Origin: a virus
Virus record (IMG/VR): IMGVR_UViG_3300020125_000256
Location: 1-51,796 of that record
DNA length: 51,796 nucleotides
Reading direction: 5' to 3' (one strand)
The notes beneath the pieces are model-generated. The model did no database searches. It worked only from the letters and a program-made list of their open reading frames with translations, and was not told the DNA's origin. The position numbers and the translations under genes were made by a program. Positions 1-51,796 of the stretch are shown in pieces. Within the stretch, counting starts at the first letter, position 1, and each line of letters begins with the position of its first letter.

Positions 1-93
1 ACGGGGGTTTAGGTGAGCAGGGGGATAGCCCGCACCACCCACTGCCGCCCTCCCCCCGGTAGGTGGCTCAAGGCTGCCTATCGCCGGAACCCC

Positions 94-123
94 AGATTTG
101 ACAAGGACTTCTGTTTATAGAGG
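94..123 (+). promoter_or_regulatory. possible promoter-like motif ahead of the leftmost small genes
   Basis: AGATTTGACA at 94-103 is followed after 11 bases by TTATAGAGG. The same arrangement, AGATTTGACA-N11-TTATGTGAG, recurs at 1607-1636. A sigma-70 reading gives an ideal -35 (TTGACA) but a spacer of only 12 bases to TATAGA, which is too short for a normal promoter. The repetition ahead of two gene groups is the only argument for function. Confidence 0.25.
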
Positions 124-182
124 GCGGAGATCGGAAGCGTGGTGCGGAAGATATCCGCCGCCCAACCGATGGAGGGATGGAA

Positions 183-365
183 ATGGCAGACGGCGTGTGG
201 TGCGAGGCGTTCAAGTGGCGGCTGTGCGATCAGTGCAACGCCACGCTGGAAGGGGAGTGGTACGAGACAGTGGCCGGCACATACTGCTCTGAGGGTTGTG
301 CTGATGAGGCTGAGTGTCACGATGATGGGTTGATGCCGCGTGGCGTTGACGATTACCTGGACTAG
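183..365 (+). CDS. small zinc-ribbon-like protein (60 aa)
   Basis: I do not recognise the family. The 60-residue product has a CxxC pair (CDQC) near residue 16 and a second CxxxC pair (CSEGC) near residue 36, so it probably binds one structural zinc, followed by an acidic tail. The ATG at 183 lies six bases after GGAGGG at 171-176. The ATG at 177 directly abuts that ribosome binding site and is a poorer start. The next gene (381) has the same layout, and the pair may be co-translated. Small zinc ribbons in phages can be translational activators, takeover peptides or anti-sigma factors; nothing here discriminates. Confidence 0.6.
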   Translation: MADGVWCEAFKWRLCDQCNATLEGEWYETVAGTYCSEGCADEAECHDDGLMPRGVDDYLD

Positions 366-380
366 TGGGAGGGATTGGAC

Positions 381-572
381 ATGGACCGTGATTACTGCCC
401 CGAATGCGATCAGTATGTTGTGGCCAGCGTGCTGGCTGAGTATGGCCGCTGCCTTGGGTGTGTGGAGCGGCACGAGCAAGAGGCACGGCGGGAGTATTAC
501 TCTCATGTGCGGGCCGATTGGGTCTGCTCAAGGTGCGACAAGGTGACTGATGATTGCCAGTGTGGTGACTAG
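381..572 (+). CDS. small double zinc-ribbon protein (63 aa)
   Basis: The 63-residue product carries four Cys pairs: CPEC and CLGC in the N-terminal half, CSRC and CQC near the C terminus, consistent with two zinc-binding knuckles joined by a charged helix. A ribosome binding site (GGGAGGGA, 367-374) sits seven bases before ATG 381. A TTG at 375 is possible but too close to it. The gene follows the 183-365 gene by 15 bases and is followed by a nested hairpin. No family recognised; a nucleic-acid-binding or Com-like regulatory role is only a guess. Confidence 0.6.
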   Translation: MDRDYCPECDQYVVASVLAEYGRCLGCVERHEQEARREYYSHVRADWVCSRCDKVTDDCQCGD

Positions 573-574
573 CC

Positions 575-619
575 GGCCTTTGGTGATGCCCCTCGCCCAG
601 AGGGGCGCCGCCAAGGGCC
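575..619 (+). other. nested intergenic double hairpin
   Basis: The outer stem GGCCTTTGG (575-583) pairs with CCAAGGGCC (611-619) with one T-G wobble. The inner stem GCCCCTC (588-594) pairs perfectly with GAGGGGC (600-606) around a 5-base loop. There is no T-run, so it is more likely an mRNA processing or stability element than a simple terminator. Confidence 0.5.
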
Positions 620-654
620 GACTTCCGGCTCTGTTCACTAGGGAGGGATGGATC

Positions 655-918
655 ATGGTACGCAACGTTGTCGTGAACGTGGATTGCTTTCGTCGCCTTG
701 TCCTAAACCCGCAAGGCGGAATGGATTTGGAGTGTTACGTTGAAGGCATCGGTTGGTGTCTTGATAACGATGCCGTTGTCCCAGATGGCGTAATTGAGGG
801 CCACCTTGCCCGAGCTATCGGCTTGCTCATATTGCAGGCAGACAAGCTAGGGATGACACTCAAGCCAATTACATGGAAGGTGGAAGCACGCATGGCATCA
901 CAGCAAAGCGTAGCCTAG
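655..918 (+). CDS. hypothetical protein (87 aa)
   Basis: An unrecognised 87-residue protein starting at ATG 655, six bases after the strong site GGGAGGGA (641-648). A nearer ATG at 648 overlaps that site. The sequence begins with a beta-rich hydrophobic stretch (VRNVVVNVDC), has three cysteines and a predicted helical middle (IGLLILQADKLG). No signal peptide, membrane span or catalytic motif is visible. It sits between two intergenic hairpins in the small-gene block. Confidence 0.55.
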   Translation: MVRNVVVNVDCFRRLVLNPQGGMDLECYVEGIGWCLDNDAVVPDGVIEGHLARAIGLLILQADKLGMTLKPITWKVEARMASQQSVA

Positions 919-934
919 CTGCGACCCGCAGTAA

Positions 935-955
935 CGGGCAGGCTCGCCCTGCCCG
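935..955 (+). other. intergenic hairpin
   Basis: CGGGCAGG (935-942) pairs perfectly over 8 bp with CCTGCCCG (948-955), loop CTCGC. It lies between the genes ending at 918 and starting at 1006, without a clear T-tail. Confidence 0.5.
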
Positions 956-1005
956 ATGCTCTGGGCCGGCACTTCGCCAGCTCGCTTTCCTAAGGAGTGG
1001 ATACC

Positions 1006-1275
1006 ATGAGCACCATTTACGGCGGCGGCCGCATTGCAACTGCGGCGGACTTCGAGCAGATCAACGCAACCCGCAGGGCGGCCTACTACCGGGCAAGAGC
1101 CAAGCTAGTTGTGCCAACGGACTTACACTGCGAGCCGCAACCGCGGCGAGTGTATGGGATGCTGCGATGCGATGACAGGGCCATTGAGTGTCATCGCGAC
1201 CGCATTGTGGCCCGCGTGGAAGCGGGCGCCAAGTGGACGCCGGCTTTGATCAGGAGCTATCTACGTGAGGATTAG
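1006..1275 (+). CDS. hypothetical basic protein (89 aa)
   Basis: An unrecognised 89-residue protein rich in Arg and Ala. TAAGGAG at 991-997 sits well before ATG 1006; the upstream GTG at 997 overlaps that site. Residues 14-34 (about FEQINATRRAAYYRARAK) form a likely basic helix and the C terminus (ALIRSYLRED) another, so nucleic-acid binding is possible but unproven. A strong bulged hairpin follows the stop. Confidence 0.55.
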   Translation: MSTIYGGGRIATAADFEQINATRRAAYYRARAKLVVPTDLHCEPQPRRVYGMLRCDDRAIECHRDRIVARVEAGAKWTPALIRSYLRED

Positions 1276-1284
1276 TGACTCATT

Positions 1285-1325
1285 CCCTCCAGCCCGGCCG
1301 CTCGTTGTGGCCGGGCGCTGGAGGG
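1285..1325 (+). terminator. strong hairpin, possible terminator
   Basis: CCCTCCAGC plus CCGGCC (1285-1299) pairs with GGCCGG (1309-1314) and GCTGGAGGG (1317-1325), 15 bp with a 2-base bulge, followed by GCTTTTA. The tail is short, so termination would be partial. The ribosome binding site of the next gene lies just downstream. Confidence 0.5.
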
Positions 1326-1347
1326 GCTTTTAGGGGAGGGATGAACG

Positions 1348-1551
1348 ATGTATCGCGTATTTACTCGAACCTGGTGGAAAGAAGCGGATCGACCCGGCTG
1401 GCCACACAATCTTGAGCCCTGTCCCGGTCGGAAGACGACGATTCGTAAGAACGTCAAGACGGAGGAAGACGCAAGGGCCATTTGTCGTGCTTACAACGAC
1501 ACGCACAAGCCGGGACGTTATTCCCGCAAGGCCGAATATGAGGAGCAATAA
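1348..1551 (+). CDS. hypothetical protein (67 aa)
   Basis: A 67-residue basic, aromatic-rich protein whose N-terminal strand-like region (MYRVFTRTWW) is followed by a helix with the pattern EEDARAICRAYN, as seen in many small phage orphan proteins in which a short beta hairpin precedes one helix. GGGGAGGG lies about eight bases before ATG 1348; an ATG at 1341 is out of frame. No functional family recognised. Confidence 0.6.
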   Translation: MYRVFTRTWWKEADRPGWPHNLEPCPGRKTTIRKNVKTEEDARAICRAYNDTHKPGRYSRKAEYEEQ

Positions 1552-1554
1552 CCC

Positions 1555-1608
1555 GTGACGCTTGACCTGACAACCATCTGTGCGGTGTTGGTGGTGTTTC
1601 TCTGTTAG
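1555..1608 (+). CDS. possible 17-aa hydrophobic leader peptide
   Basis: GTG 1555 opens a 17-codon frame ending at TAG 1606-1608. GAGGAG in the end of the previous gene lies about nine bases upstream. The peptide is nearly all hydrophobic after residue 5 (TTICAVLVVFLC). It directly precedes the promoter-like motif and the pseudoknot leader, so it could be a leader peptide or a tiny membrane toxin, or simply a chance frame. Confidence 0.3.
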   Translation: MTLDLTTICAVLVVFLC

Positions 1609-1636
1609 ATTTGACACCGTCCCCTTATTATGTGAG
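1607..1636 (+). promoter_or_regulatory. second copy of the AGATTTGACA-N11-TTAT motif
   Basis: AGATTTGACA at 1607-1616 and TTATGTGAG at 1628-1636 reproduce the arrangement at 94-123. It sits five bases before the pseudoknot leader of the csrA gene group. Spacing does not fit a standard -35/-10 promoter; it could be a phage-specific promoter or operator. Confidence 0.3.
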
Positions 1637-1640
1637 AAAC

Positions 1641-1721
1641 CCTGGCGGGAATCCAACCAAACCAAACCACCGGCCCCCCTCGTCTCTGCCCGCCAGGTGC
1701 GAATGCAGGGGGGCTCGGTGG
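1641..1721 (+). ncRNA. H-type pseudoknot candidate in the leader of the csrA gene pair
   Basis: Stem 1 is CCTGGCGGG (1641-1649) with CCCGCCAGG (1689-1697), 9 perfect pairs. Stem 2 is 1667-1679 (CCACCGGCCCCCC) with 1708-1721, 13 pairs with one bulged T at 1715. The 5' arm of stem 2 lies in the loop of stem 1 and its 3' arm lies outside, so the two stems cross: a pseudoknot, or two mutually exclusive hairpins. Loop 1 (1650-1666) is A/C-rich and unpaired. The element ends nine bases before the AGGAGGG ribosome binding site of the 1743 gene, a position suited to translational control of that gene and csrA. Confidence 0.55.
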
Positions 1722-1742
1722 GATTCTTAGGAGGGAATTGCA

Positions 1743-1946
1743 ATGCTTCTTTACGATGTGACCTATCCCAATTCCAAGGCATTCGACCGCGATTGCACTT
1801 GGTCCTATTTGGCCCGGGTTGCTCGCGATCCGAAGCTTGTTGGTGCTATTGCCACTTGCACGAATGGCGAACGCTTTCAGCTCACCTTGGCCAATGATGG
1901 CAAATGGTATCGACCCGAAGATTTCCCAACCACAACAAGGAGGTAA
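1743..1946 (+). CDS. hypothetical protein upstream of csrA (67 aa)
   Basis: An unrecognised 67-residue protein starting at ATG 1743 behind AGGAGGG (1730-1736). It is mixed alpha/beta with several aromatic residues and no cysteine pair beyond isolated residues. Its stop overlaps the ribosome binding site of csrA (AAGGAGGTAA), and the genes are two bases apart, so they are almost certainly co-translated. The pseudoknot candidate ends 21 bases before its start. Confidence 0.65.
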   Translation: MLLYDVTYPNSKAFDRDCTWSYLARVARDPKLVGAIATCTNGERFQLTLANDGKWYRPEDFPTTTRR

Positions 1947-1948
1947 AC

Positions 1949-2143
1949 ATGCTTGTTCTCAATCGCCGCGTGGAAGAACGTATCATCCTCGAACACGCCG
2001 GCGCCCAGATCACCATTACCCTTTGTGCCGCCCACCGGGACCGTGCCCGGATCGGCATTGACGCCCCCGATGATGTACTCATTCGGCGGGAAGAGTTAGG
2101 ACCCTGGTTGCGAGAGGGGGATCACGATGGAAAGCAAGCGTGA
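1949..2143 (+). CDS. csrA: CsrA/RsmA-family RNA-binding regulator
   Basis: The 64-residue product matches CsrA from its first residue: MLVLNRRVEERIIL aligns with the MLVLSRKVGEKI strand, followed by IRIGIDAP-like residues (RARIGIDAPDDV) and the conserved IRREEL end of strand 5. CsrA dimers bind GGA motifs, often in ribosome binding sites, to block or stabilise mRNAs. The start at ATG 1949 is set by AAGGAGGT seven bases upstream and by the family N terminus; a longer frame from 1904 would add 15 unrelated residues. The last 15 or so residues after REEL form an unconserved charged tail. It could regulate host carbon metabolism or the phage's own GGA-rich leaders. Family assignment is firm; target is unknown. 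Confidence 0.93.
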   Translation: MLVLNRRVEERIILEHAGAQITITLCAAHRDRARIGIDAPDDVLIRREELGPWLREGDHDGKQA

Positions 2144-2516
2144 GTGGATTTATGGGATTTGGTTTGTGCCCGGCGGTGACCAAGACTACCTGGCCACGCT
2201 CAAGAAAACGGACGACGGGCCCTGGACCCTGGATTACCGCTTCCGGTATTACAGCCCGCTCTCCAAAAGCCCACATGACAACCTTGACAGAAAATCCTGT
2301 TATACCGCCCGCATGAAAGACGGATCGCAGGAAAGCCTTGCGAAGTCTCTGGAATGCCAACGGGCCATAATTGCCCACGTTGAAGCACGTTTGGGCGGAC
2401 AGCACGATTTCGTCGATTTGCAGTGTTATGACAATGATCCCAAAATGTTCTTCGAATTGGGATCAAGGGATTGGGCACATATCAGATTGGAGGGAGACCA
2501 TGGACGGACTGCTTGA
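2127..2516 (+). CDS. hypothetical protein (129 aa)
   Basis: A 129-residue protein starting at ATG 2127 inside the end of csrA (17-base overlap), with GAGAGGGGG upstream. The N-terminal half is rich in aromatic residues in strand-like alternation (WIYGIWFVPGG, GPWTLDYRFRYY), the C-terminal half is helical then acidic. No family recognised. Translational coupling to csrA suggests co-expression. Confidence 0.65.
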   Translation: MESKREWIYGIWFVPGGDQDYLATLKKTDDGPWTLDYRFRYYSPLSKSPHDNLDRKSCYTARMKDGSQESLAKSLECQRAIIAHVEARLGGQHDFVDLQCYDNDPKMFFELGSRDWAHIRLEGDHGRTA

Positions 2517-2625
2517 AATCTTGGCCGCCGTGGTGGTCGGCCTAGTTGTCTGGTACACCGCGATCTGCGTTGATGACTGGATGGAAAGGAGAGAACGCCA
2601 TGAAAATCAGAATAATCACGACTAA
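2500..2625 (+). CDS. small membrane protein (41 aa)
   Basis: ATG 2500 follows GGAGGGAG by a normal spacing and overlaps the end of the 2127 gene. Residues 4-23 (LLEILAAVVVGLVVWYTAIC) form one transmembrane helix; the C-terminal half is charged and His/Asn-rich and would be cytoplasmic. A longer in-frame start at 2371 lacks a ribosome binding site. A small phage membrane protein could be a holin, superinfection factor or inner-membrane effector; there is no further evidence. Confidence 0.6.
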   Translation: MDGLLEILAAVVVGLVVWYTAICVDDWMERRERHENQNNHD

Positions 2626-2662
2626 ACGTGACCTATTTTTCATCCACGGAGAACGAACATGA
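2600..2662 (+). CDS. possible 20-aa basic peptide
   Basis: ATG 2600 has AAGGAGAG nine to ten bases upstream and encodes MKIRIITTKRDLFFIHGERT, 20 residues. Its TGA overlaps the ATG of the 2659 gene (ATGA), the arrangement of a translational coupler. It may be a real micro-gene or only a re-initiation device. Confidence 0.4.
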   Translation: MKIRIITTKRDLFFIHGERT

Positions 2663-2871
2663 AACATCAAAAAACCCGCAAATGCCTAAAAGCGTATTGG
2701 TTGACTGGACAGAGCGTTTACACCCTGAAAGGGGATACGTTCTCTGCCGTTAGCCAGGATGGAGACAACTGGTATCGCAACGGCACGAACGAACACGAGG
2801 AAAGTCTTGAATTTTGCGAGGCGGACGTTCTGTTGGTCGGTGGCGCAAGAGACGGCATTGTCGTCGGCTAG
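2659..2871 (+). CDS. hypothetical protein (70 aa)
   Basis: ATG 2659 overlaps the stop of the 20-codon frame upstream and has CACGGAGAACG as ribosome binding site. The 70-residue product starts with a basic segment (KHQKTRKCLKAYW) and continues as beta-rich (SVYTLKGDTFSAVSQDGDNWY) with an acidic end. No family recognised. Confidence 0.6.
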   Translation: MKHQKTRKCLKAYWLTGQSVYTLKGDTFSAVSQDGDNWYRNGTNEHEESLEFCEADVLLVGGARDGIVVG

Positions 2872-2886
2872 AAAGGAGGAATCCCC

Positions 2887-3090
2887 GTGACCGAGAGAAT
2901 TAACCATCCTCGTGATCCTGAATGGAACATCGAGATTATCGAAGATGCCTGGCGCCAGGTAAACAACGCTTCCGATGACCTTGAACAAGCCGGGATGCTG
3001 GGCAAGGAAACGTCCCAGTTATTCACGAAACTGCTTGTCCAGCTCGACAAGGACATCCTGGGATTCAAGGACGCTAACCGCTACGCTTGA
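2887..3090 (+). CDS. hypothetical helical protein (67 aa)
   Basis: GTG 2887 lies behind an excellent AAAGGAGG. The 67-residue product is mostly helical with heptad-like spacing of Leu and Ile (LEQAGMLGKETSQLFTKLL) and would suit a small dimeric adaptor. No family recognised. A tRNA-like element fills the gap to the next gene. Confidence 0.6.
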   Translation: MTERINHPRDPEWNIEIIEDAWRQVNNASDDLEQAGMLGKETSQLFTKLLVQLDKDILGFKDANRYA

Positions 3091-3103
3091 CCGCTCAAGC
3101 GGT

Positions 3104-3182
3104 GCCCGCCGAGGGGTACAACGCTCCATGCTGGGAACACGTTGCACTTGGCTCTTATGCGGTTCGAATCCGCAGGCGGGCA
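3104..3182 (+). tRNA. tRNA-like element with non-canonical anticodon region
   Basis: GCCCGCC (3104-3110) and GGCGGGC (3175-3181) form a perfect 7-bp acceptor followed by A. TGCGG (3158-3162), loop TTCGAAT and CCGCA (3170-3174) make a perfect T-arm with the invariant TTCRANY loop. GGGG/CTCC (3113-3116/3124-3127) can form a D-stem, but its loop lacks the usual GG. An anticodon stem is only possible as GCTGG/TTGGC (3130-3134/3148-3152), with three wobbles around a 13-base loop. An alternative fold pairs CAACG (3119-3123) with CGTTG (3140-3144). It fills the intergenic gap almost exactly and ends four bases before ATG 3187. It is either a divergent tRNA or a tRNA mimic; no CCA is encoded. Confidence 0.5.
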
Positions 3183-3186
3183 ATTT

Positions 3187-3408
3187 ATGTATGAAGAGCA
3201 AAAATACTGTCCGATTTGTGGCAAAAAGGCTGCCGATGGGGAGTCGCTGGTCGCCGGCCCTGGAATTACAGCGCAACATCGCTGTAGCAAAGACACATTG
3301 CGTCGTATTGATTCGGCTTTATCTCAAGACGGCAGGTCGCCTAGGAAACCTACCGAAAAAGAGAGACTTCAGCTTGGATTCAAAATGCTTGATGGCCGCT
3401 TTTCTTGA
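3187..3408 (+). CDS. small zinc-finger-like protein (73 aa)
   Basis: The 73-residue product begins with a knuckle CPICGKK and has later His and Cys residues (QHRCSKD), consistent with a CCHC-type zinc site, then a basic C-terminal half. ATG 3187 lies only four bases after the tRNA-like element, whose 3' strand would supply the weak ribosome binding sequence (GGCGGG). Translation may thus depend on folding or processing of that element. A longer in-frame start at 3142 lies inside the element. No specific family recognised. Confidence 0.6.
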   Translation: MYEEQKYCPICGKKAADGESLVAGPGITAQHRCSKDTLRRIDSALSQDGRSPRKPTEKERLQLGFKMLDGRFS

Positions 3409-3420
3409 AGGGAGGGACAA

Positions 3421-3789
3421 ATGGCACATACACCTGGACCGTGGCATTGGAAGGGCGAGGATTATCGCGGCGAATGGGGATGGCAACTCCTGGTAGGTCC
3501 GCACGGAGAAGGCATCTTGTGCGGCGAGGAGGATGACCGCCAACCGTATCGCCATTTGCGGGTAGGCATGCCAATCGAGCCAGCCTATTGCAAGACCGGA
3601 TTTGAGGCCGACAAGGAATCCGCGCCGTGTGTGCATGTGCGAATTGATGATGCCCGGCTCATCTCTGCCGCTCCGGAGTTGCTTGCCGCGTGTGAGGATG
3701 TCATTGAAAAAATGGCACCAACCACATGCGAAGCACAATCCGTATTCGACAAATTACACGCCGCCATTAAGAAAGCGAGGGGCCAATGA
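3421..3789 (+). CDS. phage protein of the HTPGPW / DARLIxAAPELL family (122 aa)
   Basis: The N terminus AHTPGPWHW and the segment RIDDARLISAAPELLAACE are hallmarks of a widespread but uncharacterised phage and prophage family. The C-terminal helix is also typical. ATG 3421 is preceded by AAGGGAGGGACAA. Two shorter relatives with the same opening (LTPAPW, LTPGNW) are encoded at 10788 and 11132. The function is unknown. Confidence 0.75.
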   Translation: MAHTPGPWHWKGEDYRGEWGWQLLVGPHGEGILCGEEDDRQPYRHLRVGMPIEPAYCKTGFEADKESAPCVHVRIDDARLISAAPELLAACEDVIEKMAPTTCEAQSVFDKLHAAIKKARGQ

Positions 3790-4001
3790 TACCTGACATG
3801 ACACTAATCGACTACTTCGCCGGCCAAGCCTTGACGGGCCTGTTATCCCAGACCACGTACACGGAGACCGGCTATCCGTGCCCTAACTGGGAAGGAGACT
3901 CCGAAGATGTAAAGGGCCTTTGCCAAAGAGCCTACCGTATCGCTGAAACCATGCTGGAGGCCAAGAAAATCATCGCCGCCGACAAAAAGGAGAAATCATG
4001 A
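3786..4001 (+). CDS. hypothetical protein (71 aa)
   Basis: ATG 3786 overlaps the stop of the preceding gene (ATGA). The 71-residue acidic product opens with a hydrophobic helix (LIDYFAGQALTGLL) and ends in a lysine-rich helix (AETMLEAKKIIAADKKEKS). This ending is common in short phage proteins of recombination operons. An overlap with the 3998 gene continues the tight array leading to the ERF gene. Confidence 0.6.
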   Translation: MIPDMTLIDYFAGQALTGLLSQTTYTETGYPCPNWEGDSEDVKGLCQRAYRIAETMLEAKKIIAADKKEKS

Positions 4002-4264
4002 CCTGTGAAGAGTTCCGCACCCTAGTAAGCCGCTTCCGCACTATCCCCACCGCTGCCGAGGTAATCAGCGTAGTTGTGCACGCTCGCAAATGCCAAACGT
4101 GCAGGGCGTTTGTTATAACGCGGGATAACCTGGCCGAACAAAGCATGACGCCCGAGCAAATCGAAGGCTGTCGTCAATTATCTAACGCTGTCGCTGCCAA
4201 CGCCCTGGCCAGATTGCGGGAAGACCCTGAACTACAAGACATGATGAAAGGAGCCAATAAATGA
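3998..4264 (+). CDS. hypothetical protein with one CxxC (88 aa)
   Basis: ATG 3998 overlaps the previous stop and follows AAAGGAGAAATC. The 88-residue product is mainly helical, with CxxC at about residue 31 (RKCQTCRAF) and another Cys later, reminiscent of zinc-finger anti-sigma-type proteins (HxxxCxxC), although His 28 is the only nearby histidine. It overlaps the ERF gene by four bases, so a recombination accessory role is possible but not shown. Confidence 0.6.
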   Translation: MTCEEFRTLVSRFRTIPTAAEVISVVVHARKCQTCRAFVITRDNLAEQSMTPEQIEGCRQLSNAVAANALARLREDPELQDMMKGANK

Positions 4265-5022
4265 GCCAGCCTAATCAGCTTGAACGTTCAAGCGGCGTCA
4301 CCAATCCTCTCGTCTTGCTGGAAGCCGCCATCAAGAAAGGCATTAAGCCCGAGGAACTGGGCAAGCTTCTGGACTTGCAAGAGCGATGGGAACGCAATAG
4401 GGCCGCCGAACAATATGCGGGGGCTATCACGCAATTTCAAGCCAAAATGCCAGCCGTCCTTAAAGTCAACCCCGTGAAAAACAAGGCTGGTCAGATAATG
4501 TACCACTTCGCCGACTTCGCGGACGTAATGGACATTGTTCAGCCCATCGCCTCGGAATGTGGGATTGTCATCACCTTTGACACCGAGCCGCAGGAAAAAC
4601 GTCTCAAAGTAACCTGCAATATCCGCGTTGGCACGCACGTTGAACATGCCCATGCCTACGTTTCCGTGCCCAATATCCCCAATGCCAACGATACCCAGCA
4701 AGATGGGGGAGCCATTGCTTTTGGCAAGAGGTACGCTGTTTGTGCTGGCCTGGGCATCCGCATTAAGGGCGAAGATAACGACGCCAGGTTTGACGACCAA
4801 AGCTTGACCGCTCAAGAGACAGAGGAGATAAACTCGCTCATTGAAGCATGCCGTTTGGCGGGTCGCTCGGACGCTGGTATACAACAGTTCTGGGACTGGA
4901 TTTTTAAGGAGACCGACACCACGAAACGCTTGGCCGAGATGCCACGAACCGATTTGGGACGGGCCAAGGTTGCTCTCCAGGAATGGCTCAAGAAGTATGG
5001 CAAGAAAGGGGGTGGCCAATGA
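4261..5022 (+). CDS. erf: ERF-family single-strand annealing protein
   Basis: The 253-residue protein fits the ERF recombinase superfamily. Helical residues 14-60 lead into the core (YHFADFADVMDIVQPIASECGIVITF, about residues 80-107), and the later AIAFGKRYAVCAGLGI with following EDNDAR (about 152-180) matches the family's ITYARRYAL-GI-EDDD signature. ERF proteins anneal complementary single strands in phage recombination and genome circularisation. The start at ATG 4261 overlaps the upstream stop, and the end overlaps the exonuclease gene. An annealing protein next to a YqaJ exonuclease is a standard two-component recombination pair. Confidence 0.88.
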   Translation: MSQPNQLERSSGVTNPLVLLEAAIKKGIKPEELGKLLDLQERWERNRAAEQYAGAITQFQAKMPAVLKVNPVKNKAGQIMYHFADFADVMDIVQPIASECGIVITFDTEPQEKRLKVTCNIRVGTHVEHAHAYVSVPNIPNANDTQQDGGAIAFGKRYAVCAGLGIRIKGEDNDARFDDQSLTAQETEEINSLIEACRLAGRSDAGIQQFWDWIFKETDTTKRLAEMPRTDLGRAKVALQEWLKKYGKKGGGQ

Positions 5023-5657
5023 TCGAATATAACGTCGAGCAGGGTAGCCCCGAGTGGTTCGGCCTGCGCCTGGGCCGCCCCACAGCCAGCGAGTTTAGCC
5101 GCATTCTCACCCCGGCCAAAGCCGATTACTCGGCCCAGGCCGCCGACTACATCGACGAGTTAATCGGCATCAAGCTGAATGCCCTGGACGGCCGCTTCCC
5201 CCCCTGGGTCGAAAAGTATACCTCGCGGGACATGGCCAATGGCGAGGCATTCGAGGCCGAGGCCCGCTTCTGGTATGCCATGGAGACAGGCAACCGCGTT
5301 AGGCAAGTGGGGTTTGTCACCACCGACGACGGGCGCTTTGGCTGTTCGCCTGATGGCCTGATCGACCCGGACGGTGGCCTGGAGCTCAAATGCCCGCACC
5401 CATCAACCCAAATGTACCGGCTGCGCAAGGGAGTCCTGCCCAACGAGTACAAGGGCCAGGTACACGGGGCTTTGGCCATCACGGGCCGGAAATGGTGGGA
5501 CTTCGTTTCCTACTGCCATGGCCTGCCCAAATTCATGGTGCGGGTCGAGCCGGATGACTTCACCGAGAAGCTCAAGGCCGCCCTGGAGAAGTTCTGGACC
5601 GACTACCAGAAGGTTTTAACCCGGTTCGGTCTTGACACGGTCAACGCACAAGTTTAA
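5019..5657 (+). CDS. YqaJ-type viral recombinase exonuclease
   Basis: The 212-residue protein has the YqaJ/lambda-exonuclease fold signature. QGSPEWFGLRLGRPTASEF at residues 8-26 is the typical entry, GEAFEAEAR supplies an acidic residue near 76-79, SPDGL gives Asp112, and LELKCP gives Glu122 and Lys124 of the PD-(D/E)XK centre. It should resect 5' ends of double-stranded DNA and load the adjacent ERF annealer. ATG 5019 overlaps the ERF stop and has AAAGGGGGTGG upstream; a longer frame from 4983 reads into ERF. All catalytic residues are present. Confidence 0.9.
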   Translation: MIEYNVEQGSPEWFGLRLGRPTASEFSRILTPAKADYSAQAADYIDELIGIKLNALDGRFPPWVEKYTSRDMANGEAFEAEARFWYAMETGNRVRQVGFVTTDDGRFGCSPDGLIDPDGGLELKCPHPSTQMYRLRKGVLPNEYKGQVHGALAITGRKWWDFVSYCHGLPKFMVRVEPDDFTEKLKAALEKFWTDYQKVLTRFGLDTVNAQV

Positions 5658-5660
5658 TAT
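5632..5660 (+). promoter_or_regulatory. sigma-70-like promoter at the end of the exonuclease gene
   Basis: TTGACA at 5632-5637 and TAATAT at 5655-5660 are separated by exactly 17 bases. The -10 overlaps the exonuclease stop codon, so transcripts would begin in the 118-base gap and cross the GC-rich hairpin before the ParB-like gene. This is the best sigma-70 match I found in the left block. Confidence 0.5.
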
Positions 5661-5704
5661 CACGTCCCTCGCTTTGACCACCGAACACTTTTTCCGATCT
5701 TGCC

Positions 5705-5751
5705 CCCCCGGGCCGGCACTTCAAGCAAAGCGAGAGAACCCGGCTCGGGGG
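5705..5751 (+). terminator. GC-rich hairpin with T-run, attenuator before the ParB-like gene
   Basis: CCCCCGGGCCGG (5705-5716) pairs with CCGGCTCGGGGG (5740-5751) over 12 bp with one G-T wobble and a 23-base loop, followed after CGGCA by TTTTT. It lies between the promoter at 5632 and the gene at 5776, so it could terminate the recombination operon or attenuate the new transcript. Confidence 0.6.
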
Positions 5752-5775
5752 CGGCATTTTTAGAGGTACACATCC

Positions 5776-6468
5776 ATGAAGACCAAGCCCATTGCGGTCC
5801 CCGCAAACTGGAAGACGGCAAAGATTCACCCCTTGGCCGAACTGATCGAGTTCGGCAGCAACATCGACCTGGACGCCATGACGGAGCACGCCAAGAAGCA
5901 CGGCTATGACAAGGATGAAGCCCTGGTGTTCTTCGATGGCATGGTTCTGGAAGGCCGGCACCGGCGGGAAATCTGCAAGCGCATTGGCGTTATCCCGCCT
6001 TGCCGGGAGTTTGTGGGCACCAATGCGTTTGCATACGTGGCCAAGAAGATATTCCGCCAGCATTTGACCACGGCAGAGCGGGCCAAGATAGCTGCCAAGC
6101 TGGCCGATATGCCGGTGGGACGCCCGGAATTAAATGTGCCAAATGGCACAATTGATTCCTCGTCGGCAAAGATGACAGCAACGGCTGCAGCAAAGGCCCT
6201 GAACGTCAGCCGGCGCTCCGTGCAAAGGGCCAAAGCTGGCCCGACGCCTCGCAAGCCCAAGCCGAAAACTGGCGGGGCCATCATCGACTGGAAGGACTTC
6301 TACAACCACTTCGGATCCCTCGTGCGTGCCATTGTCAGCGTTGGGAAAGGCTATCAGTGCCAGCACAGCGACGTTGCCACGAACCTTGAGCGTAGGCTGG
6401 CCGCATTCAAAGAGGAGTTCACCAAATGGGTTGAGTTCCACACCAAGGAAAAGGCACCGAGGTACTAA
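5776..6468 (+). CDS. ParB/Spo0J-like DNA-binding protein
   Basis: The 230-residue protein has a ParB N-terminal nuclease-fold domain: IHPLAELIEF near residue 17 and a GRHR box (LEGRHRREICKRIG, Gly60-Arg63) like the nucleotide-binding arginine motif of ParB relatives. A helix-turn-helix follows (ATAAAKALNVSRRSVQRAK, about residues 135-153). The C-terminal third has a conserved-looking aromatic helix (WKDFYNHFGSLVRAI). No ParA gene is visible. An exact 16-bp palindrome (6135-6150) lies inside the gene, encoding VPNGT just before the helix-turn-helix, as parS lies inside parB-type genes in some bacteria. It may be a segregation protein or, more likely in a phage, a spreading regulator of transcription or replication. 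ATG 5776 follows TAGAGG; the stop overlaps the helicase start. Confidence 0.8.
   Translation: MKTKPIAVPANWKTAKIHPLAELIEFGSNIDLDAMTEHAKKHGYDKDEALVFFDGMVLEGRHRREICKRIGVIPPCREFVGTNAFAYVAKKIFRQHLTTAERAKIAAKLADMPVGRPELNVPNGTIDSSSAKMTATAAAKALNVSRRSVQRAKAGPTPRKPKPKTGGAIIDWKDFYNHFGSLVRAIVSVGKGYQCQHSDVATNLERRLAAFKEEFTKWVEFHTKEKAPRY
6135..6150. repeat. parS-like palindrome, perfect copy
   Basis: TGTGCCA-AA-TGGCACA, inside the parB-like gene. A perfect match to the dispersed consensus TGYGYCANNTGRCRCA, with A/T-rich flanks. Confidence 0.75.
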
Positions 6469-8009
6469 TGACACCTTGGCCCCACCAAACCCGAGCGGTC
6501 GAGGCCGTGGTTGATGCCACGACCCGCCAGGTTCGCCGTATCCTCGTTACCGCCCCCACCGGGGCCGGCAAGACGCTCATCATGCAAATGTTGGCCAGCC
6601 TCTGGCTGGAACGCGGCGGCAAGGTGGTTCTCTATTCCAACCGCAAGATGATGATCGACCAACTATCGACCGGTTTAACCGACGTGGGTATCTATCATGG
6701 GGTCAGGGCGGCCGGGCACGATGACGAGAGAGAACACGCATTTCAGGTATCGAGCGTGCAGACCGAGCACAGCCGGGTGACGAAGCGGAAGACATGGGAA
6801 CTTCACAAGGCGGATCTCGTTCTTGTTGACGAGGCCCACATCCAGACTGGCAATGCGGCCAAGGAATTGCTGAGGGCACATTATGAACAAGGCGCAACTA
6901 TTGTCGGAGTTACAGCAACGCCTCTCGGACTCGCTGGACTATATGATGCACTTTTGGTTGCTGGCACCATGTCCGAACTGCGGGCATGCGGTGCCTTGGT
7001 GCCAGCTATCCATTATGGAGCCGACGAACCCGACATGCGAGCCTTCAAGAAACTCCGCGAAGGCGAAGACCCCAGCCAAAGCGAACAGAAAAAAGCCATC
7101 ATGACCCCGAGCATCTTCGGGCGGGTCTGGGAATGGTACGAGAAGCTTAATCCCGAGAGGAAGCCGTGTGTATTGTTCGGGCCGGGGGTTGATGAAAGCC
7201 TGTGGTTTGCCGAGCAGTTCCAAGCCAAGGGTATAAACGCAGCCCATATCGACGGCAACGACGTGTGGCTCTGCGGTCATTGGTATCGTTCGGACACGGA
7301 AGCCCGAGATCGCGTGCGGCACATGCACCAAATAGGGGAACTCAAGGTAGTCTGCAACCGCTACGTCCTCCGCGAAGGCGTGGACTGGCCCTGGATCGAG
7401 CACATTATCCTTGCGTTCGTCGCCGGCTCCCTTCAGACTTACATCCAGACCTGCGGGCGTGGCCTGCGGGCGTATCCGGGCAAATCGCACCTCATTATCC
7501 AGGATCACGGCGGGGCCTGGTGGCGGCATGGTTCAATCAACATGGACCGGGAATGGAATCTGGAACTCACCGGCGAGATCGCTTATGGACTTCGGGCCGA
7601 GCGGCTGCGGAAGAAGAAGCAAACCGAGCCGTTCCGCTGTCCCAAGTGCGGCCGAGTGTGGGGGATTGGGACCAAATGCCAACCGGCACATGGAGGCTGC
7701 GGGTTTGAACTTGGCCTGGGAAGGCGCTCGCGGCCGGTTGTGTCCACCGATGGGCAGCTCAAGGAGATGGTCGGGGACATCTTCAAGCCGCGGCGGATCA
7801 GCAAAGACCCGCGAGGGCCGGATATTTGGGAGAAGATGTACTGGCGATCCAGGAAAGGCAAAGGTACGCGGACCTTCCGGGCGGCTTGTGCCCTGTTTGC
7901 CATAGAAAACAACTGGTCGTGGCCGTCTCCGGACTGGCGGTTCATGCCGGTCGATGAGATGGACTTTTTCAAACTAGTGTCTGATGTTCCAATGGAAAGA
8001 CTCAAGTAA
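6468..8009 (+). CDS. DEAH-box superfamily 2 helicase with zinc finger
   Basis: The 513-residue protein carries the SF2 motifs in order: PHQTRAVEAV (Q-like motif), Walker A APTGAGKT (residues 29-36), DEAH (121-124), TATP (149-152), and a helicase C-terminal domain ending in QTCGRGLR (motif VI). A Cys4-type zinc ribbon follows at about 390-410 (CPKCGRVW, CQPAHGGC). It resembles phage helicases related to the type III restriction/UvsW group that remodel branched DNA or initiate replication. ATG 6468 overlaps the ParB-like stop. The position after ERF, exonuclease and ParB-like genes supports a DNA replication or recombination role. All catalytic motifs are present. Confidence 0.9.
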   Translation: MTPWPHQTRAVEAVVDATTRQVRRILVTAPTGAGKTLIMQMLASLWLERGGKVVLYSNRKMMIDQLSTGLTDVGIYHGVRAAGHDDEREHAFQVSSVQTEHSRVTKRKTWELHKADLVLVDEAHIQTGNAAKELLRAHYEQGATIVGVTATPLGLAGLYDALLVAGTMSELRACGALVPAIHYGADEPDMRAFKKLREGEDPSQSEQKKAIMTPSIFGRVWEWYEKLNPERKPCVLFGPGVDESLWFAEQFQAKGINAAHIDGNDVWLCGHWYRSDTEARDRVRHMHQIGELKVVCNRYVLREGVDWPWIEHIILAFVAGSLQTYIQTCGRGLRAYPGKSHLIIQDHGGAWWRHGSINMDREWNLELTGEIAYGLRAERLRKKKQTEPFRCPKCGRVWGIGTKCQPAHGGCGFELGLGRRSRPVVSTDGQLKEMVGDIFKPRRISKDPRGPDIWEKMYWRSRKGKGTRTFRAACALFAIENNWSWPSPDWRFMPVDEMDFFKLVSDVPMERLK

Positions 8010-8022
8010 AAGGAGAATGCAC

Positions 8023-8286
8023 ATGGCCAAGGCAAAACAGGCACACCTGGAAGGCATGGAGCCACCGACCATTGCAGAGGTCGAGGCCGCCGCCGAGAAG
8101 TATTACGACCTGAACGACAAGAGTTGGAAGCTCCGGGAGAAGGTATCCGACGCCAAGGACGAACTCCTGGAGGTCATGAAGGCCAACGACCTAACCGTTT
8201 ACCGGTACGATGACAAGGAGATCACCGTCGTGGACAAGGAGACGGTCAAGGTGAAGCGGCTCCGTGAGAACAATGGGGATGATTGA
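8023..8286 (+). CDS. small coiled-coil protein (87 aa)
   Basis: ATG 8023 follows AAAAGGAGAATG. The 87-residue product is highly charged; residues 18-60 form a helix with heptad character (IAEVEAAAEKYYDLNDKS, LREKVSDAKDELLEVMK), then a short beta segment (TVYRYDDKEITVV). Similar short phage proteins accompany helicases and nucleases, but the function is unknown. The longer frame from 7984 overlaps the helicase and lacks its own binding site. Confidence 0.65.
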   Translation: MAKAKQAHLEGMEPPTIAEVEAAAEKYYDLNDKSWKLREKVSDAKDELLEVMKANDLTVYRYDDKEITVVDKETVKVKRLRENNGDD

Positions 8287-8300
8287 AAGGATGGTCAAGG

Positions 8301-8525
8301 ATGACTCGGGAAGAATGTATCCAGAAGTTCCACCACACCCTCTGGGGTATCATGCTGGAAATGGGCCGCTTTCGGGGAGATTGTGCCGCCCGCTCTCTCC
8401 TGGAAGACCAGCTGATGCGGAAGATAGACACGATTATCGGCCTCATATGGTCGGAGTTTAACAAGGTGGCCCATGAAAATAATCGACCCCGCAGCCCTGA
8501 AAACCCCACGAAGCCCGCTGTGTGA
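8301..8525 (+). CDS. hypothetical helical protein (74 aa)
   Basis: ATG 8301 lies about nine bases after AAGGA (8286-8291); a TTG at 8283 would be an alternative. The product is helical (TREECIQKFHHTLWGIMLEM; LLEDQLMRKIDTIIGLIW) with a Pro/Asn-rich tail that overlaps the next gene by 53 bases. No family recognised. The overlap is longer than usual, so the C-terminal tail may be poorly constrained. Confidence 0.5.
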   Translation: MTREECIQKFHHTLWGIMLEMGRFRGDCAARSLLEDQLMRKIDTIIGLIWSEFNKVAHENNRPRSPENPTKPAV

Positions 8526-8781
8526 GTGGTGCGGCATCTATACCCGCCGCGAGACCGAGCGGCACCATATCGTCAGCCGGGGCATGGGGGGAGGCAACCG
8601 CCTTGACATCCCGGAGAACCTGATTGACCTCGGAGGGGCCTTTGATTGTGATTGCCACGGCAAGGCCCAGCGGGGGGAAATTAAACAGGTTGAACTCTGG
8701 GTCAAGGTCGGCAACCGCCTGGGGAAGAACTGGCGAGCGTGCAAGTCGAAGGTTTACCGGTTATTGAGGAAACCCAAATGA
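8473..8781 (+). CDS. HNH endonuclease-like protein (102 aa)
   Basis: The 102-residue protein shows CEWCG (zinc knuckle, about 17-21), then ERHHIVSRGMGGGN (about 34-47), where the tandem histidines match the HNH general base, PENLIDLGG, and a late CDCHGKAQRG with the third metal-binding position. It would nick or cut DNA, as in phage HNH enzymes linked to packaging, recombination or homing. It overlaps the 8301 gene upstream, and its TGA overlaps the ATG of the Mom-like gene. A free-standing HNH nuclease in the modification island could also serve host DNA degradation. Confidence 0.8.
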   Translation: MKIIDPAALKTPRSPLCEWCGIYTRRETERHHIVSRGMGGGNRLDIPENLIDLGGAFDCDCHGKAQRGEIKQVELWVKVGNRLGKNWRACKSKVYRLLRKPK

Positions 8782-9350
8782 CCATTCGCGCCGAAAACAT
8801 CAGGGTGATGTACCCCCTATTCCAAGGGGGAAAGGGCGGTTCGATTCCGACCTCGGCGCTTCAACTTGATTTTTGGACAGTCGATTTAGCTACAGCTATC
8901 AATCTGAATAGGCTGTGGCATTCCAGGCTGCCGCGAGTGATCGCGTCCAACATTACGAGAAACCCTACATGGCTTTCTTTCGCTGCGTCATTTGACGGAG
9001 TTTTTTACGCAACGGCAATCTGGACGAACCCTACCGCCCGTTTTTTGCCGTATCACACTTGGCTGGAACTGAGACGGTTTGCCATTGCACCGGATGCACC
9101 GAAGAACACGGCGAGCAGAATGCTCGGGTGGATGGTTCGCGAGATACGAAACTCGTGCAGGCATATTTATCATCTGATTTCCTATCAAGACTGCGATGTC
9201 CATCAAGGTACGATTTACAAAGCGGCTGGTTGGGTTCCTACGCAAAAGAGCTTCGATCATCGCAATAGGGGTTTGAGACCTGGCCGCAAGAGGAACTTGA
9301 GCCAAACCACATCTACGAAGCAAAGGTGGGAGAAGGAAATAAGAAAATGA
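8778..9350 (+). CDS. Mom-like DNA modification protein, copy 1
   Basis: The 190-residue protein belongs to the phage Mu Mom-like, GNAT-fold family, whose Mu member converts adenine to N6-carbamoylmethyladenine. Visible signatures are LWHSRLPR (about 46-53), TWLELRRFAIAPDAP (about 95-109), a helix with TASRMLGWMVREI, and LISYQD..VHQGTIYKAAGW (about 133-153), the substrate-binding region. The C terminus is strongly basic. ATG 8778 overlaps the HNH stop; a longer frame from 8739 lies within the HNH gene. A second copy (11578-12134) is colinear and clearly paralogous. It should protect phage DNA from host nucleases. Family is confident; the exact chemical modification is inferred. Confidence 0.8.
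   Translation: MTIRAENIRVMYPLFQGGKGGSIPTSALQLDFWTVDLATAINLNRLWHSRLPRVIASNITRNPTWLSFAASFDGVFYATAIWTNPTARFLPYHTWLELRRFAIAPDAPKNTASRMLGWMVREIRNSCRHIYHLISYQDCDVHQGTIYKAAGWVPTQKSFDHRNRGLRPGRKRNLSQTTSTKQRWEKEIRK
8984..8999. repeat. parS-like palindrome, one mismatch
   Basis: TGCGTCA-TT-TGACGGA within the first Mom-like gene; one base differs from TGYGYCANNTGRCRCA. Confidence 0.5.
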
Positions 9351-9371
9351 TCCGTCAATGGAGGATACAAA

Positions 9372-9830
9372 GTGAAAGCCTCGGCTGACGAAATCGCTGC
9401 CTTTGAAAAGCTGGCTCTGGAGCGTGGGGGATCGGTGGGCCGTGCACCGGGCAGGCAGAACGAGCGAACTGCGGCAACGGACACGGCCCATGTTCAACTA
9501 CCCACCAATTACTCTGAAAAGGAATTCCTGGACGACGTTATCGCCATAGCCCGCCGCTGCGGGTGGAAGGTGGCCCACTTCAGGCCAGCCAAGACGGCCA
9601 AGGGCTGGCGTACAGCGGTCCAGGGTGACGGTAAGGGTTTCCCTGACATCATTTGTCTCCGCCGTGGCGTTATCCTCGTTGCTGAACTCAAGGTCGGCAA
9701 AAACAAGGAGACCCCAGAACAAGAGGTATGGCTGGACGAGTTCCGCCATGCAGAAGATTACCATGGCTGGGTGAAGGTCTACGTGTGGCGCCCCGAGGAC
9801 TGGAAGACCATTGAGGAGGTCCTAAGGTGA
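9372..9830 (+). CDS. VRR-NUC domain nuclease
   Basis: The 152-residue protein has the PD-(D/E)XK core of VRR-NUC nucleases: KGFPDIICLRRGVILVAELK (about 89-108), supplying the catalytic Asp and the ELK Glu and Lys, followed by TPEQEVWLDEFRHA and the typical closing VYVWRPEDW. VRR-NUC enzymes cleave branched DNA such as Holliday junctions, which phages must resolve before packaging. The GTG start at 9372 is chosen because no ATG with a binding site lies upstream. The N-terminal 45 residues are charged and non-conserved. The stop overlaps the methyltransferase start. Confidence 0.85.
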   Translation: MKASADEIAAFEKLALERGGSVGRAPGRQNERTAATDTAHVQLPTNYSEKEFLDDVIAIARRCGWKVAHFRPAKTAKGWRTAVQGDGKGFPDIICLRRGVILVAELKVGKNKETPEQEVWLDEFRHAEDYHGWVKVYVWRPEDWKTIEEVLR

Positions 9831-10528
9831 GCCGACCTCGCTTGCTTGATTTGTTCTGCGGCGCCGGTGGCTGTGCAATGGGATACTATCGGGCCGGGTT
9901 TGATGTGGTCGGCGTGGATATCAAGCCGCAACCGCGTTTCCCGTTTCCGTTCGAACAGGGCGACGCAATCTTGAAGCTTCGGCATTTGCTGGACTCGGGT
10001 TTTATTTACCCGAACGGAAAGCCGCTTCGCCTGGAAAACTTCGCCGCGATCCACGCAAGCCCGCCCTGCCAGATTCACAGCCAGAGCAAAAATATTTGGA
10101 AAGGACGAAGGGGCGACGGAAGCCATCAAGACCTCGTGCCAGATACCCGGCGACTTCTTGAAAAGTCCGCCTTGCCATGGGTCATTGAGAATGTTGTTGG
10201 ATCGCCGCTCACGACTAACCTGACCCTCTGCGGCAGTATGTTTGGCCTCAAAGTCAAGAGGCACCGCTTGTTTGAAACAAGCGTACTTATTCTCAGTGGA
10301 CTCACCTGTCGAAAAGGGCATCCTGAGTTCGAAGTAAGCGTGTTCGGAGGCGGGGCGAAAGGAAGGCGACAAGGCCACAAATTTCCTCAAAACCATGTGA
10401 AGCACGAAGTAGCCAAGATTGCCATGGGCATAGACTGGATGACGCGGGACGAACTTAGCCAGGCCATACCACCGGCGTACACGGAGTACATCGGCAAGCA
10501 ATTACTCCGGCACATTCAGGACCATTGA
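9827..10528 (+). CDS. cytosine-C5 DNA methyltransferase
   Basis: The 233-residue protein shows motif I DLFCGAGG (8-15), motif IV SPPCQ with catalytic Cys81, motif VI ENVVGSPL (Glu121-Asn122) and motif VIII KRHRLFE (about 144-150), ending with an IPPAYTEYIG motif X-like segment. It transfers a methyl group to cytosine C5 from S-adenosylmethionine. It is short for the family and has almost no separate target-recognition domain, like many phage orphan methylases. It is flanked by two Mom-like genes and follows the VRR-NUC gene with a four-base overlap. It probably protects phage DNA from restriction; the recognition site is unknown. Confidence 0.88.
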   Translation: MSRPRLLDLFCGAGGCAMGYYRAGFDVVGVDIKPQPRFPFPFEQGDAILKLRHLLDSGFIYPNGKPLRLENFAAIHASPPCQIHSQSKNIWKGRRGDGSHQDLVPDTRRLLEKSALPWVIENVVGSPLTTNLTLCGSMFGLKVKRHRLFETSVLILSGLTCRKGHPEFEVSVFGGGAKGRRQGHKFPQNHVKHEVAKIAMGIDWMTRDELSQAIPPAYTEYIGKQLLRHIQDH

Positions 10529-10540
10529 GGAGGTATTGAG

Positions 10541-10795
10541 ATGAGCAGCCCCGGCACTGCCCCCGAAATCCAGCAACATTGCCCAGAACATTACCGTTTC
10601 TTAATCCAGGCGGTCGGTTGCCAGACCGTTATGGATGCCGCTAAATACGTTTTTGAGGCATTCGGACGGCCAGACGCCATATTTGTCAAGGGAGTCTACC
10701 GGCCTGCCAATAAGCACGCTATAGGCGGCCCCTGGACGTTCCGGGAGGAGGATGGGTGGATGGCTTTTGTACCCCTGGGAGGCCGCCATGCTTGA
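10541..10795 (+). CDS. hypothetical protein (84 aa)
   Basis: ATG 10541 is preceded by GAGGAGGTATTG. The 84-residue protein has two cysteines (HCPEHY, VGCQTV), a short amphipathic helix and an aromatic end (GPWTFREEDGWMAFVPLG). No family recognised. It overlaps the 10788 gene by eight bases. Confidence 0.6.
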   Translation: MSSPGTAPEIQQHCPEHYRFLIQAVGCQTVMDAAKYVFEAFGRPDAIFVKGVYRPANKHAIGGPWTFREEDGWMAFVPLGGRHA

Positions 10796-11135
10796 CCTAT
10801 CGAAGCTGACGCCGGCACCGTGGGAGGTTCATGATGGCGGCCGGTCCGACCATACGGTTTGCCAGCGGGTGGGCGAAGGCTGTAAGCCGTTGTTCGAGCG
10901 CTGGGATGGTACGAATGACTTGACGGATGCCGAGTTCATCGCCCTGGCCCGCAATGCCTTTGACGTGATGATGCGGCGGGGATGGACCCCTCGCAAAGAA
11001 GAACGCGGCTGGGTTGCGGCTGACGCCAAAACCGGACTGTGCCCACAAAGTTTTCCCGGTTTTTTCCAGGCAGCCGATGACCCATTCACCGCCCTGGTGG
11101 AAGCCGACAAGTGGTACAAGGAGCAGGGTATATGA
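10788..11135 (+). CDS. LTPAPW-type phage protein (115 aa)
   Basis: The start at ATG 10788 follows GGGAGG and gives LDLSKLTPAPWEVHDGG, closely matching the next gene (IDLSKLTPGNWFYRDG) and more distantly the 3421 gene (AHTPGPWHW). The middle EFIALARNAFDV corresponds to the RLISAAPELL region of that family. An unrelated-looking insert (about residues 62-90) precedes the acidic C terminus. Function unknown. A longer frame from 10752 reads through the previous gene. Confidence 0.7.
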   Translation: MLDLSKLTPAPWEVHDGGRSDHTVCQRVGEGCKPLFERWDGTNDLTDAEFIALARNAFDVMMRRGWTPRKEERGWVAADAKTGLCPQSFPGFFQAADDPFTALVEADKWYKEQGI

Positions 11136-11347
11136 TCGATCTATCGAAACTGACTCCGGGGAATTGGTTCTACAGAGATGGCATCGGCGGTGACTTCGTG
11201 CTTTCTTATCCAGACGGCACGACGATATTGCAAGACAAAACCAAAACCAGCCGTGAGATTTTCGAGTTCATAGCCATGGCCCACAACGCATTTCAGGGCG
11301 ACCCGGATGCGCTGACCTGGTGGGAAGAGAACCGGAGGAAACCCTGA
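11132..11347 (+). CDS. LTPGNW-type phage protein (71 aa), tandem paralogue
   Basis: ATG 11132 overlaps the previous stop (ATGA). The 71-residue product keeps the SKLTPxxW opening and the EFIAMAHNAFQGD segment of its neighbour but lacks the neighbour's insert, so the two look like a tandem duplication. It belongs with the HTPGPW family at 3421. Function unknown. Confidence 0.7.
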   Translation: MIDLSKLTPGNWFYRDGIGGDFVLSYPDGTTILQDKTKTSREIFEFIAMAHNAFQGDPDALTWWEENRRKP

Positions 11348-11353
11348 GCCGGG

Positions 11354-11472
11354 GGCTATCGGGGCGGGCACGGTGACCCGTGAAAACGTCAAGGGCGTTA
11401 AGCTCTGTATCCCTACTTCGGTGTAGGTCGTGAGGCGTAAAAAATCAGCCGGTTCGACTCCGGCCGGTAGCC
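11354..11472 (+). tRNA. tRNA-like element with oversized variable region
   Basis: GGCTATCG (11354-11361) pairs with CGGTAGCC (11465-11472), 8 bp with one wobble. GCCGG (11448-11452), loop TTCGACT and CCGGC (11460-11464) form a perfect T-arm with the TTCRANY loop. GCGGG/CCCGT (11364-11368/11377-11381) makes a D-arm whose loop contains GG. A 4-bp AACG/CGTT arm with a 7-base loop (TCAAGGG) lacks U33. About 48 bases of extra region include the hairpin CCTAC-TTCGGT-GTAGG (11412-11427). At 119 bases this is not a canonical tRNA. It sits in a coding-free gap, like the element at 3104. It may be a divergent tRNA, an intron-bearing tRNA or a mimic. Confidence 0.4.
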
Positions 11473-11524
11473 TTTTCGGAAACCCACGGGACCCACTCAT
11501 GCGTTGTGATTGGGCCTCGTCCCT

Positions 11525-11553
11525 GCCCGGTAGCCGGTTGGCCGGGGCCGGGC
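11525..11553 (+). terminator. hairpin before the second Mom-like gene
   Basis: GCCCGG (11525-11530) pairs with CCGGGC (11548-11553), with a smaller internal GCC/GGC hairpin, followed by TTTACTT. It lies 24 bases before the likely start of the Mom-like gene and could attenuate it. Confidence 0.35.
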
Positions 11554-11577
11554 TTTACTTAAAGAGCGTTTTTGGCA

Positions 11578-12134
11578 TGAGGTTACTCAATCCACTTTGG
11601 GACAAAGAAACGCCACCACCGCCGTCATGCCGCCAATTGACGCTCGAAATCGTTGACTTTCTCTGGGCCAAGAGGCTGAACAAACAATGGCATTCGCGTT
11701 TGCCACGTATGGGGACAGGTTTTGTGGCTTCCATGCCATTCCTGTCCTTTGCCGCCTCGCACGAAGGGACAGCCTATGCGGTGGCCATTTGGTCCAATCC
11801 GGTCGCCCGAAACCTGCCCCAGCAGACTTGGCTCGAACTCAGGAGATTGGCCGTGGCGCCAGACGCCCCGAGGTACACGGCAAGCTGGATGCTCGGCAAA
11901 ATGACGCGGCATATTCGGAAGTGGCTGCCAGAAATAGAGAATCTCATCAGTTACCAAGATTTAGAGGTTCACACCGGCACCATTTACAAGGCCACTGGCT
12001 GGCTTCCTACCGTATCCAGCAAGGAAGGTGCTGGAATATGGGACAGACCAGGCAGAAGGCGTCCCAAGGCCCAATCTGAGGCCGGCAAACAAAGATGGGA
12101 AAAATGGTTGACAGGCGGGGTGGGTTCGGGGTAG
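11578..12134 (+). CDS. Mom-like DNA modification protein, copy 2
   Basis: The 185-residue product parallels the copy at 8778: KQWHSRLPR, LSFAASHEGTAYAVAIWSNP, TWLELRRLAVAPDAP, TASWMLGKMTRHI and LISYQDLEVHTGTIYKATGW occur in the same order. Many neutral substitutions indicate an old duplication rather than a recent one. ATG 11578 (MRLLNPLW) is preferred because the longer frame from 11430 would translate through the tRNA-like element and the hairpin; no strong ribosome binding site is visible, so initiation may be weak or regulated, as with Mu mom. The C terminus is basic. A perfect hairpin follows the stop. Confidence 0.78.
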
Positions 12135-12141
12135 AAAATGT

Positions 12142-12174
12142 GAGAGCCAGCCCCATGAAGTAAGGCTGGCTCTC
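12142..12174 (+). terminator. perfect 11-bp hairpin after the second Mom-like gene
   Basis: GAGAGCCAGCC (12142-12152) pairs with GGCTGGCTCTC (12164-12174) around an 11-base loop and is followed by TAATTC. Probable terminator or 3' stabiliser of the modification operon; the T-run is poor. Confidence 0.55.
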
Positions 12175-12536
12175 TAATTCACACAGCGAAGGCAATTCTA
12201 TACGGCTTCTCAGCCATATTCAACCCCTTCGCTGTCCTACAAACGAAGTCCCCTTTTACGTCTTGGGGCCGAGAGTAGTAAGTCTCTCGCAAATAAAAGG
12301 ACGGTTCCGCCCCTCTCGTGAGTTGCCTCGTAGGGCCTCAATGATTGCCGGACGGTGGCGACCTTGAGGGATACGGTAAACTGGCAGCATATTCCGGTCG
12401 GGATATCGACGCATGGCCTTTGGCCGTGGCTGCAAACCAATGGCCCCGCGGGGGGGATTAAGGGGGGGCACGTGCTGTGCTTGCCAATGAGCCGTTAGGC
12501 GAATGGCAACGAGAGACAGAAGAAAGAAGGATGACT
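12175..12536. other. 362-base region without a supported gene
   Basis: It contains a structured element: ACAGCGAAGG (12183-12192) pairs perfectly with CCTTCGCTGT (12226-12235), enclosing a small GGCT-TCTC-AGCC hairpin (12204-12215). A G-rich stretch (GGGGGGG) occurs near 12460-12468. A minus-strand frame (GTG 12471 to 12256, 71 codons) has a plausible basic product but no ribosome binding site. I cannot assign a function; it may hold a promoter for the 12537 gene group or a small RNA. Confidence 0.4.
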
Positions 12537-12701
12537 ATGAAGACATGGGACGTATACCGGGTCTGGTCCTTGGGAGAGATTAACTGGCTAACCACGGTAC
12601 AAGCGGAGACCGCCCTAGAAGCCCACGAGCGAGCCGAGGAGCTGATGGGCCCTGAGGACGACTACGCCAAGCTGGTGGTTGTACCGCGGGAGGAAGAGTG
12701 A
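12537..12701 (+). CDS. hypothetical protein (54 aa)
   Basis: ATG 12537 (or in-frame ATG 12531) follows AAAGAAGGA. The product has a beta-alpha-beta look: TWDVYRVWS, then TALEAHERAEELMG, then AKLVVVPREE. Short proteins of this build (one strand, one helix, one strand) are common phage orphans. Its TGA overlaps ATG 12701. Confidence 0.55.
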   Translation: MKTWDVYRVWSLGEINWLTTVQAETALEAHERAEELMGPEDDYAKLVVVPREEE

Positions 12702-12856
12702 TGGACAAGACAAGGGAAGTCCTCGTCCAGTGCCTCATGTGCGGTCAGGTTAGGCTGGTGCGGCTGGTGTGCGGAGAACCGGATAGGATACCCTGTGACA
12801 AGTGCAAGGGGCCGGTGGAAGTTCTGGCGGTGGATGGGAAGACGCGGAGGGAGTGA
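12701..12856 (+). CDS. zinc-ribbon protein (51 aa)
   Basis: ATG 12701 overlaps the preceding stop (GTGATG) and follows GGGAGGAAGAG. The 51-residue product has CLMCG (residues 10-14) and CDKCKG (30-35), a classic two-knuckle zinc ribbon. Phage Mu activates mom translation with Com, a 62-residue zinc ribbon; the nearby Mom-like genes make a Com-like role worth testing, but sequence similarity beyond the cysteines is not evident. Confidence 0.65.
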   Translation: MDKTREVLVQCLMCGQVRLVRLVCGEPDRIPCDKCKGPVEVLAVDGKTRRE

Positions 12857-12859
12857 GTC

Positions 12860-13345
12860 ATGTGCTTTTACCAAGATTACGATTGGTATGCAAGTATCGT
12901 CGAAGAACAAACCACCGTGGCCACGACGGAGGCGGCTTGCAATGAATGCTACCGCAAGATTCAGCGTGGACAGACCATTCACACGGTATACCAGCAAGAG
13001 CACGAAACTTGCCAGGATTGCGAAAACGGATATTGCGACTGTCATGTCAGATTTGACGGCGATGACCACGAATGCGAGTGCCCGAATCCAAACTTCGGCG
13101 AGACATTCGATTACGTTTGTTGCCACGATTGTCATCTCTTCCTGGAGGCCGTCGAATCGGTCGAGATTGAGGCTGGGTGCCACGAGAGAGAGTCGCGTCC
13201 GTCGTATTGCGGCATGATAGAGGATATTGGTAGGGCAAATGGCGATATGGACGAGGCCAAGCGGTACTTCAAGAAAGCAGCCAAGATGTTCCCAAACCTT
13301 GTCAAATCTGGTTATCTCGGCTGTCTCTGGAGAAAGATGTTCTGA
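12860..13345 (+). CDS. Cys-rich hypothetical protein (161 aa)
   Basis: ATG 12860 follows GGAGGGAGTGAGTC. The 161-residue protein has about 14 cysteines: ACNECYR, TCQDCENGYCDCH, CECPNP and VCCHDCH, suggesting two or three zinc sites in the first two thirds, followed by a helical region (MDEAKRYFKKAAKMF). It resembles metal-binding or zinc-finger adaptor proteins, but no family is recognised. The gene follows the small zinc ribbon by three bases and probably shares its mRNA. Confidence 0.65.
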   Translation: MCFYQDYDWYASIVEEQTTVATTEAACNECYRKIQRGQTIHTVYQQEHETCQDCENGYCDCHVRFDGDDHECECPNPNFGETFDYVCCHDCHLFLEAVESVEIEAGCHERESRPSYCGMIEDIGRANGDMDEAKRYFKKAAKMFPNLVKSGYLGCLWRKMF

Positions 13346-13363
13346 CAACGCGGAGGGAGTGAC

Positions 13364-13543
13364 ATGCCGACGAAAGAAGAATTGGCCGAGGCCATAAACG
13401 TGCTGTACCGAATCAATGCGGACTCGCTGTTCGACGGCGGCTATATGTGTCTCGGAGGCGAAGAACGTAGTGCCCTGGCAGTGGCGATTAAACGGCTGGA
13501 AGAAGATATCGCCATTGCCAATGTCAAGATAGAGTTCAAGTGA
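13364..13543 (+). CDS. hypothetical protein (59 aa), last gene of the plus-strand block
   Basis: ATG 13364 follows GGAGGGAGTGAC. The 59-residue product is helical at both ends (EELAEAINVLYRIN; SALAVAIKRLEEDIA) with a glycine-rich linker, in the style of small dimerising phage proteins. Not recognised. Only hairpins lie between it and the convergent late operon. Confidence 0.6.
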   Translation: MPTKEELAEAINVLYRINADSLFDGGYMCLGGEERSALAVAIKRLEEDIAIANVKIEFK

Positions 13544-13912
13544 ACCACTCTTCCCCAGGTTTTCGTTGTTTTCCTGGGGATGGCCCTGGGATGTGTTATC
13601 CTTGGGTAGCCCGGTCGTGTAGCGATGCAGGGCCGGGCATTTATGAGCCGGACGTGGGAGGAATGATAAGCTTCGCACTCTCACGCTGTCCCGAGAATGA
13701 TGACAGCATTGCTTGGGTTCCGGCTCATTTCGACGATGTCCCTGGCTTGTTGCCAGGGCGAATGGGCTGCCGTGTGGACCGGCGGCCCCTTTTTCTTTTG
13801 AGCCGGGCGAGGCGTAATGCTTCCGAAGTTAATCCGGTGGGGTTGCTAAGCAGCCAGTGAATGATCGGCATGTCTCCCATGAAATGGCTGATAGGCAAAG
13901 TGCGTGCCAGGT
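13544..13912. other. convergent junction with a row of hairpins
   Basis: No gene is supported in this 369-base gap. Four hairpins follow one another: TCCCCAGG/CCTGGGGA (13552-13580), GCCCGG/CCGGGC (13609-13638), CCCTGGC/GCCAGGG (13740-13758) and the intrinsic terminator at 13764-13799. A plus-strand frame (13540-13860) runs through all four and has no family features, so I treat it as chance. Confidence 0.6.
13764..13799 (+). terminator. intrinsic terminator of the plus-strand block
   Basis: GGGCTGCC (13764-13771) pairs with GGCGGCCC (13781-13788), one wobble, 9-base loop, followed immediately by CTTTTTCTTTT. This is the clearest rho-independent terminator of the plus strand and lies just before the converging late operon. 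Confidence 0.8.
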
Positions 13913-16900
13913 TCACCGGGCCGGCACCCAAATCTGACGATATCCAGGCTCTGCCCCTGGTGGCCTCTTTCTCTCCCTGACGCCAAAAGGCCCAAGCAAT
14001 CTTCTCCAATCAGTCGGTTCCGTTGCCCGGGCCCTTTCCTTGCCGGCCACCGTGGCTATCAGAGGATTGGCATTCCAGGCGGCGGCGATGAAGTCGTTCC
14101 ATGCCTGGTTTTCTCCACCTCTGGCCTCTTCGGAAACTCGCATTCCCATGGCATTTTCGCCGGTCGCCATGGTGTGGATGAACTGGGCAACCGGCCCAAA
14201 GACAGGATGGGACAGGGAGTGAATGATATCGTCCCTGGCCTTGGTCGCAGTTGGCCCAAAGCGGGCACCGGCCCGTCTTCCCTCGATGTTGGCCAGCAGG
14301 CCGGTTTCGCGTAGGCCGCGTGTCAGGCCGGTCAGGTTGGTGAGGTCGAAGTAGGATGTCTTGCCTTCCTTGCTCCCGAGCTTGATGGCGCCAAATGGCG
14401 TATTGTCGTCTCCGTCAGCACGTCCCCATAACCTCCAGTTGGTGAAGGCAACGGCACCGGCAACGGCAGCAAACCTTCCCAGGACGTTCATACGGAGTTT
14501 GAAGGCCGCCTCGGGGCTAGTTGCCTTGACCCCAGGAGAGAGGAAGAGATTGCCAAGTCCTTGAGCATAGTAGTTGCTGCCGGCCGTCGCGAATGGTCCC
14601 AAGCCGGTATCGCGTAGCCAGGCGACGATCTTGTTTTGGCCGCGGCGGTTATACTGGCCAAGCTGGTTGATGAAATCGCGACGATTGGCTTCACTCCCCT
14701 CTACCAGGCCGCTGCGGTGAAGTTTGTCGAAAGCGTTGTCTGCCGTCAGCCGCATGGTCCTTTGCATGAAGTCAAGGAACTTACCTCCCCAGGTGGTTGG
14801 GTCCCATTTGCCTCCCCAGAGAGTGCCTGACTCCAAGCCGCTTTCCTTGAGGGCGCCAATCCTGGCCAGATCGACAAGCTGTTCACGGATGGCCGGATCG
14901 CCACGGATTATTCCCATGGCATTCTTGGCAAGGTTGATGGGAGACATACCGGGCTTCATCATCATCGTCATCAGGTTCTTGCCGTGGTAGGCAACTTCCA
15001 CCGTCGAGGCCAAAGAGAAGCGGGTAAGCAAACCTGAACCGAATATCTTGCCCCAGCGTTCATTCACATCCAATGCCTTGACGAGCTCGGGCAAGGCATC
15101 GGAATGGACGTAGAAGCTGGTCTGGCCAGCCTTGGCAGCCTGAGTTCCTCGGGGTGGTGATGTAAATGGCACTTCCGACATGCCTTCATGTTGCTGGCCA
15201 GGTTTTTCCCAGAAGCCAACGCCCTTGCTTTCCATGGTCCGGAACATCTCTGCCTTGGCGGCCACGCTGGACCGACGGGAGAGCGAGTTCTCAATGATAC
15301 TTCCCAAGTCGATGTCGTAGCCGAAAGCGGCCCCGGTGGCTTCCTGGGCAAACACGTCACGTTTGATCTTCACGTTCTTGATCCGGGCCGGCGGCTCTCC
15401 GGTAAAGACGGTGCTGGCCGTTGGCTGTTCGCCCTCGGCGTAATGCTTGAGGTTGACCGGTTCGCCGGGTATCTGCGTCCGGCTGTTGATGGGGTCGGTG
15501 TCTTCCAGGCCAGCGGCACGGCGGTAGAAGTCGTCAATGACAGGGACAAAATGTTCGCGATAGCGCTGAAAGACTTCCTGCATGAATGGACTATTCAGCG
15601 CTTGCTGATATTCCGCCTCGCTGGCAAGGGGGGAGTTGGGCTGGCCGACAATGGTTTTGACTCTGGCCGCCTTTTGGCGGGCTTCCTGGAGGAGATCGAA
15701 TGCATCGGCCTTGGCTTTGGGGTTGGGGGCATAAAGCCAGTCTTGGTGGGCCTGCATGATGTCTTGATTGTGCGTTTCCCTGATTTGGCGAAGACGGCGT
15801 TCGGTGATGACGGCCCCGGCGAGACGGCGAGTGTTCTGGTCGGCCTTGTCGCCAAGAATCTTGTCGATGTAGTAGGGGGCTGCTTCCTTGGCATAGCCAT
15901 TGGCGGCAACGTAACGGACGGTAGCCTCGCCGCTCTCTTGATCCAGGCCATGGATGCGAGGGAACATCTTGCCGCCCAGTTCTTTCATGCCATTCCAGAT
16001 TGTGGATACGGTTTGCCTGACTCGTGCCGCCATGGCAGCAACGTCCTGGCTGAACCCTGGTGGACCGGCCACGATGCCTTGCTGGTTGCGGATCAGGTCT
16101 TGGACAAGGGCAACGCCAGGGTCGATCGCTTCCTTGATAGGTGGGGCTACTCCTGCTCCGGGGGGCTCTCCTCGAACCCCTCCGGCACTTCCAGGCTCGG
16201 GGCCGGCTGCTGCTCCGGGCTCGGCTGTTGTTCGGGCTGCACTTGGGGCTGGCTCTGCTCCGGATCCGGCAGCGGCATCGGGGGGAGCTGCGGCCTGATT
16301 TTGCCTCGCGATGGCTTCGTCTCCGAAGACATCCGCAAGCTCTTGGCCGGCACGCCACTCGTCCCGGAAGCGTTCCTCTTCCGTAATTTCGCTCCTAACT
16401 TCGCTTTCAATGCGTGCAATGTCTTCGCGTACCTTGTCGGCAGGCCGTTTAGCCAGTTGACCTTCTTTTTCGGCATTGGCTACCTCCTCCGGTGCTATCT
16501 TTCTGATTTGCTCGACCACGAACTCGTTGAATGGATGCTTGAATGCCTCAACCTGGGCCTGGGCATTAATCCCACGGGCTTTGCTGGGGGGAGCTCCCCT
16601 GATCTGCTGGCCCTTGAGTCCCAGTTCTTGCTTGAGGCTGGCAATGAGGGCCAGGTTTTGCTCGGGCTCGAAATGGTCATTCATCACCTGGAGCATCTTG
16701 CCGACTTGCCATTTGTTGCCCTGGGCCATGGCCTCGCGAACGGCAGAGATAACGGCCTCGGGGTGGGGCCTTACGACGTTACCACCGGCCGCACCGCCTC
16801 GGGCAGCGGCAGTTCCAGATGGGGCGTTTTCTTGGGCAAGCCCTTGAGCTGTTTGACCCGCAGGTGGGGCGCCAGTTGGCTGTCCCGGTACTTCGCCGGT

Positions 16901-19141
16901 GGCTGTAGGTCGAACGGGTGTCTCTGGAGTAAGTGGTAAGCCGCCCGTAGGTTTAGCTCTTTTCTTCGGGCCTGGGCTTGATAACTCTTGATTAAGTGCA
17001 GAAGATCGCTCACGGAAGGTCCTTTCTATTTCCGGGGTCAAGGTGTTCTGGTCAATGTGCTGCATGTATTCATCGGCAATGTCCTGAAGCTCCTGCTGGA
17101 TTTCAGCATAACGGTCGGCATGGTCCTTTATCTTCTCTCGTCCCTGCGGAGTTATTTCACGCAACTCGCTGATCGGCACCGTCTTGCCCTTGGCAAGCAT
17201 GTCAATTTTCTTTTCCTCACGCTCTGGAACGCTCAAAGACTTCTCCGTCGTCAATTCTGGCCGTCCCATCCTTCGGAAGACTTCCTTTTCGATTTGCCTG
17301 ATGCGTTCGTGTGACAATTTCTGGGGTGCCTGCGGATCAGCCGCCATTTGGCGGTAGGGAGTCCGCAAGGCCATGCGGTTCAGAACTACCCAGCGTTCCA
17401 AGGGCGAGGCATCCACGGCATCAAGGGCTTCAGTTATGGCCCCAGCATCTCCGGCCTGCATTCGAGCCGACAGCCTGCCTATCTTCTCTTTGGGTGACTC
17501 CAGTTGCCCGGATTCAATCTGCCTGCCAACTTCCCTGGCATACTTGCTGAGAACGCTGTTTCCGGGGTAACGGTTGTTTACTGCCTCGATGCCGCCTTTC
17601 TCGAAACTTTCACGAACGTTAGCTTGGATGCTGGCCGGGTTCCTGCCGCTTCTCCGGAGTTGCTCACCCATTCCTGCCAAATCTTGCGGTTGAGGGGCAA
17701 CGGGAGGCTCTGGCGGCTTTGTAAGAGCATCCAGGAAGCCTTGGCCACCTGCTGTTCTGATTCGGGCCTCTATTTCCGCCTGGCTGCCTTTTGTGGTCAG
17801 TCCGAGGCTCTTGGCCACCCTCTTAACGTCGCCAATAGATGGCTGTATTGGGGCTGCTGGAGGCTCGGGAGGTGCTTGGACGGTAGGTGGTGCCTCTGGG
17901 GCCGGTGGAGGCTCAGGCGGGGCTGGTGGGGCCTCCACGGGGGCATTGGCAGGAAATGGTTCTAGATAATGGGCACCGCCAGGTTCCAAAAAGCTAGTGT
18001 CCGGTGGTGTTGGGGCTGGAGGAGGCGGTTCCGGTGGTCTTGGCGGCCCTTGCCAGGCTTCCGGGGGCAGGGATTCGGCCAAATCCAGTGCCATGCCGCG
18101 GGAATAGGTGCTGGGCAGGTCGGAAAACTGGGACATATCCCGATTTCCTTCCTGAACGGCCTGGGAAACGGCCTCTATGGCCTCGCTGGCGTGTTCTCCG
18201 GCTGCCCGGCGGGATAAGCCGGCCCTGGACATCCGATTCATCCAGTTATTGACCGCCTCCATGCTCGGCCTCCCTGGATTGCCATGGGCCACATTGAAGG
18301 CGGCAAAGGTGACGGCACTTACGGCCGCAGAACGTAAACCCTGTTCTGTGCGGTCATTGAGGAGATCATCTAGGGTGCCATAGCCCGATTTGAGGCCGGT
18401 GGCAAAGGCGGCAACATCGGCCAGTTGTTGGCTAAGGACGCCGGTTCCTGTACGGGCCCCGAGGCGGGCAGCATAGTTTTGGAGTCCTCCCCCGACCTCA
18501 CTAGTGGCTCCGAGGACGAGGTTTTGCAGGACACCCAGGCCCAGGGCGGGAGGAAGATCCTCGACGCGACCGCCGCGTTGTGCCCAATCTTCGGCATAGA
18601 GGCTGGGCATAAGGGGGGTAGCGGCTGCTTGGCGGGCCACGAAGCCGCCGACCCGAGAGGCGACGCCGGCACCTTCGGCACCCAGGCGACCGAGGCCAAT
18701 GGCGCCCAGGGCACGTCCGGCCAGGGGACCAGCGGCGACTGACTCGACCAGCATGGCCGGCACGCTCGCCAGGGCGCCACCGATTTCCGCTCCGAGACTT
18801 CTGCCCTGGGCGGCTCGCTGGAACTCTTCCCGCTTGGCAACCAGATCATAATCGGCCTGCTCTGGTCTGCCCTGCTGTATCCGCTCGCGTGCGTTCTGGT
18901 ATTGCCTGTGCTCGATGTGGCCGGCAATGGCACCCGTGAACGGGAAAGGACTGGGAGTGGTCAGAAAGGCAGCCGTATCCGGATCCAGGCCCGTATATCG
19001 TGCCCGTGCTTCCTGCATCTGCTGGACCTGCTCATAACGACGACGCATGTAGCTTTCATCGACGCCTGGGAAGGTTTGCCGAAAGGTATCGGCCACTTCA
19101 TCCCACGGCTTGTCGGCAACGAGCATCTGGTCTTCGGGCAT
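13913..19141 (-). CDS. very large polyvalent/ejection-type protein (1742 aa)
   Basis: The last late gene encodes 1742 residues. The N-terminal 340 residues are Ala/Gly-rich with helices and two hydrophobic stretches (ALASVPAMLVESVAAGPLAG). A proline-rich linker (about 360-430) leads to a SAP-like segment (VKRVAKSLGLTTKGSQAEIE) that may bind DNA. Long charged helices fill the middle, with a second Ala/Pro/Gly-rich linker near 930-1000. The C-terminal 700 residues (GATVRYVAANGYAKEAAPYY; YNRRGQNKIVAWLRDTGLGP; a hydrophobic VLGRFAAVAGAVAFTNW) resemble the large polyvalent-protein class injected with phage DNA. It likely sits inside the capsid or portal vessel and enters the host. Evidence is compositional plus context; no enzymatic motif is certain. 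Confidence 0.65.
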   Translation of the reverse strand: MPEDQMLVADKPWDEVADTFRQTFPGVDESYMRRRYEQVQQMQEARARYTGLDPDTAAFLTTPSPFPFTGAIAGHIEHRQYQNARERIQQGRPEQADYDLVAKREEFQRAAQGRSLGAEIGGALASVPAMLVESVAAGPLAGRALGAIGLGRLGAEGAGVASRVGGFVARQAAATPLMPSLYAEDWAQRGGRVEDLPPALGLGVLQNLVLGATSEVGGGLQNYAARLGARTGTGVLSQQLADVAAFATGLKSGYGTLDDLLNDRTEQGLRSAAVSAVTFAAFNVAHGNPGRPSMEAVNNWMNRMSRAGLSRRAAGEHASEAIEAVSQAVQEGNRDMSQFSDLPSTYSRGMALDLAESLPPEAWQGPPRPPEPPPPAPTPPDTSFLEPGGAHYLEPFPANAPVEAPPAPPEPPPAPEAPPTVQAPPEPPAAPIQPSIGDVKRVAKSLGLTTKGSQAEIEARIRTAGGQGFLDALTKPPEPPVAPQPQDLAGMGEQLRRSGRNPASIQANVRESFEKGGIEAVNNRYPGNSVLSKYAREVGRQIESGQLESPKEKIGRLSARMQAGDAGAITEALDAVDASPLERWVVLNRMALRTPYRQMAADPQAPQKLSHERIRQIEKEVFRRMGRPELTTEKSLSVPEREEKKIDMLAKGKTVPISELREITPQGREKIKDHADRYAEIQQELQDIADEYMQHIDQNTLTPEIERTFRERSSALNQELSSPGPKKRAKPTGGLPLTPETPVRPTATGEVPGQPTGAPPAGQTAQGLAQENAPSGTAAARGGAAGGNVVRPHPEAVISAVREAMAQGNKWQVGKMLQVMNDHFEPEQNLALIASLKQELGLKGQQIRGAPPSKARGINAQAQVEAFKHPFNEFVVEQIRKIAPEEVANAEKEGQLAKRPADKVREDIARIESEVRSEITEEERFRDEWRAGQELADVFGDEAIARQNQAAAPPDAAAGSGAEPAPSAARTTAEPGAAAGPEPGSAGGVRGEPPGAGVAPPIKEAIDPGVALVQDLIRNQQGIVAGPPGFSQDVAAMAARVRQTVSTIWNGMKELGGKMFPRIHGLDQESGEATVRYVAANGYAKEAAPYYIDKILGDKADQNTRRLAGAVITERRLRQIRETHNQDIMQAHQDWLYAPNPKAKADAFDLLQEARQKAARVKTIVGQPNSPLASEAEYQQALNSPFMQEVFQRYREHFVPVIDDFYRRAAGLEDTDPINSRTQIPGEPVNLKHYAEGEQPTASTVFTGEPPARIKNVKIKRDVFAQEATGAAFGYDIDLGSIIENSLSRRSSVAAKAEMFRTMESKGVGFWEKPGQQHEGMSEVPFTSPPRGTQAAKAGQTSFYVHSDALPELVKALDVNERWGKIFGSGLLTRFSLASTVEVAYHGKNLMTMMMKPGMSPINLAKNAMGIIRGDPAIREQLVDLARIGALKESGLESGTLWGGKWDPTTWGGKFLDFMQRTMRLTADNAFDKLHRSGLVEGSEANRRDFINQLGQYNRRGQNKIVAWLRDTGLGPFATAGSNYYAQGLGNLFLSPGVKATSPEAAFKLRMNVLGRFAAVAGAVAFTNWRLWGRADGDDNTPFGAIKLGSKEGKTSYFDLTNLTGLTRGLRETGLLANIEGRRAGARFGPTATKARDDIIHSLSHPVFGPVAQFIHTMATGENAMGMRVSEEARGGENQAWNDFIAAAWNANPLIATVAGKERARATEPTDWRRLLGPFGVRERKRPPGAEPGYRQIWVPAR

Positions 19142-19150
19142 GATCGGCTC

Positions 19151-20539
19151 CTACATCGGCATATCGAAGACGGACTGGGTCGCTGGCGGGGGTGTGCCAT
19201 TTGGCACAGGCGCCTGTGTCCTCGGAGGCCGGGAGATGGGGGCCACAAGGCCGGCTTCCACGAGGCGGTCAAAAGCGGCCCGAGAAGCGGTGGGTACTTC
19301 GCCCCCGGACGGCGGCTCCTCGACTCGTGGCCGATTGCGGGGGCTTATGCCCGAGCGGCGGAGGTGCTCCTGGAGAAGAGATTCGCCGCGGCTGCGAATG
19401 GCCTGGTCTCTGGTGGTCTGATCCTGAACGTGCTGGGCACCTTCCCCCCTTGGAATCTGCGGCATCCAGGGAGGTCGAGGCGGTCTTGCTCCGCGTTCTC
19501 CCGGAGGCTGTTTGGCCCAATCCCTCTCTTCCTTGATCTGGGCGTCATATTCCTTCTGTGCCTGCGTGTAGTATTTGTCCTCCCGTGCCATCTCCTGCTG
19601 GAGAGTGAGTTCCCCATGCCCTCGCAGGGGCGTGGCCGCCATTTCCCCGTTAGCCCGGTGCGAGATCAAGTGCGGTCCCATCGACTCGCCTGTCTCCGGG
19701 TTCCTGAGTACCTGAATTTGCTGCTGTGCCGTCCGCGAGCGTGAGGTTAGGTTCTGCTGCAAGATCGACTCTTGTTGGGCCATCATGTGCTGGAGCATGA
19801 GCCCCTGATGCTGCATGGTGGCCATGGGTAGATTCTCACTCCTCTGTACCAAAGGTCTGGCCCTGGCCCCGATCATGTTGGTAAGTATCTGGGCGTTCTG
19901 ATCGGTCAGCATCCCCGAGGCGTGTTGGTCCTCGACCACCGCCTGGGCCATTCTGAGACGTTGAAGCTGGAGCTCTTCCGGCTGGGAGAGTCGGGCCACA
20001 GACACGTCATTCTGGGCCTGTCGTAAGGCTGCATCGGCTGCCTGGGCCGGGGTAAGCATGGGATCAAGCTTGACGCTGGGATCAAGCAAGGCCCGTCCAT
20101 AGGCTCGCAAGGCTGCATCGGGCGACATCTGGCCACCCCAGGCCATGCGGGCGGCCTGATCGCGTAAGAGGTTGGCCTGCTGCACTGGATTCAAAGGCGT
20201 TCTACCGGCCAGTTCCATGTCCCGGTTGGGCCGGCCGCTGGGTGTGCCAACTGGCTCAGCGTAGCGGGGAATGACTTCACCAGGTGCCTGATAGGGGGGA
20301 TAATCCTCGGAACGTGGCACCCTTGGCCCTTCCGTTTCGCGGCGGTAGTCTTCCGGACGAGGAACACGGGGTCCCTCGGTTTCGCGAGTCTGCTCTAACG
20401 GCGGCACCTCTCTCACCTGCTGGCGGGGACGAAGCCAATCCGGCAAGCCGATCTGTGGCGTCCAATCGGCCTGGCCAAGCCTACCGGCTTCTCGATTGAT
20501 GTCAGCCAAGGGATCACCGAAGATTTCTTCATACGCCAT
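19151..20539 (-). CDS. Gln/Pro-rich putative internal virion protein (462 aa)
   Basis: An unrecognised 462-residue protein. The N-terminal 90 residues are Pro/Arg-rich and contain two near-identical 15-residue tandem repeats built on TEGPRVPRxEDY. The centre is helical and Gln/Ala-rich (MLQHMMAQQESILQQNLTSRS), and the C-terminal third is again Pro/Arg-rich with a final FDMPM. Such low-complexity helical proteins next to a giant late protein suggest an ejection or core protein. A perfect palindrome (19193-19208) lies in its coding region. It ends ten bases before the 13913-19141 gene starts. Confidence 0.55.
   Translation of the reverse strand: MAYEEIFGDPLADINREAGRLGQADWTPQIGLPDWLRPRQQVREVPPLEQTRETEGPRVPRPEDYRRETEGPRVPRSEDYPPYQAPGEVIPRYAEPVGTPSGRPNRDMELAGRTPLNPVQQANLLRDQAARMAWGGQMSPDAALRAYGRALLDPSVKLDPMLTPAQAADAALRQAQNDVSVARLSQPEELQLQRLRMAQAVVEDQHASGMLTDQNAQILTNMIGARARPLVQRSENLPMATMQHQGLMLQHMMAQQESILQQNLTSRSRTAQQQIQVLRNPETGESMGPHLISHRANGEMAATPLRGHGELTLQQEMAREDKYYTQAQKEYDAQIKEERDWAKQPPGERGARPPRPPWMPQIPRGEGAQHVQDQTTRDQAIRSRGESLLQEHLRRSGISPRNRPRVEEPPSGGEVPTASRAAFDRLVEAGLVAPISRPPRTQAPVPNGTPPPATQSVFDMPM
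19193..19208. repeat. parS-like palindrome, perfect copy
   Basis: TGTGCCA-TT-TGGCACA within the 19151-20539 gene. Exact match to the dispersed consensus. Confidence 0.75.
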
Positions 20540-20547
20540 TTGTCACC

Positions 20548-22050
20548 TTACGGTATGGGTCCAATCAAAGCCGCTATCCGGTCCAGGGCCTCTCCCACCG
20601 TACTGGGCTGGTTCAATGCCCAATCTGCCGGGTTGGCCGCCTGGTAGCCGAGGCGGAAGACGTTGGTGTTGTCCTCGACAATGCCGCCCGAGCGGATGAG
20701 GGAGTTGATGAGGAGGGCCACTACCTGTTGATGATACCGGCTACGCTTCCTGGGGTCTTGCTCGTCCCACGGAATCAGGGCAGGCACACGCAGGTTCGTC
20801 TTGCCGTTGAAGTTGGTCGTGCTGGTGCCGATGATCGTCAGAACCGCGGTCAGGCCACCCTGAGCGATGAAATTGGTGGTACTGTTTCCGGTAATGCCGA
20901 GAACGCCTTCCGTGGCAAAGGCACCGGTAAAGGTCGTGCTATTGGTCCCGGCGATGGCCAGGGCGCCCAAGCCACCCAACGAACTGGTGAAATCGGTTGT
21001 GCTGTCTCCAGCGACATCTAGCAGGTCTTCCGCAAGCACCTGGGCCACAAAGGCATTCGTGCTTGTTCCGGCAATCGCCAGAACAGCATCGACCGTGGAT
21101 GTACCTGTGAAGGCGGCTGTGCTGGTGCCGGCGGAACTGAGAATGCCACCGGCTGCCCCCACAAAGGCCGCAGTTGAAGTGCCCGCCGCACTGAGAGCGC
21201 TACCCGTGGCACCCCGGAGCGTAGCAGTGGACGTGCCGGCGGCACTAAAGACTGCCGGGGAACCGCCAGGCAGAGTAAAGGCCCGGATACGTCTTATGCC
21301 ACGAGGATAGCCCTGCGAGGATTCGAGGTAGAGATCACGGACTTCATTGGCTCCAAGAGCCCTGCGATATATGCGGCAGTCGTCAATGTATCCATTCATG
21401 CAGTTCGCGTTGGTGTCCGCACCAAGCGTTTGCGTGTGGCCCGCCGTGTAAAAGATGCTACCCGTAGATGCGAAGCTAGTTTGCTGCTGGCCGTTTACGT
21501 ATAGCCTCCCAGTCAATCCGTCGTAGGTCCCACATAGATGCACCCAGGTTCCGGTTGCCACGCCTGACGATGACGTGGCCTGCACGTTCCATGTACCGGT
21601 CGCCAGACTGACCCAAAAGTTCCAGGTGGTAGTGTTGAGAAACCAAATGGCACCGCTGTTCTCCGCCCCGTTGGCACGATTGGCCATCAAGATGTAAACG
21701 CCGGTGGCTGAGAGATTGATCCAAAATGATTTGGTGATAGCTACGGTTGGGGCCAACTGGCCAGACGTGCCGCACAAAATGTGATGGTTTGCTGTGCCGC
21801 CAAGCTTAAAAGCGCCGAATCCGCCACGCCGGTTTGTGCCTGTCCAGCCTTCGGTCGTTCCCTGCGTGATATTTTTGAGAGTCCCATGATTGCCAAGGCT
21901 CAGATCGGCCGGACCTACCAAGTTGCGCCATTTGGCACCACCCATGAAACCGGGCAAGGCCAGCCACCAGCCGACAAGATCTTTGTTGCCGGCCCAATTC
22001 CAATTGACCGGGCTGGCATAATCAATGATCTTGCCCTGAGCGTCTCGCAT
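20548..22050 (-). CDS. LamG-domain virion protein with GTST repeats (500 aa)
   Basis: Residues about 25-240 form a concanavalin/LamG jelly roll: LVGWWLALPGF opening, HLCGTYDGLTGRLYVNGQQQ (the hallmark YDG-RLYVNG strand pair) and DDCRIYRRALGANEVRDLY closing. This domain binds glycans or protein receptors. Residues about 260-420 hold eight imperfect 19-21-residue repeats of the form LxIxGTSTxxFxG, also found in the 27774-29618 gene. The C-terminal 80 residues are helical (RYHQQVVALLINSLIRSG). Likely a tail or appendage adhesin. The stop is nine bases before the 19151-20539 gene. Confidence 0.75.
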   Translation of the reverse strand: MRDAQGKIIDYASPVNWNWAGNKDLVGWWLALPGFMGGAKWRNLVGPADLSLGNHGTLKNITQGTTEGWTGTNRRGGFGAFKLGGTANHHILCGTSGQLAPTVAITKSFWINLSATGVYILMANRANGAENSGAIWFLNTTTWNFWVSLATGTWNVQATSSSGVATGTWVHLCGTYDGLTGRLYVNGQQQTSFASTGSIFYTAGHTQTLGADTNANCMNGYIDDCRIYRRALGANEVRDLYLESSQGYPRGIRRIRAFTLPGGSPAVFSAAGTSTATLRGATGSALSAAGTSTAAFVGAAGGILSSAGTSTAAFTGTSTVDAVLAIAGTSTNAFVAQVLAEDLLDVAGDSTTDFTSSLGGLGALAIAGTNSTTFTGAFATEGVLGITGNSTTNFIAQGGLTAVLTIIGTSTTNFNGKTNLRVPALIPWDEQDPRKRSRYHQQVVALLINSLIRSGGIVEDNTNVFRLGYQAANPADWALNQPSTVGEALDRIAALIGPIP

Positions 22051-22658
22051 TAGAAGGAGTCGAAGGTAATCAGGGAGATTTCCGCCGCGAACGCCTGACC
22101 GCCGCCCGCGTTATCCACGATGTACCGCAGCCGCGTGTACGTGGACAGATCGAACGATGCCCATACCTCTTCCGCCTGATCCGTGACCTGGGCCGCATTG
22201 GCGTGATTATTGACAAAGACTTCCTCGGGAGTGATCGTCAGGTTGGCCACCAGCTTCACCCGGATCAACTCGTAATTGGCGGCCGAAGTGTCCTTGATGT
22301 AGACGAGGTCGCCAGCGGCAATGTTGGTATTGGCCGTGACAGCCATCGTGGCATCGCCTGCTGTTATGCCAGCCGTGAGCGTCGTATTGGCCACGCTGGC
22401 CCCAAGCTGCATTTGATAGTTGTACAGCGGCACCCAGGAATTATTGCCCGAGGCTGTTGTGCTGGCCTCGATACGGATATTCGGCCAGCCGGCTGTGAAG
22501 GCCGATCCCGATTGCCTGCCCAGACGAATGCCGACCGCTCCGGCCCATTTGGTGGATATGTCTATCCCAGTACCGACGCTGACCGTCCCGGCCGTGCTGG
22601 CGATGTCTGTCCAGGCCAAGAGGGGGGTCTGGATTACTTTGGTCGGTGTCGTGGCCAT
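22050..22658 (-). CDS. putative structural protein (202 aa)
   Basis: The 202-residue product is beta-rich, Thr/Ala-rich and almost without Cys, typical of virion proteins. Notable segments are GTGIDISTKWAGAVGIRLGR and SWVPLYNYQM, and a closing FDLSTYTRLRYIVDNA reminiscent of carbohydrate-binding beta-sandwich modules. It overlaps the LamG gene by one base and starts immediately after the 22658-23080 gene, so they are translated together. Role in tail fibre or neck is inferred. Confidence 0.55.
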   Translation of the reverse strand: MATTPTKVIQTPLLAWTDIASTAGTVSVGTGIDISTKWAGAVGIRLGRQSGSAFTAGWPNIRIEASTTASGNNSWVPLYNYQMQLGASVANTTLTAGITAGDATMAVTANTNIAAGDLVYIKDTSAANYELIRVKLVANLTITPEEVFVNNHANAAQVTDQAEEVWASFDLSTYTRLRYIVDNAGGGQAFAAEISLITFDSF

Positions 22659-23080
22659 TAACGTGCGGCTCCTACTTGTTGGGCGGTAATCACCGTTCCC
22701 GTGCCCCAGAGCGCCTCGGCTCTGCTACCCGTCCTGGAGACAATGGCCTGCATGGCGGTCAGCGTGGCCCCGCTAAATAGAGCTTGCACCGCTGCCCGCA
22801 AGTTTGCATTGGTGGCATCCAGAACACCGGGACCCAGGACCATGGTTAGCTTGGAGGTATTGAGTTGGGTCAGGGCTGCGAAATCAGTTGTGGTGATGCA
22901 GTTGAGGAACTCCTGACTCCGCATGTCGTTGCGGAAGACAGAAGCCGCCCCGGCACTGGTCAGTGAGTTGATGAGATCGGCCACGCCCTGATCGTTGGCT
23001 TTTTGCAAGAGGGTGGCGTAGCCCATGGAGACCGGATCGGTCGTGAGTTCGGTATGCAGTGCTGCGATGGAGAATGCCAT
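22658..23080 (-). CDS. hypothetical late protein (140 aa)
   Basis: ATG 23080 (MAFSIAAL) overlaps the preceding stop. The 140-residue product is helical and Ala/Thr-rich with alternating short helices (VADLINSLTSAGAASVFRND; NLRAAVQALFSGATLTAMQA). No family is recognised. Its position among tail genes suggests a virion component. Confidence 0.55.
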   Translation of the reverse strand: MAFSIAALHTELTTDPVSMGYATLLQKANDQGVADLINSLTSAGAASVFRNDMRSQEFLNCITTTDFAALTQLNTSKLTMVLGPGVLDATNANLRAAVQALFSGATLTAMQAIVSRTGSRAEALWGTGTVITAQQVGAAR

Positions 23081-23892
23081 TAGCCGTAACTCCAATCTCC
23101 CGCCTCGGGCAAGCCTTCAATGTACGGGCTGGGCATCGGTCCCATTTCCGAACCCCCGTAACCGCCTCCTCCCCCGCCATACGCCAGAATGTTCGGCCCG
23201 GTGTTGTAGCCCATGGTGAAGTTGCTCTGGGGACCGCCTCCCCCATACCCGGCCGCCATCCCGTAAGGCGCCCCACCGCCCCCACCACCACCGGCGAACT
23301 GGTGCCCAAAGCCGAACGGGTTGGAAGATCCCCCATAACCTCCCGAGCCGGCGACGCGGGCCTGGGCGTTGAGGCGGGCTATCTCGTACTGGTTCTCAAG
23401 ACCCATGGCCCCCAGGCCAAGCTGCCCCTGCTGCTGGGCATAGGCATTCATGGCCCCCAACTTCTGCTGGGCCAAAGCAGTATTGGCCTGTACCGCCTGC
23501 CCCTGATAGCCAAGCCCCGCCAGACCAAGCTGGGACTGATAACCGGCCTGGAGCTGGGCAAACTGGTTCTGGAGGGCCACCTGGGCCTTCTGCTCATCCA
23601 GAGTGAGGCCCCGCATGACGCCACTTGTCACAGTGGTATTGCCGAGGCCGGCGCTCACGAGTCCTTGCGTGGCGGCCCCGACTTGCTTGGAATAGACATC
23701 GGCGATTTGCTGGGAGGCAGACTTCTCGACTCCCTGGATGCCGCCGAGGACGTTTTGGTAGAGGGTGTTGTAACCGGCTGCCACCTGGTTCTGGGCGGCG
23801 ATCTGGGCGTTCATGGCGGTTTGATAGCCGGCCAGGGTTTGACTGTAGCCCTGGTTGGCGGCATCGAGAAATTGCTGATAGTTTACTGGCAT
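23080..23892 (-). CDS. helical protein with glycine-rich tail (270 aa)
   Basis: ATG 23892 follows GGAG and opens MPVNYQQFLDAANQG. Residues 1-180 form long Gln/Ala-rich helices with coiled-coil character (VEKSASQQIADVYSKQVGAA; GYQSQLGLAGLGYQGQAV). The last 90 residues are dominated by Gly, Tyr and Ser. The design resembles podovirus ejection proteins or fibre shafts, but no homologue is recognised. Confidence 0.55.
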   Translation of the reverse strand: MPVNYQQFLDAANQGYSQTLAGYQTAMNAQIAAQNQVAAGYNTLYQNVLGGIQGVEKSASQQIADVYSKQVGAATQGLVSAGLGNTTVTSGVMRGLTLDEQKAQVALQNQFAQLQAGYQSQLGLAGLGYQGQAVQANTALAQQKLGAMNAYAQQQGQLGLGAMGLENQYEIARLNAQARVAGSGGYGGSSNPFGFGHQFAGGGGGGGAPYGMAAGYGGGGPQSNFTMGYNTGPNILAYGGGGGGYGGSEMGPMPSPYIEGLPEAGDWSYG

Positions 23893-23893
23893 G

Positions 23894-25513
23894 TTATGCT
23901 CCACGACGGCGAATCTTGCCCGTCCCTGCCAATCTTACCCTAATCTGCTCCATGGCCCAAGGAGTTGAGGCCGATAGCTTTACGTAAATGGCATGGGCCG
24001 ACCGGCGAATACCACTGGTAAGGTTCCTGCCCGCTTGCCAGATCCCCGTCGCTACCGGTGTCGAAGCCAGGGCCGCTTCCGCCGTCGATCCCAGGTGCAC
24101 CGAGTAGGTGATGTCGCCCGAGCCGGTGCCGATAATGGCCTGCATGTCCTTGAGAATGACTTCATCCTGCTCTTTGGTCAGGATCGGCCCAATGACGACA
24201 GATGACGCAATAGCCGTCCCATCATCATCCACCGCATCCGGATTGAGGAACCGCACATACCCATCCCAAGACCCAATCAGGGCCACCCGGTCTTGGGACG
24301 TATTGCCGTCGAAGGTGGCACAACAAAGGGGGTTGTGGTAGGGGTTGGCAAACTCGTCCGTCCACCACGCTCCGACCCGCCATTCCCAGAACAGGTGCCG
24401 TGCCGTGGCCACGCCGGCCGTTGGCGTTACGAACACATGAAGACCCTGCAGGCGGTCGTCCCAGATAAGCCGGATGGTATTGGCCCCAGTGTTGACCTTG
24501 GCCAAAAGCTGCTCGATCTGCTGGCTGATCCTTTGCGGCACGGTCAAACCCGTCTGGGGGTTCATCATGTAAATGCCGCACAGGTTCGAGACAAAGTAGA
24601 CGGCCCCATAGGGGTCCTTACACCACGCCTCGCCCCAGGCCATGCCGATGGCGTCGGATACCCTGTCAATTTGCCCTCCAGAGAGGGGATCGCCACGTAT
24701 CACCCAGAGCGTGTGATCCCCTCCCATGAAGAGTACGTCGTCCGTGTACGGAATCAGGCCAGTGATCGTATCCCCCACCAGGCCAAGCTGGCTATTGTTT
24801 CCAGCTACCGCGTCGATGGCCGATGGGGATACGGGCGAGTAGTCGAAGTTGGTCGGGTCGCTGACCTTGGACATGAACCAGTTTTGCCCATCCTTGAGAA
24901 GACCGGACAGGACCGTCCGGCCTCGCCAGGTGCAGATGAGCCGCGGGGTATTGCCGTCCGAATCAACCGGCAGTGTGCCAGCTGTCGCAACCCAGGGGAG
25001 AACGGCATTCAGCTTTGGGTCGTAGAAGAGATAATGGCTGCCATCGGCGAAGTACATCTTCTGGTTATTTACCGCCGAGAAGACGATGCCGTTGGCGTTG
25101 AAGGCGCCGGTGCTGTTGGTGGGGGCGGTCCAGCCGGTGCCGCCGGCATCGACGATGCGAAGATCGCCGTTGGAGATGGCGACCAGTGTTACCACCCGGC
25201 CTGATTGACTTGCTTGCACAACGCCTCCCGGTGGGGGATAACCAATCCCCTCGACTAACCGAATCTCCTGAATCAGCCTCGACCCAGACACCTTCGCATT
25301 GACAAACTTCGATAATCCCGCTCTTTGGGCCCCTCGGGAACGGTTATTGGTCGGATCGAACGAACGCACATTGGTGCCTGCCCTGGTCGTCTTGGAGTAG
25401 GTGCCGTCGGGGAGCTGGACGACGGGCTGTTGCTCGACGGCCTTGCTGATGTCGATCCCGGCCAGAGGAAAGTGCATATCGACATACTGGAAGGTCTCCG
25501 CGAGAGGCGGCAT
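23894..25513 (-). CDS. putative beta-propeller nozzle protein (539 aa)
   Basis: ATG 25513 (MPPLAETF) follows GAGGTTG. The N terminus (GIDISKAVEQQPVVQLPDG, then NVRSFDPTNNRSRGAQRAGL) is the arm seen in phage tail-nozzle-like proteins, and the remainder consists of repeated strand blocks with RVVTLVAISNGDLRIVD, GRTVLSGLLKDG, DDVLFMGGDHTLWVIRG and FWEWRVGAWW, the cadence of a beta-propeller. T7 gp12-type nozzles close the short tail and contact the host. The 25522 gene shares the same N-terminal arm. A one-mismatch palindrome occurs at 24974-24989. Confidence 0.65.
   Translation of the reverse strand: MPPLAETFQYVDMHFPLAGIDISKAVEQQPVVQLPDGTYSKTTRAGTNVRSFDPTNNRSRGAQRAGLSKFVNAKVSGSRLIQEIRLVEGIGYPPPGGVVQASQSGRVVTLVAISNGDLRIVDAGGTGWTAPTNSTGAFNANGIVFSAVNNQKMYFADGSHYLFYDPKLNAVLPWVATAGTLPVDSDGNTPRLICTWRGRTVLSGLLKDGQNWFMSKVSDPTNFDYSPVSPSAIDAVAGNNSQLGLVGDTITGLIPYTDDVLFMGGDHTLWVIRGDPLSGGQIDRVSDAIGMAWGEAWCKDPYGAVYFVSNLCGIYMMNPQTGLTVPQRISQQIEQLLAKVNTGANTIRLIWDDRLQGLHVFVTPTAGVATARHLFWEWRVGAWWTDEFANPYHNPLCCATFDGNTSQDRVALIGSWDGYVRFLNPDAVDDDGTAIASSVVIGPILTKEQDEVILKDMQAIIGTGSGDITYSVHLGSTAEAALASTPVATGIWQAGRNLTSGIRRSAHAIYVKLSASTPWAMEQIRVRLAGTGKIRRRGA
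24974..24989. repeat. parS-like palindrome, one mismatch
   Basis: TGTGCCA-GC-TGTCGCA within the nozzle-like gene; one base off the consensus. Confidence 0.45.
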
Positions 25514-25521
25514 GGGCAACC

Positions 25522-26658
25522 TCAGAAGTACGTCCAGGCGACATAGCAGCGTAGGACCACGTCTTTGTCCGGCAGGAATATCGTCTTGCTCGTGATAAAG
25601 ATTTCTCCGCTCGTCCCCGTGGTCACAGTGCAATTGACAGTATCCGTGCCGGACAGTCCAACGCTATTGCCGAAGCTGTCGTCGAATCTCAGGGCAGTAC
25701 CAACAAGCGTTGTGCTCCATGTACCATCAGCCACTTCACCCTCTCCGGGGATTGTGCCAGATGGCGTATTTGGTCCAGGCGGGCTAACGGACCAGGGCGG
25801 TATGATCTCGAAGCTGCCGAAGGACGTGGTGTGCTCGGGAATGTCCGGGACCGTGATGCCGATACGCCGCAGAGTCGTCCGCACGGTAATGCTCAGGCCG
25901 TTGCACGCCAGAGTTCCGCCACCGCCTTCGTCGGGAACCGGCGGGCTGGGCGCCTTACCGTCCCAGGTTATCGTGACGACATTGCTCATGATGCCGTCGC
26001 TGGTCGCCTTGGCCTGGTACGTGACTGTCTCATTCACGTCATCGGCGACGCTCCAGGTAGCATTGCCATTGGGCGGGGAACTGATGTCCGTGACGGTGAT
26101 GGCGTGGATGTTGTCCCCGATCCGCCCCGAGGGGTTGGTGAAGAGGACAATGTCCTCGCCGCCAACGGTCGCCCCATTTCCGTCCTTGAGCGTGGCGACA
26201 AGGGTGTACTGGCTGCCGTCGCGATGGAGGGCCAGTTTCAGGGTGCGGGTTCCGGTTTTTGCTGACTGGAATCCATAGCCGACAGTGTTATCGAAGTAGG
26301 TAAGGTAAGTACCCACTCCGCCGACAATGTCCACGTATTTGAGATCGAACAGAAGTTGCCCGATATCACCAAGCTCGATGGTGTCGAAGTTAGCTCCCAG
26401 GGCGGCTCCATCGGTGATGGTGATAGTGTCAAGGAGTTGGATTTCATGAAAGCCACTCACCTGCATGTTGAGGTATTTGGTAATCCCCGGACGCTGTCCG
26501 CCCCGGCCCCGTTTGGTTAGCATTTCATAGGCACGGACATTGTCCCCGATAGGCGTGGTCCCAGGCGGCTGCTCCTCCTGCAAATGGGCAACGTCGATTC
26601 CCTTGGTGGGGAAAAGCTGCTGCACCAGTTGCTCATCGGCTGGGATAGCCTTGGCCAT
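25522..26658 (-). CDS. paralogue of the nozzle arm fused to Ig-like domains (378 aa)
   Basis: The first 90 residues (FPTKGIDVAHLQEEQPPGTT, NVRAYEMLTKRGRGGQRPGI, KYLNMQVSG) parallel the N terminus of the 23894-25513 protein, showing duplication of an attachment module. The rest is beta-rich: RDGSQYTLVATLKDGNGATV and WSVADDVNETVTYQAKATSD resemble big-type Ig domains, followed by a Pro/Gly linker and another beta domain. Likely a tail-attached accessory protein. Confidence 0.6.
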   Translation of the reverse strand: MAKAIPADEQLVQQLFPTKGIDVAHLQEEQPPGTTPIGDNVRAYEMLTKRGRGGQRPGITKYLNMQVSGFHEIQLLDTITITDGAALGANFDTIELGDIGQLLFDLKYVDIVGGVGTYLTYFDNTVGYGFQSAKTGTRTLKLALHRDGSQYTLVATLKDGNGATVGGEDIVLFTNPSGRIGDNIHAITVTDISSPPNGNATWSVADDVNETVTYQAKATSDGIMSNVVTITWDGKAPSPPVPDEGGGGTLACNGLSITVRTTLRRIGITVPDIPEHTTSFGSFEIIPPWSVSPPGPNTPSGTIPGEGEVADGTWSTTLVGTALRFDDSFGNSVGLSGTDTVNCTVTTGTSGEIFITSKTIFLPDKDVVLRCYVAWTYF

Positions 26659-27164
26659 TAAACACCCAAATCAAGAACCACGTACACCACATTTACCGTC
26701 AGCACGTTGTTGGCATGACCATCGTGGTAATCGCCGTTGATGCCGTTGTAGGCACCTATTGCCAACGCTTTGTTTGTAGGAGTCTGGGCCTCCGATGTAA
26801 CATATGCAGAAGTTTCACCCACATCGGTTAGTTGGACGATACTCATCAAAGCGGCTGTGGAAAATCCAGCGGCAAGGAATTGGGAGACTTTGCTAGAAAC
26901 GCCGCTTTCTTGCAAAGTAGCCATGTAGGAGTTGCCATCGGTATCACTTACATACATCGTCCCTGCCGCGAGAATGTTTGTGTAATCAGCTACCCAGTGC
27001 AGCTTTAACGAGATGGCCAGTGGCACAATGATTTTTCCAGAGCCCTGTGCAGGCACCAGTTCTACCAATCCTCCTGGAAATGTTGGCAAATGCAGGATTT
27101 GGGCGTTGTTTAGAACCTGCCGGGCTACGCGGACCGTATTCTGAGGAAATACCGAGATCGCCAC
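26658..27164 (-). CDS. putative structural protein (168 aa)
   Basis: GTG 27164 lies behind GGAGGACTAAT and gives VAISVFPQNTVRVARQVL; the longer frame from TTG 27179 lies inside the upstream gene. The product is beta-rich with few charges and no Cys, typical of a capsid or tail beta-sandwich. Not recognised. A one-base overlap with the downstream gene indicates coupling. Confidence 0.55.
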   Translation of the reverse strand: MAISVFPQNTVRVARQVLNNAQILHLPTFPGGLVELVPAQGSGKIIVPLAISLKLHWVADYTNILAAGTMYVSDTDGNSYMATLQESGVSSKVSQFLAAGFSTAALMSIVQLTDVGETSAYVTSEAQTPTNKALAIGAYNGINGDYHDGHANNVLTVNVVYVVLDLGV

Positions 27165-27165
27165 A

Positions 27166-27762
27166 TTAGTCCTCCACAATCGAACTCGCTGTGGTCAGAA
27201 TCGGGGTGATGCCCGAGCCGCAGACGATATTTGGGGTCACCGTGCCGTTGTAAAGCCGGTGTCCCGTGCTCGTCTGGGCTGTGCCAATTGACCCATGCGT
27301 CGCCGTTCCCGAGCCACCGCCGCCCGTGGGGAACGTGATGGCGGCAACGGGAGTAACCGTGCTGGCGCTCACACTCCAGCCGGAACCCGAACGGGCCACG
27401 GAGACACGCCCATAGGACGTATAGCCGATCTCGCTCGTCGTCTGGTCTCCCGTCTCGCCCGGATCGGCGGTATGCAGAGCACACCAGAAGACGCCCGGCG
27501 TCGAGGAACCCCGCAAGCCCGTCGCGTCGCCGATATTGGCGAAGTTGGTGTTGTTGAAGATTAAGAGGAGCAACCCGTTCTCCATCTCATCGGTCTTGGA
27601 GAAGTAGACGGGCGGCGTCCAGCCGGTATCTTTGGCGAACCGGTACGCCTCGTTGACCGCTCGCCGGAAGGGACTCTTCGGATTGAAGAACCGCAACCGG
27701 TCCAGGGTGATCGTCTGGAGCGTGCCCAGACGCATTTCTGCTTTAACTTTCTTTCGAGCCAT
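27166..27762 (-). CDS. conserved-type phage virion protein (198 aa)
   Basis: The C-terminal two thirds carry a pattern seen in many tailed-phage proteins: FWCALHTADPGETGDQTTSE, YTSYGRVSVARSGSGW, VAAITFPTGG, ATHGSIGTAQTSTG and LYNGTVTPNIV. The N-terminal 60 residues are basic and helical. The family is structural but, to my knowledge, not characterised in detail. A one-mismatch palindrome (27280-27295) overlaps the GSIGTA codons. Confidence 0.7.
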   Translation of the reverse strand: MARKKVKAEMRLGTLQTITLDRLRFFNPKSPFRRAVNEAYRFAKDTGWTPPVYFSKTDEMENGLLLLIFNNTNFANIGDATGLRGSSTPGVFWCALHTADPGETGDQTTSEIGYTSYGRVSVARSGSGWSVSASTVTPVAAITFPTGGGGSGTATHGSIGTAQTSTGHRLYNGTVTPNIVCGSGITPILTTASSIVED

Positions 27763-27773
27763 CGGACTCTCCT

Positions 27774-29618
27774 TTACATTCCAAATCTTCCCAGTTTGCG
27801 TCGCCAGCCCCGTGCGAAGCGACGTTTGAGAAATCTCATCGGTGTTCCACCCAACACAACCGGCGGCGGGATAATAATCGGCCCCTTGAAGGCATATGGC
27901 CGCCAGCCACCCACAACCGGCGTTGGCCCCTCTCCCACAAAGTCTACCACCGTAGTACCCGTTATCGTCAGCACCGATTCCTTCGTAGTTGTGCTAACGA
28001 AGGCCACCGTGCTCAGGTCAATGACATGGAGTACCCCTTCATCCTGGAGCGTGGCCGCCCCGACAAAGAGAACGGTACTACTTCCCGTGATGGCCAGAAC
28101 AGAGGCAGCCGTTGAAGCGGCGACGAAGGCGACAGTTGACGCACCTGTAATGGCCAGAGTCGAACCACTTCCACTTGCCCCGACAAAGGCGACCGTTGCC
28201 GTGCCCGAGATATCAAGATGGGCCGGGAAGGTGGTCTGACCCACGAAGGCAGCCGAACCGGTCCCCGAAATAGCCAAGACGGAATTGGGTTGGAGGACAG
28301 CGGCGGTGACGACCCAGAAGGCGGTGTCGATGAACTTCCAGTCGGCCGAGGTTGTCCCACCGGCAGCGTTCGTGATGTCCCCCAGCGTGATGACGCTGAT
28401 GCCCATGGACTGCTGGGACAGTCCGGGCAGGCTGGCCTTGTTACTCCAGCCACTCTTGTAGCCGATGGTGTTCTGGTAATCGTTCCCGGTCCCCAGGCTG
28501 ATGTCCTCGCCCATGACAGCGATGACGAGGCCGTTGGCGATACTAGTCAAGCTGCCCGAGGTCGGAGTGCTCGTAACACCGCTGTTGTTCGCCGCGGTCA
28601 GAAGGACGTTGCTGGCACCCGAATACTCAAGAACCACCGCACTGACGTAGACGTTGGCGTCGGGCGTAACGGTGACGATATGTCCGCTGCCGCCGTTGGT
28701 GTTGACGCACTGATAGATGGCCACCCGTAGGCCCGAACCGCTAGTGGCGGACTCGGCAGTCAAAAGCTGCCAGGTGTTGCCCTTGTTATCGGTGACGGTG
28801 GCAGTCAAGGTGCCCGCCGAACCGCTTACCGTGCCGACGCAGCAAACCAGGAGATTGCCCGTTGTGGTGGCAAAGGGATAGTTGACGGTGAGTGCGGTGG
28901 AAACGTAGGTCGATGTCGTTGGCGAGACGTATTCGGCATAACCAGCCTTTTGAACGAGTTGGATGCCGGCTGTGGGCGTCACGGTGGGCAACATGCCAAA
29001 TGACACACCCGTCTGGGTCACTGCCGAGGCAAAGGTGAAAGGCGTGTCCGTGTCGCCCGAGACGCCCAGCTTGTCTTGGGTGAACAGCGTCATGGCACTG
29101 GACGAGTTAGGCTGATCGACCCGCTTGGTAAAGCCAGTCCCGGCAGTGCCGGCGATCGTCCCGGCCGGCTGGGTGTAGGCGGCGAAGATGGCCACGCCGC
29201 TGTTGTTGGTGTAAACCTGACCGGCCGTGCAAGCCGTGACGCTAGTTTGATGGCGGCTGGACCAGGATTCGATGGGGGTTATCGCATCAACGCCCGAGTA
29301 TTCATGAATACCCAGGCCCATGTAGACGCTGGTGCCGTTGGGATCGACCGATACCGTGCAGGCCCCGGCGATAGCGATGCGGACAATGAACAGGTGAATG
29401 CGGGCTGTACCGACCTGCTGGGGAGGATAGACGGTGAACTGTTCGTATTCGTTGCCCAGGCCATCGGTGACGGTCAGGACGGGAATGGCGCCGCTGAAAG
29501 TAGAAACGGCGACGACGAGAAAGTTGCCGACAGTGACGTTCGAGTCGAAAGCAAGGGTGCGTGCGGAGGTACTGTTATTGAACCCTTGCCCCTTCGATTG
29601 CACGAACGCAATGCTCAT
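27774..29618 (-). CDS. repeat-containing tail/appendage protein (614 aa)
   Basis: Two successive beta-sandwich domains of about 200 residues (SKGQGFNNSTSARTLAFDSN; then VQKAGYAEYVSPTTSTYVST) share internal landmarks (GNFLVVAVSTFSGA and GNLLVCCVGTVSGS; HEYSGVDAITPI and LEYSGASNVLL), so they are duplicates. Six 19-22-residue GTST-type repeats follow (about 445-570), then a short basic C terminus (FLKRRFARGWRRKLG). The repeats match those in the LamG protein. It overlaps the sedolisin gene by four bases. Probably a host-contact protein. Confidence 0.65.
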   Translation of the reverse strand: MSIAFVQSKGQGFNNSTSARTLAFDSNVTVGNFLVVAVSTFSGAIPVLTVTDGLGNEYEQFTVYPPQQVGTARIHLFIVRIAIAGACTVSVDPNGTSVYMGLGIHEYSGVDAITPIESWSSRHQTSVTACTAGQVYTNNSGVAIFAAYTQPAGTIAGTAGTGFTKRVDQPNSSSAMTLFTQDKLGVSGDTDTPFTFASAVTQTGVSFGMLPTVTPTAGIQLVQKAGYAEYVSPTTSTYVSTALTVNYPFATTTGNLLVCCVGTVSGSAGTLTATVTDNKGNTWQLLTAESATSGSGLRVAIYQCVNTNGGSGHIVTVTPDANVYVSAVVLEYSGASNVLLTAANNSGVTSTPTSGSLTSIANGLVIAVMGEDISLGTGNDYQNTIGYKSGWSNKASLPGLSQQSMGISVITLGDITNAAGGTTSADWKFIDTAFWVVTAAVLQPNSVLAISGTGSAAFVGQTTFPAHLDISGTATVAFVGASGSGSTLAITGASTVAFVAASTAASVLAITGSSTVLFVGAATLQDEGVLHVIDLSTVAFVSTTTKESVLTITGTTVVDFVGEGPTPVVGGWRPYAFKGPIIIPPPVVLGGTPMRFLKRRFARGWRRKLGRFGM

Positions 29619-31609
29619 GACTGAAATCCAGTGAACGAACTACTCACCAGAATGACCGTATAGCCGGTGATGTCCTGGGCCTTGGAACCGGCGAACGTCC
29701 CGGTCCCTAGGCTAAACGTCGTGTTGTACATCGCTATTTGGCCGGACGTGCCGCTATGTGTGCCAGGTGGCACGTAATCGGCAAGGCCAATCGGTGCATC
29801 GGTAAAGCTGCAATGATCGAATATGGCGCCCGTATAGGATCCAAGCGCCGCCCAGTCAGCAACGATAAGGCCGGTGCAAGTCAGGTTGCGGTAAATGGAG
29901 CCTATGTTGGTCGTCCCGTTGAAGGCCGCTCTTTGAGCCGTGACGAGCGTGCTGTCCTCAATCAAGTTGTGCATGGAATAAAAGCGTTCCGAGATGATGC
30001 CATGCCTTGTGTCCGTGACAGCATTGTTTCTGACCCAGTTGGCGGCATTTATCATGAAGAACTCAACGCCCACCGAGGCGGTGCCGTACTGGTTATTGCC
30101 GTCCAGCGTATTGTTCTCGATCACCCATTCTGTTGTGACATCGCCAAAAACGATGGTGCTCGTGGAATCGACATCCACACGCCATTTCCTGTCCAGGGTG
30201 ACATCGTTTCCCGACTTGCTTACCGTGCGTGCCCATTGGCCGATCCCCTTGCCCGCAACCACCAATAAGCCGGCACTTGGCCGAATGAGGGTAGCATCGG
30301 AGAACGTTACTATCGTGGCTGCTCCTGTTGAATTGGACAAAACCGCCTGACCGGTAAACTCGACGGTGCCGCCATCGGAGTTTATTTGTTCTCCCGAGTT
30401 GGCATTGCCGTCCGTATCGAGCGGAGACAGCTTAAAGGTCGTATTGTTTGCGATGTAAAAGTAGTAGGTGTTGAACTCGCCCGCGACAAATTTGCCGTTG
30501 CCGCGGGACACCGTTGGACTGACCTGTGCCAGTGCCGGTATGAGCAAGTTTGCCTTGGGCGTTCCTCGTCCCGTAACCAGATCGAAGCCAACGCCCGCGG
30601 ACCCTGATACGGTGCTGCCCGTCGTGATGTCGTGAAAATTGGTACTGGCCGAGGAGTAGATGCCTGGCAAGGTTCCCGATGGACCGTCAAGCACGCTTTT
30701 GCCGGCAGCCACCCGCAACTGATTGACAATGGCTATGAGCCCGGCCCATTGCGGAGTCCCGGCACTCGTGCCGCCCGCTCCCAGCCATCCCGAAAAGGGA
30801 GGCTCACTGTTGTAAACCGAAAACGTCTGGCCACCGACATAGGCCACGTCCGGGGTGCAACGTTTCGTACTGCTCTGGGTAACAATACCTGTTTGGTAGG
30901 TCGGCTGTGTTTCGTAAACGCTGATACCGCCGCCGCTGCTCGCCCAGCCGGTTTCACTGGACCAGTTCCCCGAGCCGTCCGTTGTGACTAGCGTTCCGCC
31001 CACTCCCAGCACTTTCGGTGAGACACTGGGCCAGGAGATCGTGCCATCATCGCCACTGGCGGCCACGAAGGTAACGCCCGGTCCTGGCCATTGTGTGTCC
31101 CAAAAGGAGGCTTCATTGAAGAACTCGTTGAAGTCCCAGGACATGCTGATGACCGAGGCCCCCGCACTGGCGGCGTAAATGATGCCGGCCATCAGGTCGG
31201 ATACGGTGAAAGTATCGCACTCGACCAGAAGGATATTGGCCCCTGGGGCAATGGCATGTGCCCATTGCACGTCCAGGCACATCTCTACCGTCGCACCCTG
31301 GTCATAAGCTGGATAGGCGGTGCCGCCACGCTGATCGACCTTGGTGAAAACGGGCGGGTCGGGTAGCCCAAAGAAAGCACTGAAGAATGCCAGATCGCTT
31401 TCCACGTTGCCATTGTCGCCGCCCGGAATGATGATGGCGATGGTTTGCCCTGTCCCGTCGCCGACTACCAGATCGAAGCCATACGCCTTTTTGATGTCAT
31501 CTGGAGCAAAGCCGGCTGGACCTGACGGGGGAGAGCCGAAAGTACCAGCCCTGGCATCGTCCTTTTTGACGATGAAGTGCGGGAATCGGAATTTGCTTGG
31601 CTCGTTCAT
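29615..31609 (-). CDS. sedolisin (S53) protease fused to a beta-helix, virion protein
   Basis: Residues about 30-370 are a serine-carboxyl peptidase domain. E109 and D113 in VEMCLD form the Glu-x3-Asp acid pair, D187 in ASGDDG is the oxyanion Asp, S282 in GGTSAGTP is the nucleophile, and a C-terminal DITTG...GFDLVTGRGTP segment matches the calcium site. All catalytic residues are intact, and there is no room for the usual propeptide. Residues 370-664 are strand-rich right-handed beta-helix in style (VEFFMINAANWVRNNAV). S53 enzymes normally act at acid pH and are secreted. In this late gene it is likely an appendage protease that digests surface proteins or matures neighbours. It follows the TIG protein gene. 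Confidence 0.85.
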   Translation of the reverse strand: MNEPSKFRFPHFIVKKDDARAGTFGSPPSGPAGFAPDDIKKAYGFDLVVGDGTGQTIAIIIPGGDNGNVESDLAFFSAFFGLPDPPVFTKVDQRGGTAYPAYDQGATVEMCLDVQWAHAIAPGANILLVECDTFTVSDLMAGIIYAASAGASVISMSWDFNEFFNEASFWDTQWPGPGVTFVAASGDDGTISWPSVSPKVLGVGGTLVTTDGSGNWSSETGWASSGGGISVYETQPTYQTGIVTQSSTKRCTPDVAYVGGQTFSVYNSEPPFSGWLGAGGTSAGTPQWAGLIAIVNQLRVAAGKSVLDGPSGTLPGIYSSASTNFHDITTGSTVSGSAGVGFDLVTGRGTPKANLLIPALAQVSPTVSRGNGKFVAGEFNTYYFYIANNTTFKLSPLDTDGNANSGEQINSDGGTVEFTGQAVLSNSTGAATIVTFSDATLIRPSAGLLVVAGKGIGQWARTVSKSGNDVTLDRKWRVDVDSTSTIVFGDVTTEWVIENNTLDGNNQYGTASVGVEFFMINAANWVRNNAVTDTRHGIISERFYSMHNLIEDSTLVTAQRAAFNGTTNIGSIYRNLTCTGLIVADWAALGSYTGAIFDHCSFTDAPIGLADYVPPGTHSGTSGQIAMYNTTFSLGTGTFAGSKAQDITGYTVILVSSSFTGFQS
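29759..29774. repeat. parS-like palindrome, one mismatch
   Basis: TGTGCCA-GG-TGGCACG in the beta-helix part of the sedolisin gene; only the last base departs from consensus. Confidence 0.5.
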
Positions 31610-31615
31610 TTTGCC

Positions 31616-34600
31616 TCACGCGGGAACCAAGTCCTGGCAGGTGCAGTTGGTGACAGACCAGCGTGCCGTGTTCCATATGAAAATAGACGCGGCAACGAAA
31701 TCAATATCGGTCATACGCAAGGTGCAGCCGTCCACGATGCCGCCTGGACCGCCGTTCGTGAACACTGCTTGCGGCGAGATGATCGTGCTGTTCAGCACGC
31801 ATCCAAACGGATGGTTGTTCGTGTAATCGACCGCTCCAACAGTCGGGGCAATAACCTTGGAGTTAACAATGCGGGCACTGCGTATGGCGCCCAGGGATGG
31901 AGCGAACCCCGTAACATCAACCGTCACGCCTTCCAGTTGGCCGTAGAGGAAGCCATCAAGCAGGAGGTTATCGGTGAACCCTGCCGTGGGCTTGATGAAG
32001 GTTACGTCAACTCCCTGCCCCTTGATCTTGATCGCCTTGCCGCCGCCGCCGACAAAGAGCAATTGCGAATCGAGGAGATACGTGCCGGCCTGGAGGTTCA
32101 GCGTTCCCGGTCCATTGTTGCCAATGGTCGTCAGGGCACTCGTGAATTTCGCCTTGTCGGTCAGGCCGCCGCCAGCAGGTGCGGCCAAGTTCTGAACGTT
32201 ATGGCTGTAATCGAGTCCAATCGCCTGGGCTGTCGTGATAGTCAAGGTGTCTCCGCAGAGAGACCAGCCGTATTGTCCTCCGTGACCGTTGTGGACCCAG
32301 ACCTGATAAATCCCAACAGGAAGATTGGGGATTGTGAACCGGACCCTGCCTGGAGCCACGCTGAGGTTGGTGCCTGTCGTATCAACGCACGTTGGCGTGC
32401 CTCCGAATGTCGGCACCAGCCAGACCCAGCATTTGGCGGCCGCCACATTGGAGAGGTTGATGCCGTGAACGTTGCAGATGTCTCCGGCAATGCCCGAACC
32501 CGGATAAGCCGTGGTCGTATTCAGCCATCTCGCCTCGGCCCGGTTGACGACAAATGGCTCACCCACCCCAATCGAGTTCTGCGGCCAGACCATGTACATG
32601 TCCGTCGCCGGCAAGCCGGATGGCAGGATCAGGCGAGCCATCTGATGTGCTACATCGACACTGCCGATAAAGACACCCTGGAGGACGGCACCATTGCGTC
32701 CCGAGGCCAGGAAAGTCGTATCGGCAGTAAACTTGTCTCCGAAGATAACGATGGCATCGCCATTGTCGGCCACGCGGAAGTTGCCCTCGGACCACCTGGG
32801 GGCGTTGGCGTTGACGGACACGGCACCCACCGGATAGTTGACCGCATCCATGCCGGCCAGGAGACCAACCCCCGAAGGTGGGGCCTGGAACTGAGGGGCC
32901 GGGAAGCTCGGCGGCGGCGGCGGTGCCGAGGTAACGGTGAACGTGATGCCGTTCGATGTTCCATTGGCGTTGGTGACGGTAATCTGGGCCGTGGTTGCAT
33001 TGACAAGCAAACTGCTCGGAATGACGGCACTCAAAGAAGTTGAGTTGATGAACGTCGTGGTGAGGAAGGTCGAGCCAAACTTGGCCGTGCTCGGGTTGAT
33101 GAAGCCTGTACCCGTGAGATTGATCGTCGTATTGCCCGAACCCGCCTGGACCGATTGGGGAGAAACAGTGGTCAAGGTCGGTACTGGTGGCGGCGGGGGC
33201 GGCGGTGCCGGCGTGATGGTGAAGGTGACTGCGTTGGAGACGCCGCTGGTGTTGGTGACGGTTATCGAGGCTGTGCCATCTGACACAAGCAGCGTACTCG
33301 GGATAACGGCACTCAGGGACGTTGACGTAATGAACGTCGTACTCAGGGACGTGGCATCAAACTTGGCCGTGCTGGGGTTAATAAACCCGGTGCCGGTCAG
33401 GGAGATTGTGGTGTTGCCCGTGCCCGCCTGTACCGACTGGGGAGAAACCGTTGTCAGCGTGGGAGCCGGTGGGGGTGGTGCCGTGATCGTGAAGGTAACG
33501 CCATTGGAGGTCCCGTTCGTGTTCTGCACCGTCACCGTAACGAGGCTGGCCGAGACAAGCAGCGTACTGGGGATGATTGCTGTCAGCGTGGTTGCGTCCA
33601 CAAAGGTCGTGGTCAGGGACGTGGCACCGAAGAAGATCGTGGTGGGGTTGATGAAGTTCGTGCCAACCACGGTCAGGGGCGTATTGATGCTGCCGGCCTG
33701 GGTCGAGGATGGAGTTAGCGTGGAGATACTCGGCAGTATGGGAGGCGGGGCGGCCGTGATGGTGAAGGTAATGGAGTTCGATGTCCCATTGGCGTTGGTC
33801 ACATGCACGCTCACTGTGCCATCTGACGCTAGCAAGGCACCGGAAATCGTGGCCGTGAGCGAGACTGAACTAACGAACGTCGTGGCAATGCTGTTGACGC
33901 CAAAGACCAGAGTGGTGGGGTTGATAAACCCGGTGCCACCGATTGTCACCGGCAAATTGCCGCCACCTGCCTGCACGGACGAAGGCACAATGCTTGTCAG
34001 ACCTGGCACTGGCGGCGGTGGCGACGTGATCGTGAACGTAATGGAGTTTGAGGATCCGTTGGCGTTCGAGACGCTGACGGTCACGCTGCCGGCGGCGACA
34101 AGCGCAGTCGATGGGATGGTCGCCGTGAGCGAGGTGGAGTTGACAAATACCGTGGATAGATGGCTACTGCCGAATATCAGAGTCGTTGGATTGATGAAGT
34201 CCGTGCCGGTAAGTGTGACCGGCAAATTGCCACTCCCGGCCTGCACCGATGATGGTGCCATGCCGGTTAGCGTTGGTACGGGTGCTGGCGGTGGCGGCGT
34301 GACAATCGAGAATGCCAGCGAATTGGACGTGCCATTGGCGTTGGTCACAAAGCAAGGAACATTGCCACCGGTCGCGAGCAGCGTCGAGGGAATCGTGGCC
34401 GTCAGAGACGTGATGCTGCCGAAAACTGTCGAGAGGTTATTGCCGCCAAAAACAAACGTTGTCGGGTTGACGAAGTTGGTCCCGGTGAGCGTAATGGGCA
34501 GATTGCCGCTGCCGGCCGAGGCGGAAGACGGGGCCATGCTTGTCAGGGTAGGCGTTGGCGGTGGTGGATTGGTGCCTACCAGGAAAGTGAAAGGATTGGA

Positions 34601-35155
34601 GGTCCCCCCTCCCGGAGTGGGATTGATGACGGTAATGAACTCCGTCCCGCCCGTCTGCATTGCTATTTGCGGAATGGTGGCGGTAAGCGTCTGCTGATCG
34701 ACAAACGTGCTGAGGATCGTCACGCCGTTGAGTTGTACAACGCTGACGGAGCGGTAATTCGTCCCCGTGATCGTGATAGGCGTGTCTTCCGATCCCTGCT
34801 GGACAGTGCTTGGATTGACATCCGTTATCGTTGGCACCGGCCATTGCACGGTGATCGTCAGGGCGTTGGAGCTCGGCCCGCCCGGAGGACGAAAGACGGT
34901 CACGCCCAGGCTGGTGGGCGTGGCAAAAACGGCCGCGGGAACCAGGGCACACAGCTTGGTAGAGTTCGTGAAAGTGGTGGTGTAGGCTGTGCCACCGACC
35001 TTGATGATATCGCCCAGAACAAAGTTCTGGCCGACGACGTGGACCCACACGTCTGTCAAGATCTCCGCCGGCACTACGGTGGGTGTAATCGAATTGATGA
35101 AGGGGGGCGGTGTGGGTGCGGCGGTTGCGGGCGCCCTGGAGGGAAGTGGAAGCAC
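31616..35155 (-). CDS. eight-repeat IPT/TIG protein with C-terminal beta-helix (1179 aa)
   Basis: After a Pro-rich start, eight consecutive Ig-like IPT/TIG domains of about 85-95 residues occupy residues 20-770. Each opens like PTLTSMAPSSxxAGSGNLP and has GTNFxNPTTxxFG and SLTATIPSTLL. Domains are separated by PPPPP-type linkers. Residues about 780-1010 are a unique beta region (DAIVIFGDKF; ARLILPSGLPATDMYMVWPQ), and 1010-1179 look like a pectate-lyase-type beta-helix (GPGTLNLQAGTYLLDSQLLF). It would form a long fibre ending in a polysaccharide-binding or -cleaving tip. The GTG start is chosen because no ATG is in frame upstream. Two palindromes lie in the TIG array. Confidence 0.85.
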   Translation of the reverse strand: MLPLPSRAPATAAPTPPPFINSITPTVVPAEILTDVWVHVVGQNFVLGDIIKVGGTAYTTTFTNSTKLCALVPAAVFATPTSLGVTVFRPPGGPSSNALTITVQWPVPTITDVNPSTVQQGSEDTPITITGTNYRSVSVVQLNGVTILSTFVDQQTLTATIPQIAMQTGGTEFITVINPTPGGGTSNPFTFLVGTNPPPPTPTLTSMAPSSASAGSGNLPITLTGTNFVNPTTFVFGGNNLSTVFGSITSLTATIPSTLLATGGNVPCFVTNANGTSNSLAFSIVTPPPPAPVPTLTGMAPSSVQAGSGNLPVTLTGTDFINPTTLIFGSSHLSTVFVNSTSLTATIPSTALVAAGSVTVSVSNANGSSNSITFTITSPPPPVPGLTSIVPSSVQAGGGNLPVTIGGTGFINPTTLVFGVNSIATTFVSSVSLTATISGALLASDGTVSVHVTNANGTSNSITFTITAAPPPILPSISTLTPSSTQAGSINTPLTVVGTNFINPTTIFFGATSLTTTFVDATTLTAIIPSTLLVSASLVTVTVQNTNGTSNGVTFTITAPPPPAPTLTTVSPQSVQAGTGNTTISLTGTGFINPSTAKFDATSLSTTFITSTSLSAVIPSTLLVSDGTASITVTNTSGVSNAVTFTITPAPPPPPPPVPTLTTVSPQSVQAGSGNTTINLTGTGFINPSTAKFGSTFLTTTFINSTSLSAVIPSSLLVNATTAQITVTNANGTSNGITFTVTSAPPPPPSFPAPQFQAPPSGVGLLAGMDAVNYPVGAVSVNANAPRWSEGNFRVADNGDAIVIFGDKFTADTTFLASGRNGAVLQGVFIGSVDVAHQMARLILPSGLPATDMYMVWPQNSIGVGEPFVVNRAEARWLNTTTAYPGSGIAGDICNVHGINLSNVAAAKCWVWLVPTFGGTPTCVDTTGTNLSVAPGRVRFTIPNLPVGIYQVWVHNGHGGQYGWSLCGDTLTITTAQAIGLDYSHNVQNLAAPAGGGLTDKAKFTSALTTIGNNGPGTLNLQAGTYLLDSQLLFVGGGGKAIKIKGQGVDVTFIKPTAGFTDNLLLDGFLYGQLEGVTVDVTGFAPSLGAIRSARIVNSKVIAPTVGAVDYTNNHPFGCVLNSTIISPQAVFTNGGPGGIVDGCTLRMTDIDFVAASIFIWNTARWSVTNCTCQDLVPA
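32950..35110 (-). repeat. tandem TIG-domain DNA repeat array
   Basis: The array consists of units of roughly 270-300 bases, each encoding one TIG domain. The last two units (about 33000-33470) are the most alike, indicating recent duplication; the units near 34.6-35.1 kb are the most diverged. Confidence 0.7.
33272..33287. repeat. parS-like palindrome, perfect degenerate match
   Basis: TGTGCCA-TC-TGACACA inside a TIG repeat. The equivalent codons of another repeat carry a one-mismatch copy, TGTGCCA-TC-TGACGCT, at 33815-33830. Confidence 0.6.
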
Positions 35156-35159
35156 ATTT

Positions 35160-35714
35160 TCACCCCACGGATACGATTGGTTCGGCAGTGGCGTCCGTCG
35201 CCACGTCTTGTTGATAAGCGGTCGTCGCGTCGTCCTCCCGTGTCGTCGTCATTTTCCCCGGCGTCGAGTTGGTATCCACATGGTTGAGCAGCTTCCGCAA
35301 GGCATTGAGGACTGACTTGGCCTGCGGCTGGCCAGACCGAGAGATTACCGTGTTGATGTCCCCCAGAAGCATCTCGTCAATCGAGCCCGCATAGGTGGGT
35401 GAACCGCTGGACCCCACGGCATCCCAGGACAGATCGCCATAACCGGCCAGGGTATCCCCCTCGGCGGGGCCTACGCCGGCTTGGACGAAGATGGAAATGT
35501 GGTAGACGCCACTTGGCACAGCCGGCATATCGGCAGTGAAGTAAGCAGAAGCTACGCCCTGTTCCGTCATGGCAATGGCATAGGTGGCGAGGTTGGCGGT
35601 GGCGTAGACTTCGAAAGCGGCCCCGTTCCAGATCTGGCCATCGGTTGCCCGGCGTACCTCGGCGTAAAGGGTATCGCCGGTTGCCGTCCACTGGATTTGA
35701 ATTTCTTTGGCCAT
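35160..35714 (-). CDS. putative baseplate/tail accessory protein (184 aa)
   Basis: ATG 35714 (MAKEIQIQWTATGD) is chosen over 35768, which would add residues from the intergenic hinge. The first 110 residues form a beta-sandwich (TLYAEVRRATDGQIWNGAAF; YHISIFVQAG). A helical segment follows with IDEMLLGDINTVISR and SVLNALRKLLNHV, and the end is Thr/Asp-rich. The build matches small phage connector proteins that link a fibre to a tail; not recognised by family. Confidence 0.55.
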   Translation of the reverse strand: MAKEIQIQWTATGDTLYAEVRRATDGQIWNGAAFEVYATANLATYAIAMTEQGVASAYFTADMPAVPSGVYHISIFVQAGVGPAEGDTLAGYGDLSWDAVGSSGSPTYAGSIDEMLLGDINTVISRSGQPQAKSVLNALRKLLNHVDTNSTPGKMTTTREDDATTAYQQDVATDATAEPIVSVG

Positions 35715-35730
35715 GATATCATTCCGCCAC

Positions 35731-36417
35731 TTAAGTAAGAGCGACCGACCCGGTGACGACCGTTCCATTCGCGGTCTTCGCCTTTATTTTTAACTTGCCG
35801 GCACCATTCGTTGGGTCCAGGTACAGGCAGATTTCGTTCGCGGCCAAATCGCCGTCCGCTGGTATTGTTGTTCCCATGATGACGATATCGCCGAATTGCA
35901 CACGGCCTGCCCCTGTTTTGATGGCGAAGTTATTGGTGGCGGCGGCGACATCGCCAACAAAAACTCCATAGGCGTTATCAACGCTTGGATAATTGCCATC
36001 AATAACGTAGAAGCCAATCCAATTTGTAACAGGGCCGCCAACTGGCTGGATAATTCCGTCCGCGACAAAACACGACAATGTGCCGCACCGGCCCGGACCA
36101 AAGTTTCCAACCGCACAGTCTATCCCCCAAATGCGGTTGTTGGGTGCATCAACAGCACTTTTTCCGAATGTGTCGATGTTCAATGCGGCCGCCCCGGCAC
36201 CTATGCCACTGTCATCGGTAGTCAAGGCCACCACATTGAGTCCGGTTGTATAGCCACCGCCTTCTTGCTGAACTAACAGACCTACCGAACCACCAGAAGG
36301 AACAATGGTACCGATGTTTACCGTGCCTCTTCGTCCCCACCAGTCCTGAATACTGGTGTCGAAGTTGGGATTGTCACCAAGCAGCCCAAAATTTCCTGAT
36401 ATTACGCCAATCCCCAT
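35731..36417 (-). CDS. putative structural/appendage protein (228 aa)
   Basis: ATG 36417 (MGIGVISGNFG) is preferred to 36438, which adds a Cys-rich start. The middle (TGLNVVALTTDDSGIGAG; NWIGFYVIDGNYPSVDNAYGVFVGDVA) resembles a trimeric fibre or head domain, and the last 50 residues (LAANEICLYLDPTNGAGKLK) match the end of many phage appendage proteins. No enzymatic residue is apparent. Confidence 0.55.
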   Translation of the reverse strand: MGIGVISGNFGLLGDNPNFDTSIQDWWGRRGTVNIGTIVPSGGSVGLLVQQEGGGYTTGLNVVALTTDDSGIGAGAAALNIDTFGKSAVDAPNNRIWGIDCAVGNFGPGRCGTLSCFVADGIIQPVGGPVTNWIGFYVIDGNYPSVDNAYGVFVGDVAAATNNFAIKTGAGRVQFGDIVIMGTTIPADGDLAANEICLYLDPTNGAGKLKIKAKTANGTVVTGSVALT

Positions 36418-36424
36418 GTCAACC

Positions 36425-36937
36425 TCACAGCAAAGCAAACAGGGCGTTCATGCTCGTCGGCCCCGTGCCGATCTGGAACGTGAACTGAATCTTCTGGAAT
36501 CCCTTCACGTCACTCATGAAATGGGCCACCGTGTCGTCCGCCGGCGACACCGTGTCCGTTGTCACGCCCGCATCACCCGTCGTTAACACCAACGTGTCCG
36601 CGAAATGCTCCGTCGCCGTGAAGAATCGAACGCTCGCCCCCGCGGTGCAGGCGTATTCAACGATGGTCACGGGCACCCACACGATCCTGATTGGGTCATT
36701 CTCATCGAGGCTGGACCAGCCAGTTACCCGGATGGAGTAGGTGTCGTTGGTGGCCCCGAGGGAGTAAGGCACGACCCGAATGCCGTTCTGGACCACCCCG
36801 CCGTTCATGTCGTCCAGGGTGAAGACCCCGGCGCCGGATGGCGTCGTATGCGTCTCGGCCAGGACGGGGAAGGTGGCCGATGTCGAGTTGACGGCCAGGG
36901 CTCTGCGGAAGCTGGAGCCCATGGTTTGGATCATCAT
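36425..36937 (-). CDS. hypothetical virion protein (170 aa)
   Basis: A 170-residue beta-rich protein opening with MMIQTMGSSFRRALAVNS and containing AGVFTLDDMNGGVVQNGIRV. A second ATG follows the first. An intrinsic terminator for the upstream gene ends only a few bases before the start, so translation must use GGGGTGAGGC as binding site and the mRNA either reads through or starts nearby. No family recognised. Confidence 0.55.
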   Translation of the reverse strand: MMIQTMGSSFRRALAVNSTSATFPVLAETHTTPSGAGVFTLDDMNGGVVQNGIRVVPYSLGATNDTYSIRVTGWSSLDENDPIRIVWVPVTIVEYACTAGASVRFFTATEHFADTLVLTTGDAGVTTDTVSPADDTVAHFMSDVKGFQKIQFTFQIGTGPTSMNALFALL

Positions 36938-36950
36938 GCCTCACCCCATG

Positions 36951-36989
36951 AAAAAAGCCGCCAGCCCCGGGAATAGAAGGGCCGGCGGC
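36951..36989 (-). terminator. intrinsic terminator inside the late operon
   Basis: On the minus strand GCCGCCGGCCC (36989-36979) pairs with GGGGCTGGCGGC (36968-36957), with one wobble, and is followed directly by TTTTTT (36956-36951). It lies between the 37082-37351 gene and the 36425-36937 gene and probably reduces transcription of the downstream appendage genes. Confidence 0.75.
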
Positions 36990-37081
36990 CTGGCACTGAG
37001 AATAACAAACCGCCCCCTATGGTTTCCGTCTGCCTCTCCCGGCCAAGGTGTTAAGGAGAAAGAAGCCGAGGGCGGCTTGGC

Positions 37082-37351
37082 TCAACCAATATTCGCCCAG
37101 ACAGCGGACAGGTTTGTCCCTTGGTTCACATACAACCCAGTGCCCGAACCAAGGGCCTGAGCGCCCGCTGTACCCTTCATGTTGAAGAAGATCGCCCCAT
37201 GGGCAAAACCGGCGATGCCATTGACGGGTACGCCAGTTGTCGCATTGGAGGACTGGCCGGGCCGGGAATCCATGCCGATCAAGTGCCCCTTGCCGGGTAT
37301 GAACATCAGCCGGTCTACGGCAGCTTCCACATCTAAACGCCGGTCAGCCAT
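37082..37351 (-). CDS. hypothetical late protein (89 aa)
   Basis: An 89-residue protein opening MADRRLDVEAAVDRLMFIP and ending in a Gly/Ala/Asn-rich beta stretch (HGAIFFNMKGTAGAQALGSG). The gene precedes the intrinsic terminator at 36951-36989. No family recognised; the composition fits a small head or tail decoration. Confidence 0.55.
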   Translation of the reverse strand: MADRRLDVEAAVDRLMFIPGKGHLIGMDSRPGQSSNATTGVPVNGIAGFAHGAIFFNMKGTAGAQALGSGTGLYVNQGTNLSAVWANIG

Positions 37352-37362
37352 GATTCACCCTT

Positions 37363-38175
37363 TTACTGATAAGTCATCCCGTTGTACGTCGCCGCCGGCG
37401 CCCACCAATGCACGTTCTGCCGGTTGAACGGCGCCCGGTCGGAATCGTCCCGGTTGTATCCCAGCTTGGCCGGCTTGTGCTTCCTGTCGATGCTGATGGA
37501 AGCCGACAATCTCTCCTGCCAGGTGGCCCACTGGGGTCCCTTGGCGTCGTCCAGCTTGAGTTCGGCCATGGCGAGGCAGGATTGCAGGATCGTCTCGGCA
37601 TGGGCAGCCCCACCATAAGCAAACGGCAAAGCGTTCGTCATGGCATCGGCCTGGAGATAATACTGCCCCTGGATCGTGTACTCCCGGTCGGCTAGCGGGA
37701 AGACGAACAGCTCAAACCGCTGACTGCGGACGGCATTGGTCCCCTTGATGGGTCGTTCGCAGGCATATTGCGGCGGGCCGGTCATGGTTGGCGTCACGGA
37801 ATACTGCTGGCGGATCTTGCCCTCGTTCTGCCACTCGATCTGCCACGGCATCGAGGTCGTGTTGTCCGTCAGAAGGCTCAACTGGTTCTCAAAGCCGCCG
37901 AAGTCATCGGGCAATGTGACAGTTGACGCACCCTGGGCGAAGGTGAAGGTTCCGACAGGATGGAGGAAGCTCCAGTCGTAGGAGTTGGCTTCGCCTTCGC
38001 GGGGGGAAGGGTAGAGGAACTGGTGATACCCGGATCGGACGCAGTCCATGATGTCGTTGGTCTTGTTTACGTCCCAGGCCGGTTCCCCGAAGTCAACACC
38101 CCGACCGTAGCCCAGGAATCTGCCGACTCGGGCTTGCAGGTCTGCGAATGTCAGGTTCAGGGTTGATTCGGCCAA
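37363..38175 (-). CDS. putative connector/adaptor protein (270 aa)
   Basis: The 270-residue protein begins with a helix-rich segment (TFADLQARVGRFLGYGRGVD; DIMDCVRSGYHQFLYP) typical of head-to-tail adaptors that wedge between portal and tail in podoviruses. A beta-rich middle follows (FTFAQGASTVTLPDDFGGFE; EYTIQGQYYLQADAM) and then a helical end with AETILQSCLAMAELKLDD. Position just downstream of capsid genes supports the role. Exact family not recognised. Confidence 0.6.
   Translation of the reverse strand: MAESTLNLTFADLQARVGRFLGYGRGVDFGEPAWDVNKTNDIMDCVRSGYHQFLYPSPREGEANSYDWSFLHPVGTFTFAQGASTVTLPDDFGGFENQLSLLTDNTTSMPWQIEWQNEGKIRQQYSVTPTMTGPPQYACERPIKGTNAVRSQRFELFVFPLADREYTIQGQYYLQADAMTNALPFAYGGAAHAETILQSCLAMAELKLDDAKGPQWATWQERLSASISIDRKHKPAKLGYNRDDSDRAPFNRQNVHWWAPAATYNGMTYQ
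37915..37930. repeat. parS-like palindrome, one mismatch
   Basis: TGTGACA-GT-TGACGCA in the adaptor gene. Confidence 0.45.
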
Positions 38176-38178
38176 GGC

Positions 38179-38397
38179 TTACCCCTTGTAGTGCTTGGCG
38201 TTTGAGGCCGGGGTGGCCCCGCCGCCTGCCGGACTGCTCGTACCCTTGTCGTCGCAAGAGTAGATGCCGCCCAAGCCATGCTCGCTGTTCTTGGACTTGT
38301 ACTCACTGGAAGCGTGCGGGTCGGGACTCTTCACGCCTTCCAGGTTGTGAACGTGAATGTCGCCGTGATGGTCATGTCCCTTTTTGCCGTACTTCAT
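38179..38397 (-). CDS. His/Ser/Gly-rich protein (72 aa)
   Basis: A 72-residue low-complexity hydrophilic protein: a His/Asp cluster (KKGHDHHGDIHVHNLE) and a Ser/Gly/Lys tail. The His cluster could bind metal. ATG 38397 overlaps the stop of the 47-residue gene (ATGA), so it is translationally coupled. No family recognised. Confidence 0.55.
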   Translation of the reverse strand: MKYGKKGHDHHGDIHVHNLEGVKSPDPHASSEYKSKNSEHGLGGIYSCDDKGTSSPAGGGATPASNAKHYKG

Positions 38398-38537
38398 CGC
38401 TTGGCCCTCTTTCTGGTCTTCTTCTTGCTAACTCGGGCAGGAAGCTTGCCTTTATTGTCGAAATGGTGCTTCTTCACCCAGGCGTGCCCAAACTTGGCGT
38501 TCAGAAGCTTTCTCTGTGCCTCGCTCTTGGCCGGCAT
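38394..38537 (-). CDS. small basic phage protein of the MPAKS type (47 aa)
   Basis: ATG 38537 encodes 47 residues opening MPAKSEAQRKLLNAKFG and ending in a Lys/Arg-rich tail. Many tailed phages encode such a short protein (MPAKSxAQ...) near head genes; its function is unknown. Stop and next start overlap. Confidence 0.65.
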   Translation of the reverse strand: MPAKSEAQRKLLNAKFGHAWVKKHHFDNKGKLPARVSKKKTRKRAKR

Positions 38538-38545
38538 GATTACCC

Positions 38546-39475
38546 CTACGAGTTCGGGAGCTGGGCACACCTGATCCAGTCCACCAGGAGTCGCAACGTC
38601 GTCCCGGTCGAGTTCATGACGGAGAATCCAGGAGACATGAACGCCGTCGGGAAGTTGGTGTTCACCAGATCGAGACTGGACAGGAATGTCGCTGCCGGCA
38701 GGCCATCCACAAAGACCTTGATAAGCGGACGTGCCAGCTGTCCGACCGTCTGATTGCCTGTCGCCGTCGTTACCAAGACTGGTGGAGCATTGGGATCAAA
38801 GCGGAAGCCAAGCTTGTGGAAGGCCCCGGCGGTGTTGACTGCCCCGGTGACGCTGTTCATGAGAGTAGTCAGGCCAGTCACTTGCACCGCAGCCTGGCCA
38901 GTCAGCTTGTAGCAGAAGGACCACTCGGTCGGCGTGCCCACAAGAGAGGAGAAGCCGATCATGTCCACATTGGCCAGTGCGTCAGCCGTCGTGATCGGGA
39001 TAGCTGCCTGGGGCAATCCCGTGCTACCGCTCAGGAAACCGCCAAAGAGGCCGACAAACACGTCCCCCAGTGTGGCGGCAATGGATGACTTGGCTACCCG
39101 TGCCTCGAACCAAAGCTGCTGATTGAGAGCGTTGGTTGAAGTCGTGACGAGGCGGAACGAGTTCATGCCGCCGCCAAATGTCACGGTCTCGTTGTCGGTG
39201 TCCGAGTTGATGCTGACGACCCCGCCTTCCACGTCGCCGCTCAACGCCGTGCCGCCCGTGTCGGCATAGACCGCCCAGCGGCCGAAGCTGCCGACGTTGG
39301 AGGCGACGTTCATGACCCCGGAATTGAAGTCGTCGAAGATGTACTGGCCGCCCGCCCCTTCGTTGGCCTGCTCCAAGAGGAGGGGAACATCGCAGTCAGC
39401 CCATATCGCCTGCGTCGGCCCGCGGTGCGTATCGGCGACCAAGTTGGCTTCGTAAACAACGCTTTTGACCGCCAT
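38546..39475 (-). CDS. jelly-roll virion protein (309 aa)
   Basis: The 309-residue protein has a concanavalin-like beta-sandwich: YIFDDFNSG opening, GTALSGDVEGGVVSINSDTD, QLWFEARVAKSSIAATLGDVFVG and KLGFRFDPNAPPVLV, with a closing PLIKVFVDGLPAATF. Such domains in late genes often form capsid decorations or fibre parts. It lies between the capsid accessory gene (39478) and small genes, so head decoration is my favoured reading. Confidence 0.6.
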   Translation of the reverse strand: MAVKSVVYEANLVADTHRGPTQAIWADCDVPLLLEQANEGAGGQYIFDDFNSGVMNVASNVGSFGRWAVYADTGGTALSGDVEGGVVSINSDTDNETVTFGGGMNSFRLVTTSTNALNQQLWFEARVAKSSIAATLGDVFVGLFGGFLSGSTGLPQAAIPITTADALANVDMIGFSSLVGTPTEWSFCYKLTGQAAVQVTGLTTLMNSVTGAVNTAGAFHKLGFRFDPNAPPVLVTTATGNQTVGQLARPLIKVFVDGLPAATFLSSLDLVNTNFPTAFMSPGFSVMNSTGTTLRLLVDWIRCAQLPNS

Positions 39476-39477
39476 TG

Positions 39478-39879
39478 TTAGGTTCCTTTTCTCTTGGCCG
39501 TTTTCTCGGGTTCGTCGTCAGGCTGAACTGTTTCCACATTGCGGCGATACACCCTCGCCGATACCCAACTCTTGGATACGTGGGCCCCTTCCCGGTCCTT
39601 GACGATCTTCTCGGGGTTCACCAAGACATCGGTGCCCAGAATCTTCTTGGCGTTGGCCCCCTTCTTGCCACCGTTCACAAACCGGCCAGTAACCTCGCCA
39701 AAGCGGCTGTACTGCTGCTCGATCGGTTCGTAAGTCTTGCCGTCGTTGGTGAAGCCGACCAGATGGGGGCAATAGCCGTACTCGTCGGCATCATCCTTGG
39801 TGCAGCCGAACGGACAATGAACGCGGATCTCCCCGAATACCGAGGCCCGGAGTTCCTGTGCTTCTTCGGATAACGGCAT
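39478..39879 (-). CDS. hypothetical protein with Cys/His cluster (133 aa)
   Basis: ATG 39879 (MPLSEEAQELRASVFGE) follows the capsid stop by two bases; a longer frame from 39924 lies inside the capsid gene. VHCPFGCTKDDADEYGYCPH contains a C-x3-C and C-x-H set suited to one zinc. The rest is charged, ending in an Asp/Glu/Lys-rich tail. Not recognised; conserved head-proximal position suggests a small virion or assembly protein. Confidence 0.6.
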   Translation of the reverse strand: MPLSEEAQELRASVFGEIRVHCPFGCTKDDADEYGYCPHLVGFTNDGKTYEPIEQQYSRFGEVTGRFVNGGKKGANAKKILGTDVLVNPEKIVKDREGAHVSKSWVSARVYRRNVETVQPDDEPEKTAKRKGT

Positions 39880-39881
39880 GG

Positions 39882-40925
39882 TTAACTCGGATACGTGGTT
39901 GCCGTGGAGCCAACCATGTGGCAACGGCGATTTTTGGAGACAAAATTATAGGTGCAGTCCACAAAGTGACTGCTGACCGTGTGCTGGCCGGGGGTGAACG
40001 GGATGGTCGTTTCCTTCATCCACCAGCCGCGGAGGATGTAGGTTTTGAACCAGCCCCAGTTGATTCCGTAGAAAGGTCCAGTTGTATCGCGTTCCAGCCA
40101 TGGTACCCACACCACGGGGACACGCCGGAACAAAACCCGGCCGTCCATACTTGCAATGTCCGGTCCGAGGTTTTCGTTCTGACTCTCCAGGGACTCTTCG
40201 AGAGGCTGGATGACGCTGTAATTGCTATAGAACCCATACTCATCCCCGGTATTAGGGGTCGGAATGCCCTCGACGGGCGGCATGAACTTCGTGAACGTCG
40301 CCGCCCGGCGGGCCGCCCTGATAAAGTCGTCGCGGCTGACCACCGTGTAGGGGAACGTGTAATTGGTCCAGTTGGGATACGTCGTCGATGAAACACCGGC
40401 GACGTTTGTGTAGCCGGTGAGGACGGTGCCGTTGAAGCCGGCGGTGGCGCCCTTGACGATCCAGTAGGGCAGACCCAGGGGAGTCTTGGGGTCCGAGGCC
40501 GGGGGAGCAGCCCAAAAGTTTGTTTCCATCAATTCGGCGAAGCTGATAAGCGACATGATGCGCTTCTGCTTCACATAATCGACGATGCGGGCAGGCTCGC
40601 GGTTCATGGCGATGACCTGGCCGATGAGCGAGTAGTTGGTGCCCGAGTTGCGCCAGACGGTATTGGCCTGGATCATGCCGTCCACGTCGTTGACGTTGTC
40701 CGACTCGCCCAGGCCCATGTTCTTGGCCGAGTTGGACTGGCCAACCAGCACGTCGAACTGGATGCCGGTACCCGATTCGAGAATCACGCGATTCTTGCGA
40801 AGCAGGTTGGACATGGCGACGTGGGTTTGCAGGTTGGACGAAATGTCCGTGAATTTCGGCTTGCCGAGGTCACGCAGGGTATCGGCAATCAGATCGCCGA
40901 TATTTTCCGCTTGGAATACGGGCAC
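39882..40925 (-). CDS. probable major capsid protein
   Basis: The 347-residue protein follows the scaffold gene and has the length and order expected for a capsid protein of a podovirus-type phage. An N-terminal helix (ENIGDLIADTLRDLGKPKF) is followed by TDISSNLQTHVAMSNLLRKN, a spine-helix-like segment (QKRIMSLISFAELMETNFWA), and a beta-rich C-terminal half (DGRVLFRRVPVVWVPWLERD; LRGWWMKETTIPF). I cannot match a named family, but no other gene in the block is a better candidate. ATG 40925 begins MPVFQAENIG. Confidence 0.75.
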   Translation of the reverse strand: MPVFQAENIGDLIADTLRDLGKPKFTDISSNLQTHVAMSNLLRKNRVILESGTGIQFDVLVGQSNSAKNMGLGESDNVNDVDGMIQANTVWRNSGTNYSLIGQVIAMNREPARIVDYVKQKRIMSLISFAELMETNFWAAPPASDPKTPLGLPYWIVKGATAGFNGTVLTGYTNVAGVSSTTYPNWTNYTFPYTVVSRDDFIRAARRAATFTKFMPPVEGIPTPNTGDEYGFYSNYSVIQPLEESLESQNENLGPDIASMDGRVLFRRVPVVWVPWLERDTTGPFYGINWGWFKTYILRGWWMKETTIPFTPGQHTVSSHFVDCTYNFVSKNRRCHMVGSTATTYPS

Positions 40926-40949
40926 GGTGGCTTACCTTCTACCTTGGCC

Positions 40950-41981
40950 TTAACCGAGAAAACCGTCCATTTCTTCACTGTCGGGCATCACTTCCGATGA
41001 CTCTTTCATGCGGGCCGTCAGGTTGCGAATCGCCTTGGCATCCCCCTTGGGCTCCTCGCCTTTTCGTTGCGTCGGCTTGGCTACCGTCCCATTGGCCCAC
41101 TGCTCGGGAGTGATCCGGGAGGGTGCGTCATTTGACGCACCCTGCTTGACGACTTCGCCGTAGGCTTCCTGGGTGTCGGGGTACATGAGCTCGACCGACT
41201 CGCGGATCTTGGCCTTGATCTGGGCCGGCGTCATGTTCTGGACATTGATCTGGGCATCACGGAGGACGGCCAGCCGGCGACGATACCCAGCCTGGTCTTT
41301 CTGCGATACGTCCCGGCCGGCCCCCTTGCCGAAAATCTTCTCGAACTTGTCGCCCATGGAGGAGAAGGCCCCGTCGATGATCGACTCCAGCCTCAACCCT
41401 TCCCGCTGCTGATCTCTTTGATCGCGTTCGGCCAGCTGTGCCTTGAGAGATTTGACTTCCTGGCTTTGCGAGCGAGCCAGTTTCTTCATGGCCGCCACCA
41501 GTTGAGGATCGTACTGGGCCTCGTCCAGCCCCAGGTCGATGTCGTCATCTTCGGTCTTGGGCGCCTCGACGGGGACATGCACCTTGTTCTGGTCGATGGC
41601 GTGCTGTTTGGAGAACTGGTCGGCGATAAGACGTTGATGATTTCTGTGCTGGGTGATGACTCGCCGCAGCGCTTGCGGGGACAACTCTTCTATGTCCTCC
41701 GGTCCATAGCCGAACTCCTCGGCCTGCTGCACGAGATAGGCTTCGTGCTTGGGGACCTTGGCGAATGTGCCGTCTGGATTGCGAGGGCGGTCTGTTTTGG
41801 CTTCGGGGTCTTCAATTACGCCATTTGGCGGAATTGGCTCTGGTTTTGGCTCTGGTTCTGGTGTTTTGGCTGTCTTTTCGGGTAGTTCGACGGCGAGATT
41901 GGTATCCCCGAGGTCGTAGGGATCGTTGGATGGGGGGGTGGCCGGAGTCTCTGGCGTCTGTGCCGCTACATTTTCTGCCAC
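40950..41981 (-). CDS. probable scaffolding protein (343 aa)
   Basis: The product is hydrophilic, with a Pro/Glu-rich N terminus (PEPEPKPEPIPP) and a long helical middle with coiled-coil heptads (QLVAAMKKLARSQSQEVKSL, LKAQLAERDQRDQQ). The C terminus is acidic. This is the standard composition of tailed-phage scaffolds that guide capsid assembly and are removed later. Two palindromes fall in the gene: a perfect one at 41125 and a partial one at 41817. Confidence 0.75.
   Translation of the reverse strand: MAENVAAQTPETPATPPSNDPYDLGDTNLAVELPEKTAKTPEPEPKPEPIPPNGVIEDPEAKTDRPRNPDGTFAKVPKHEAYLVQQAEEFGYGPEDIEELSPQALRRVITQHRNHQRLIADQFSKQHAIDQNKVHVPVEAPKTEDDDIDLGLDEAQYDPQLVAAMKKLARSQSQEVKSLKAQLAERDQRDQQREGLRLESIIDGAFSSMGDKFEKIFGKGAGRDVSQKDQAGYRRRLAVLRDAQINVQNMTPAQIKAKIRESVELMYPDTQEAYGEVVKQGASNDAPSRITPEQWANGTVAKPTQRKGEEPKGDAKAIRNLTARMKESSEVMPDSEEMDGFLG
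41125..41140. repeat. parS-like palindrome, perfect copy of the TGCGTCA form
   Basis: TGCGTCA-TT-TGACGCA, extended to a 22-base palindrome GGGTGCGTCA-TT-TGACGCACCC at 41122-41143, in the scaffold gene. Confidence 0.7.
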
Positions 41982-42057
41982 TGCATGATGCCAATCTCCT
42001 TGGCCGAGAAGACTATGTCAGCAAGACTACACGTGTTAGGTGACGTTGGCAAGCTAA

Positions 42058-42432
42058 TTATGTACTGACGACTAGATATTCCATCTGGCAGGCGGCAGTA
42101 TTGGCCAATGCCGTCGGCGTCTGGAAGTCGGCACCTGCCTTGAAAAAGGCGAACCCATTGACGGGATCAAGGCGAGCATTGTTTTGGCCGCCATCCGTGT
42201 AAAGGTCGATGTAATTGGTCGGGTCTTTGTTGAGGAAGATCACATATCCCGCTACTGGCACCGCCCCAAAATCAATACTGGCGGCGCTTGTGCCAGTTGG
42301 CACACTCACCTTTTGCCGGGTGATGATCTTGGTGGCCACACTCTTGATGAGGTTCACCACGTCGAGGACTTCTTCGGTCCCCTCCGCATCGGAATAGGCG
42401 AGGTTGGCGTTCAGTGTCAGTTCATTGGACAT
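42058..42432 (-). CDS. putative head/decoration protein (124 aa)
   Basis: A 124-residue beta-rich protein: MSNELTLNANLAYSDAEG, RQKVSVPTGTSAASIDFGAV, YVIFLNKDPTNYIDLYTDG and CQMEYLVVST. Few charges and no Cys pairs. It is preceded by GAAGGGG at normal spacing, and by the extended palindrome and an intrinsic terminator further upstream, so it may start a separate head transcript. No named family. Confidence 0.6.
   Translation of the reverse strand: MSNELTLNANLAYSDAEGTEEVLDVVNLIKSVATKIITRQKVSVPTGTSAASIDFGAVPVAGYVIFLNKDPTNYIDLYTDGGQNNARLDPVNGFAFFKAGADFQTPTALANTAACQMEYLVVST
42289..42304. repeat. parS-like palindrome, perfect copy
   Basis: TGTGCCA-GT-TGGCACA in the 42058-42432 gene, encoding VPTGT. 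Confidence 0.75.
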
Positions 42433-42446
42433 TGGCTTACCCCTTC

Positions 42447-42468
42447 AATTGTGCCATTTGGCACAATT
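42447..42468. repeat. longest parS-like palindrome, intergenic
   Basis: AATTGTGCCA-TT-TGGCACAATT, 10-base arms, between the terminator at 42477-42507 and the ATG at 42432. The core 42450-42465 matches the consensus perfectly. The only clearly non-coding copy, close to the likely capsid transcript start. Confidence 0.8.
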
Positions 42469-42476
42469 AACAAAGA

Positions 42477-42507
42477 GGCCCCTGGGTGCCGTACACACCC
42501 AGGGGCC
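42477..42507 (-). terminator. intrinsic terminator ahead of the head genes
   Basis: GGCCCCTGGGTG (42477-42488) pairs perfectly over 12 bp with CACCCAGGGGCC (42496-42507). On the minus strand it is followed by TCTTTGTTAATT. It would separate the 42556-43104 gene from the 42432 head gene. Confidence 0.7.
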
Positions 42508-42555
42508 GGGAGGGAAGAGAAGACATCACGTACCGCTAAAACAGAAACCCGCCCT

Positions 42556-43104
42556 TCACGCAGGCTGTACAACAAAGCCGGTCGGACCACCGGCAACTAC
42601 ATTGTACGCCACGTCGCCATTGAAAGGCCCGAAGCTGCCGTCATTGGCATTGACGGTGACAGCCACGGACCCGGCACCGGCCTTGACTCCCTGGGTCGAG
42701 AACGTCATGGGTCCGGTTGACGAGGCACTCAGGGTGCCCGAGGAGTCGGCCGTGACTGACGAGGTTGCAATGGCACTGCCGTCGATCAGTTCGCCGGCCG
42801 CGTTGGTGAGGAGGATGAGCCAGTTGCCCGGATTGTTGGGATCGTCGGTGATCGTAAATGGATTGTCCGGGTTGACAACATCACCCGCCTTGTACTTTCG
42901 GGTGGCCTTCTGGCCCTTCTTCGCCTTGGTTTTGAACTTGCCGGCCATGTTCGGTCCTTTCTGTTGAGGTTCCACTTGGAACCCAGTAATGGGATTAACT
43001 ACTTCTACGATAAGTTTGAGCTGGGCACAAATACATTCTGCCGCCGTGGCCTGTCTCTCGGCAGCGTCGGCAAGGCGTTCAAGATTCTGGAAGAGTGTGT
43101 GCAT
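42556..43104 (-). CDS. Ig-like virion protein with two possible in-frame starts (182 or 130 aa)
   Basis: ATG 43104 (MHTLFQNLERLADAAERQ) follows GGAGGGTGTAA and gives a helical first 50 residues with Cys45-type CICAQ. An internal ATG at 42948 (MAGKFKTKAKKGQKATRKY) has its own binding site AAAGGA and begins a basic stretch followed by an Ig-like beta domain (GTLSASSTGPMTFSTQGV; GSVAVTVNANDGSFGPFNG). The longer protein may be two fused parts, or the short one a separately translated product. Strict homologues are not recognised. Its start overlaps the cysteine peptidase stop. Confidence 0.6.
   Translation of the reverse strand: MHTLFQNLERLADAAERQATAAECICAQLKLIVEVVNPITGFQVEPQQKGPNMAGKFKTKAKKGQKATRKYKAGDVVNPDNPFTITDDPNNPGNWLILLTNAAGELIDGSAIATSSVTADSSGTLSASSTGPMTFSTQGVKAGAGSVAVTVNANDGSFGPFNGDVAYNVVAGGPTGFVVQPA
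42968..42983. repeat. parS-like palindrome of the TTCCA type
   Basis: GGTTCCA-CT-TGGAACC differs from the phage consensus but matches 13 of 16 bases of the bacterial parS core TGTTCCACGTGGAACA. It lies in the 42556-43104 gene. Confidence 0.4.
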
Positions 43105-43105
43105 G

Positions 43106-44134
43106 TTACTTACACCCTCCTTGGCCACGAGGAATGAAGCCGCAGATCTGGCTGATGATGGGCTGGAGAGCCGGCCCGAATACGCCAGGATTGGCACAGA
43201 CGTAGGCAATGCCTTGCCGCAGAATCATGAGCAGCAGGGACCAGGGAATAGCCTCGGGCGTGGCCATCAGGGCGGGTGCCGACGTGACGGGATAGGTGCC
43301 CCCCGGAACCGTGACATGCAAAAAAGGCAGGCCCGTGATATAGCCGGTTTGTGTCGGAATGACCACGACCTGATGAAGTGGTGTCGGGCCCGGAGCCGGC
43401 GGAACTGGCGTAATACCCGGCGTCGTCGGGTCTCTCAGCCACGCCTCGCCACAGGCAGCCATGAGCCAGGCGTGGTCCACCACCCCAATCGTACCCCAGG
43501 TGTAAAGCAAGTAGCCGTTGGCCGGGGCGTTGTTCGGCACCTGTACCCCTAAAGCTTGGAACAGGGCCGAGCAGGGACCATAGCCAGACAGGGCCACGCA
43601 ATGGTCCTGGGCCCCGCCATGTCCCCCGAAAGCATACCAGCCGTTGTGGTTGCCGGCGCCGGATGGCAAGGAACTGGACGAGATGCCTATTTTCACCGGT
43701 CCCTTGGAGATCGCATTTTGCAAGATGGACTCGTTGGAAAAATCGACGCCGGTGTAATGGCCATCGTTGTAGGTTGTGCCATCCTGATGGAAGCCGTCCG
43801 AGATCATGAGGTCCATGACCTGGGGCAGTTCGGCACCGTTCAGGAGGTCATACTTGCGGCAGAAGGCCATGAGGGTGGCGTCGGTGATCTTGGTCTCGGG
43901 CAGGCCATTCATGACGCTATAGGCGGCCTTGGCGAAGCATTCTTCGGCGGAGACGCAATCGCCGTACTGGTCATTGAGCCACGCTTCCAGAAATGGGGGA
44001 ATGACGATAACCTGGGGGGGTGTCACCCCAATGGCACGATAGGGACGTGCTGTGAGCAGTTTGTACCGGGGTGTTGGTTTAGCACCCGTTTTGAATTTCC
44101 TCGGCTCGACTGGTTCGACCGGTTCGTCGGGCAT
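43106..44134 (-). CDS. papain-like cysteine peptidase (342 aa)
   Basis: ATG 44134 (MPDEPVEP) follows AAAGGAGC. Residues 50-225 show a papain-type arrangement: Gln56 and Cys60 in LNDQYGDCVSAEE, His178 in GGAQDHCVALSGYG, and a following LLYTWGTIGVVDHAW like the papain NSWG segment, where the usual Asn is replaced by Tyr211. The C-terminal 110 residues are Pro/Gly linkers and hydrophobic stretches. No lysozyme or amidase was found elsewhere, so this is the best endolysin or maturation-protease candidate; it could also be an injected effector. Catalytic Cys and His are present. Confidence 0.7.
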   Translation of the reverse strand: MPDEPVEPVEPRKFKTGAKPTPRYKLLTARPYRAIGVTPPQVIVIPPFLEAWLNDQYGDCVSAEECFAKAAYSVMNGLPETKITDATLMAFCRKYDLLNGAELPQVMDLMISDGFHQDGTTYNDGHYTGVDFSNESILQNAISKGPVKIGISSSSLPSGAGNHNGWYAFGGHGGAQDHCVALSGYGPCSALFQALGVQVPNNAPANGYLLYTWGTIGVVDHAWLMAACGEAWLRDPTTPGITPVPPAPGPTPLHQVVVIPTQTGYITGLPFLHVTVPGGTYPVTSAPALMATPEAIPWSLLLMILRQGIAYVCANPGVFGPALQPIISQICGFIPRGQGGCK

Positions 44135-44162
44135 TGGATGCTCCTTTGAGAAGGTGGGGCCA

Positions 44163-44223
44163 TTGAGAGGTAATCTACCCCCGAGTGCCGCGGACACCCG
44201 GAGGCGGCCCATGCCCCTCTCAA
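44163..44223 (-). other. long hairpin between the helix gene and the cysteine peptidase
   Basis: TTGAGAGG (44163-44170) pairs perfectly with CCTCTCAA (44216-44223), enclosing CCGAGTG/CACCCGG (one wobble). It lies upstream of the peptidase start at 44134 on the minus strand and could insulate or regulate that gene. Confidence 0.5.
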
Positions 44224-44243
44224 AGGCATGGACGCATCAAGAA

Positions 44244-44369
44244 TCATTTGGCTTCAAGTGCCTTCAAGCGGCGGTCAACTTCCTCGAACGTATCGACAAT
44301 ATTGGCGAGGGACCGCTGTATCAATTCAACCGCGATTTCCAGGGCGGTTACTCGTTCTTCGATGGTCAT
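44244..44369 (-). CDS. short coiled-coil protein (41 aa)
   Basis: ATG 44369 encodes 41 residues with heptad hydrophobic spacing: IEERVTALEIAVELI and LANIVDTFEEVDRRLKALE. Its start overlaps the stop of the 65-residue gene (ATGA). A small trimeric or dimeric coiled coil of this type accompanies lysis or tail genes in other phages, but no identity can be given. Confidence 0.6.
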   Translation of the reverse strand: MTIEERVTALEIAVELIQRSLANIVDTFEEVDRRLKALEAK

Positions 44370-44563
44370 TGCAATGCCTCGCAGACGGCTTTACGGATAA
44401 CCTGCGTTTTGCTGAGGCCGATTTCACGAGTGCTGGCCATCAGGTCCTTGGCATCCTGGATTATCTTCGGGTCCGAGGCCAACAGAGACAGGCAGTCTTC
44501 CACACTCATGTCTTTCATGATGGACTGGTATTTGAGGTCGAACCAAGTGGGCTGTGCTGCCAC
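44366..44563 (-). CDS. hypothetical helical protein (65 aa)
   Basis: GTG 44563 starts a 65-residue protein (AAQPTWFDLKYQSIMKDM, SVEDCLSLLASDPKIIQDAK, GLSKTQVIRKAVCEALQ) whose C terminus is like a ribbon-helix-helix motif (STREIGLSKTQVIRKAV). A DNA-binding or anti-toxin-like role is possible. The upstream hairpin (44580-44606) may set its expression. Confidence 0.5.
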   Translation of the reverse strand: MAAQPTWFDLKYQSIMKDMSVEDCLSLLASDPKIIQDAKDLMASTREIGLSKTQVIRKAVCEALQ

Positions 44564-44579
44564 GAATCACCCCTTAAAT

Positions 44580-44606
44580 CCCCACCTGGAAACGATCCAG
44601 GTGGGG
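44580..44606 (-). terminator. hairpin after the secreted Cys-rich peptide gene
   Basis: CCCCACCTGG (44580-44589) pairs perfectly with CCAGGTGGGG (44597-44606), loop of seven, then ATTTAAG on the minus strand. A weak terminator or processing site between the 44707 and 44366 genes. Confidence 0.55.
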
Positions 44607-44706
44607 CTCCGAATGCGGAAACATTCTCTCCATAAAGGAGAAACTGAGGTAGAGAAAAGGCCACCCCACGGCTCCTAACGGACAAGATTGCTCGCACCCA
44701 ACTACG

Positions 44707-44943
44707 CTAGCAGCCACCCCTCAGACGGCCGCGGAAGATTCGGTGGAATATTCGCACACGTACTCGCGTCTCACCCGCCGCACAGGCCGTAACCTGGACC
44801 GCCGCCGCCGGGGCACAAGCCGCCTGCGGGGCGACCTGAACGGAAACGTTACACGCTCCTGACGAGCAACCACGACCACGGAAGATTTGGGCGTCCGCCG
44901 TGGAGGCGAGAAAAAGCAGTCCGAGAGAGAGAATCCATTTCAT
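44707..44943 (-). CDS. secreted Cys-rich peptide (78 aa)
   Basis: ATG 44943 follows AAAGGAGGTTCG. Residues 1-18 (MKWILSLGLLFLASTADA) are a classic signal peptide with an ADA cleavage site. The mature 60 residues are basic, with six cysteines (GCSSGAC, AAC, TAC, RGGC) and Val/Arg alternation at the end (RVRVRIFHRIFRGRLRGG). It is reminiscent of small exported proteins of environmental bacteria. It may be an envelope-active or antimicrobial peptide, a spanin-like factor, or a surface-exclusion protein; no family recognised. Confidence 0.65.
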   Translation of the reverse strand: MKWILSLGLLFLASTADAQIFRGRGCSSGACNVSVQVAPQAACAPAAAVQVTACAAGETRVRVRIFHRIFRGRLRGGC

Positions 44944-45152
44944 CGCGAACCTCCTTTAACAGGCCATGCCGAGACCACCCCGGCAAAGGGAACTTCATCT
45001 GGAACCAGCTCAAAGACGATTTCATCCCGAGCCACATGGCTGACCCGCACGACCTTGCCCATGAGTTCGGTAATGTCGAAGTCGGCCCCGAACTCGTCCG
45101 AGCAATCGAGAGGGGCACCAAGTACCGTCGTAATGTGGATGGTTGGCATCAT
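44940..45152 (-). CDS. hypothetical acidic protein (70 aa)
   Basis: The 70-residue product opens MMPTIHITTVLGAPLDCSDE, with strand-like patterning and high Asp/Glu content (ARDEIVFELVPDEVPFAG). Its start overlaps the 41-residue membrane gene and its end overlaps the secreted peptide gene by four bases, so all are coupled. No family recognised. Confidence 0.6.
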   Translation of the reverse strand: MMPTIHITTVLGAPLDCSDEFGADFDITELMGKVVRVSHVARDEIVFELVPDEVPFAGVVSAWPVKGGSR

Positions 45153-45274
45153 GCCCTCCTATGATTGCGTGTTTCAACCACTACTCGCCACCAGATAAAG
45201 AAGGCTGCCAGGCCAATGAGTGTAACGGGCCAGAACAGAATAAGCCAGAGCCATTCCCAGATGGTGGGCTTCAT
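45149..45274 (-). CDS. small membrane protein (41 aa)
   Basis: ATG 45274 overlaps the stop of the 57-residue gene (ATGA). Residues 6-28 (IWEWLWLILFWPVTLIGLAA) form one transmembrane helix followed by a basic cytoplasmic tail (WWRVVVETRNHRRA). A longer frame that begins at 45475 overlaps the 57-residue gene and is probably spurious. Member of the overlapping membrane-gene chain at 45.1-46.0 kb. Confidence 0.6.
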   Translation of the reverse strand: MKPTIWEWLWLILFWPVTLIGLAAFFIWWRVVVETRNHRRA

Positions 45275-45444
45275 CTGAGTACCACGATACCACTTCCAGA
45301 CAAGAATACGACCATGCCCAGAAATAGGCAGGCGAAGAAGGCCAGCCACGGCGAGTAGTTCGGGGCATTCGGCACCGCCCCGAGAAGGGACAATAACCAG
45401 AGAAACATGACCATGATGAAGCAGACAAGTAGGACAGTAAACAC
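45271..45444 (-). CDS. two-helix membrane protein (57 aa)
   Basis: GTG 45444 lies six bases after GAGGG and starts just after the stop of the 32-residue gene. It encodes two transmembrane helices (FTVLLVCFIMVMFLWLLSLL and WLAFFACLFLGMVVFLSGSG) joined by the short loop GAVPNAPNYSP, and ends in VLR. The size, two hydrophobic helices and very short tails are typical of class II phage holins. Confidence 0.6.
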   Translation of the reverse strand: MFTVLLVCFIMVMFLWLLSLLGAVPNAPNYSPWLAFFACLFLGMVVFLSGSGIVVLR

Positions 45445-45447
45445 TTT

Positions 45448-45546
45448 TCACCCTCTTTCCCTCGTTTCCAGCCACACCGCCAGGCCGGTCGCAAGACCGG
45501 AGGACCAGGCGAGCAGCAGTATGCCGAAGACCTCATATTCGTTCAT
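45448..45546 (-). CDS. tiny single-span membrane protein (32 aa)
   Basis: ATG 45546 overlaps the stop of the coiled-coil gene (ATGA). The 32 residues are an acidic start (MNEYEVFG), one transmembrane helix (ILLLAWSSGLATGLAVW) and a charged end (LETRERG). It has the shape of an outer spanin or antiholin fragment but has no lipobox Cys. Confidence 0.55.
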   Translation of the reverse strand: MNEYEVFGILLLAWSSGLATGLAVWLETRERG

Positions 45547-45980
45547 GGTCGGCCCCAAAACACCAGTGCCACCGCTCCAAACGCTGCGACCAAGGCGATA
45601 GCTGTTCCTATTACGGAGAATATATCCCGTTTCATCGTGTCCGTGCGGCTTAACTGGCCGCGGTTCTCTGACACAAACCTTTCTATCGCCAGCGTTCTGC
45701 GTTCCAGGTCAATGTGATGGGCCTCGTATTCACTCTTCGTCAGAAAGCGGTTGATCTGGTCGGACAACTGCCCTCGAAACTCATTGACGCTCTCAAAGCG
45801 TTTTTCGCTTGCGTGCTCGGCCTTGCTGAGTGCCTTGTCGGAAGCTAAATGCATGGCTTCCATGGCATCCACGACAGCCGCCAACTTTGCTTCTATCCAG
45901 CGGTGCTCGGCCTCAATCATTCTCTGGACGTGCTCGTGCAGGGTGCGGACGGTCCAGTCGGAGAGTTGTTCGGGCTCCAT
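45543..45980 (-). CDS. coiled coil with C-terminal membrane anchor (145 aa)
   Basis: The 145-residue protein has heptad-rich helices at residues 15-110 (HVQRMIEAEHRWIEAKLAAV, RFLTKSEYEAHHIDLERRTL) and a C-terminal transmembrane helix (IFSVIGTAIALVAAFGAVAL) with a three-residue tail. This tail-anchored layout occurs in XhlA-type and related phage lysis or superinfection proteins. It heads the membrane-gene chain, so a lysis-cassette role is plausible. A preceding gene overlaps none of its coding. Confidence 0.65.
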   Translation of the reverse strand: MEPEQLSDWTVRTLHEHVQRMIEAEHRWIEAKLAAVVDAMEAMHLASDKALSKAEHASEKRFESVNEFRGQLSDQINRFLTKSEYEAHHIDLERRTLAIERFVSENRGQLSRTDTMKRDIFSVIGTAIALVAAFGAVALVFWGRP

Positions 45981-45981
45981 T

Positions 45982-46227
45982 CTATAGCCCCATCTTGTTC
46001 CGCATGTTCTCCACCCGCCGGCTGTCCTCGACCATCTTTGAAAGGGCCATCATGCGGGCTTCCTTCTTGATGTCCTCGGCCCGGTCAATGCCCATGTGCA
46101 AGATGGACTTCACATAGTCCCAGGTCTTGAAGACTTCCCGGTCGAATTGCAGGTCCACCGCCTGGAGCTCGGGGTTCCAGGCTACGATGATGGCGTGTAC
46201 TTTAGACTCGCCGTTTTGTTCAGACAT
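45982..46227 (-). CDS. hypothetical protein (81 aa)
   Basis: ATG 46227 (MSEQNGESKVHAIIVAWNPE) is chosen over a longer frame reading back into the previous gene. The middle (LQAVDLQFDREVFKTWDYVK) is strand-helix, and the end is basic and helical (KKEARMMALSKMVEDSRRVE). It overlaps the upstream gene by eight bases. No family recognised. Confidence 0.6.
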   Translation of the reverse strand: MSEQNGESKVHAIIVAWNPELQAVDLQFDREVFKTWDYVKSILHMGIDRAEDIKKEARMMALSKMVEDSRRVENMRNKMGL

Positions 46228-46591
46228 CGGCCCACTCCGGTTCGGGGGGCTTCGGCAGATCGGGCGCCCGGTCACTGTAACCGGCGTCCCTGTCGAAGAA
46301 ACCATACGCCTTATGGTATGCACGCCGGTGCGAACGACTCGTGAACACCGGGCACCCATTCTCATCGAAATACGTCGGTACTCCCTTCCTGACCGCTGAG
46401 TCCATGGCCTCTTCCCTCTGATCGGGATGAACAGCTAACGCCTCGCAATGCTGATCCTTCCAATGAACGAGGCCGGCGCCTGTGCCAATTGGCACATCCG
46501 GGAAAACTGCGTCAAATGTCGCCTTGGCCACTTGCTTGCCGTCGATCCAGTAAGTGGTCCGGTCGCCTTCGCCCTTGATTATGCCTTTCAT
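46220..46591 (-). CDS. hypothetical protein after the portal (123 aa)
   Basis: ATG 46591 overlaps the portal stop (ATGA). The N-terminal half is strand-rich (MKGIIKGEGDRTTYWIDGKQ; VHWKDQHCEALAVHPDQREE), and the C-terminal half has a conserved-looking TSRSHRRAYHKAYGFFDRDA and Pro-rich end. The longer frame (to 47143) runs inside the portal and is not used. A perfect palindrome (46481-46496) lies in the gene. Function unknown. Confidence 0.6.
   Translation of the reverse strand: MKGIIKGEGDRTTYWIDGKQVAKATFDAVFPDVPIGTGAGLVHWKDQHCEALAVHPDQREEAMDSAVRKGVPTYFDENGCPVFTSRSHRRAYHKAYGFFDRDAGYSDRAPDLPKPPEPEWADV
46481..46496. repeat. parS-like palindrome, perfect copy
   Basis: TGTGCCA-AT-TGGCACA in the gene after the portal, encoding VPIGT. 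A weaker copy (TGCGTCA-AA-TGTCGCC) follows at 46508. Confidence 0.75.
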
Positions 46592-48429
46592 CCGATGCCT
46601 GCTCCTGCTGGTTGACCGTTGGCTTTGGGTGCCGAGGCCATCATCTGTTGCACCCGTGAATTGTCCTGGTTCGCCGTCGAGTTGCCAAGAGAACGCCGGT
46701 TGTAGTTCCGCGTCGTCTCGGCCTGCATGGGCGGCTTCTCCACCCCCGCCTGCCCCTGCTCCTTGTCCACTGGCGGCTCCCCAATCGTGAGAAGTTCCTG
46801 AATGTCCGGATCGTCCAGATACAGGCCCACCTTCTGGAAGTATTTGTTGAGGTCCAGAGCAATCCCCTGCTGCTGGGCCAGCTGGGCCAGGGGAAGGTAA
46901 ACCTGCTGGATCACCTGATTCATCGCCGCCAGCCTTTGTTGCGGCGTCTGGTGCTGGAGAGAATAAGCATCCACCTTGACATCCATGTCCTCGTACTTGT
47001 GCGAGCGTACCATTCTCCCCGGCATGTTCTGATGCACGTCCGGGTTGTTGGGGTAAGTCTCCAGGGGAATGGAGATGCCCTCTATCCCTGGTATCTCGTA
47101 CTCGGCCCTTGTGACCCGATGTGGATCGTGATGGTAGAACCAACAGAGGGCATTGGCCACATCGTTGGTGAAGTCGAGCACCCGTCCCTGCATGTCGGCG
47201 ATCGAGGCGGCCGAGTTCTCGTTGAGCATTTCATCTTGATGGGCCGTCTTACTCTGGGGAGACAGGCCGCCCATGATGTCGAGGTTGCCGGCCAGCCATG
47301 AGACCAATTCCTTCATGGCCATGAAGAACTGGAAGTTCTGCGGGTTGGGGCCGCCCATCGTCACTTGGCGGATCTGATCGGGGTTATCGACCTTGATGAT
47401 CTCGCCGTCGTTGGAGACCATGACGCGAGTGCCGTCCTCGTTGGCGGGGCCGGTTACGAAGGTGTTTTCCTTTTGCCTTTCGGCTTGGCGCATGAGCTTT
47501 CTGAGGAGGCGGTTGATGTTTTCGTGGAGGTCGATGAGATCCATGACAGGCGCTTTTGGCATTGGGTTTCCAGGGACCGTGCCAAAGCCAAGAATGTGGT
47601 AAGGTCCTTGATCCGGACCAACCCAGGGTCGAATTGAAAGAGCCTTTCCATGATGCTGGTCGTCCCCGGAAGCCGCCCCCGTAAGGTTATCGTCACGGAG
47701 AGTAATGATGAGGCGGTGTCTGGGTAAATAAAACTCCCATAGGTCAACGAAGTCTTCAAACTCTTCTTGGTCCGAGCCAAGGGTCGTCCTCCCGATAAGG
47801 CCAATCCGTTCGTCGCCTTCCATGTTGTAAATGCGGTCAGTGGATACTTCGACGTTCTTGCGGTCCTTGGAGAACATCTTGGTTTCGCGGACTACAGCCA
47901 GGGGCGCTCGATAACGATGCCCAAGAAACCCAGCCTCCCCGAAGTCTCGGCAGTGGATGTCAAACACAAAGTCGTCCAAATCCACTCGCTCAACAAATGG
48001 CTGTCCCGCCTGGTTCTTCCAACCAGTGGTAGCTGACTCAGCGGGAGTAGCCAGCCCAACCTTCGCGATCCCAATGGAGAATAAGGCATCCGTCACCACC
48101 CTCTTCAAGATGTTCGCCAGCCGAATCCGCGGTATCTCCCGGTTGATCCACAGGCCCATGGCGTTGACAATCGGCCGGCTGCCGCGGTCCCAGGTGGACA
48201 GGAGAACTCTCGGGTTCTGGGCGATGAGTTTGCGGCCGACGACGGAGACGTACTGGCCGATGATGTTGCAGGGGACGGCCTGAATGGCACCTTCTTCGGA
48301 ATAGTGGCGGCCTACATATTGGCGGACGGCATCGAAGCGTTCTTGACGGGGCCGCCTCAAGACGAGTCGAGCACGCTGGGCAGCGGCCGCGAGGCGGGCT
48401 ATGAAAGTGCTGTCGATCTTGTCAGCCAC
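46588..48429 (-). CDS. portal protein (613 aa)
   Basis: The 613-residue protein directly follows the terminase region and has portal character: a helical N terminus (FIARLAAAAQRARLVLRRPR), the wing and stem-like domains around RHYSEEGAIQAVPCNIIGQY and VNAMGLWINREIPRI, the IDLHENINRLLRKLMRQAER stem helix and a long C-terminal Gln/Pro-rich tail. It forms the DNA entry ring at one capsid vertex and receives DNA from the terminase. P22-type portals have similar length. No catalytic function expected. Confidence 0.85.
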   Translation of the reverse strand: MADKIDSTFIARLAAAAQRARLVLRRPRQERFDAVRQYVGRHYSEEGAIQAVPCNIIGQYVSVVGRKLIAQNPRVLLSTWDRGSRPIVNAMGLWINREIPRIRLANILKRVVTDALFSIGIAKVGLATPAESATTGWKNQAGQPFVERVDLDDFVFDIHCRDFGEAGFLGHRYRAPLAVVRETKMFSKDRKNVEVSTDRIYNMEGDERIGLIGRTTLGSDQEEFEDFVDLWEFYLPRHRLIITLRDDNLTGAASGDDQHHGKALSIRPWVGPDQGPYHILGFGTVPGNPMPKAPVMDLIDLHENINRLLRKLMRQAERQKENTFVTGPANEDGTRVMVSNDGEIIKVDNPDQIRQVTMGGPNPQNFQFFMAMKELVSWLAGNLDIMGGLSPQSKTAHQDEMLNENSAASIADMQGRVLDFTNDVANALCWFYHHDPHRVTRAEYEIPGIEGISIPLETYPNNPDVHQNMPGRMVRSHKYEDMDVKVDAYSLQHQTPQQRLAAMNQVIQQVYLPLAQLAQQQGIALDLNKYFQKVGLYLDDPDIQELLTIGEPPVDKEQGQAGVEKPPMQAETTRNYNRRSLGNSTANQDNSRVQQMMASAPKANGQPAGAGIG

Positions 48430-48664
48430 TTGGCATGGCTTTCTCCCTGGCCTCTACAACCATCTTCTCGTATTCGTTGAGCCTATCAAGAGACTTCTGT
48501 GCCTCCGGAGTAATGGTTGGCGTCCACGTCCATCCATCCGGTCCATACGTCCCCTTGCCAGCACATTTCATCATAATAAGGGCTTTCATCGAATTGATTC
48601 GCGAAAGTTCTTGGCGAAAAAGCAGATCATCAGGAGGAGGAGGGATCGAGTCAAACTTCTTCAT
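48422..48664 (-). CDS. hypothetical protein between terminase and portal (80 aa)
   Basis: The 80-residue product (MKKFDSIPPPPDDLLFRQEL, then YGPDGWTWTPTITPEAQKSL and a helical end LNEYEKMVVEAREKAM) has no recognised family. It overlaps the portal start by eight bases and the terminase end by 14 bases. Small proteins in this position may assist portal assembly. Confidence 0.6.
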   Translation of the reverse strand: MKKFDSIPPPPDDLLFRQELSRINSMKALIMMKCAGKGTYGPDGWTWTPTITPEAQKSLDRLNEYEKMVVEAREKAMPSG

Positions 48665-50513
48665 ATTCTCTCTTCCTCCAGTAATCCCGCCGCCACTGAA
48701 GACTCATCTGCGGAACAAGTGGCTCGACCTTCTCTTTCCGTGGCACGCCAATCAACTTCATCATCTTACAACTTTGGGCGTCGGCCATGGCCATGTCGGC
48801 GTGGTTGAGGCCCGAGCCCGATGGGTCGGGGCTCTCCTTGCCCTGCTCGATGTTGCCACGCTTATCGTAACGGAACGACAGGCACTCCTCCAGAGCATCC
48901 CTGGATGGGTTGCGAAATACCCGGTCTCTCAAAGCCGCCTGATATTCCTCCAGCCACATGCGTTTACTCTGGGGAGTGGGCTGCCAGCCAGGCTTGTCGG
49001 TCACTTCCGCAAAGATGCGGTACTCGTCACGTTTATAGTAAACGTGCCGGTATCCGAGTTCCACCACTCGATTTCCGAATACCGCACCAGGACCGGCCAT
49101 TTCCCAACAGAGCAGAGCACCTTCATCATCGGGAGATTTGAACAGCCAGCAGAGTGCCACGGTGAGTGCGGCGAACTTGTCTGCCAGGATATGAGCATTG
49201 GCGTACTCCAGAATCTTTTCACCCGTGGAAACCTTTACCCCCGATAGACAGGACGGGGTCGCCCCGGTCCCCGCCGATACGTCGGCACCAAAGGCATAGA
49301 TTCCTCGGGGTGGTGCTCCTCCTGAGAGGTTGAGCCAGAGCTTGAGGGGTCCGCCGGGGAGCTGGATGAGCTTGCCCCGCCCCGTCTCCGAGTCAAAGTG
49401 AACATCGCCTTCCCAATAGGGGGCGACACAATCTTCCTGGAGAACCCGGATGAGGAGGCGGTCGAAGACTTGCGAGACCGATCCTTTAGGATCAATGTCC
49501 AGATCCATGGCGATCGCGCGAGAACTACCCTTGCGGCGGCACTCTTTGTCGTACCAGGGGGAACGAACGCCAGGCAGCGGCCCCCCAGTCGGACTTCCAT
49601 CCATGACGAATCGGTAGTCGGGACCAAAGTTATGTGCCTTGTCAAGAACTGTAATCTTGTTGGGTTCATTCTCATAGCGGTAGAGCCCCGCGTTCTTGTC
49701 CGGATGCTGCGTCCAGTGCATCCGCAGTTTCTTCATGTCTACTCTTTGGGTGAGGTCATAGAAGGCCGTGTCCAGGCCCAAGTGGGTACCATTAAAAATA
49801 CGGCATCCTGTGGTGTCAGATGTACGGTGCAAAACTTCATAATCCTCTTCAATCTGGGAGAATTCGTCGATGAACATTGCCGTAGCGCGTCCTCCCACGC
49901 CAGCCTTTCCCGTACTAGCTTGGCCAGTAATGGTACTGCCGTTGTCTTCGTTGCCATAGTAAAGTTTCAACCTCTTCATCTTGGGAAGCAGCCAGTCCGG
50001 CAGTCTATCGTGCATGAAGTCAACCTTCCAGAACAGACTGTCGGGGCTCGGATCCTCGACCGCCTTCTCATTCCGGGAAATGCAAAGAAAGTGCTCCCAC
50101 TTCCTGAACAGCCAGAGGTAATCCATGACGATGAGGCACAGCCACGAGGCCCCCATCTCTCTGGACTTCTCGATTACCAGATCCTCGTCGTTCTCGATGC
50201 ACCAGAGTATACCCGCATCCTCCGGCCGGTCGTCGTCCTCATCCCAGGGAATGCCAGGAACCTTGAGGATGGCCCGGTCCTGAAAACCCCAGGTGATAAA
50301 GGGGCCGACCTTCTGGTTATCGCCCTTCTTTCTCTGATTGATCTGCCAGACGAATGTGTTGATGTAGAAGAGAATGTCTTCCGAACATGCCTGAATCAAA
50401 GCTTGCTGGCGCCAGTAATCCTCGTCGGCCCATTCTCTGAGTCGCAGGCGGAAGCGGACGTTGTCCACCGGATCACGCGGGATGCCACCTTTGACGAGAT
50501 CATGCCACGACAT
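48651..50513 (-). CDS. terL: terminase large subunit
   Basis: The 620-residue protein has a DNA-packaging ATPase with Walker A-like KSREMGAS (residues 116-123), Walker B MFIDE (213-217) and a following coupling region, then a C-terminal RNase H-type nuclease (IYAFGADVSAGTGATPSCLS with Asp in the first strand, and later ALLCWEMAGPGAVF with Glu). It pumps DNA through the portal and cuts concatemers. ATG 50513 (MSWHDLVKGGIPRDP). Placed two genes after the small helical protein that could be the small subunit. Confidence 0.92.
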   Translation of the reverse strand: MSWHDLVKGGIPRDPVDNVRFRLRLREWADEDYWRQQALIQACSEDILFYINTFVWQINQRKKGDNQKVGPFITWGFQDRAILKVPGIPWDEDDDRPEDAGILWCIENDEDLVIEKSREMGASWLCLIVMDYLWLFRKWEHFLCISRNEKAVEDPSPDSLFWKVDFMHDRLPDWLLPKMKRLKLYYGNEDNGSTITGQASTGKAGVGGRATAMFIDEFSQIEEDYEVLHRTSDTTGCRIFNGTHLGLDTAFYDLTQRVDMKKLRMHWTQHPDKNAGLYRYENEPNKITVLDKAHNFGPDYRFVMDGSPTGGPLPGVRSPWYDKECRRKGSSRAIAMDLDIDPKGSVSQVFDRLLIRVLQEDCVAPYWEGDVHFDSETGRGKLIQLPGGPLKLWLNLSGGAPPRGIYAFGADVSAGTGATPSCLSGVKVSTGEKILEYANAHILADKFAALTVALCWLFKSPDDEGALLCWEMAGPGAVFGNRVVELGYRHVYYKRDEYRIFAEVTDKPGWQPTPQSKRMWLEEYQAALRDRVFRNPSRDALEECLSFRYDKRGNIEQGKESPDPSGSGLNHADMAMADAQSCKMMKLIGVPRKEKVEPLVPQMSLQWRRDYWRKREYEEV

Positions 50514-50727
50514 CGGGCTTTACCTCGTCTTCCGAGAAATGATGGCCAACGAAAGTGCAGTCCTTGACGACCAACCCACTCAGCCCTTTGAGCACGCTCG
50601 CCTCAAATTCGTGCAGCGGCATGACGGTCCACCAGAAGTTGCCGAACCGCACCCGCACGTATTTCGCCTCCTGATGAGGTGGCAGGTACGCCAGCGCCTT
50701 CAGAACCACTTCCCTTGGATTGTCCAT
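50500..50727 (-). CDS. hypothetical protein (75 aa)
   Basis: ATG 50727 follows GGAAGGAG. The 75 residues are helical then aromatic-rich (MDNPREVVLKALAYLPPHQE; VRVRFGNFWWTVMPLHEFEA) with an acidic end. Its 5' half overlaps the 3' end of the 50603-51106 gene by 125 bases in another frame. Both frames have binding sites, so the overlap appears genuine. Not recognised. Confidence 0.55.
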   Translation of the reverse strand: MDNPREVVLKALAYLPPHQEAKYVRVRFGNFWWTVMPLHEFEASVLKGLSGLVVKDCTFVGHHFSEDEVKPDVVA

Positions 50728-51106
50728 CTTCCATCTCCTTCCTTAAAACCTTCTCATGCCTATTCGCGATCCGGTGAGCCTTGTCGTAACTCATCCCCCT
50801 TCTCATGTCCCGCCACTCATGGGCCTCATGATACAGGACCGGCGCCCAATACTTCGGCACCAACTCGTCCGAAATCCACAGTTCATCCTTCGGAATCCAC
50901 GACGACTCCATCGAATTGTTCCCCTCCACAAAGTCCATCTTGTACTTGAGCTTCACCGCATTGCCATCCACCAGATAAACCTTCACCCGGCCAATCTGAC
51001 CCAGATGCGTCCTCGGGATAGGGGACCCCGGAAGTACCCGCCGCGGCGACTTGTACCCCGAAGTCAAGGCCTGGCAGTGAGACCAAAGCTTCTCATCTAT
51101 CTTCAT
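50603..51106 (-). CDS. HEAHE zincin-like protein (167 aa)
   Basis: ATG 51106 follows GGGAGG. Residues about 85-120 hold LYHEAHEWRDMRRGMSYDKA, an HEAHE motif inside a helix followed by YDKAHRIANRHE, typical of short phage metallopeptidase-like proteins that also carry a downstream Glu. The last 41 residues (from MEDGQSKGSGSEGAG) are low complexity and overlap the 75-residue gene. The zinc-binding motif is complete, but the C-terminal part is unusual. It may be a protease or an inactive relative. The terminase lies downstream. Confidence 0.65.
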   Translation of the reverse strand: MKIDEKLWSHCQALTSGYKSPRRVLPGSPIPRTHLGQIGRVKVYLVDGNAVKLKYKMDFVEGNNSMESSWIPKDELWISDELVPKYWAPVLYHEAHEWRDMRRGMSYDKAHRIANRHEKVLRKEMEDGQSKGSGSEGAGVPATSSGGEIRAGAVRQLLVDRHAAARI

Positions 51107-51450
51107 CTCTCATACCTCCCCAACCACTCCCTCAGTTCCGCCAACTTCTCGTCCTTCTTCCCTTTCCCACTTTGAGCAACCGGCTGCTCAGCCTGCAACT
51201 GGGCTGCCTTGGCCGCATCCATGGCCTGAATCTTCGCATTATGACTGATCTGCAACTTGTCATACCGGGCAACGAACTTCTCAAAGTTAGTCTCGAACAT
51301 CTCCACCAGCTTCCGACCCATGCTGTCGTAAGGCGAAAAGTCCCCGTCCATGATCGCCTTCATGTCCACCATCCTCTTGGGCGGTAGCCTCTCCGCCCAT
51401 TCCAAAAACTCCCCAGGATCGTCCGGCGGCGGCGTCGCGTAGTCTTCCAT
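51103..51450 (-). CDS. hypothetical helical protein, first late gene (115 aa)
   Basis: ATG 51450 (MEDYATPPPDDPGEFLEWAE) is preferred; ATG 51459 directly abuts the binding site GGTAGG. The product is highly helical (GRKLVEMFETNFEKFVARYD; AMDAAKAAQLQAEQPVAQ), ending ELREWLGRYER. It leads the terminase group, so it is a candidate terminase small subunit, but no helix-turn-helix is evident. Confidence 0.55.
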   Translation of the reverse strand: MEDYATPPPDDPGEFLEWAERLPPKRMVDMKAIMDGDFSPYDSMGRKLVEMFETNFEKFVARYDKLQISHNAKIQAMDAAKAAQLQAEQPVAQSGKGKKDEKLAELREWLGRYER

Positions 51451-51479
51451 GCCACGCATCCTACCCGCTTATTTCCCAA

Positions 51480-51508
51480 TTGCAATAGCTATACGTACTC
51501 TGTATACC
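51480..51508 (+). promoter_or_regulatory. possible promoter of the plus-strand block
   Basis: TTGCAA (51480-51485), exactly 17 bases, TATACC (51503-51508). Transcription would begin near 51515, immediately at the ATG of the 51516 gene, giving a nearly leaderless mRNA. The late operon diverges from the same gap. Confidence 0.4.
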
Positions 51509-51515
51509 TTTTCTC

Positions 51516-51796
51516 ATGATAGACACCATCCTCCAATGCCTCCGTTGTAACTGGCGCTGGGTACCCCGCGGCTCACCAAGCCCAGGTACCTGCCCCAAAT
51601 GCCGCTCTCCCTACTGGAACCGGCCCAGAAAGAACAAAAAACGGCATAAAGCCAAAGAGAACAAGCCATTAGATGAGGTAAAGTGCCAAAGATGCCAACG
51701 AATAGACAACATCCTCGATTGCCCCCAATGTAAAGCCCTAAGAGAAGCCGCCCAAAAGACTTCCACCTCCCCTGTGCCAAATGACGCACCCAACGG
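51516..51796 (+). CDS. zinc-ribbon protein, open at the right edge
   Basis: ATG 51516 opens a frame that continues off the window (93 codons so far). It contains CLRC (residues 8-11), CPKC (26-29), CQRC (57-60) and CPQC (67-70), two zinc knuckle pairs separated by a Lys/Arg-rich linker. No ribosome binding site is seen, consistent with a leaderless start. If the ends are joined, translation continues through NGRGFR to TGA at bases 14-16. It begins the plus-strand early block. Probable nucleic-acid-binding protein. Confidence 0.6.
   Translation, partial: MIDTILQCLRCNWRWVPRGSPSPGTCPKCRSPYWNRPRKNKKRHKAKENKPLDEVKCQRCQRIDNILDCPQCKALREAAQKTSTSPVPNDAPN
51773..51788. repeat. parS-like palindrome, perfect degenerate match
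   Basis: TGTGCCA-AA-TGACGCA in the last codons of the window, combining the two half-site forms. Confidence 0.6.

Follow-up and report, generated by a model that had tools for sequence, protein, structure and literature searches.

The late gene at positions 29615-31609 of the phage genome analysed here encodes a real and apparently intact S53 (sedolisin) protease domain, and our sequence comparisons indicate that this sedolisin lies inside what looks like a beta-helix spike, which it divides into two ORFs. The window, that is, the whole stretch of DNA under analysis, is a 51.8-kb IMG/VR record, and the features discussed below are collected in Table 1.

Table 1. Late-gene features of the window, with their coordinates, strand and supporting evidence
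Feature	Position	Strand	Evidence or remark
Terminase large subunit	48651..50513	minus	phrog_2 2.2e-12; relatives 38-52% identity
Portal protein	46588..48429	minus	phrog_332 2.7e-7; SU10 portal PF23899 0.0067, below cut-off; 45-49% identity in relatives
SU10-type head-tail adaptor	37363..38175	minus	PF24175 E=4.6e-7, above cut-off
Conserved late gene, one cassette flank	36425..36937	minus	27-33% identity to G051, G052, G057
Variable late-gene cassette (~11 kb) with the split spike	25634..36424	minus	tblastn synteny; ~1.5 kb at the same place in G052
Upstream spike half: 8 TIG domains, Ig-like region, putative N-terminal beta-helix half	31616..35155	minus	1179 aa; in frame with the S53 gene
Putative N-terminal beta-helix half, residues ~985-1179 of the TIG protein	31619..32203	minus	sequence homology
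Junction TGA-GGC-AAA-ATG	31607..31618	minus	stop in frame, overlapped by a GAGG Shine-Dalgarno-like motif; S53 start follows
Gene of S53 (sedolisin) and putative C-terminal beta-helix half	29615..31609	minus	664 aa, ATG start; neither signal peptide nor propeptide
S53 catalytic domain, residues ~26-366	30512..31534	minus	alignment, AlphaFold2, Foldseek
E109	31283-31285	minus	S53 catalytic residue, alignment
D113	31271-31273	minus	S53 catalytic residue, alignment
D187	31049-31051	minus	S53 oxyanion Asp, alignment
S282 (GTS motif)	30764-30766	minus	S53 catalytic Ser, alignment
D327	30629-30631	minus	S53 calcium ligand, alignment
Putative C-terminal right-handed beta-helix half, residues 371-664 of the S53 protein	29618..30499	minus	Gloeothece, Agrobacterium and planctomycete-sample matches
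Conserved late gene, other cassette flank	23894..25633	minus	52-60% identity in relatives

The S53 domain and its setting in the phage genome

A sequence-only reading of this DNA had proposed an S53 domain in this gene without giving its strand, which is the minus strand. In a phmmer search against the PDB the 664-aa protein matched sedolisin at E=4e-10 and TPP1 at 4e-5, which rules out a chance resemblance to the family; tblastn recovered relatives, and AlphaFold2 modelled residues 26-366 with pLDDT values mostly around 90, giving a fold that Foldseek matched to kumamolisin-As (E=2e-22, target-normalised TM 0.79). The same reading had placed the catalytic elements at E109, D113, D187 and S282, and they lie exactly there: all four are invariant in the 79 sequences of our alignment (the window protein, five plasmid-borne bacterial proteins and 73 from virus contigs, near-copies included), among which none has the catalytic mutations that it had named as evidence against its proposal. 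The calcium segment that it had pointed out is also present, with D327 kept in 78 of the 79 sequences and G341 and D343 conserved. It had further suggested a search with the S53 profile, and here the outcome was divided: with the complete protein as query, Pfam and PHROGs gave no match and NCBIfam one subtilisin-like match below threshold, whereas the PDB search did identify the family. Since these three libraries give no usable label, a domain search restricted to them would miss S53.

The phage appears, by its sequence, to be SU10-like. Its minus strand carries the late genes, namely terminase, portal and SU10-type adaptor followed by large tail-region proteins, and its plus strand codes for ERF, YqaJ, a helicase, two Mom-like proteins and a weak match to a C5-methylase. 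The two Mom-like DNA-modification proteins (8739-9350 and 11430-12134) share 52% identity with each other, and the C5-methylase match (9827-10528) lies between their genes. A related terminase was found in eight virus contigs (38-52% identity), and the three longest of these (G051, G052 and G057), which are partly fragmentary, show late-gene synteny with the window. Bacterial contamination of the contig was rejected because terminase, portal, adaptor and other late genes share this synteny with three related virus contigs. In samples of Planctomycetota, Acidobacteriota and Pseudomonadota the terminase had few and incomplete relatives, which are uninformative about the host.

The earlier description of the S53 gene as a phage late gene agrees with this context: it lies downstream of the terminase, portal and adaptor genes and between conserved late genes, and the neighbouring late genes share its strand, at intergenic distances of 4, 6 and -4 bases. 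The cassette that holds it is variable, and neither the TIG protein nor the S53 protein had a match in the three syntenic contigs or elsewhere among the eight related records. Such a position is where the host-recognition proteins of these phages are expected. Other late proteins of this region also have parts in common. The products of 23894-25633 and 25522-26658 (minus strand) share an N-terminal region (38% identity over 82 aa) that looks like an attachment module, and those of 20548-22050 and 27774-29618 (minus strand) share repeats of about 100 residues, the former protein also having a LamG-like domain (Pfam 2e-25).

The two spike ORFs and their junction

The gene preceding the S53 gene codes for a protein in which Pfam recognises TIG in eight stretches (8.6e-43), and whose match to the pectate-lyase-like family PF12708 (E=0.083) is below the cut-off, as is that of the C-terminus of the S53 protein to PF08480 (Disaggregatase-related, E=0.01). 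Bacterial relatives were more informative. Residues 794-1176 of the TIG protein matched a Gloeothece protein at E=7e-24, and the C-terminal half of the S53 protein matched Gloeothece, Agrobacterium and planctomycete-sample proteins at E values of 5e-8 to 1e-15; few proteins match residues 363-664, and they come from Gloeothece, Rhizobium/Agrobacterium and three genomes in the planctomycete sample. In four bacterial proteins the two spike parts form one continuous protein without S53, and an S53 search of these four gave no match. In the Gloeothece protein the TIG match runs to residue 1176 of 1179 and the match to the S53 protein starts at residue 371 (E 1e-11), leaving a gap of 6 residues; the corresponding phage distance is 375 residues, or 11 once S53 and both junction codons are discounted. 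The other three one-ORF proteins have 170-229 residues between the parts, where 146-163 would be expected without S53 and 510-527 with it. Among 400 shuffled queries the best E value was 0.004, whereas the true queries gave 5e-5 to 9e-24.

Both phage ORFs share one frame (35155-31609 = 3 x 1182), and this, together with the continuous S53-free bacterial proteins, suggests that S53 occupies a loop in what was ancestrally one beta-helix. The helix regions are 25-33% identical to their relatives, and it is on this homology that helix continuity across the insertion rests, because AlphaFold2 gave no confidence outside the S53 domain, nor for the first helix half alone. The sequence-only reading had described the S53 domain as fused to a beta-helix; homology, at the AlphaFold2 confidence just given, upholds the helix as partner, but not a plain fusion, since S53 appears to lie between two helix halves, the first of them in the preceding gene. 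Searches for an uninterrupted phage version of the spike gave no match; the alignment of the second half was too diverse to serve as a query. The plasmid-borne helix relatives of Agrobacterium and Gloeothece sit among polysaccharide or glycosyltransferase genes, which makes a glycan substrate plausible for the phage helix.

How the two ORFs are expressed depends on their meeting point, which reads GCG-TGA-GGC-AAA-ATG. The TGA could be a sequencing or assembly error, or could be read through at some rate, and the product would then be a single spike of 1846 residues with an internal S53 domain; the shared frame, and a second start placed only two codons past the stop, would fit such a product, whose helix would be covalently continuous like that of the bacterial relatives. 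Nevertheless, the GAGG that precedes the ATG resembles a functional ribosome site, and similar motifs (GAGG/GGGG) precede the starts of neighbouring genes; to our knowledge a TGA followed by G is not a strong read-through context, and in many other genes of the window the stop codons terminate the frame as usual. We consider a single-chain spike unlikely and favour two adjacent cistrons. The in-frame insertion may have come before the stop, or both may have arisen at once.

Origin of the domain and S53 genes of other viruses

A genome scan returned 300 stretches coding for S53 relatives, and among the best 80 of these, which were kept, identities to the phage domain were 42-49%, with E values down to 3e-84 (tblastn), the top matches being planctomycete proteins with 45-49% identity. 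In our careful tree the window domain falls inside a Planctomycetota clade (support 98/97), and its origin is probably planctomycete. The absence of the propeptide, reported by the sequence-only reading, is real, as only about 25 residues precede the domain and the N-terminal prodomain of classical members is not present. Its view of this absence as unusual did not hold, and we discarded it as a sign of novelty: the subfamily mostly has a short N-terminus in place of the prodomain, and since the nearest cellular relatives, secreted planctomycete S53 proteins, are of this same type, the absence is ordinary. The prodomain would thus be a trait of the classical S53 members and not of the whole family, and what the phage copy appears to have lost relative to its nearest kin is the signal peptide.

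S53 genes are not restricted to this phage. Two scans of IMG/VR with an alignment as query yielded 91 S53 loci, where a scan of virus contigs with a single protein found none, so that an alignment was needed. Among 50 S53-bearing records searched, 11 had a phage terminase by one family alone; some of the loci within L083-L096, those whose N-termini are of lipoprotein type, may be bacterial. In L053, a 345-kb contig, the S53 gene has a tail-fibre-like gene on one side and a gene for a virion structural protein (phrog_5838, 7.6e-223) on the other; in L089, too, a virion structural gene is near S53. The statement that these peptidases are normally secreted by bacteria and eukaryotes is therefore incomplete, as it misses dozens of S53 virus contigs, including 345-kb phages. 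At least four switches between viral and cellular labels are required by the starred branches of the wide tree, and phages seem to have captured S53 several times independently. A single origin of the window domain with the phage S53 of L007, L088, L089 and L095 was rejected (AU test, p=0.003).

Some features of these viral proteins deserve mention. A C-terminal tail of about 30 residues, like TFPKQNYGFRPASGxAYPRKTTGVR, ends the S53 proteins of 48 loci within L008-L082, whether a prodomain is present or not (for example L014:9497-11158, L053:9911-11143 and L062:9506-11086); otherwise it occurs only on one short, chance-like ORF, and it might be a virion docking tag. In L007:9905-14605, L088:9920-19930 and L089:9860-14581, the S53 domain starts giant phage proteins (1567, 3337 and 1574 aa, respectively), and L007 and L089 also share neighbouring genes, a W.Y.DENGNL-type segment at the N-terminus and an INW-type C-terminal end. 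The S53 gene of L069:2204-3922 is broken into ORFs 2204-3130 and 3134-3922 by a stop in frame, and is either a decaying copy or another split gene.

Could the S53 domain of the window be a recent and dispensable cargo, with no role in the particle, whose insertion merely broke the spike? The split gene and the absence of S53 from the relatives of this phage would fit, but the 664-codon ORF is intact, its catalytic residues have been kept along a long branch (0.58-0.67 changes per site), its GC3 resembles that of the rest of the phage, and other phages keep S53 in their tail-fibre regions. We regard a mere cargo as very improbable, and a functional part of the spike as the better reading.

A proposed two-chain spike and its comparison with known systems

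We propose that a planctomycete-type, propeptide-less S53 domain, minus its signal peptide, entered a loop of the beta-helix in a tail-spike gene with a TIG stalk, and that the in-frame TGA, the Shine-Dalgarno-like GAGG and the ATG would now make two adjacent cistrons, the first coding for the TIG stalk and the first helix half, and the second for S53 and the other half. Both chains would be made in the cytoplasm, most likely by translational coupling. S53 enzymes typically work in acid, so the protease would stay quiet there. We infer that, on the particle, both chains together would form one complete beta-helix; the spike would cut or bind glycans, and the protease, standing out from it, would clip proteins of the host surface or matrix once the phage is outside the cell. 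Taken as a whole, the entry of S53 into the spike gene, its split into two cistrons and a two-chain spike with a protruding protease seem to us rather more probable than otherwise.

The protease might instead act on the spike of the phage itself, trimming or releasing parts of it at assembly or after adsorption, like the self-cleaving chaperones of fibres. The domain does sit inside the spike, and self-processing domains occur in phage fibres; yet the nearest kin of this one are secreted general proteases, the chains are in any case encoded by separate ORFs, and the relatives of this phage do wholly without S53. We find self-processing quite improbable, and keep to a protease directed at the host surface.

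The well-known enzymes of phage spikes cut sugars or peptidoglycan. A true protease directed against host-surface proteins, if this is what the spike carries, would offer another route of entry, of relevance where hosts have protein-rich envelopes, and our analysis suggests a particle that cuts both proteins and glycans on the host surface. Insertion of a domain midway along a beta-helix, where it also splits the gene, would show a spike gaining an enzyme while keeping its old scaffold. More tentatively, and with somewhat less than even confidence, we see here a two-chain tail spike in which a protease-bearing chain completes a glycan-active beta-helix, as one case of a repeated, undescribed arming of tail fibres with acid proteases. 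S53 recurs in the phage contigs of IMG/VR, apparently through several independent captures, so the idea can be tested on many phages. A limited literature search, which does not prove novelty, gave no description of a phage S53, and an S53 domain in a phage spike is, as far as that search goes, so far undescribed.

With the classical S53 peptidases of MEROPS (sedolisin, kumamolisin, TPP1) the phage domain shares the fold, the Glu/Asp/Asp/Ser catalytic residues and the calcium site; it differs from them in having neither signal peptide nor prodomain, in its place in a phage late operon and in being joined to what is probably half a beta-helix. The propeptide-less secreted S53 proteins of Planctomycetota share its clade, up to about 50% identity and the lack of a prodomain, but they are bacterial and apparently exported, and among those found none is inside a beta-helix. 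The L008-L082 proteins, like the window protein, mostly have no recognisable signal peptide, and some are encoded beside tail-fibre or virion structural genes; they would represent a separate capture, from the kumamolisin branch, and most have an N-terminal region of prodomain length (Pro-kuma_activ was confirmed in the three tested). Among the predicted viral structures of BFVD, the named strong S53 matches were four soil giant viruses (Terrestrivirus, Sylvanvirus, Homavirus and Barrevirus), which share the fold but, unlike the window phage, infect eukaryotes and have no tail spike. A giant-virus paper that names a sedolisin (PMC12724359) was set aside, as the accession shows that the entry is among the amoeba (host) proteins. 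An architectural parallel is the LKA1 gp49 type of tailspike, described as a beta-helix with an insertion domain and a discoidin-like domain (PMC5701251): in both, a phage late gene would code for a beta-helix into which another domain is set, but here the insert is a protease and the helix appears to be spread over two cistrons.
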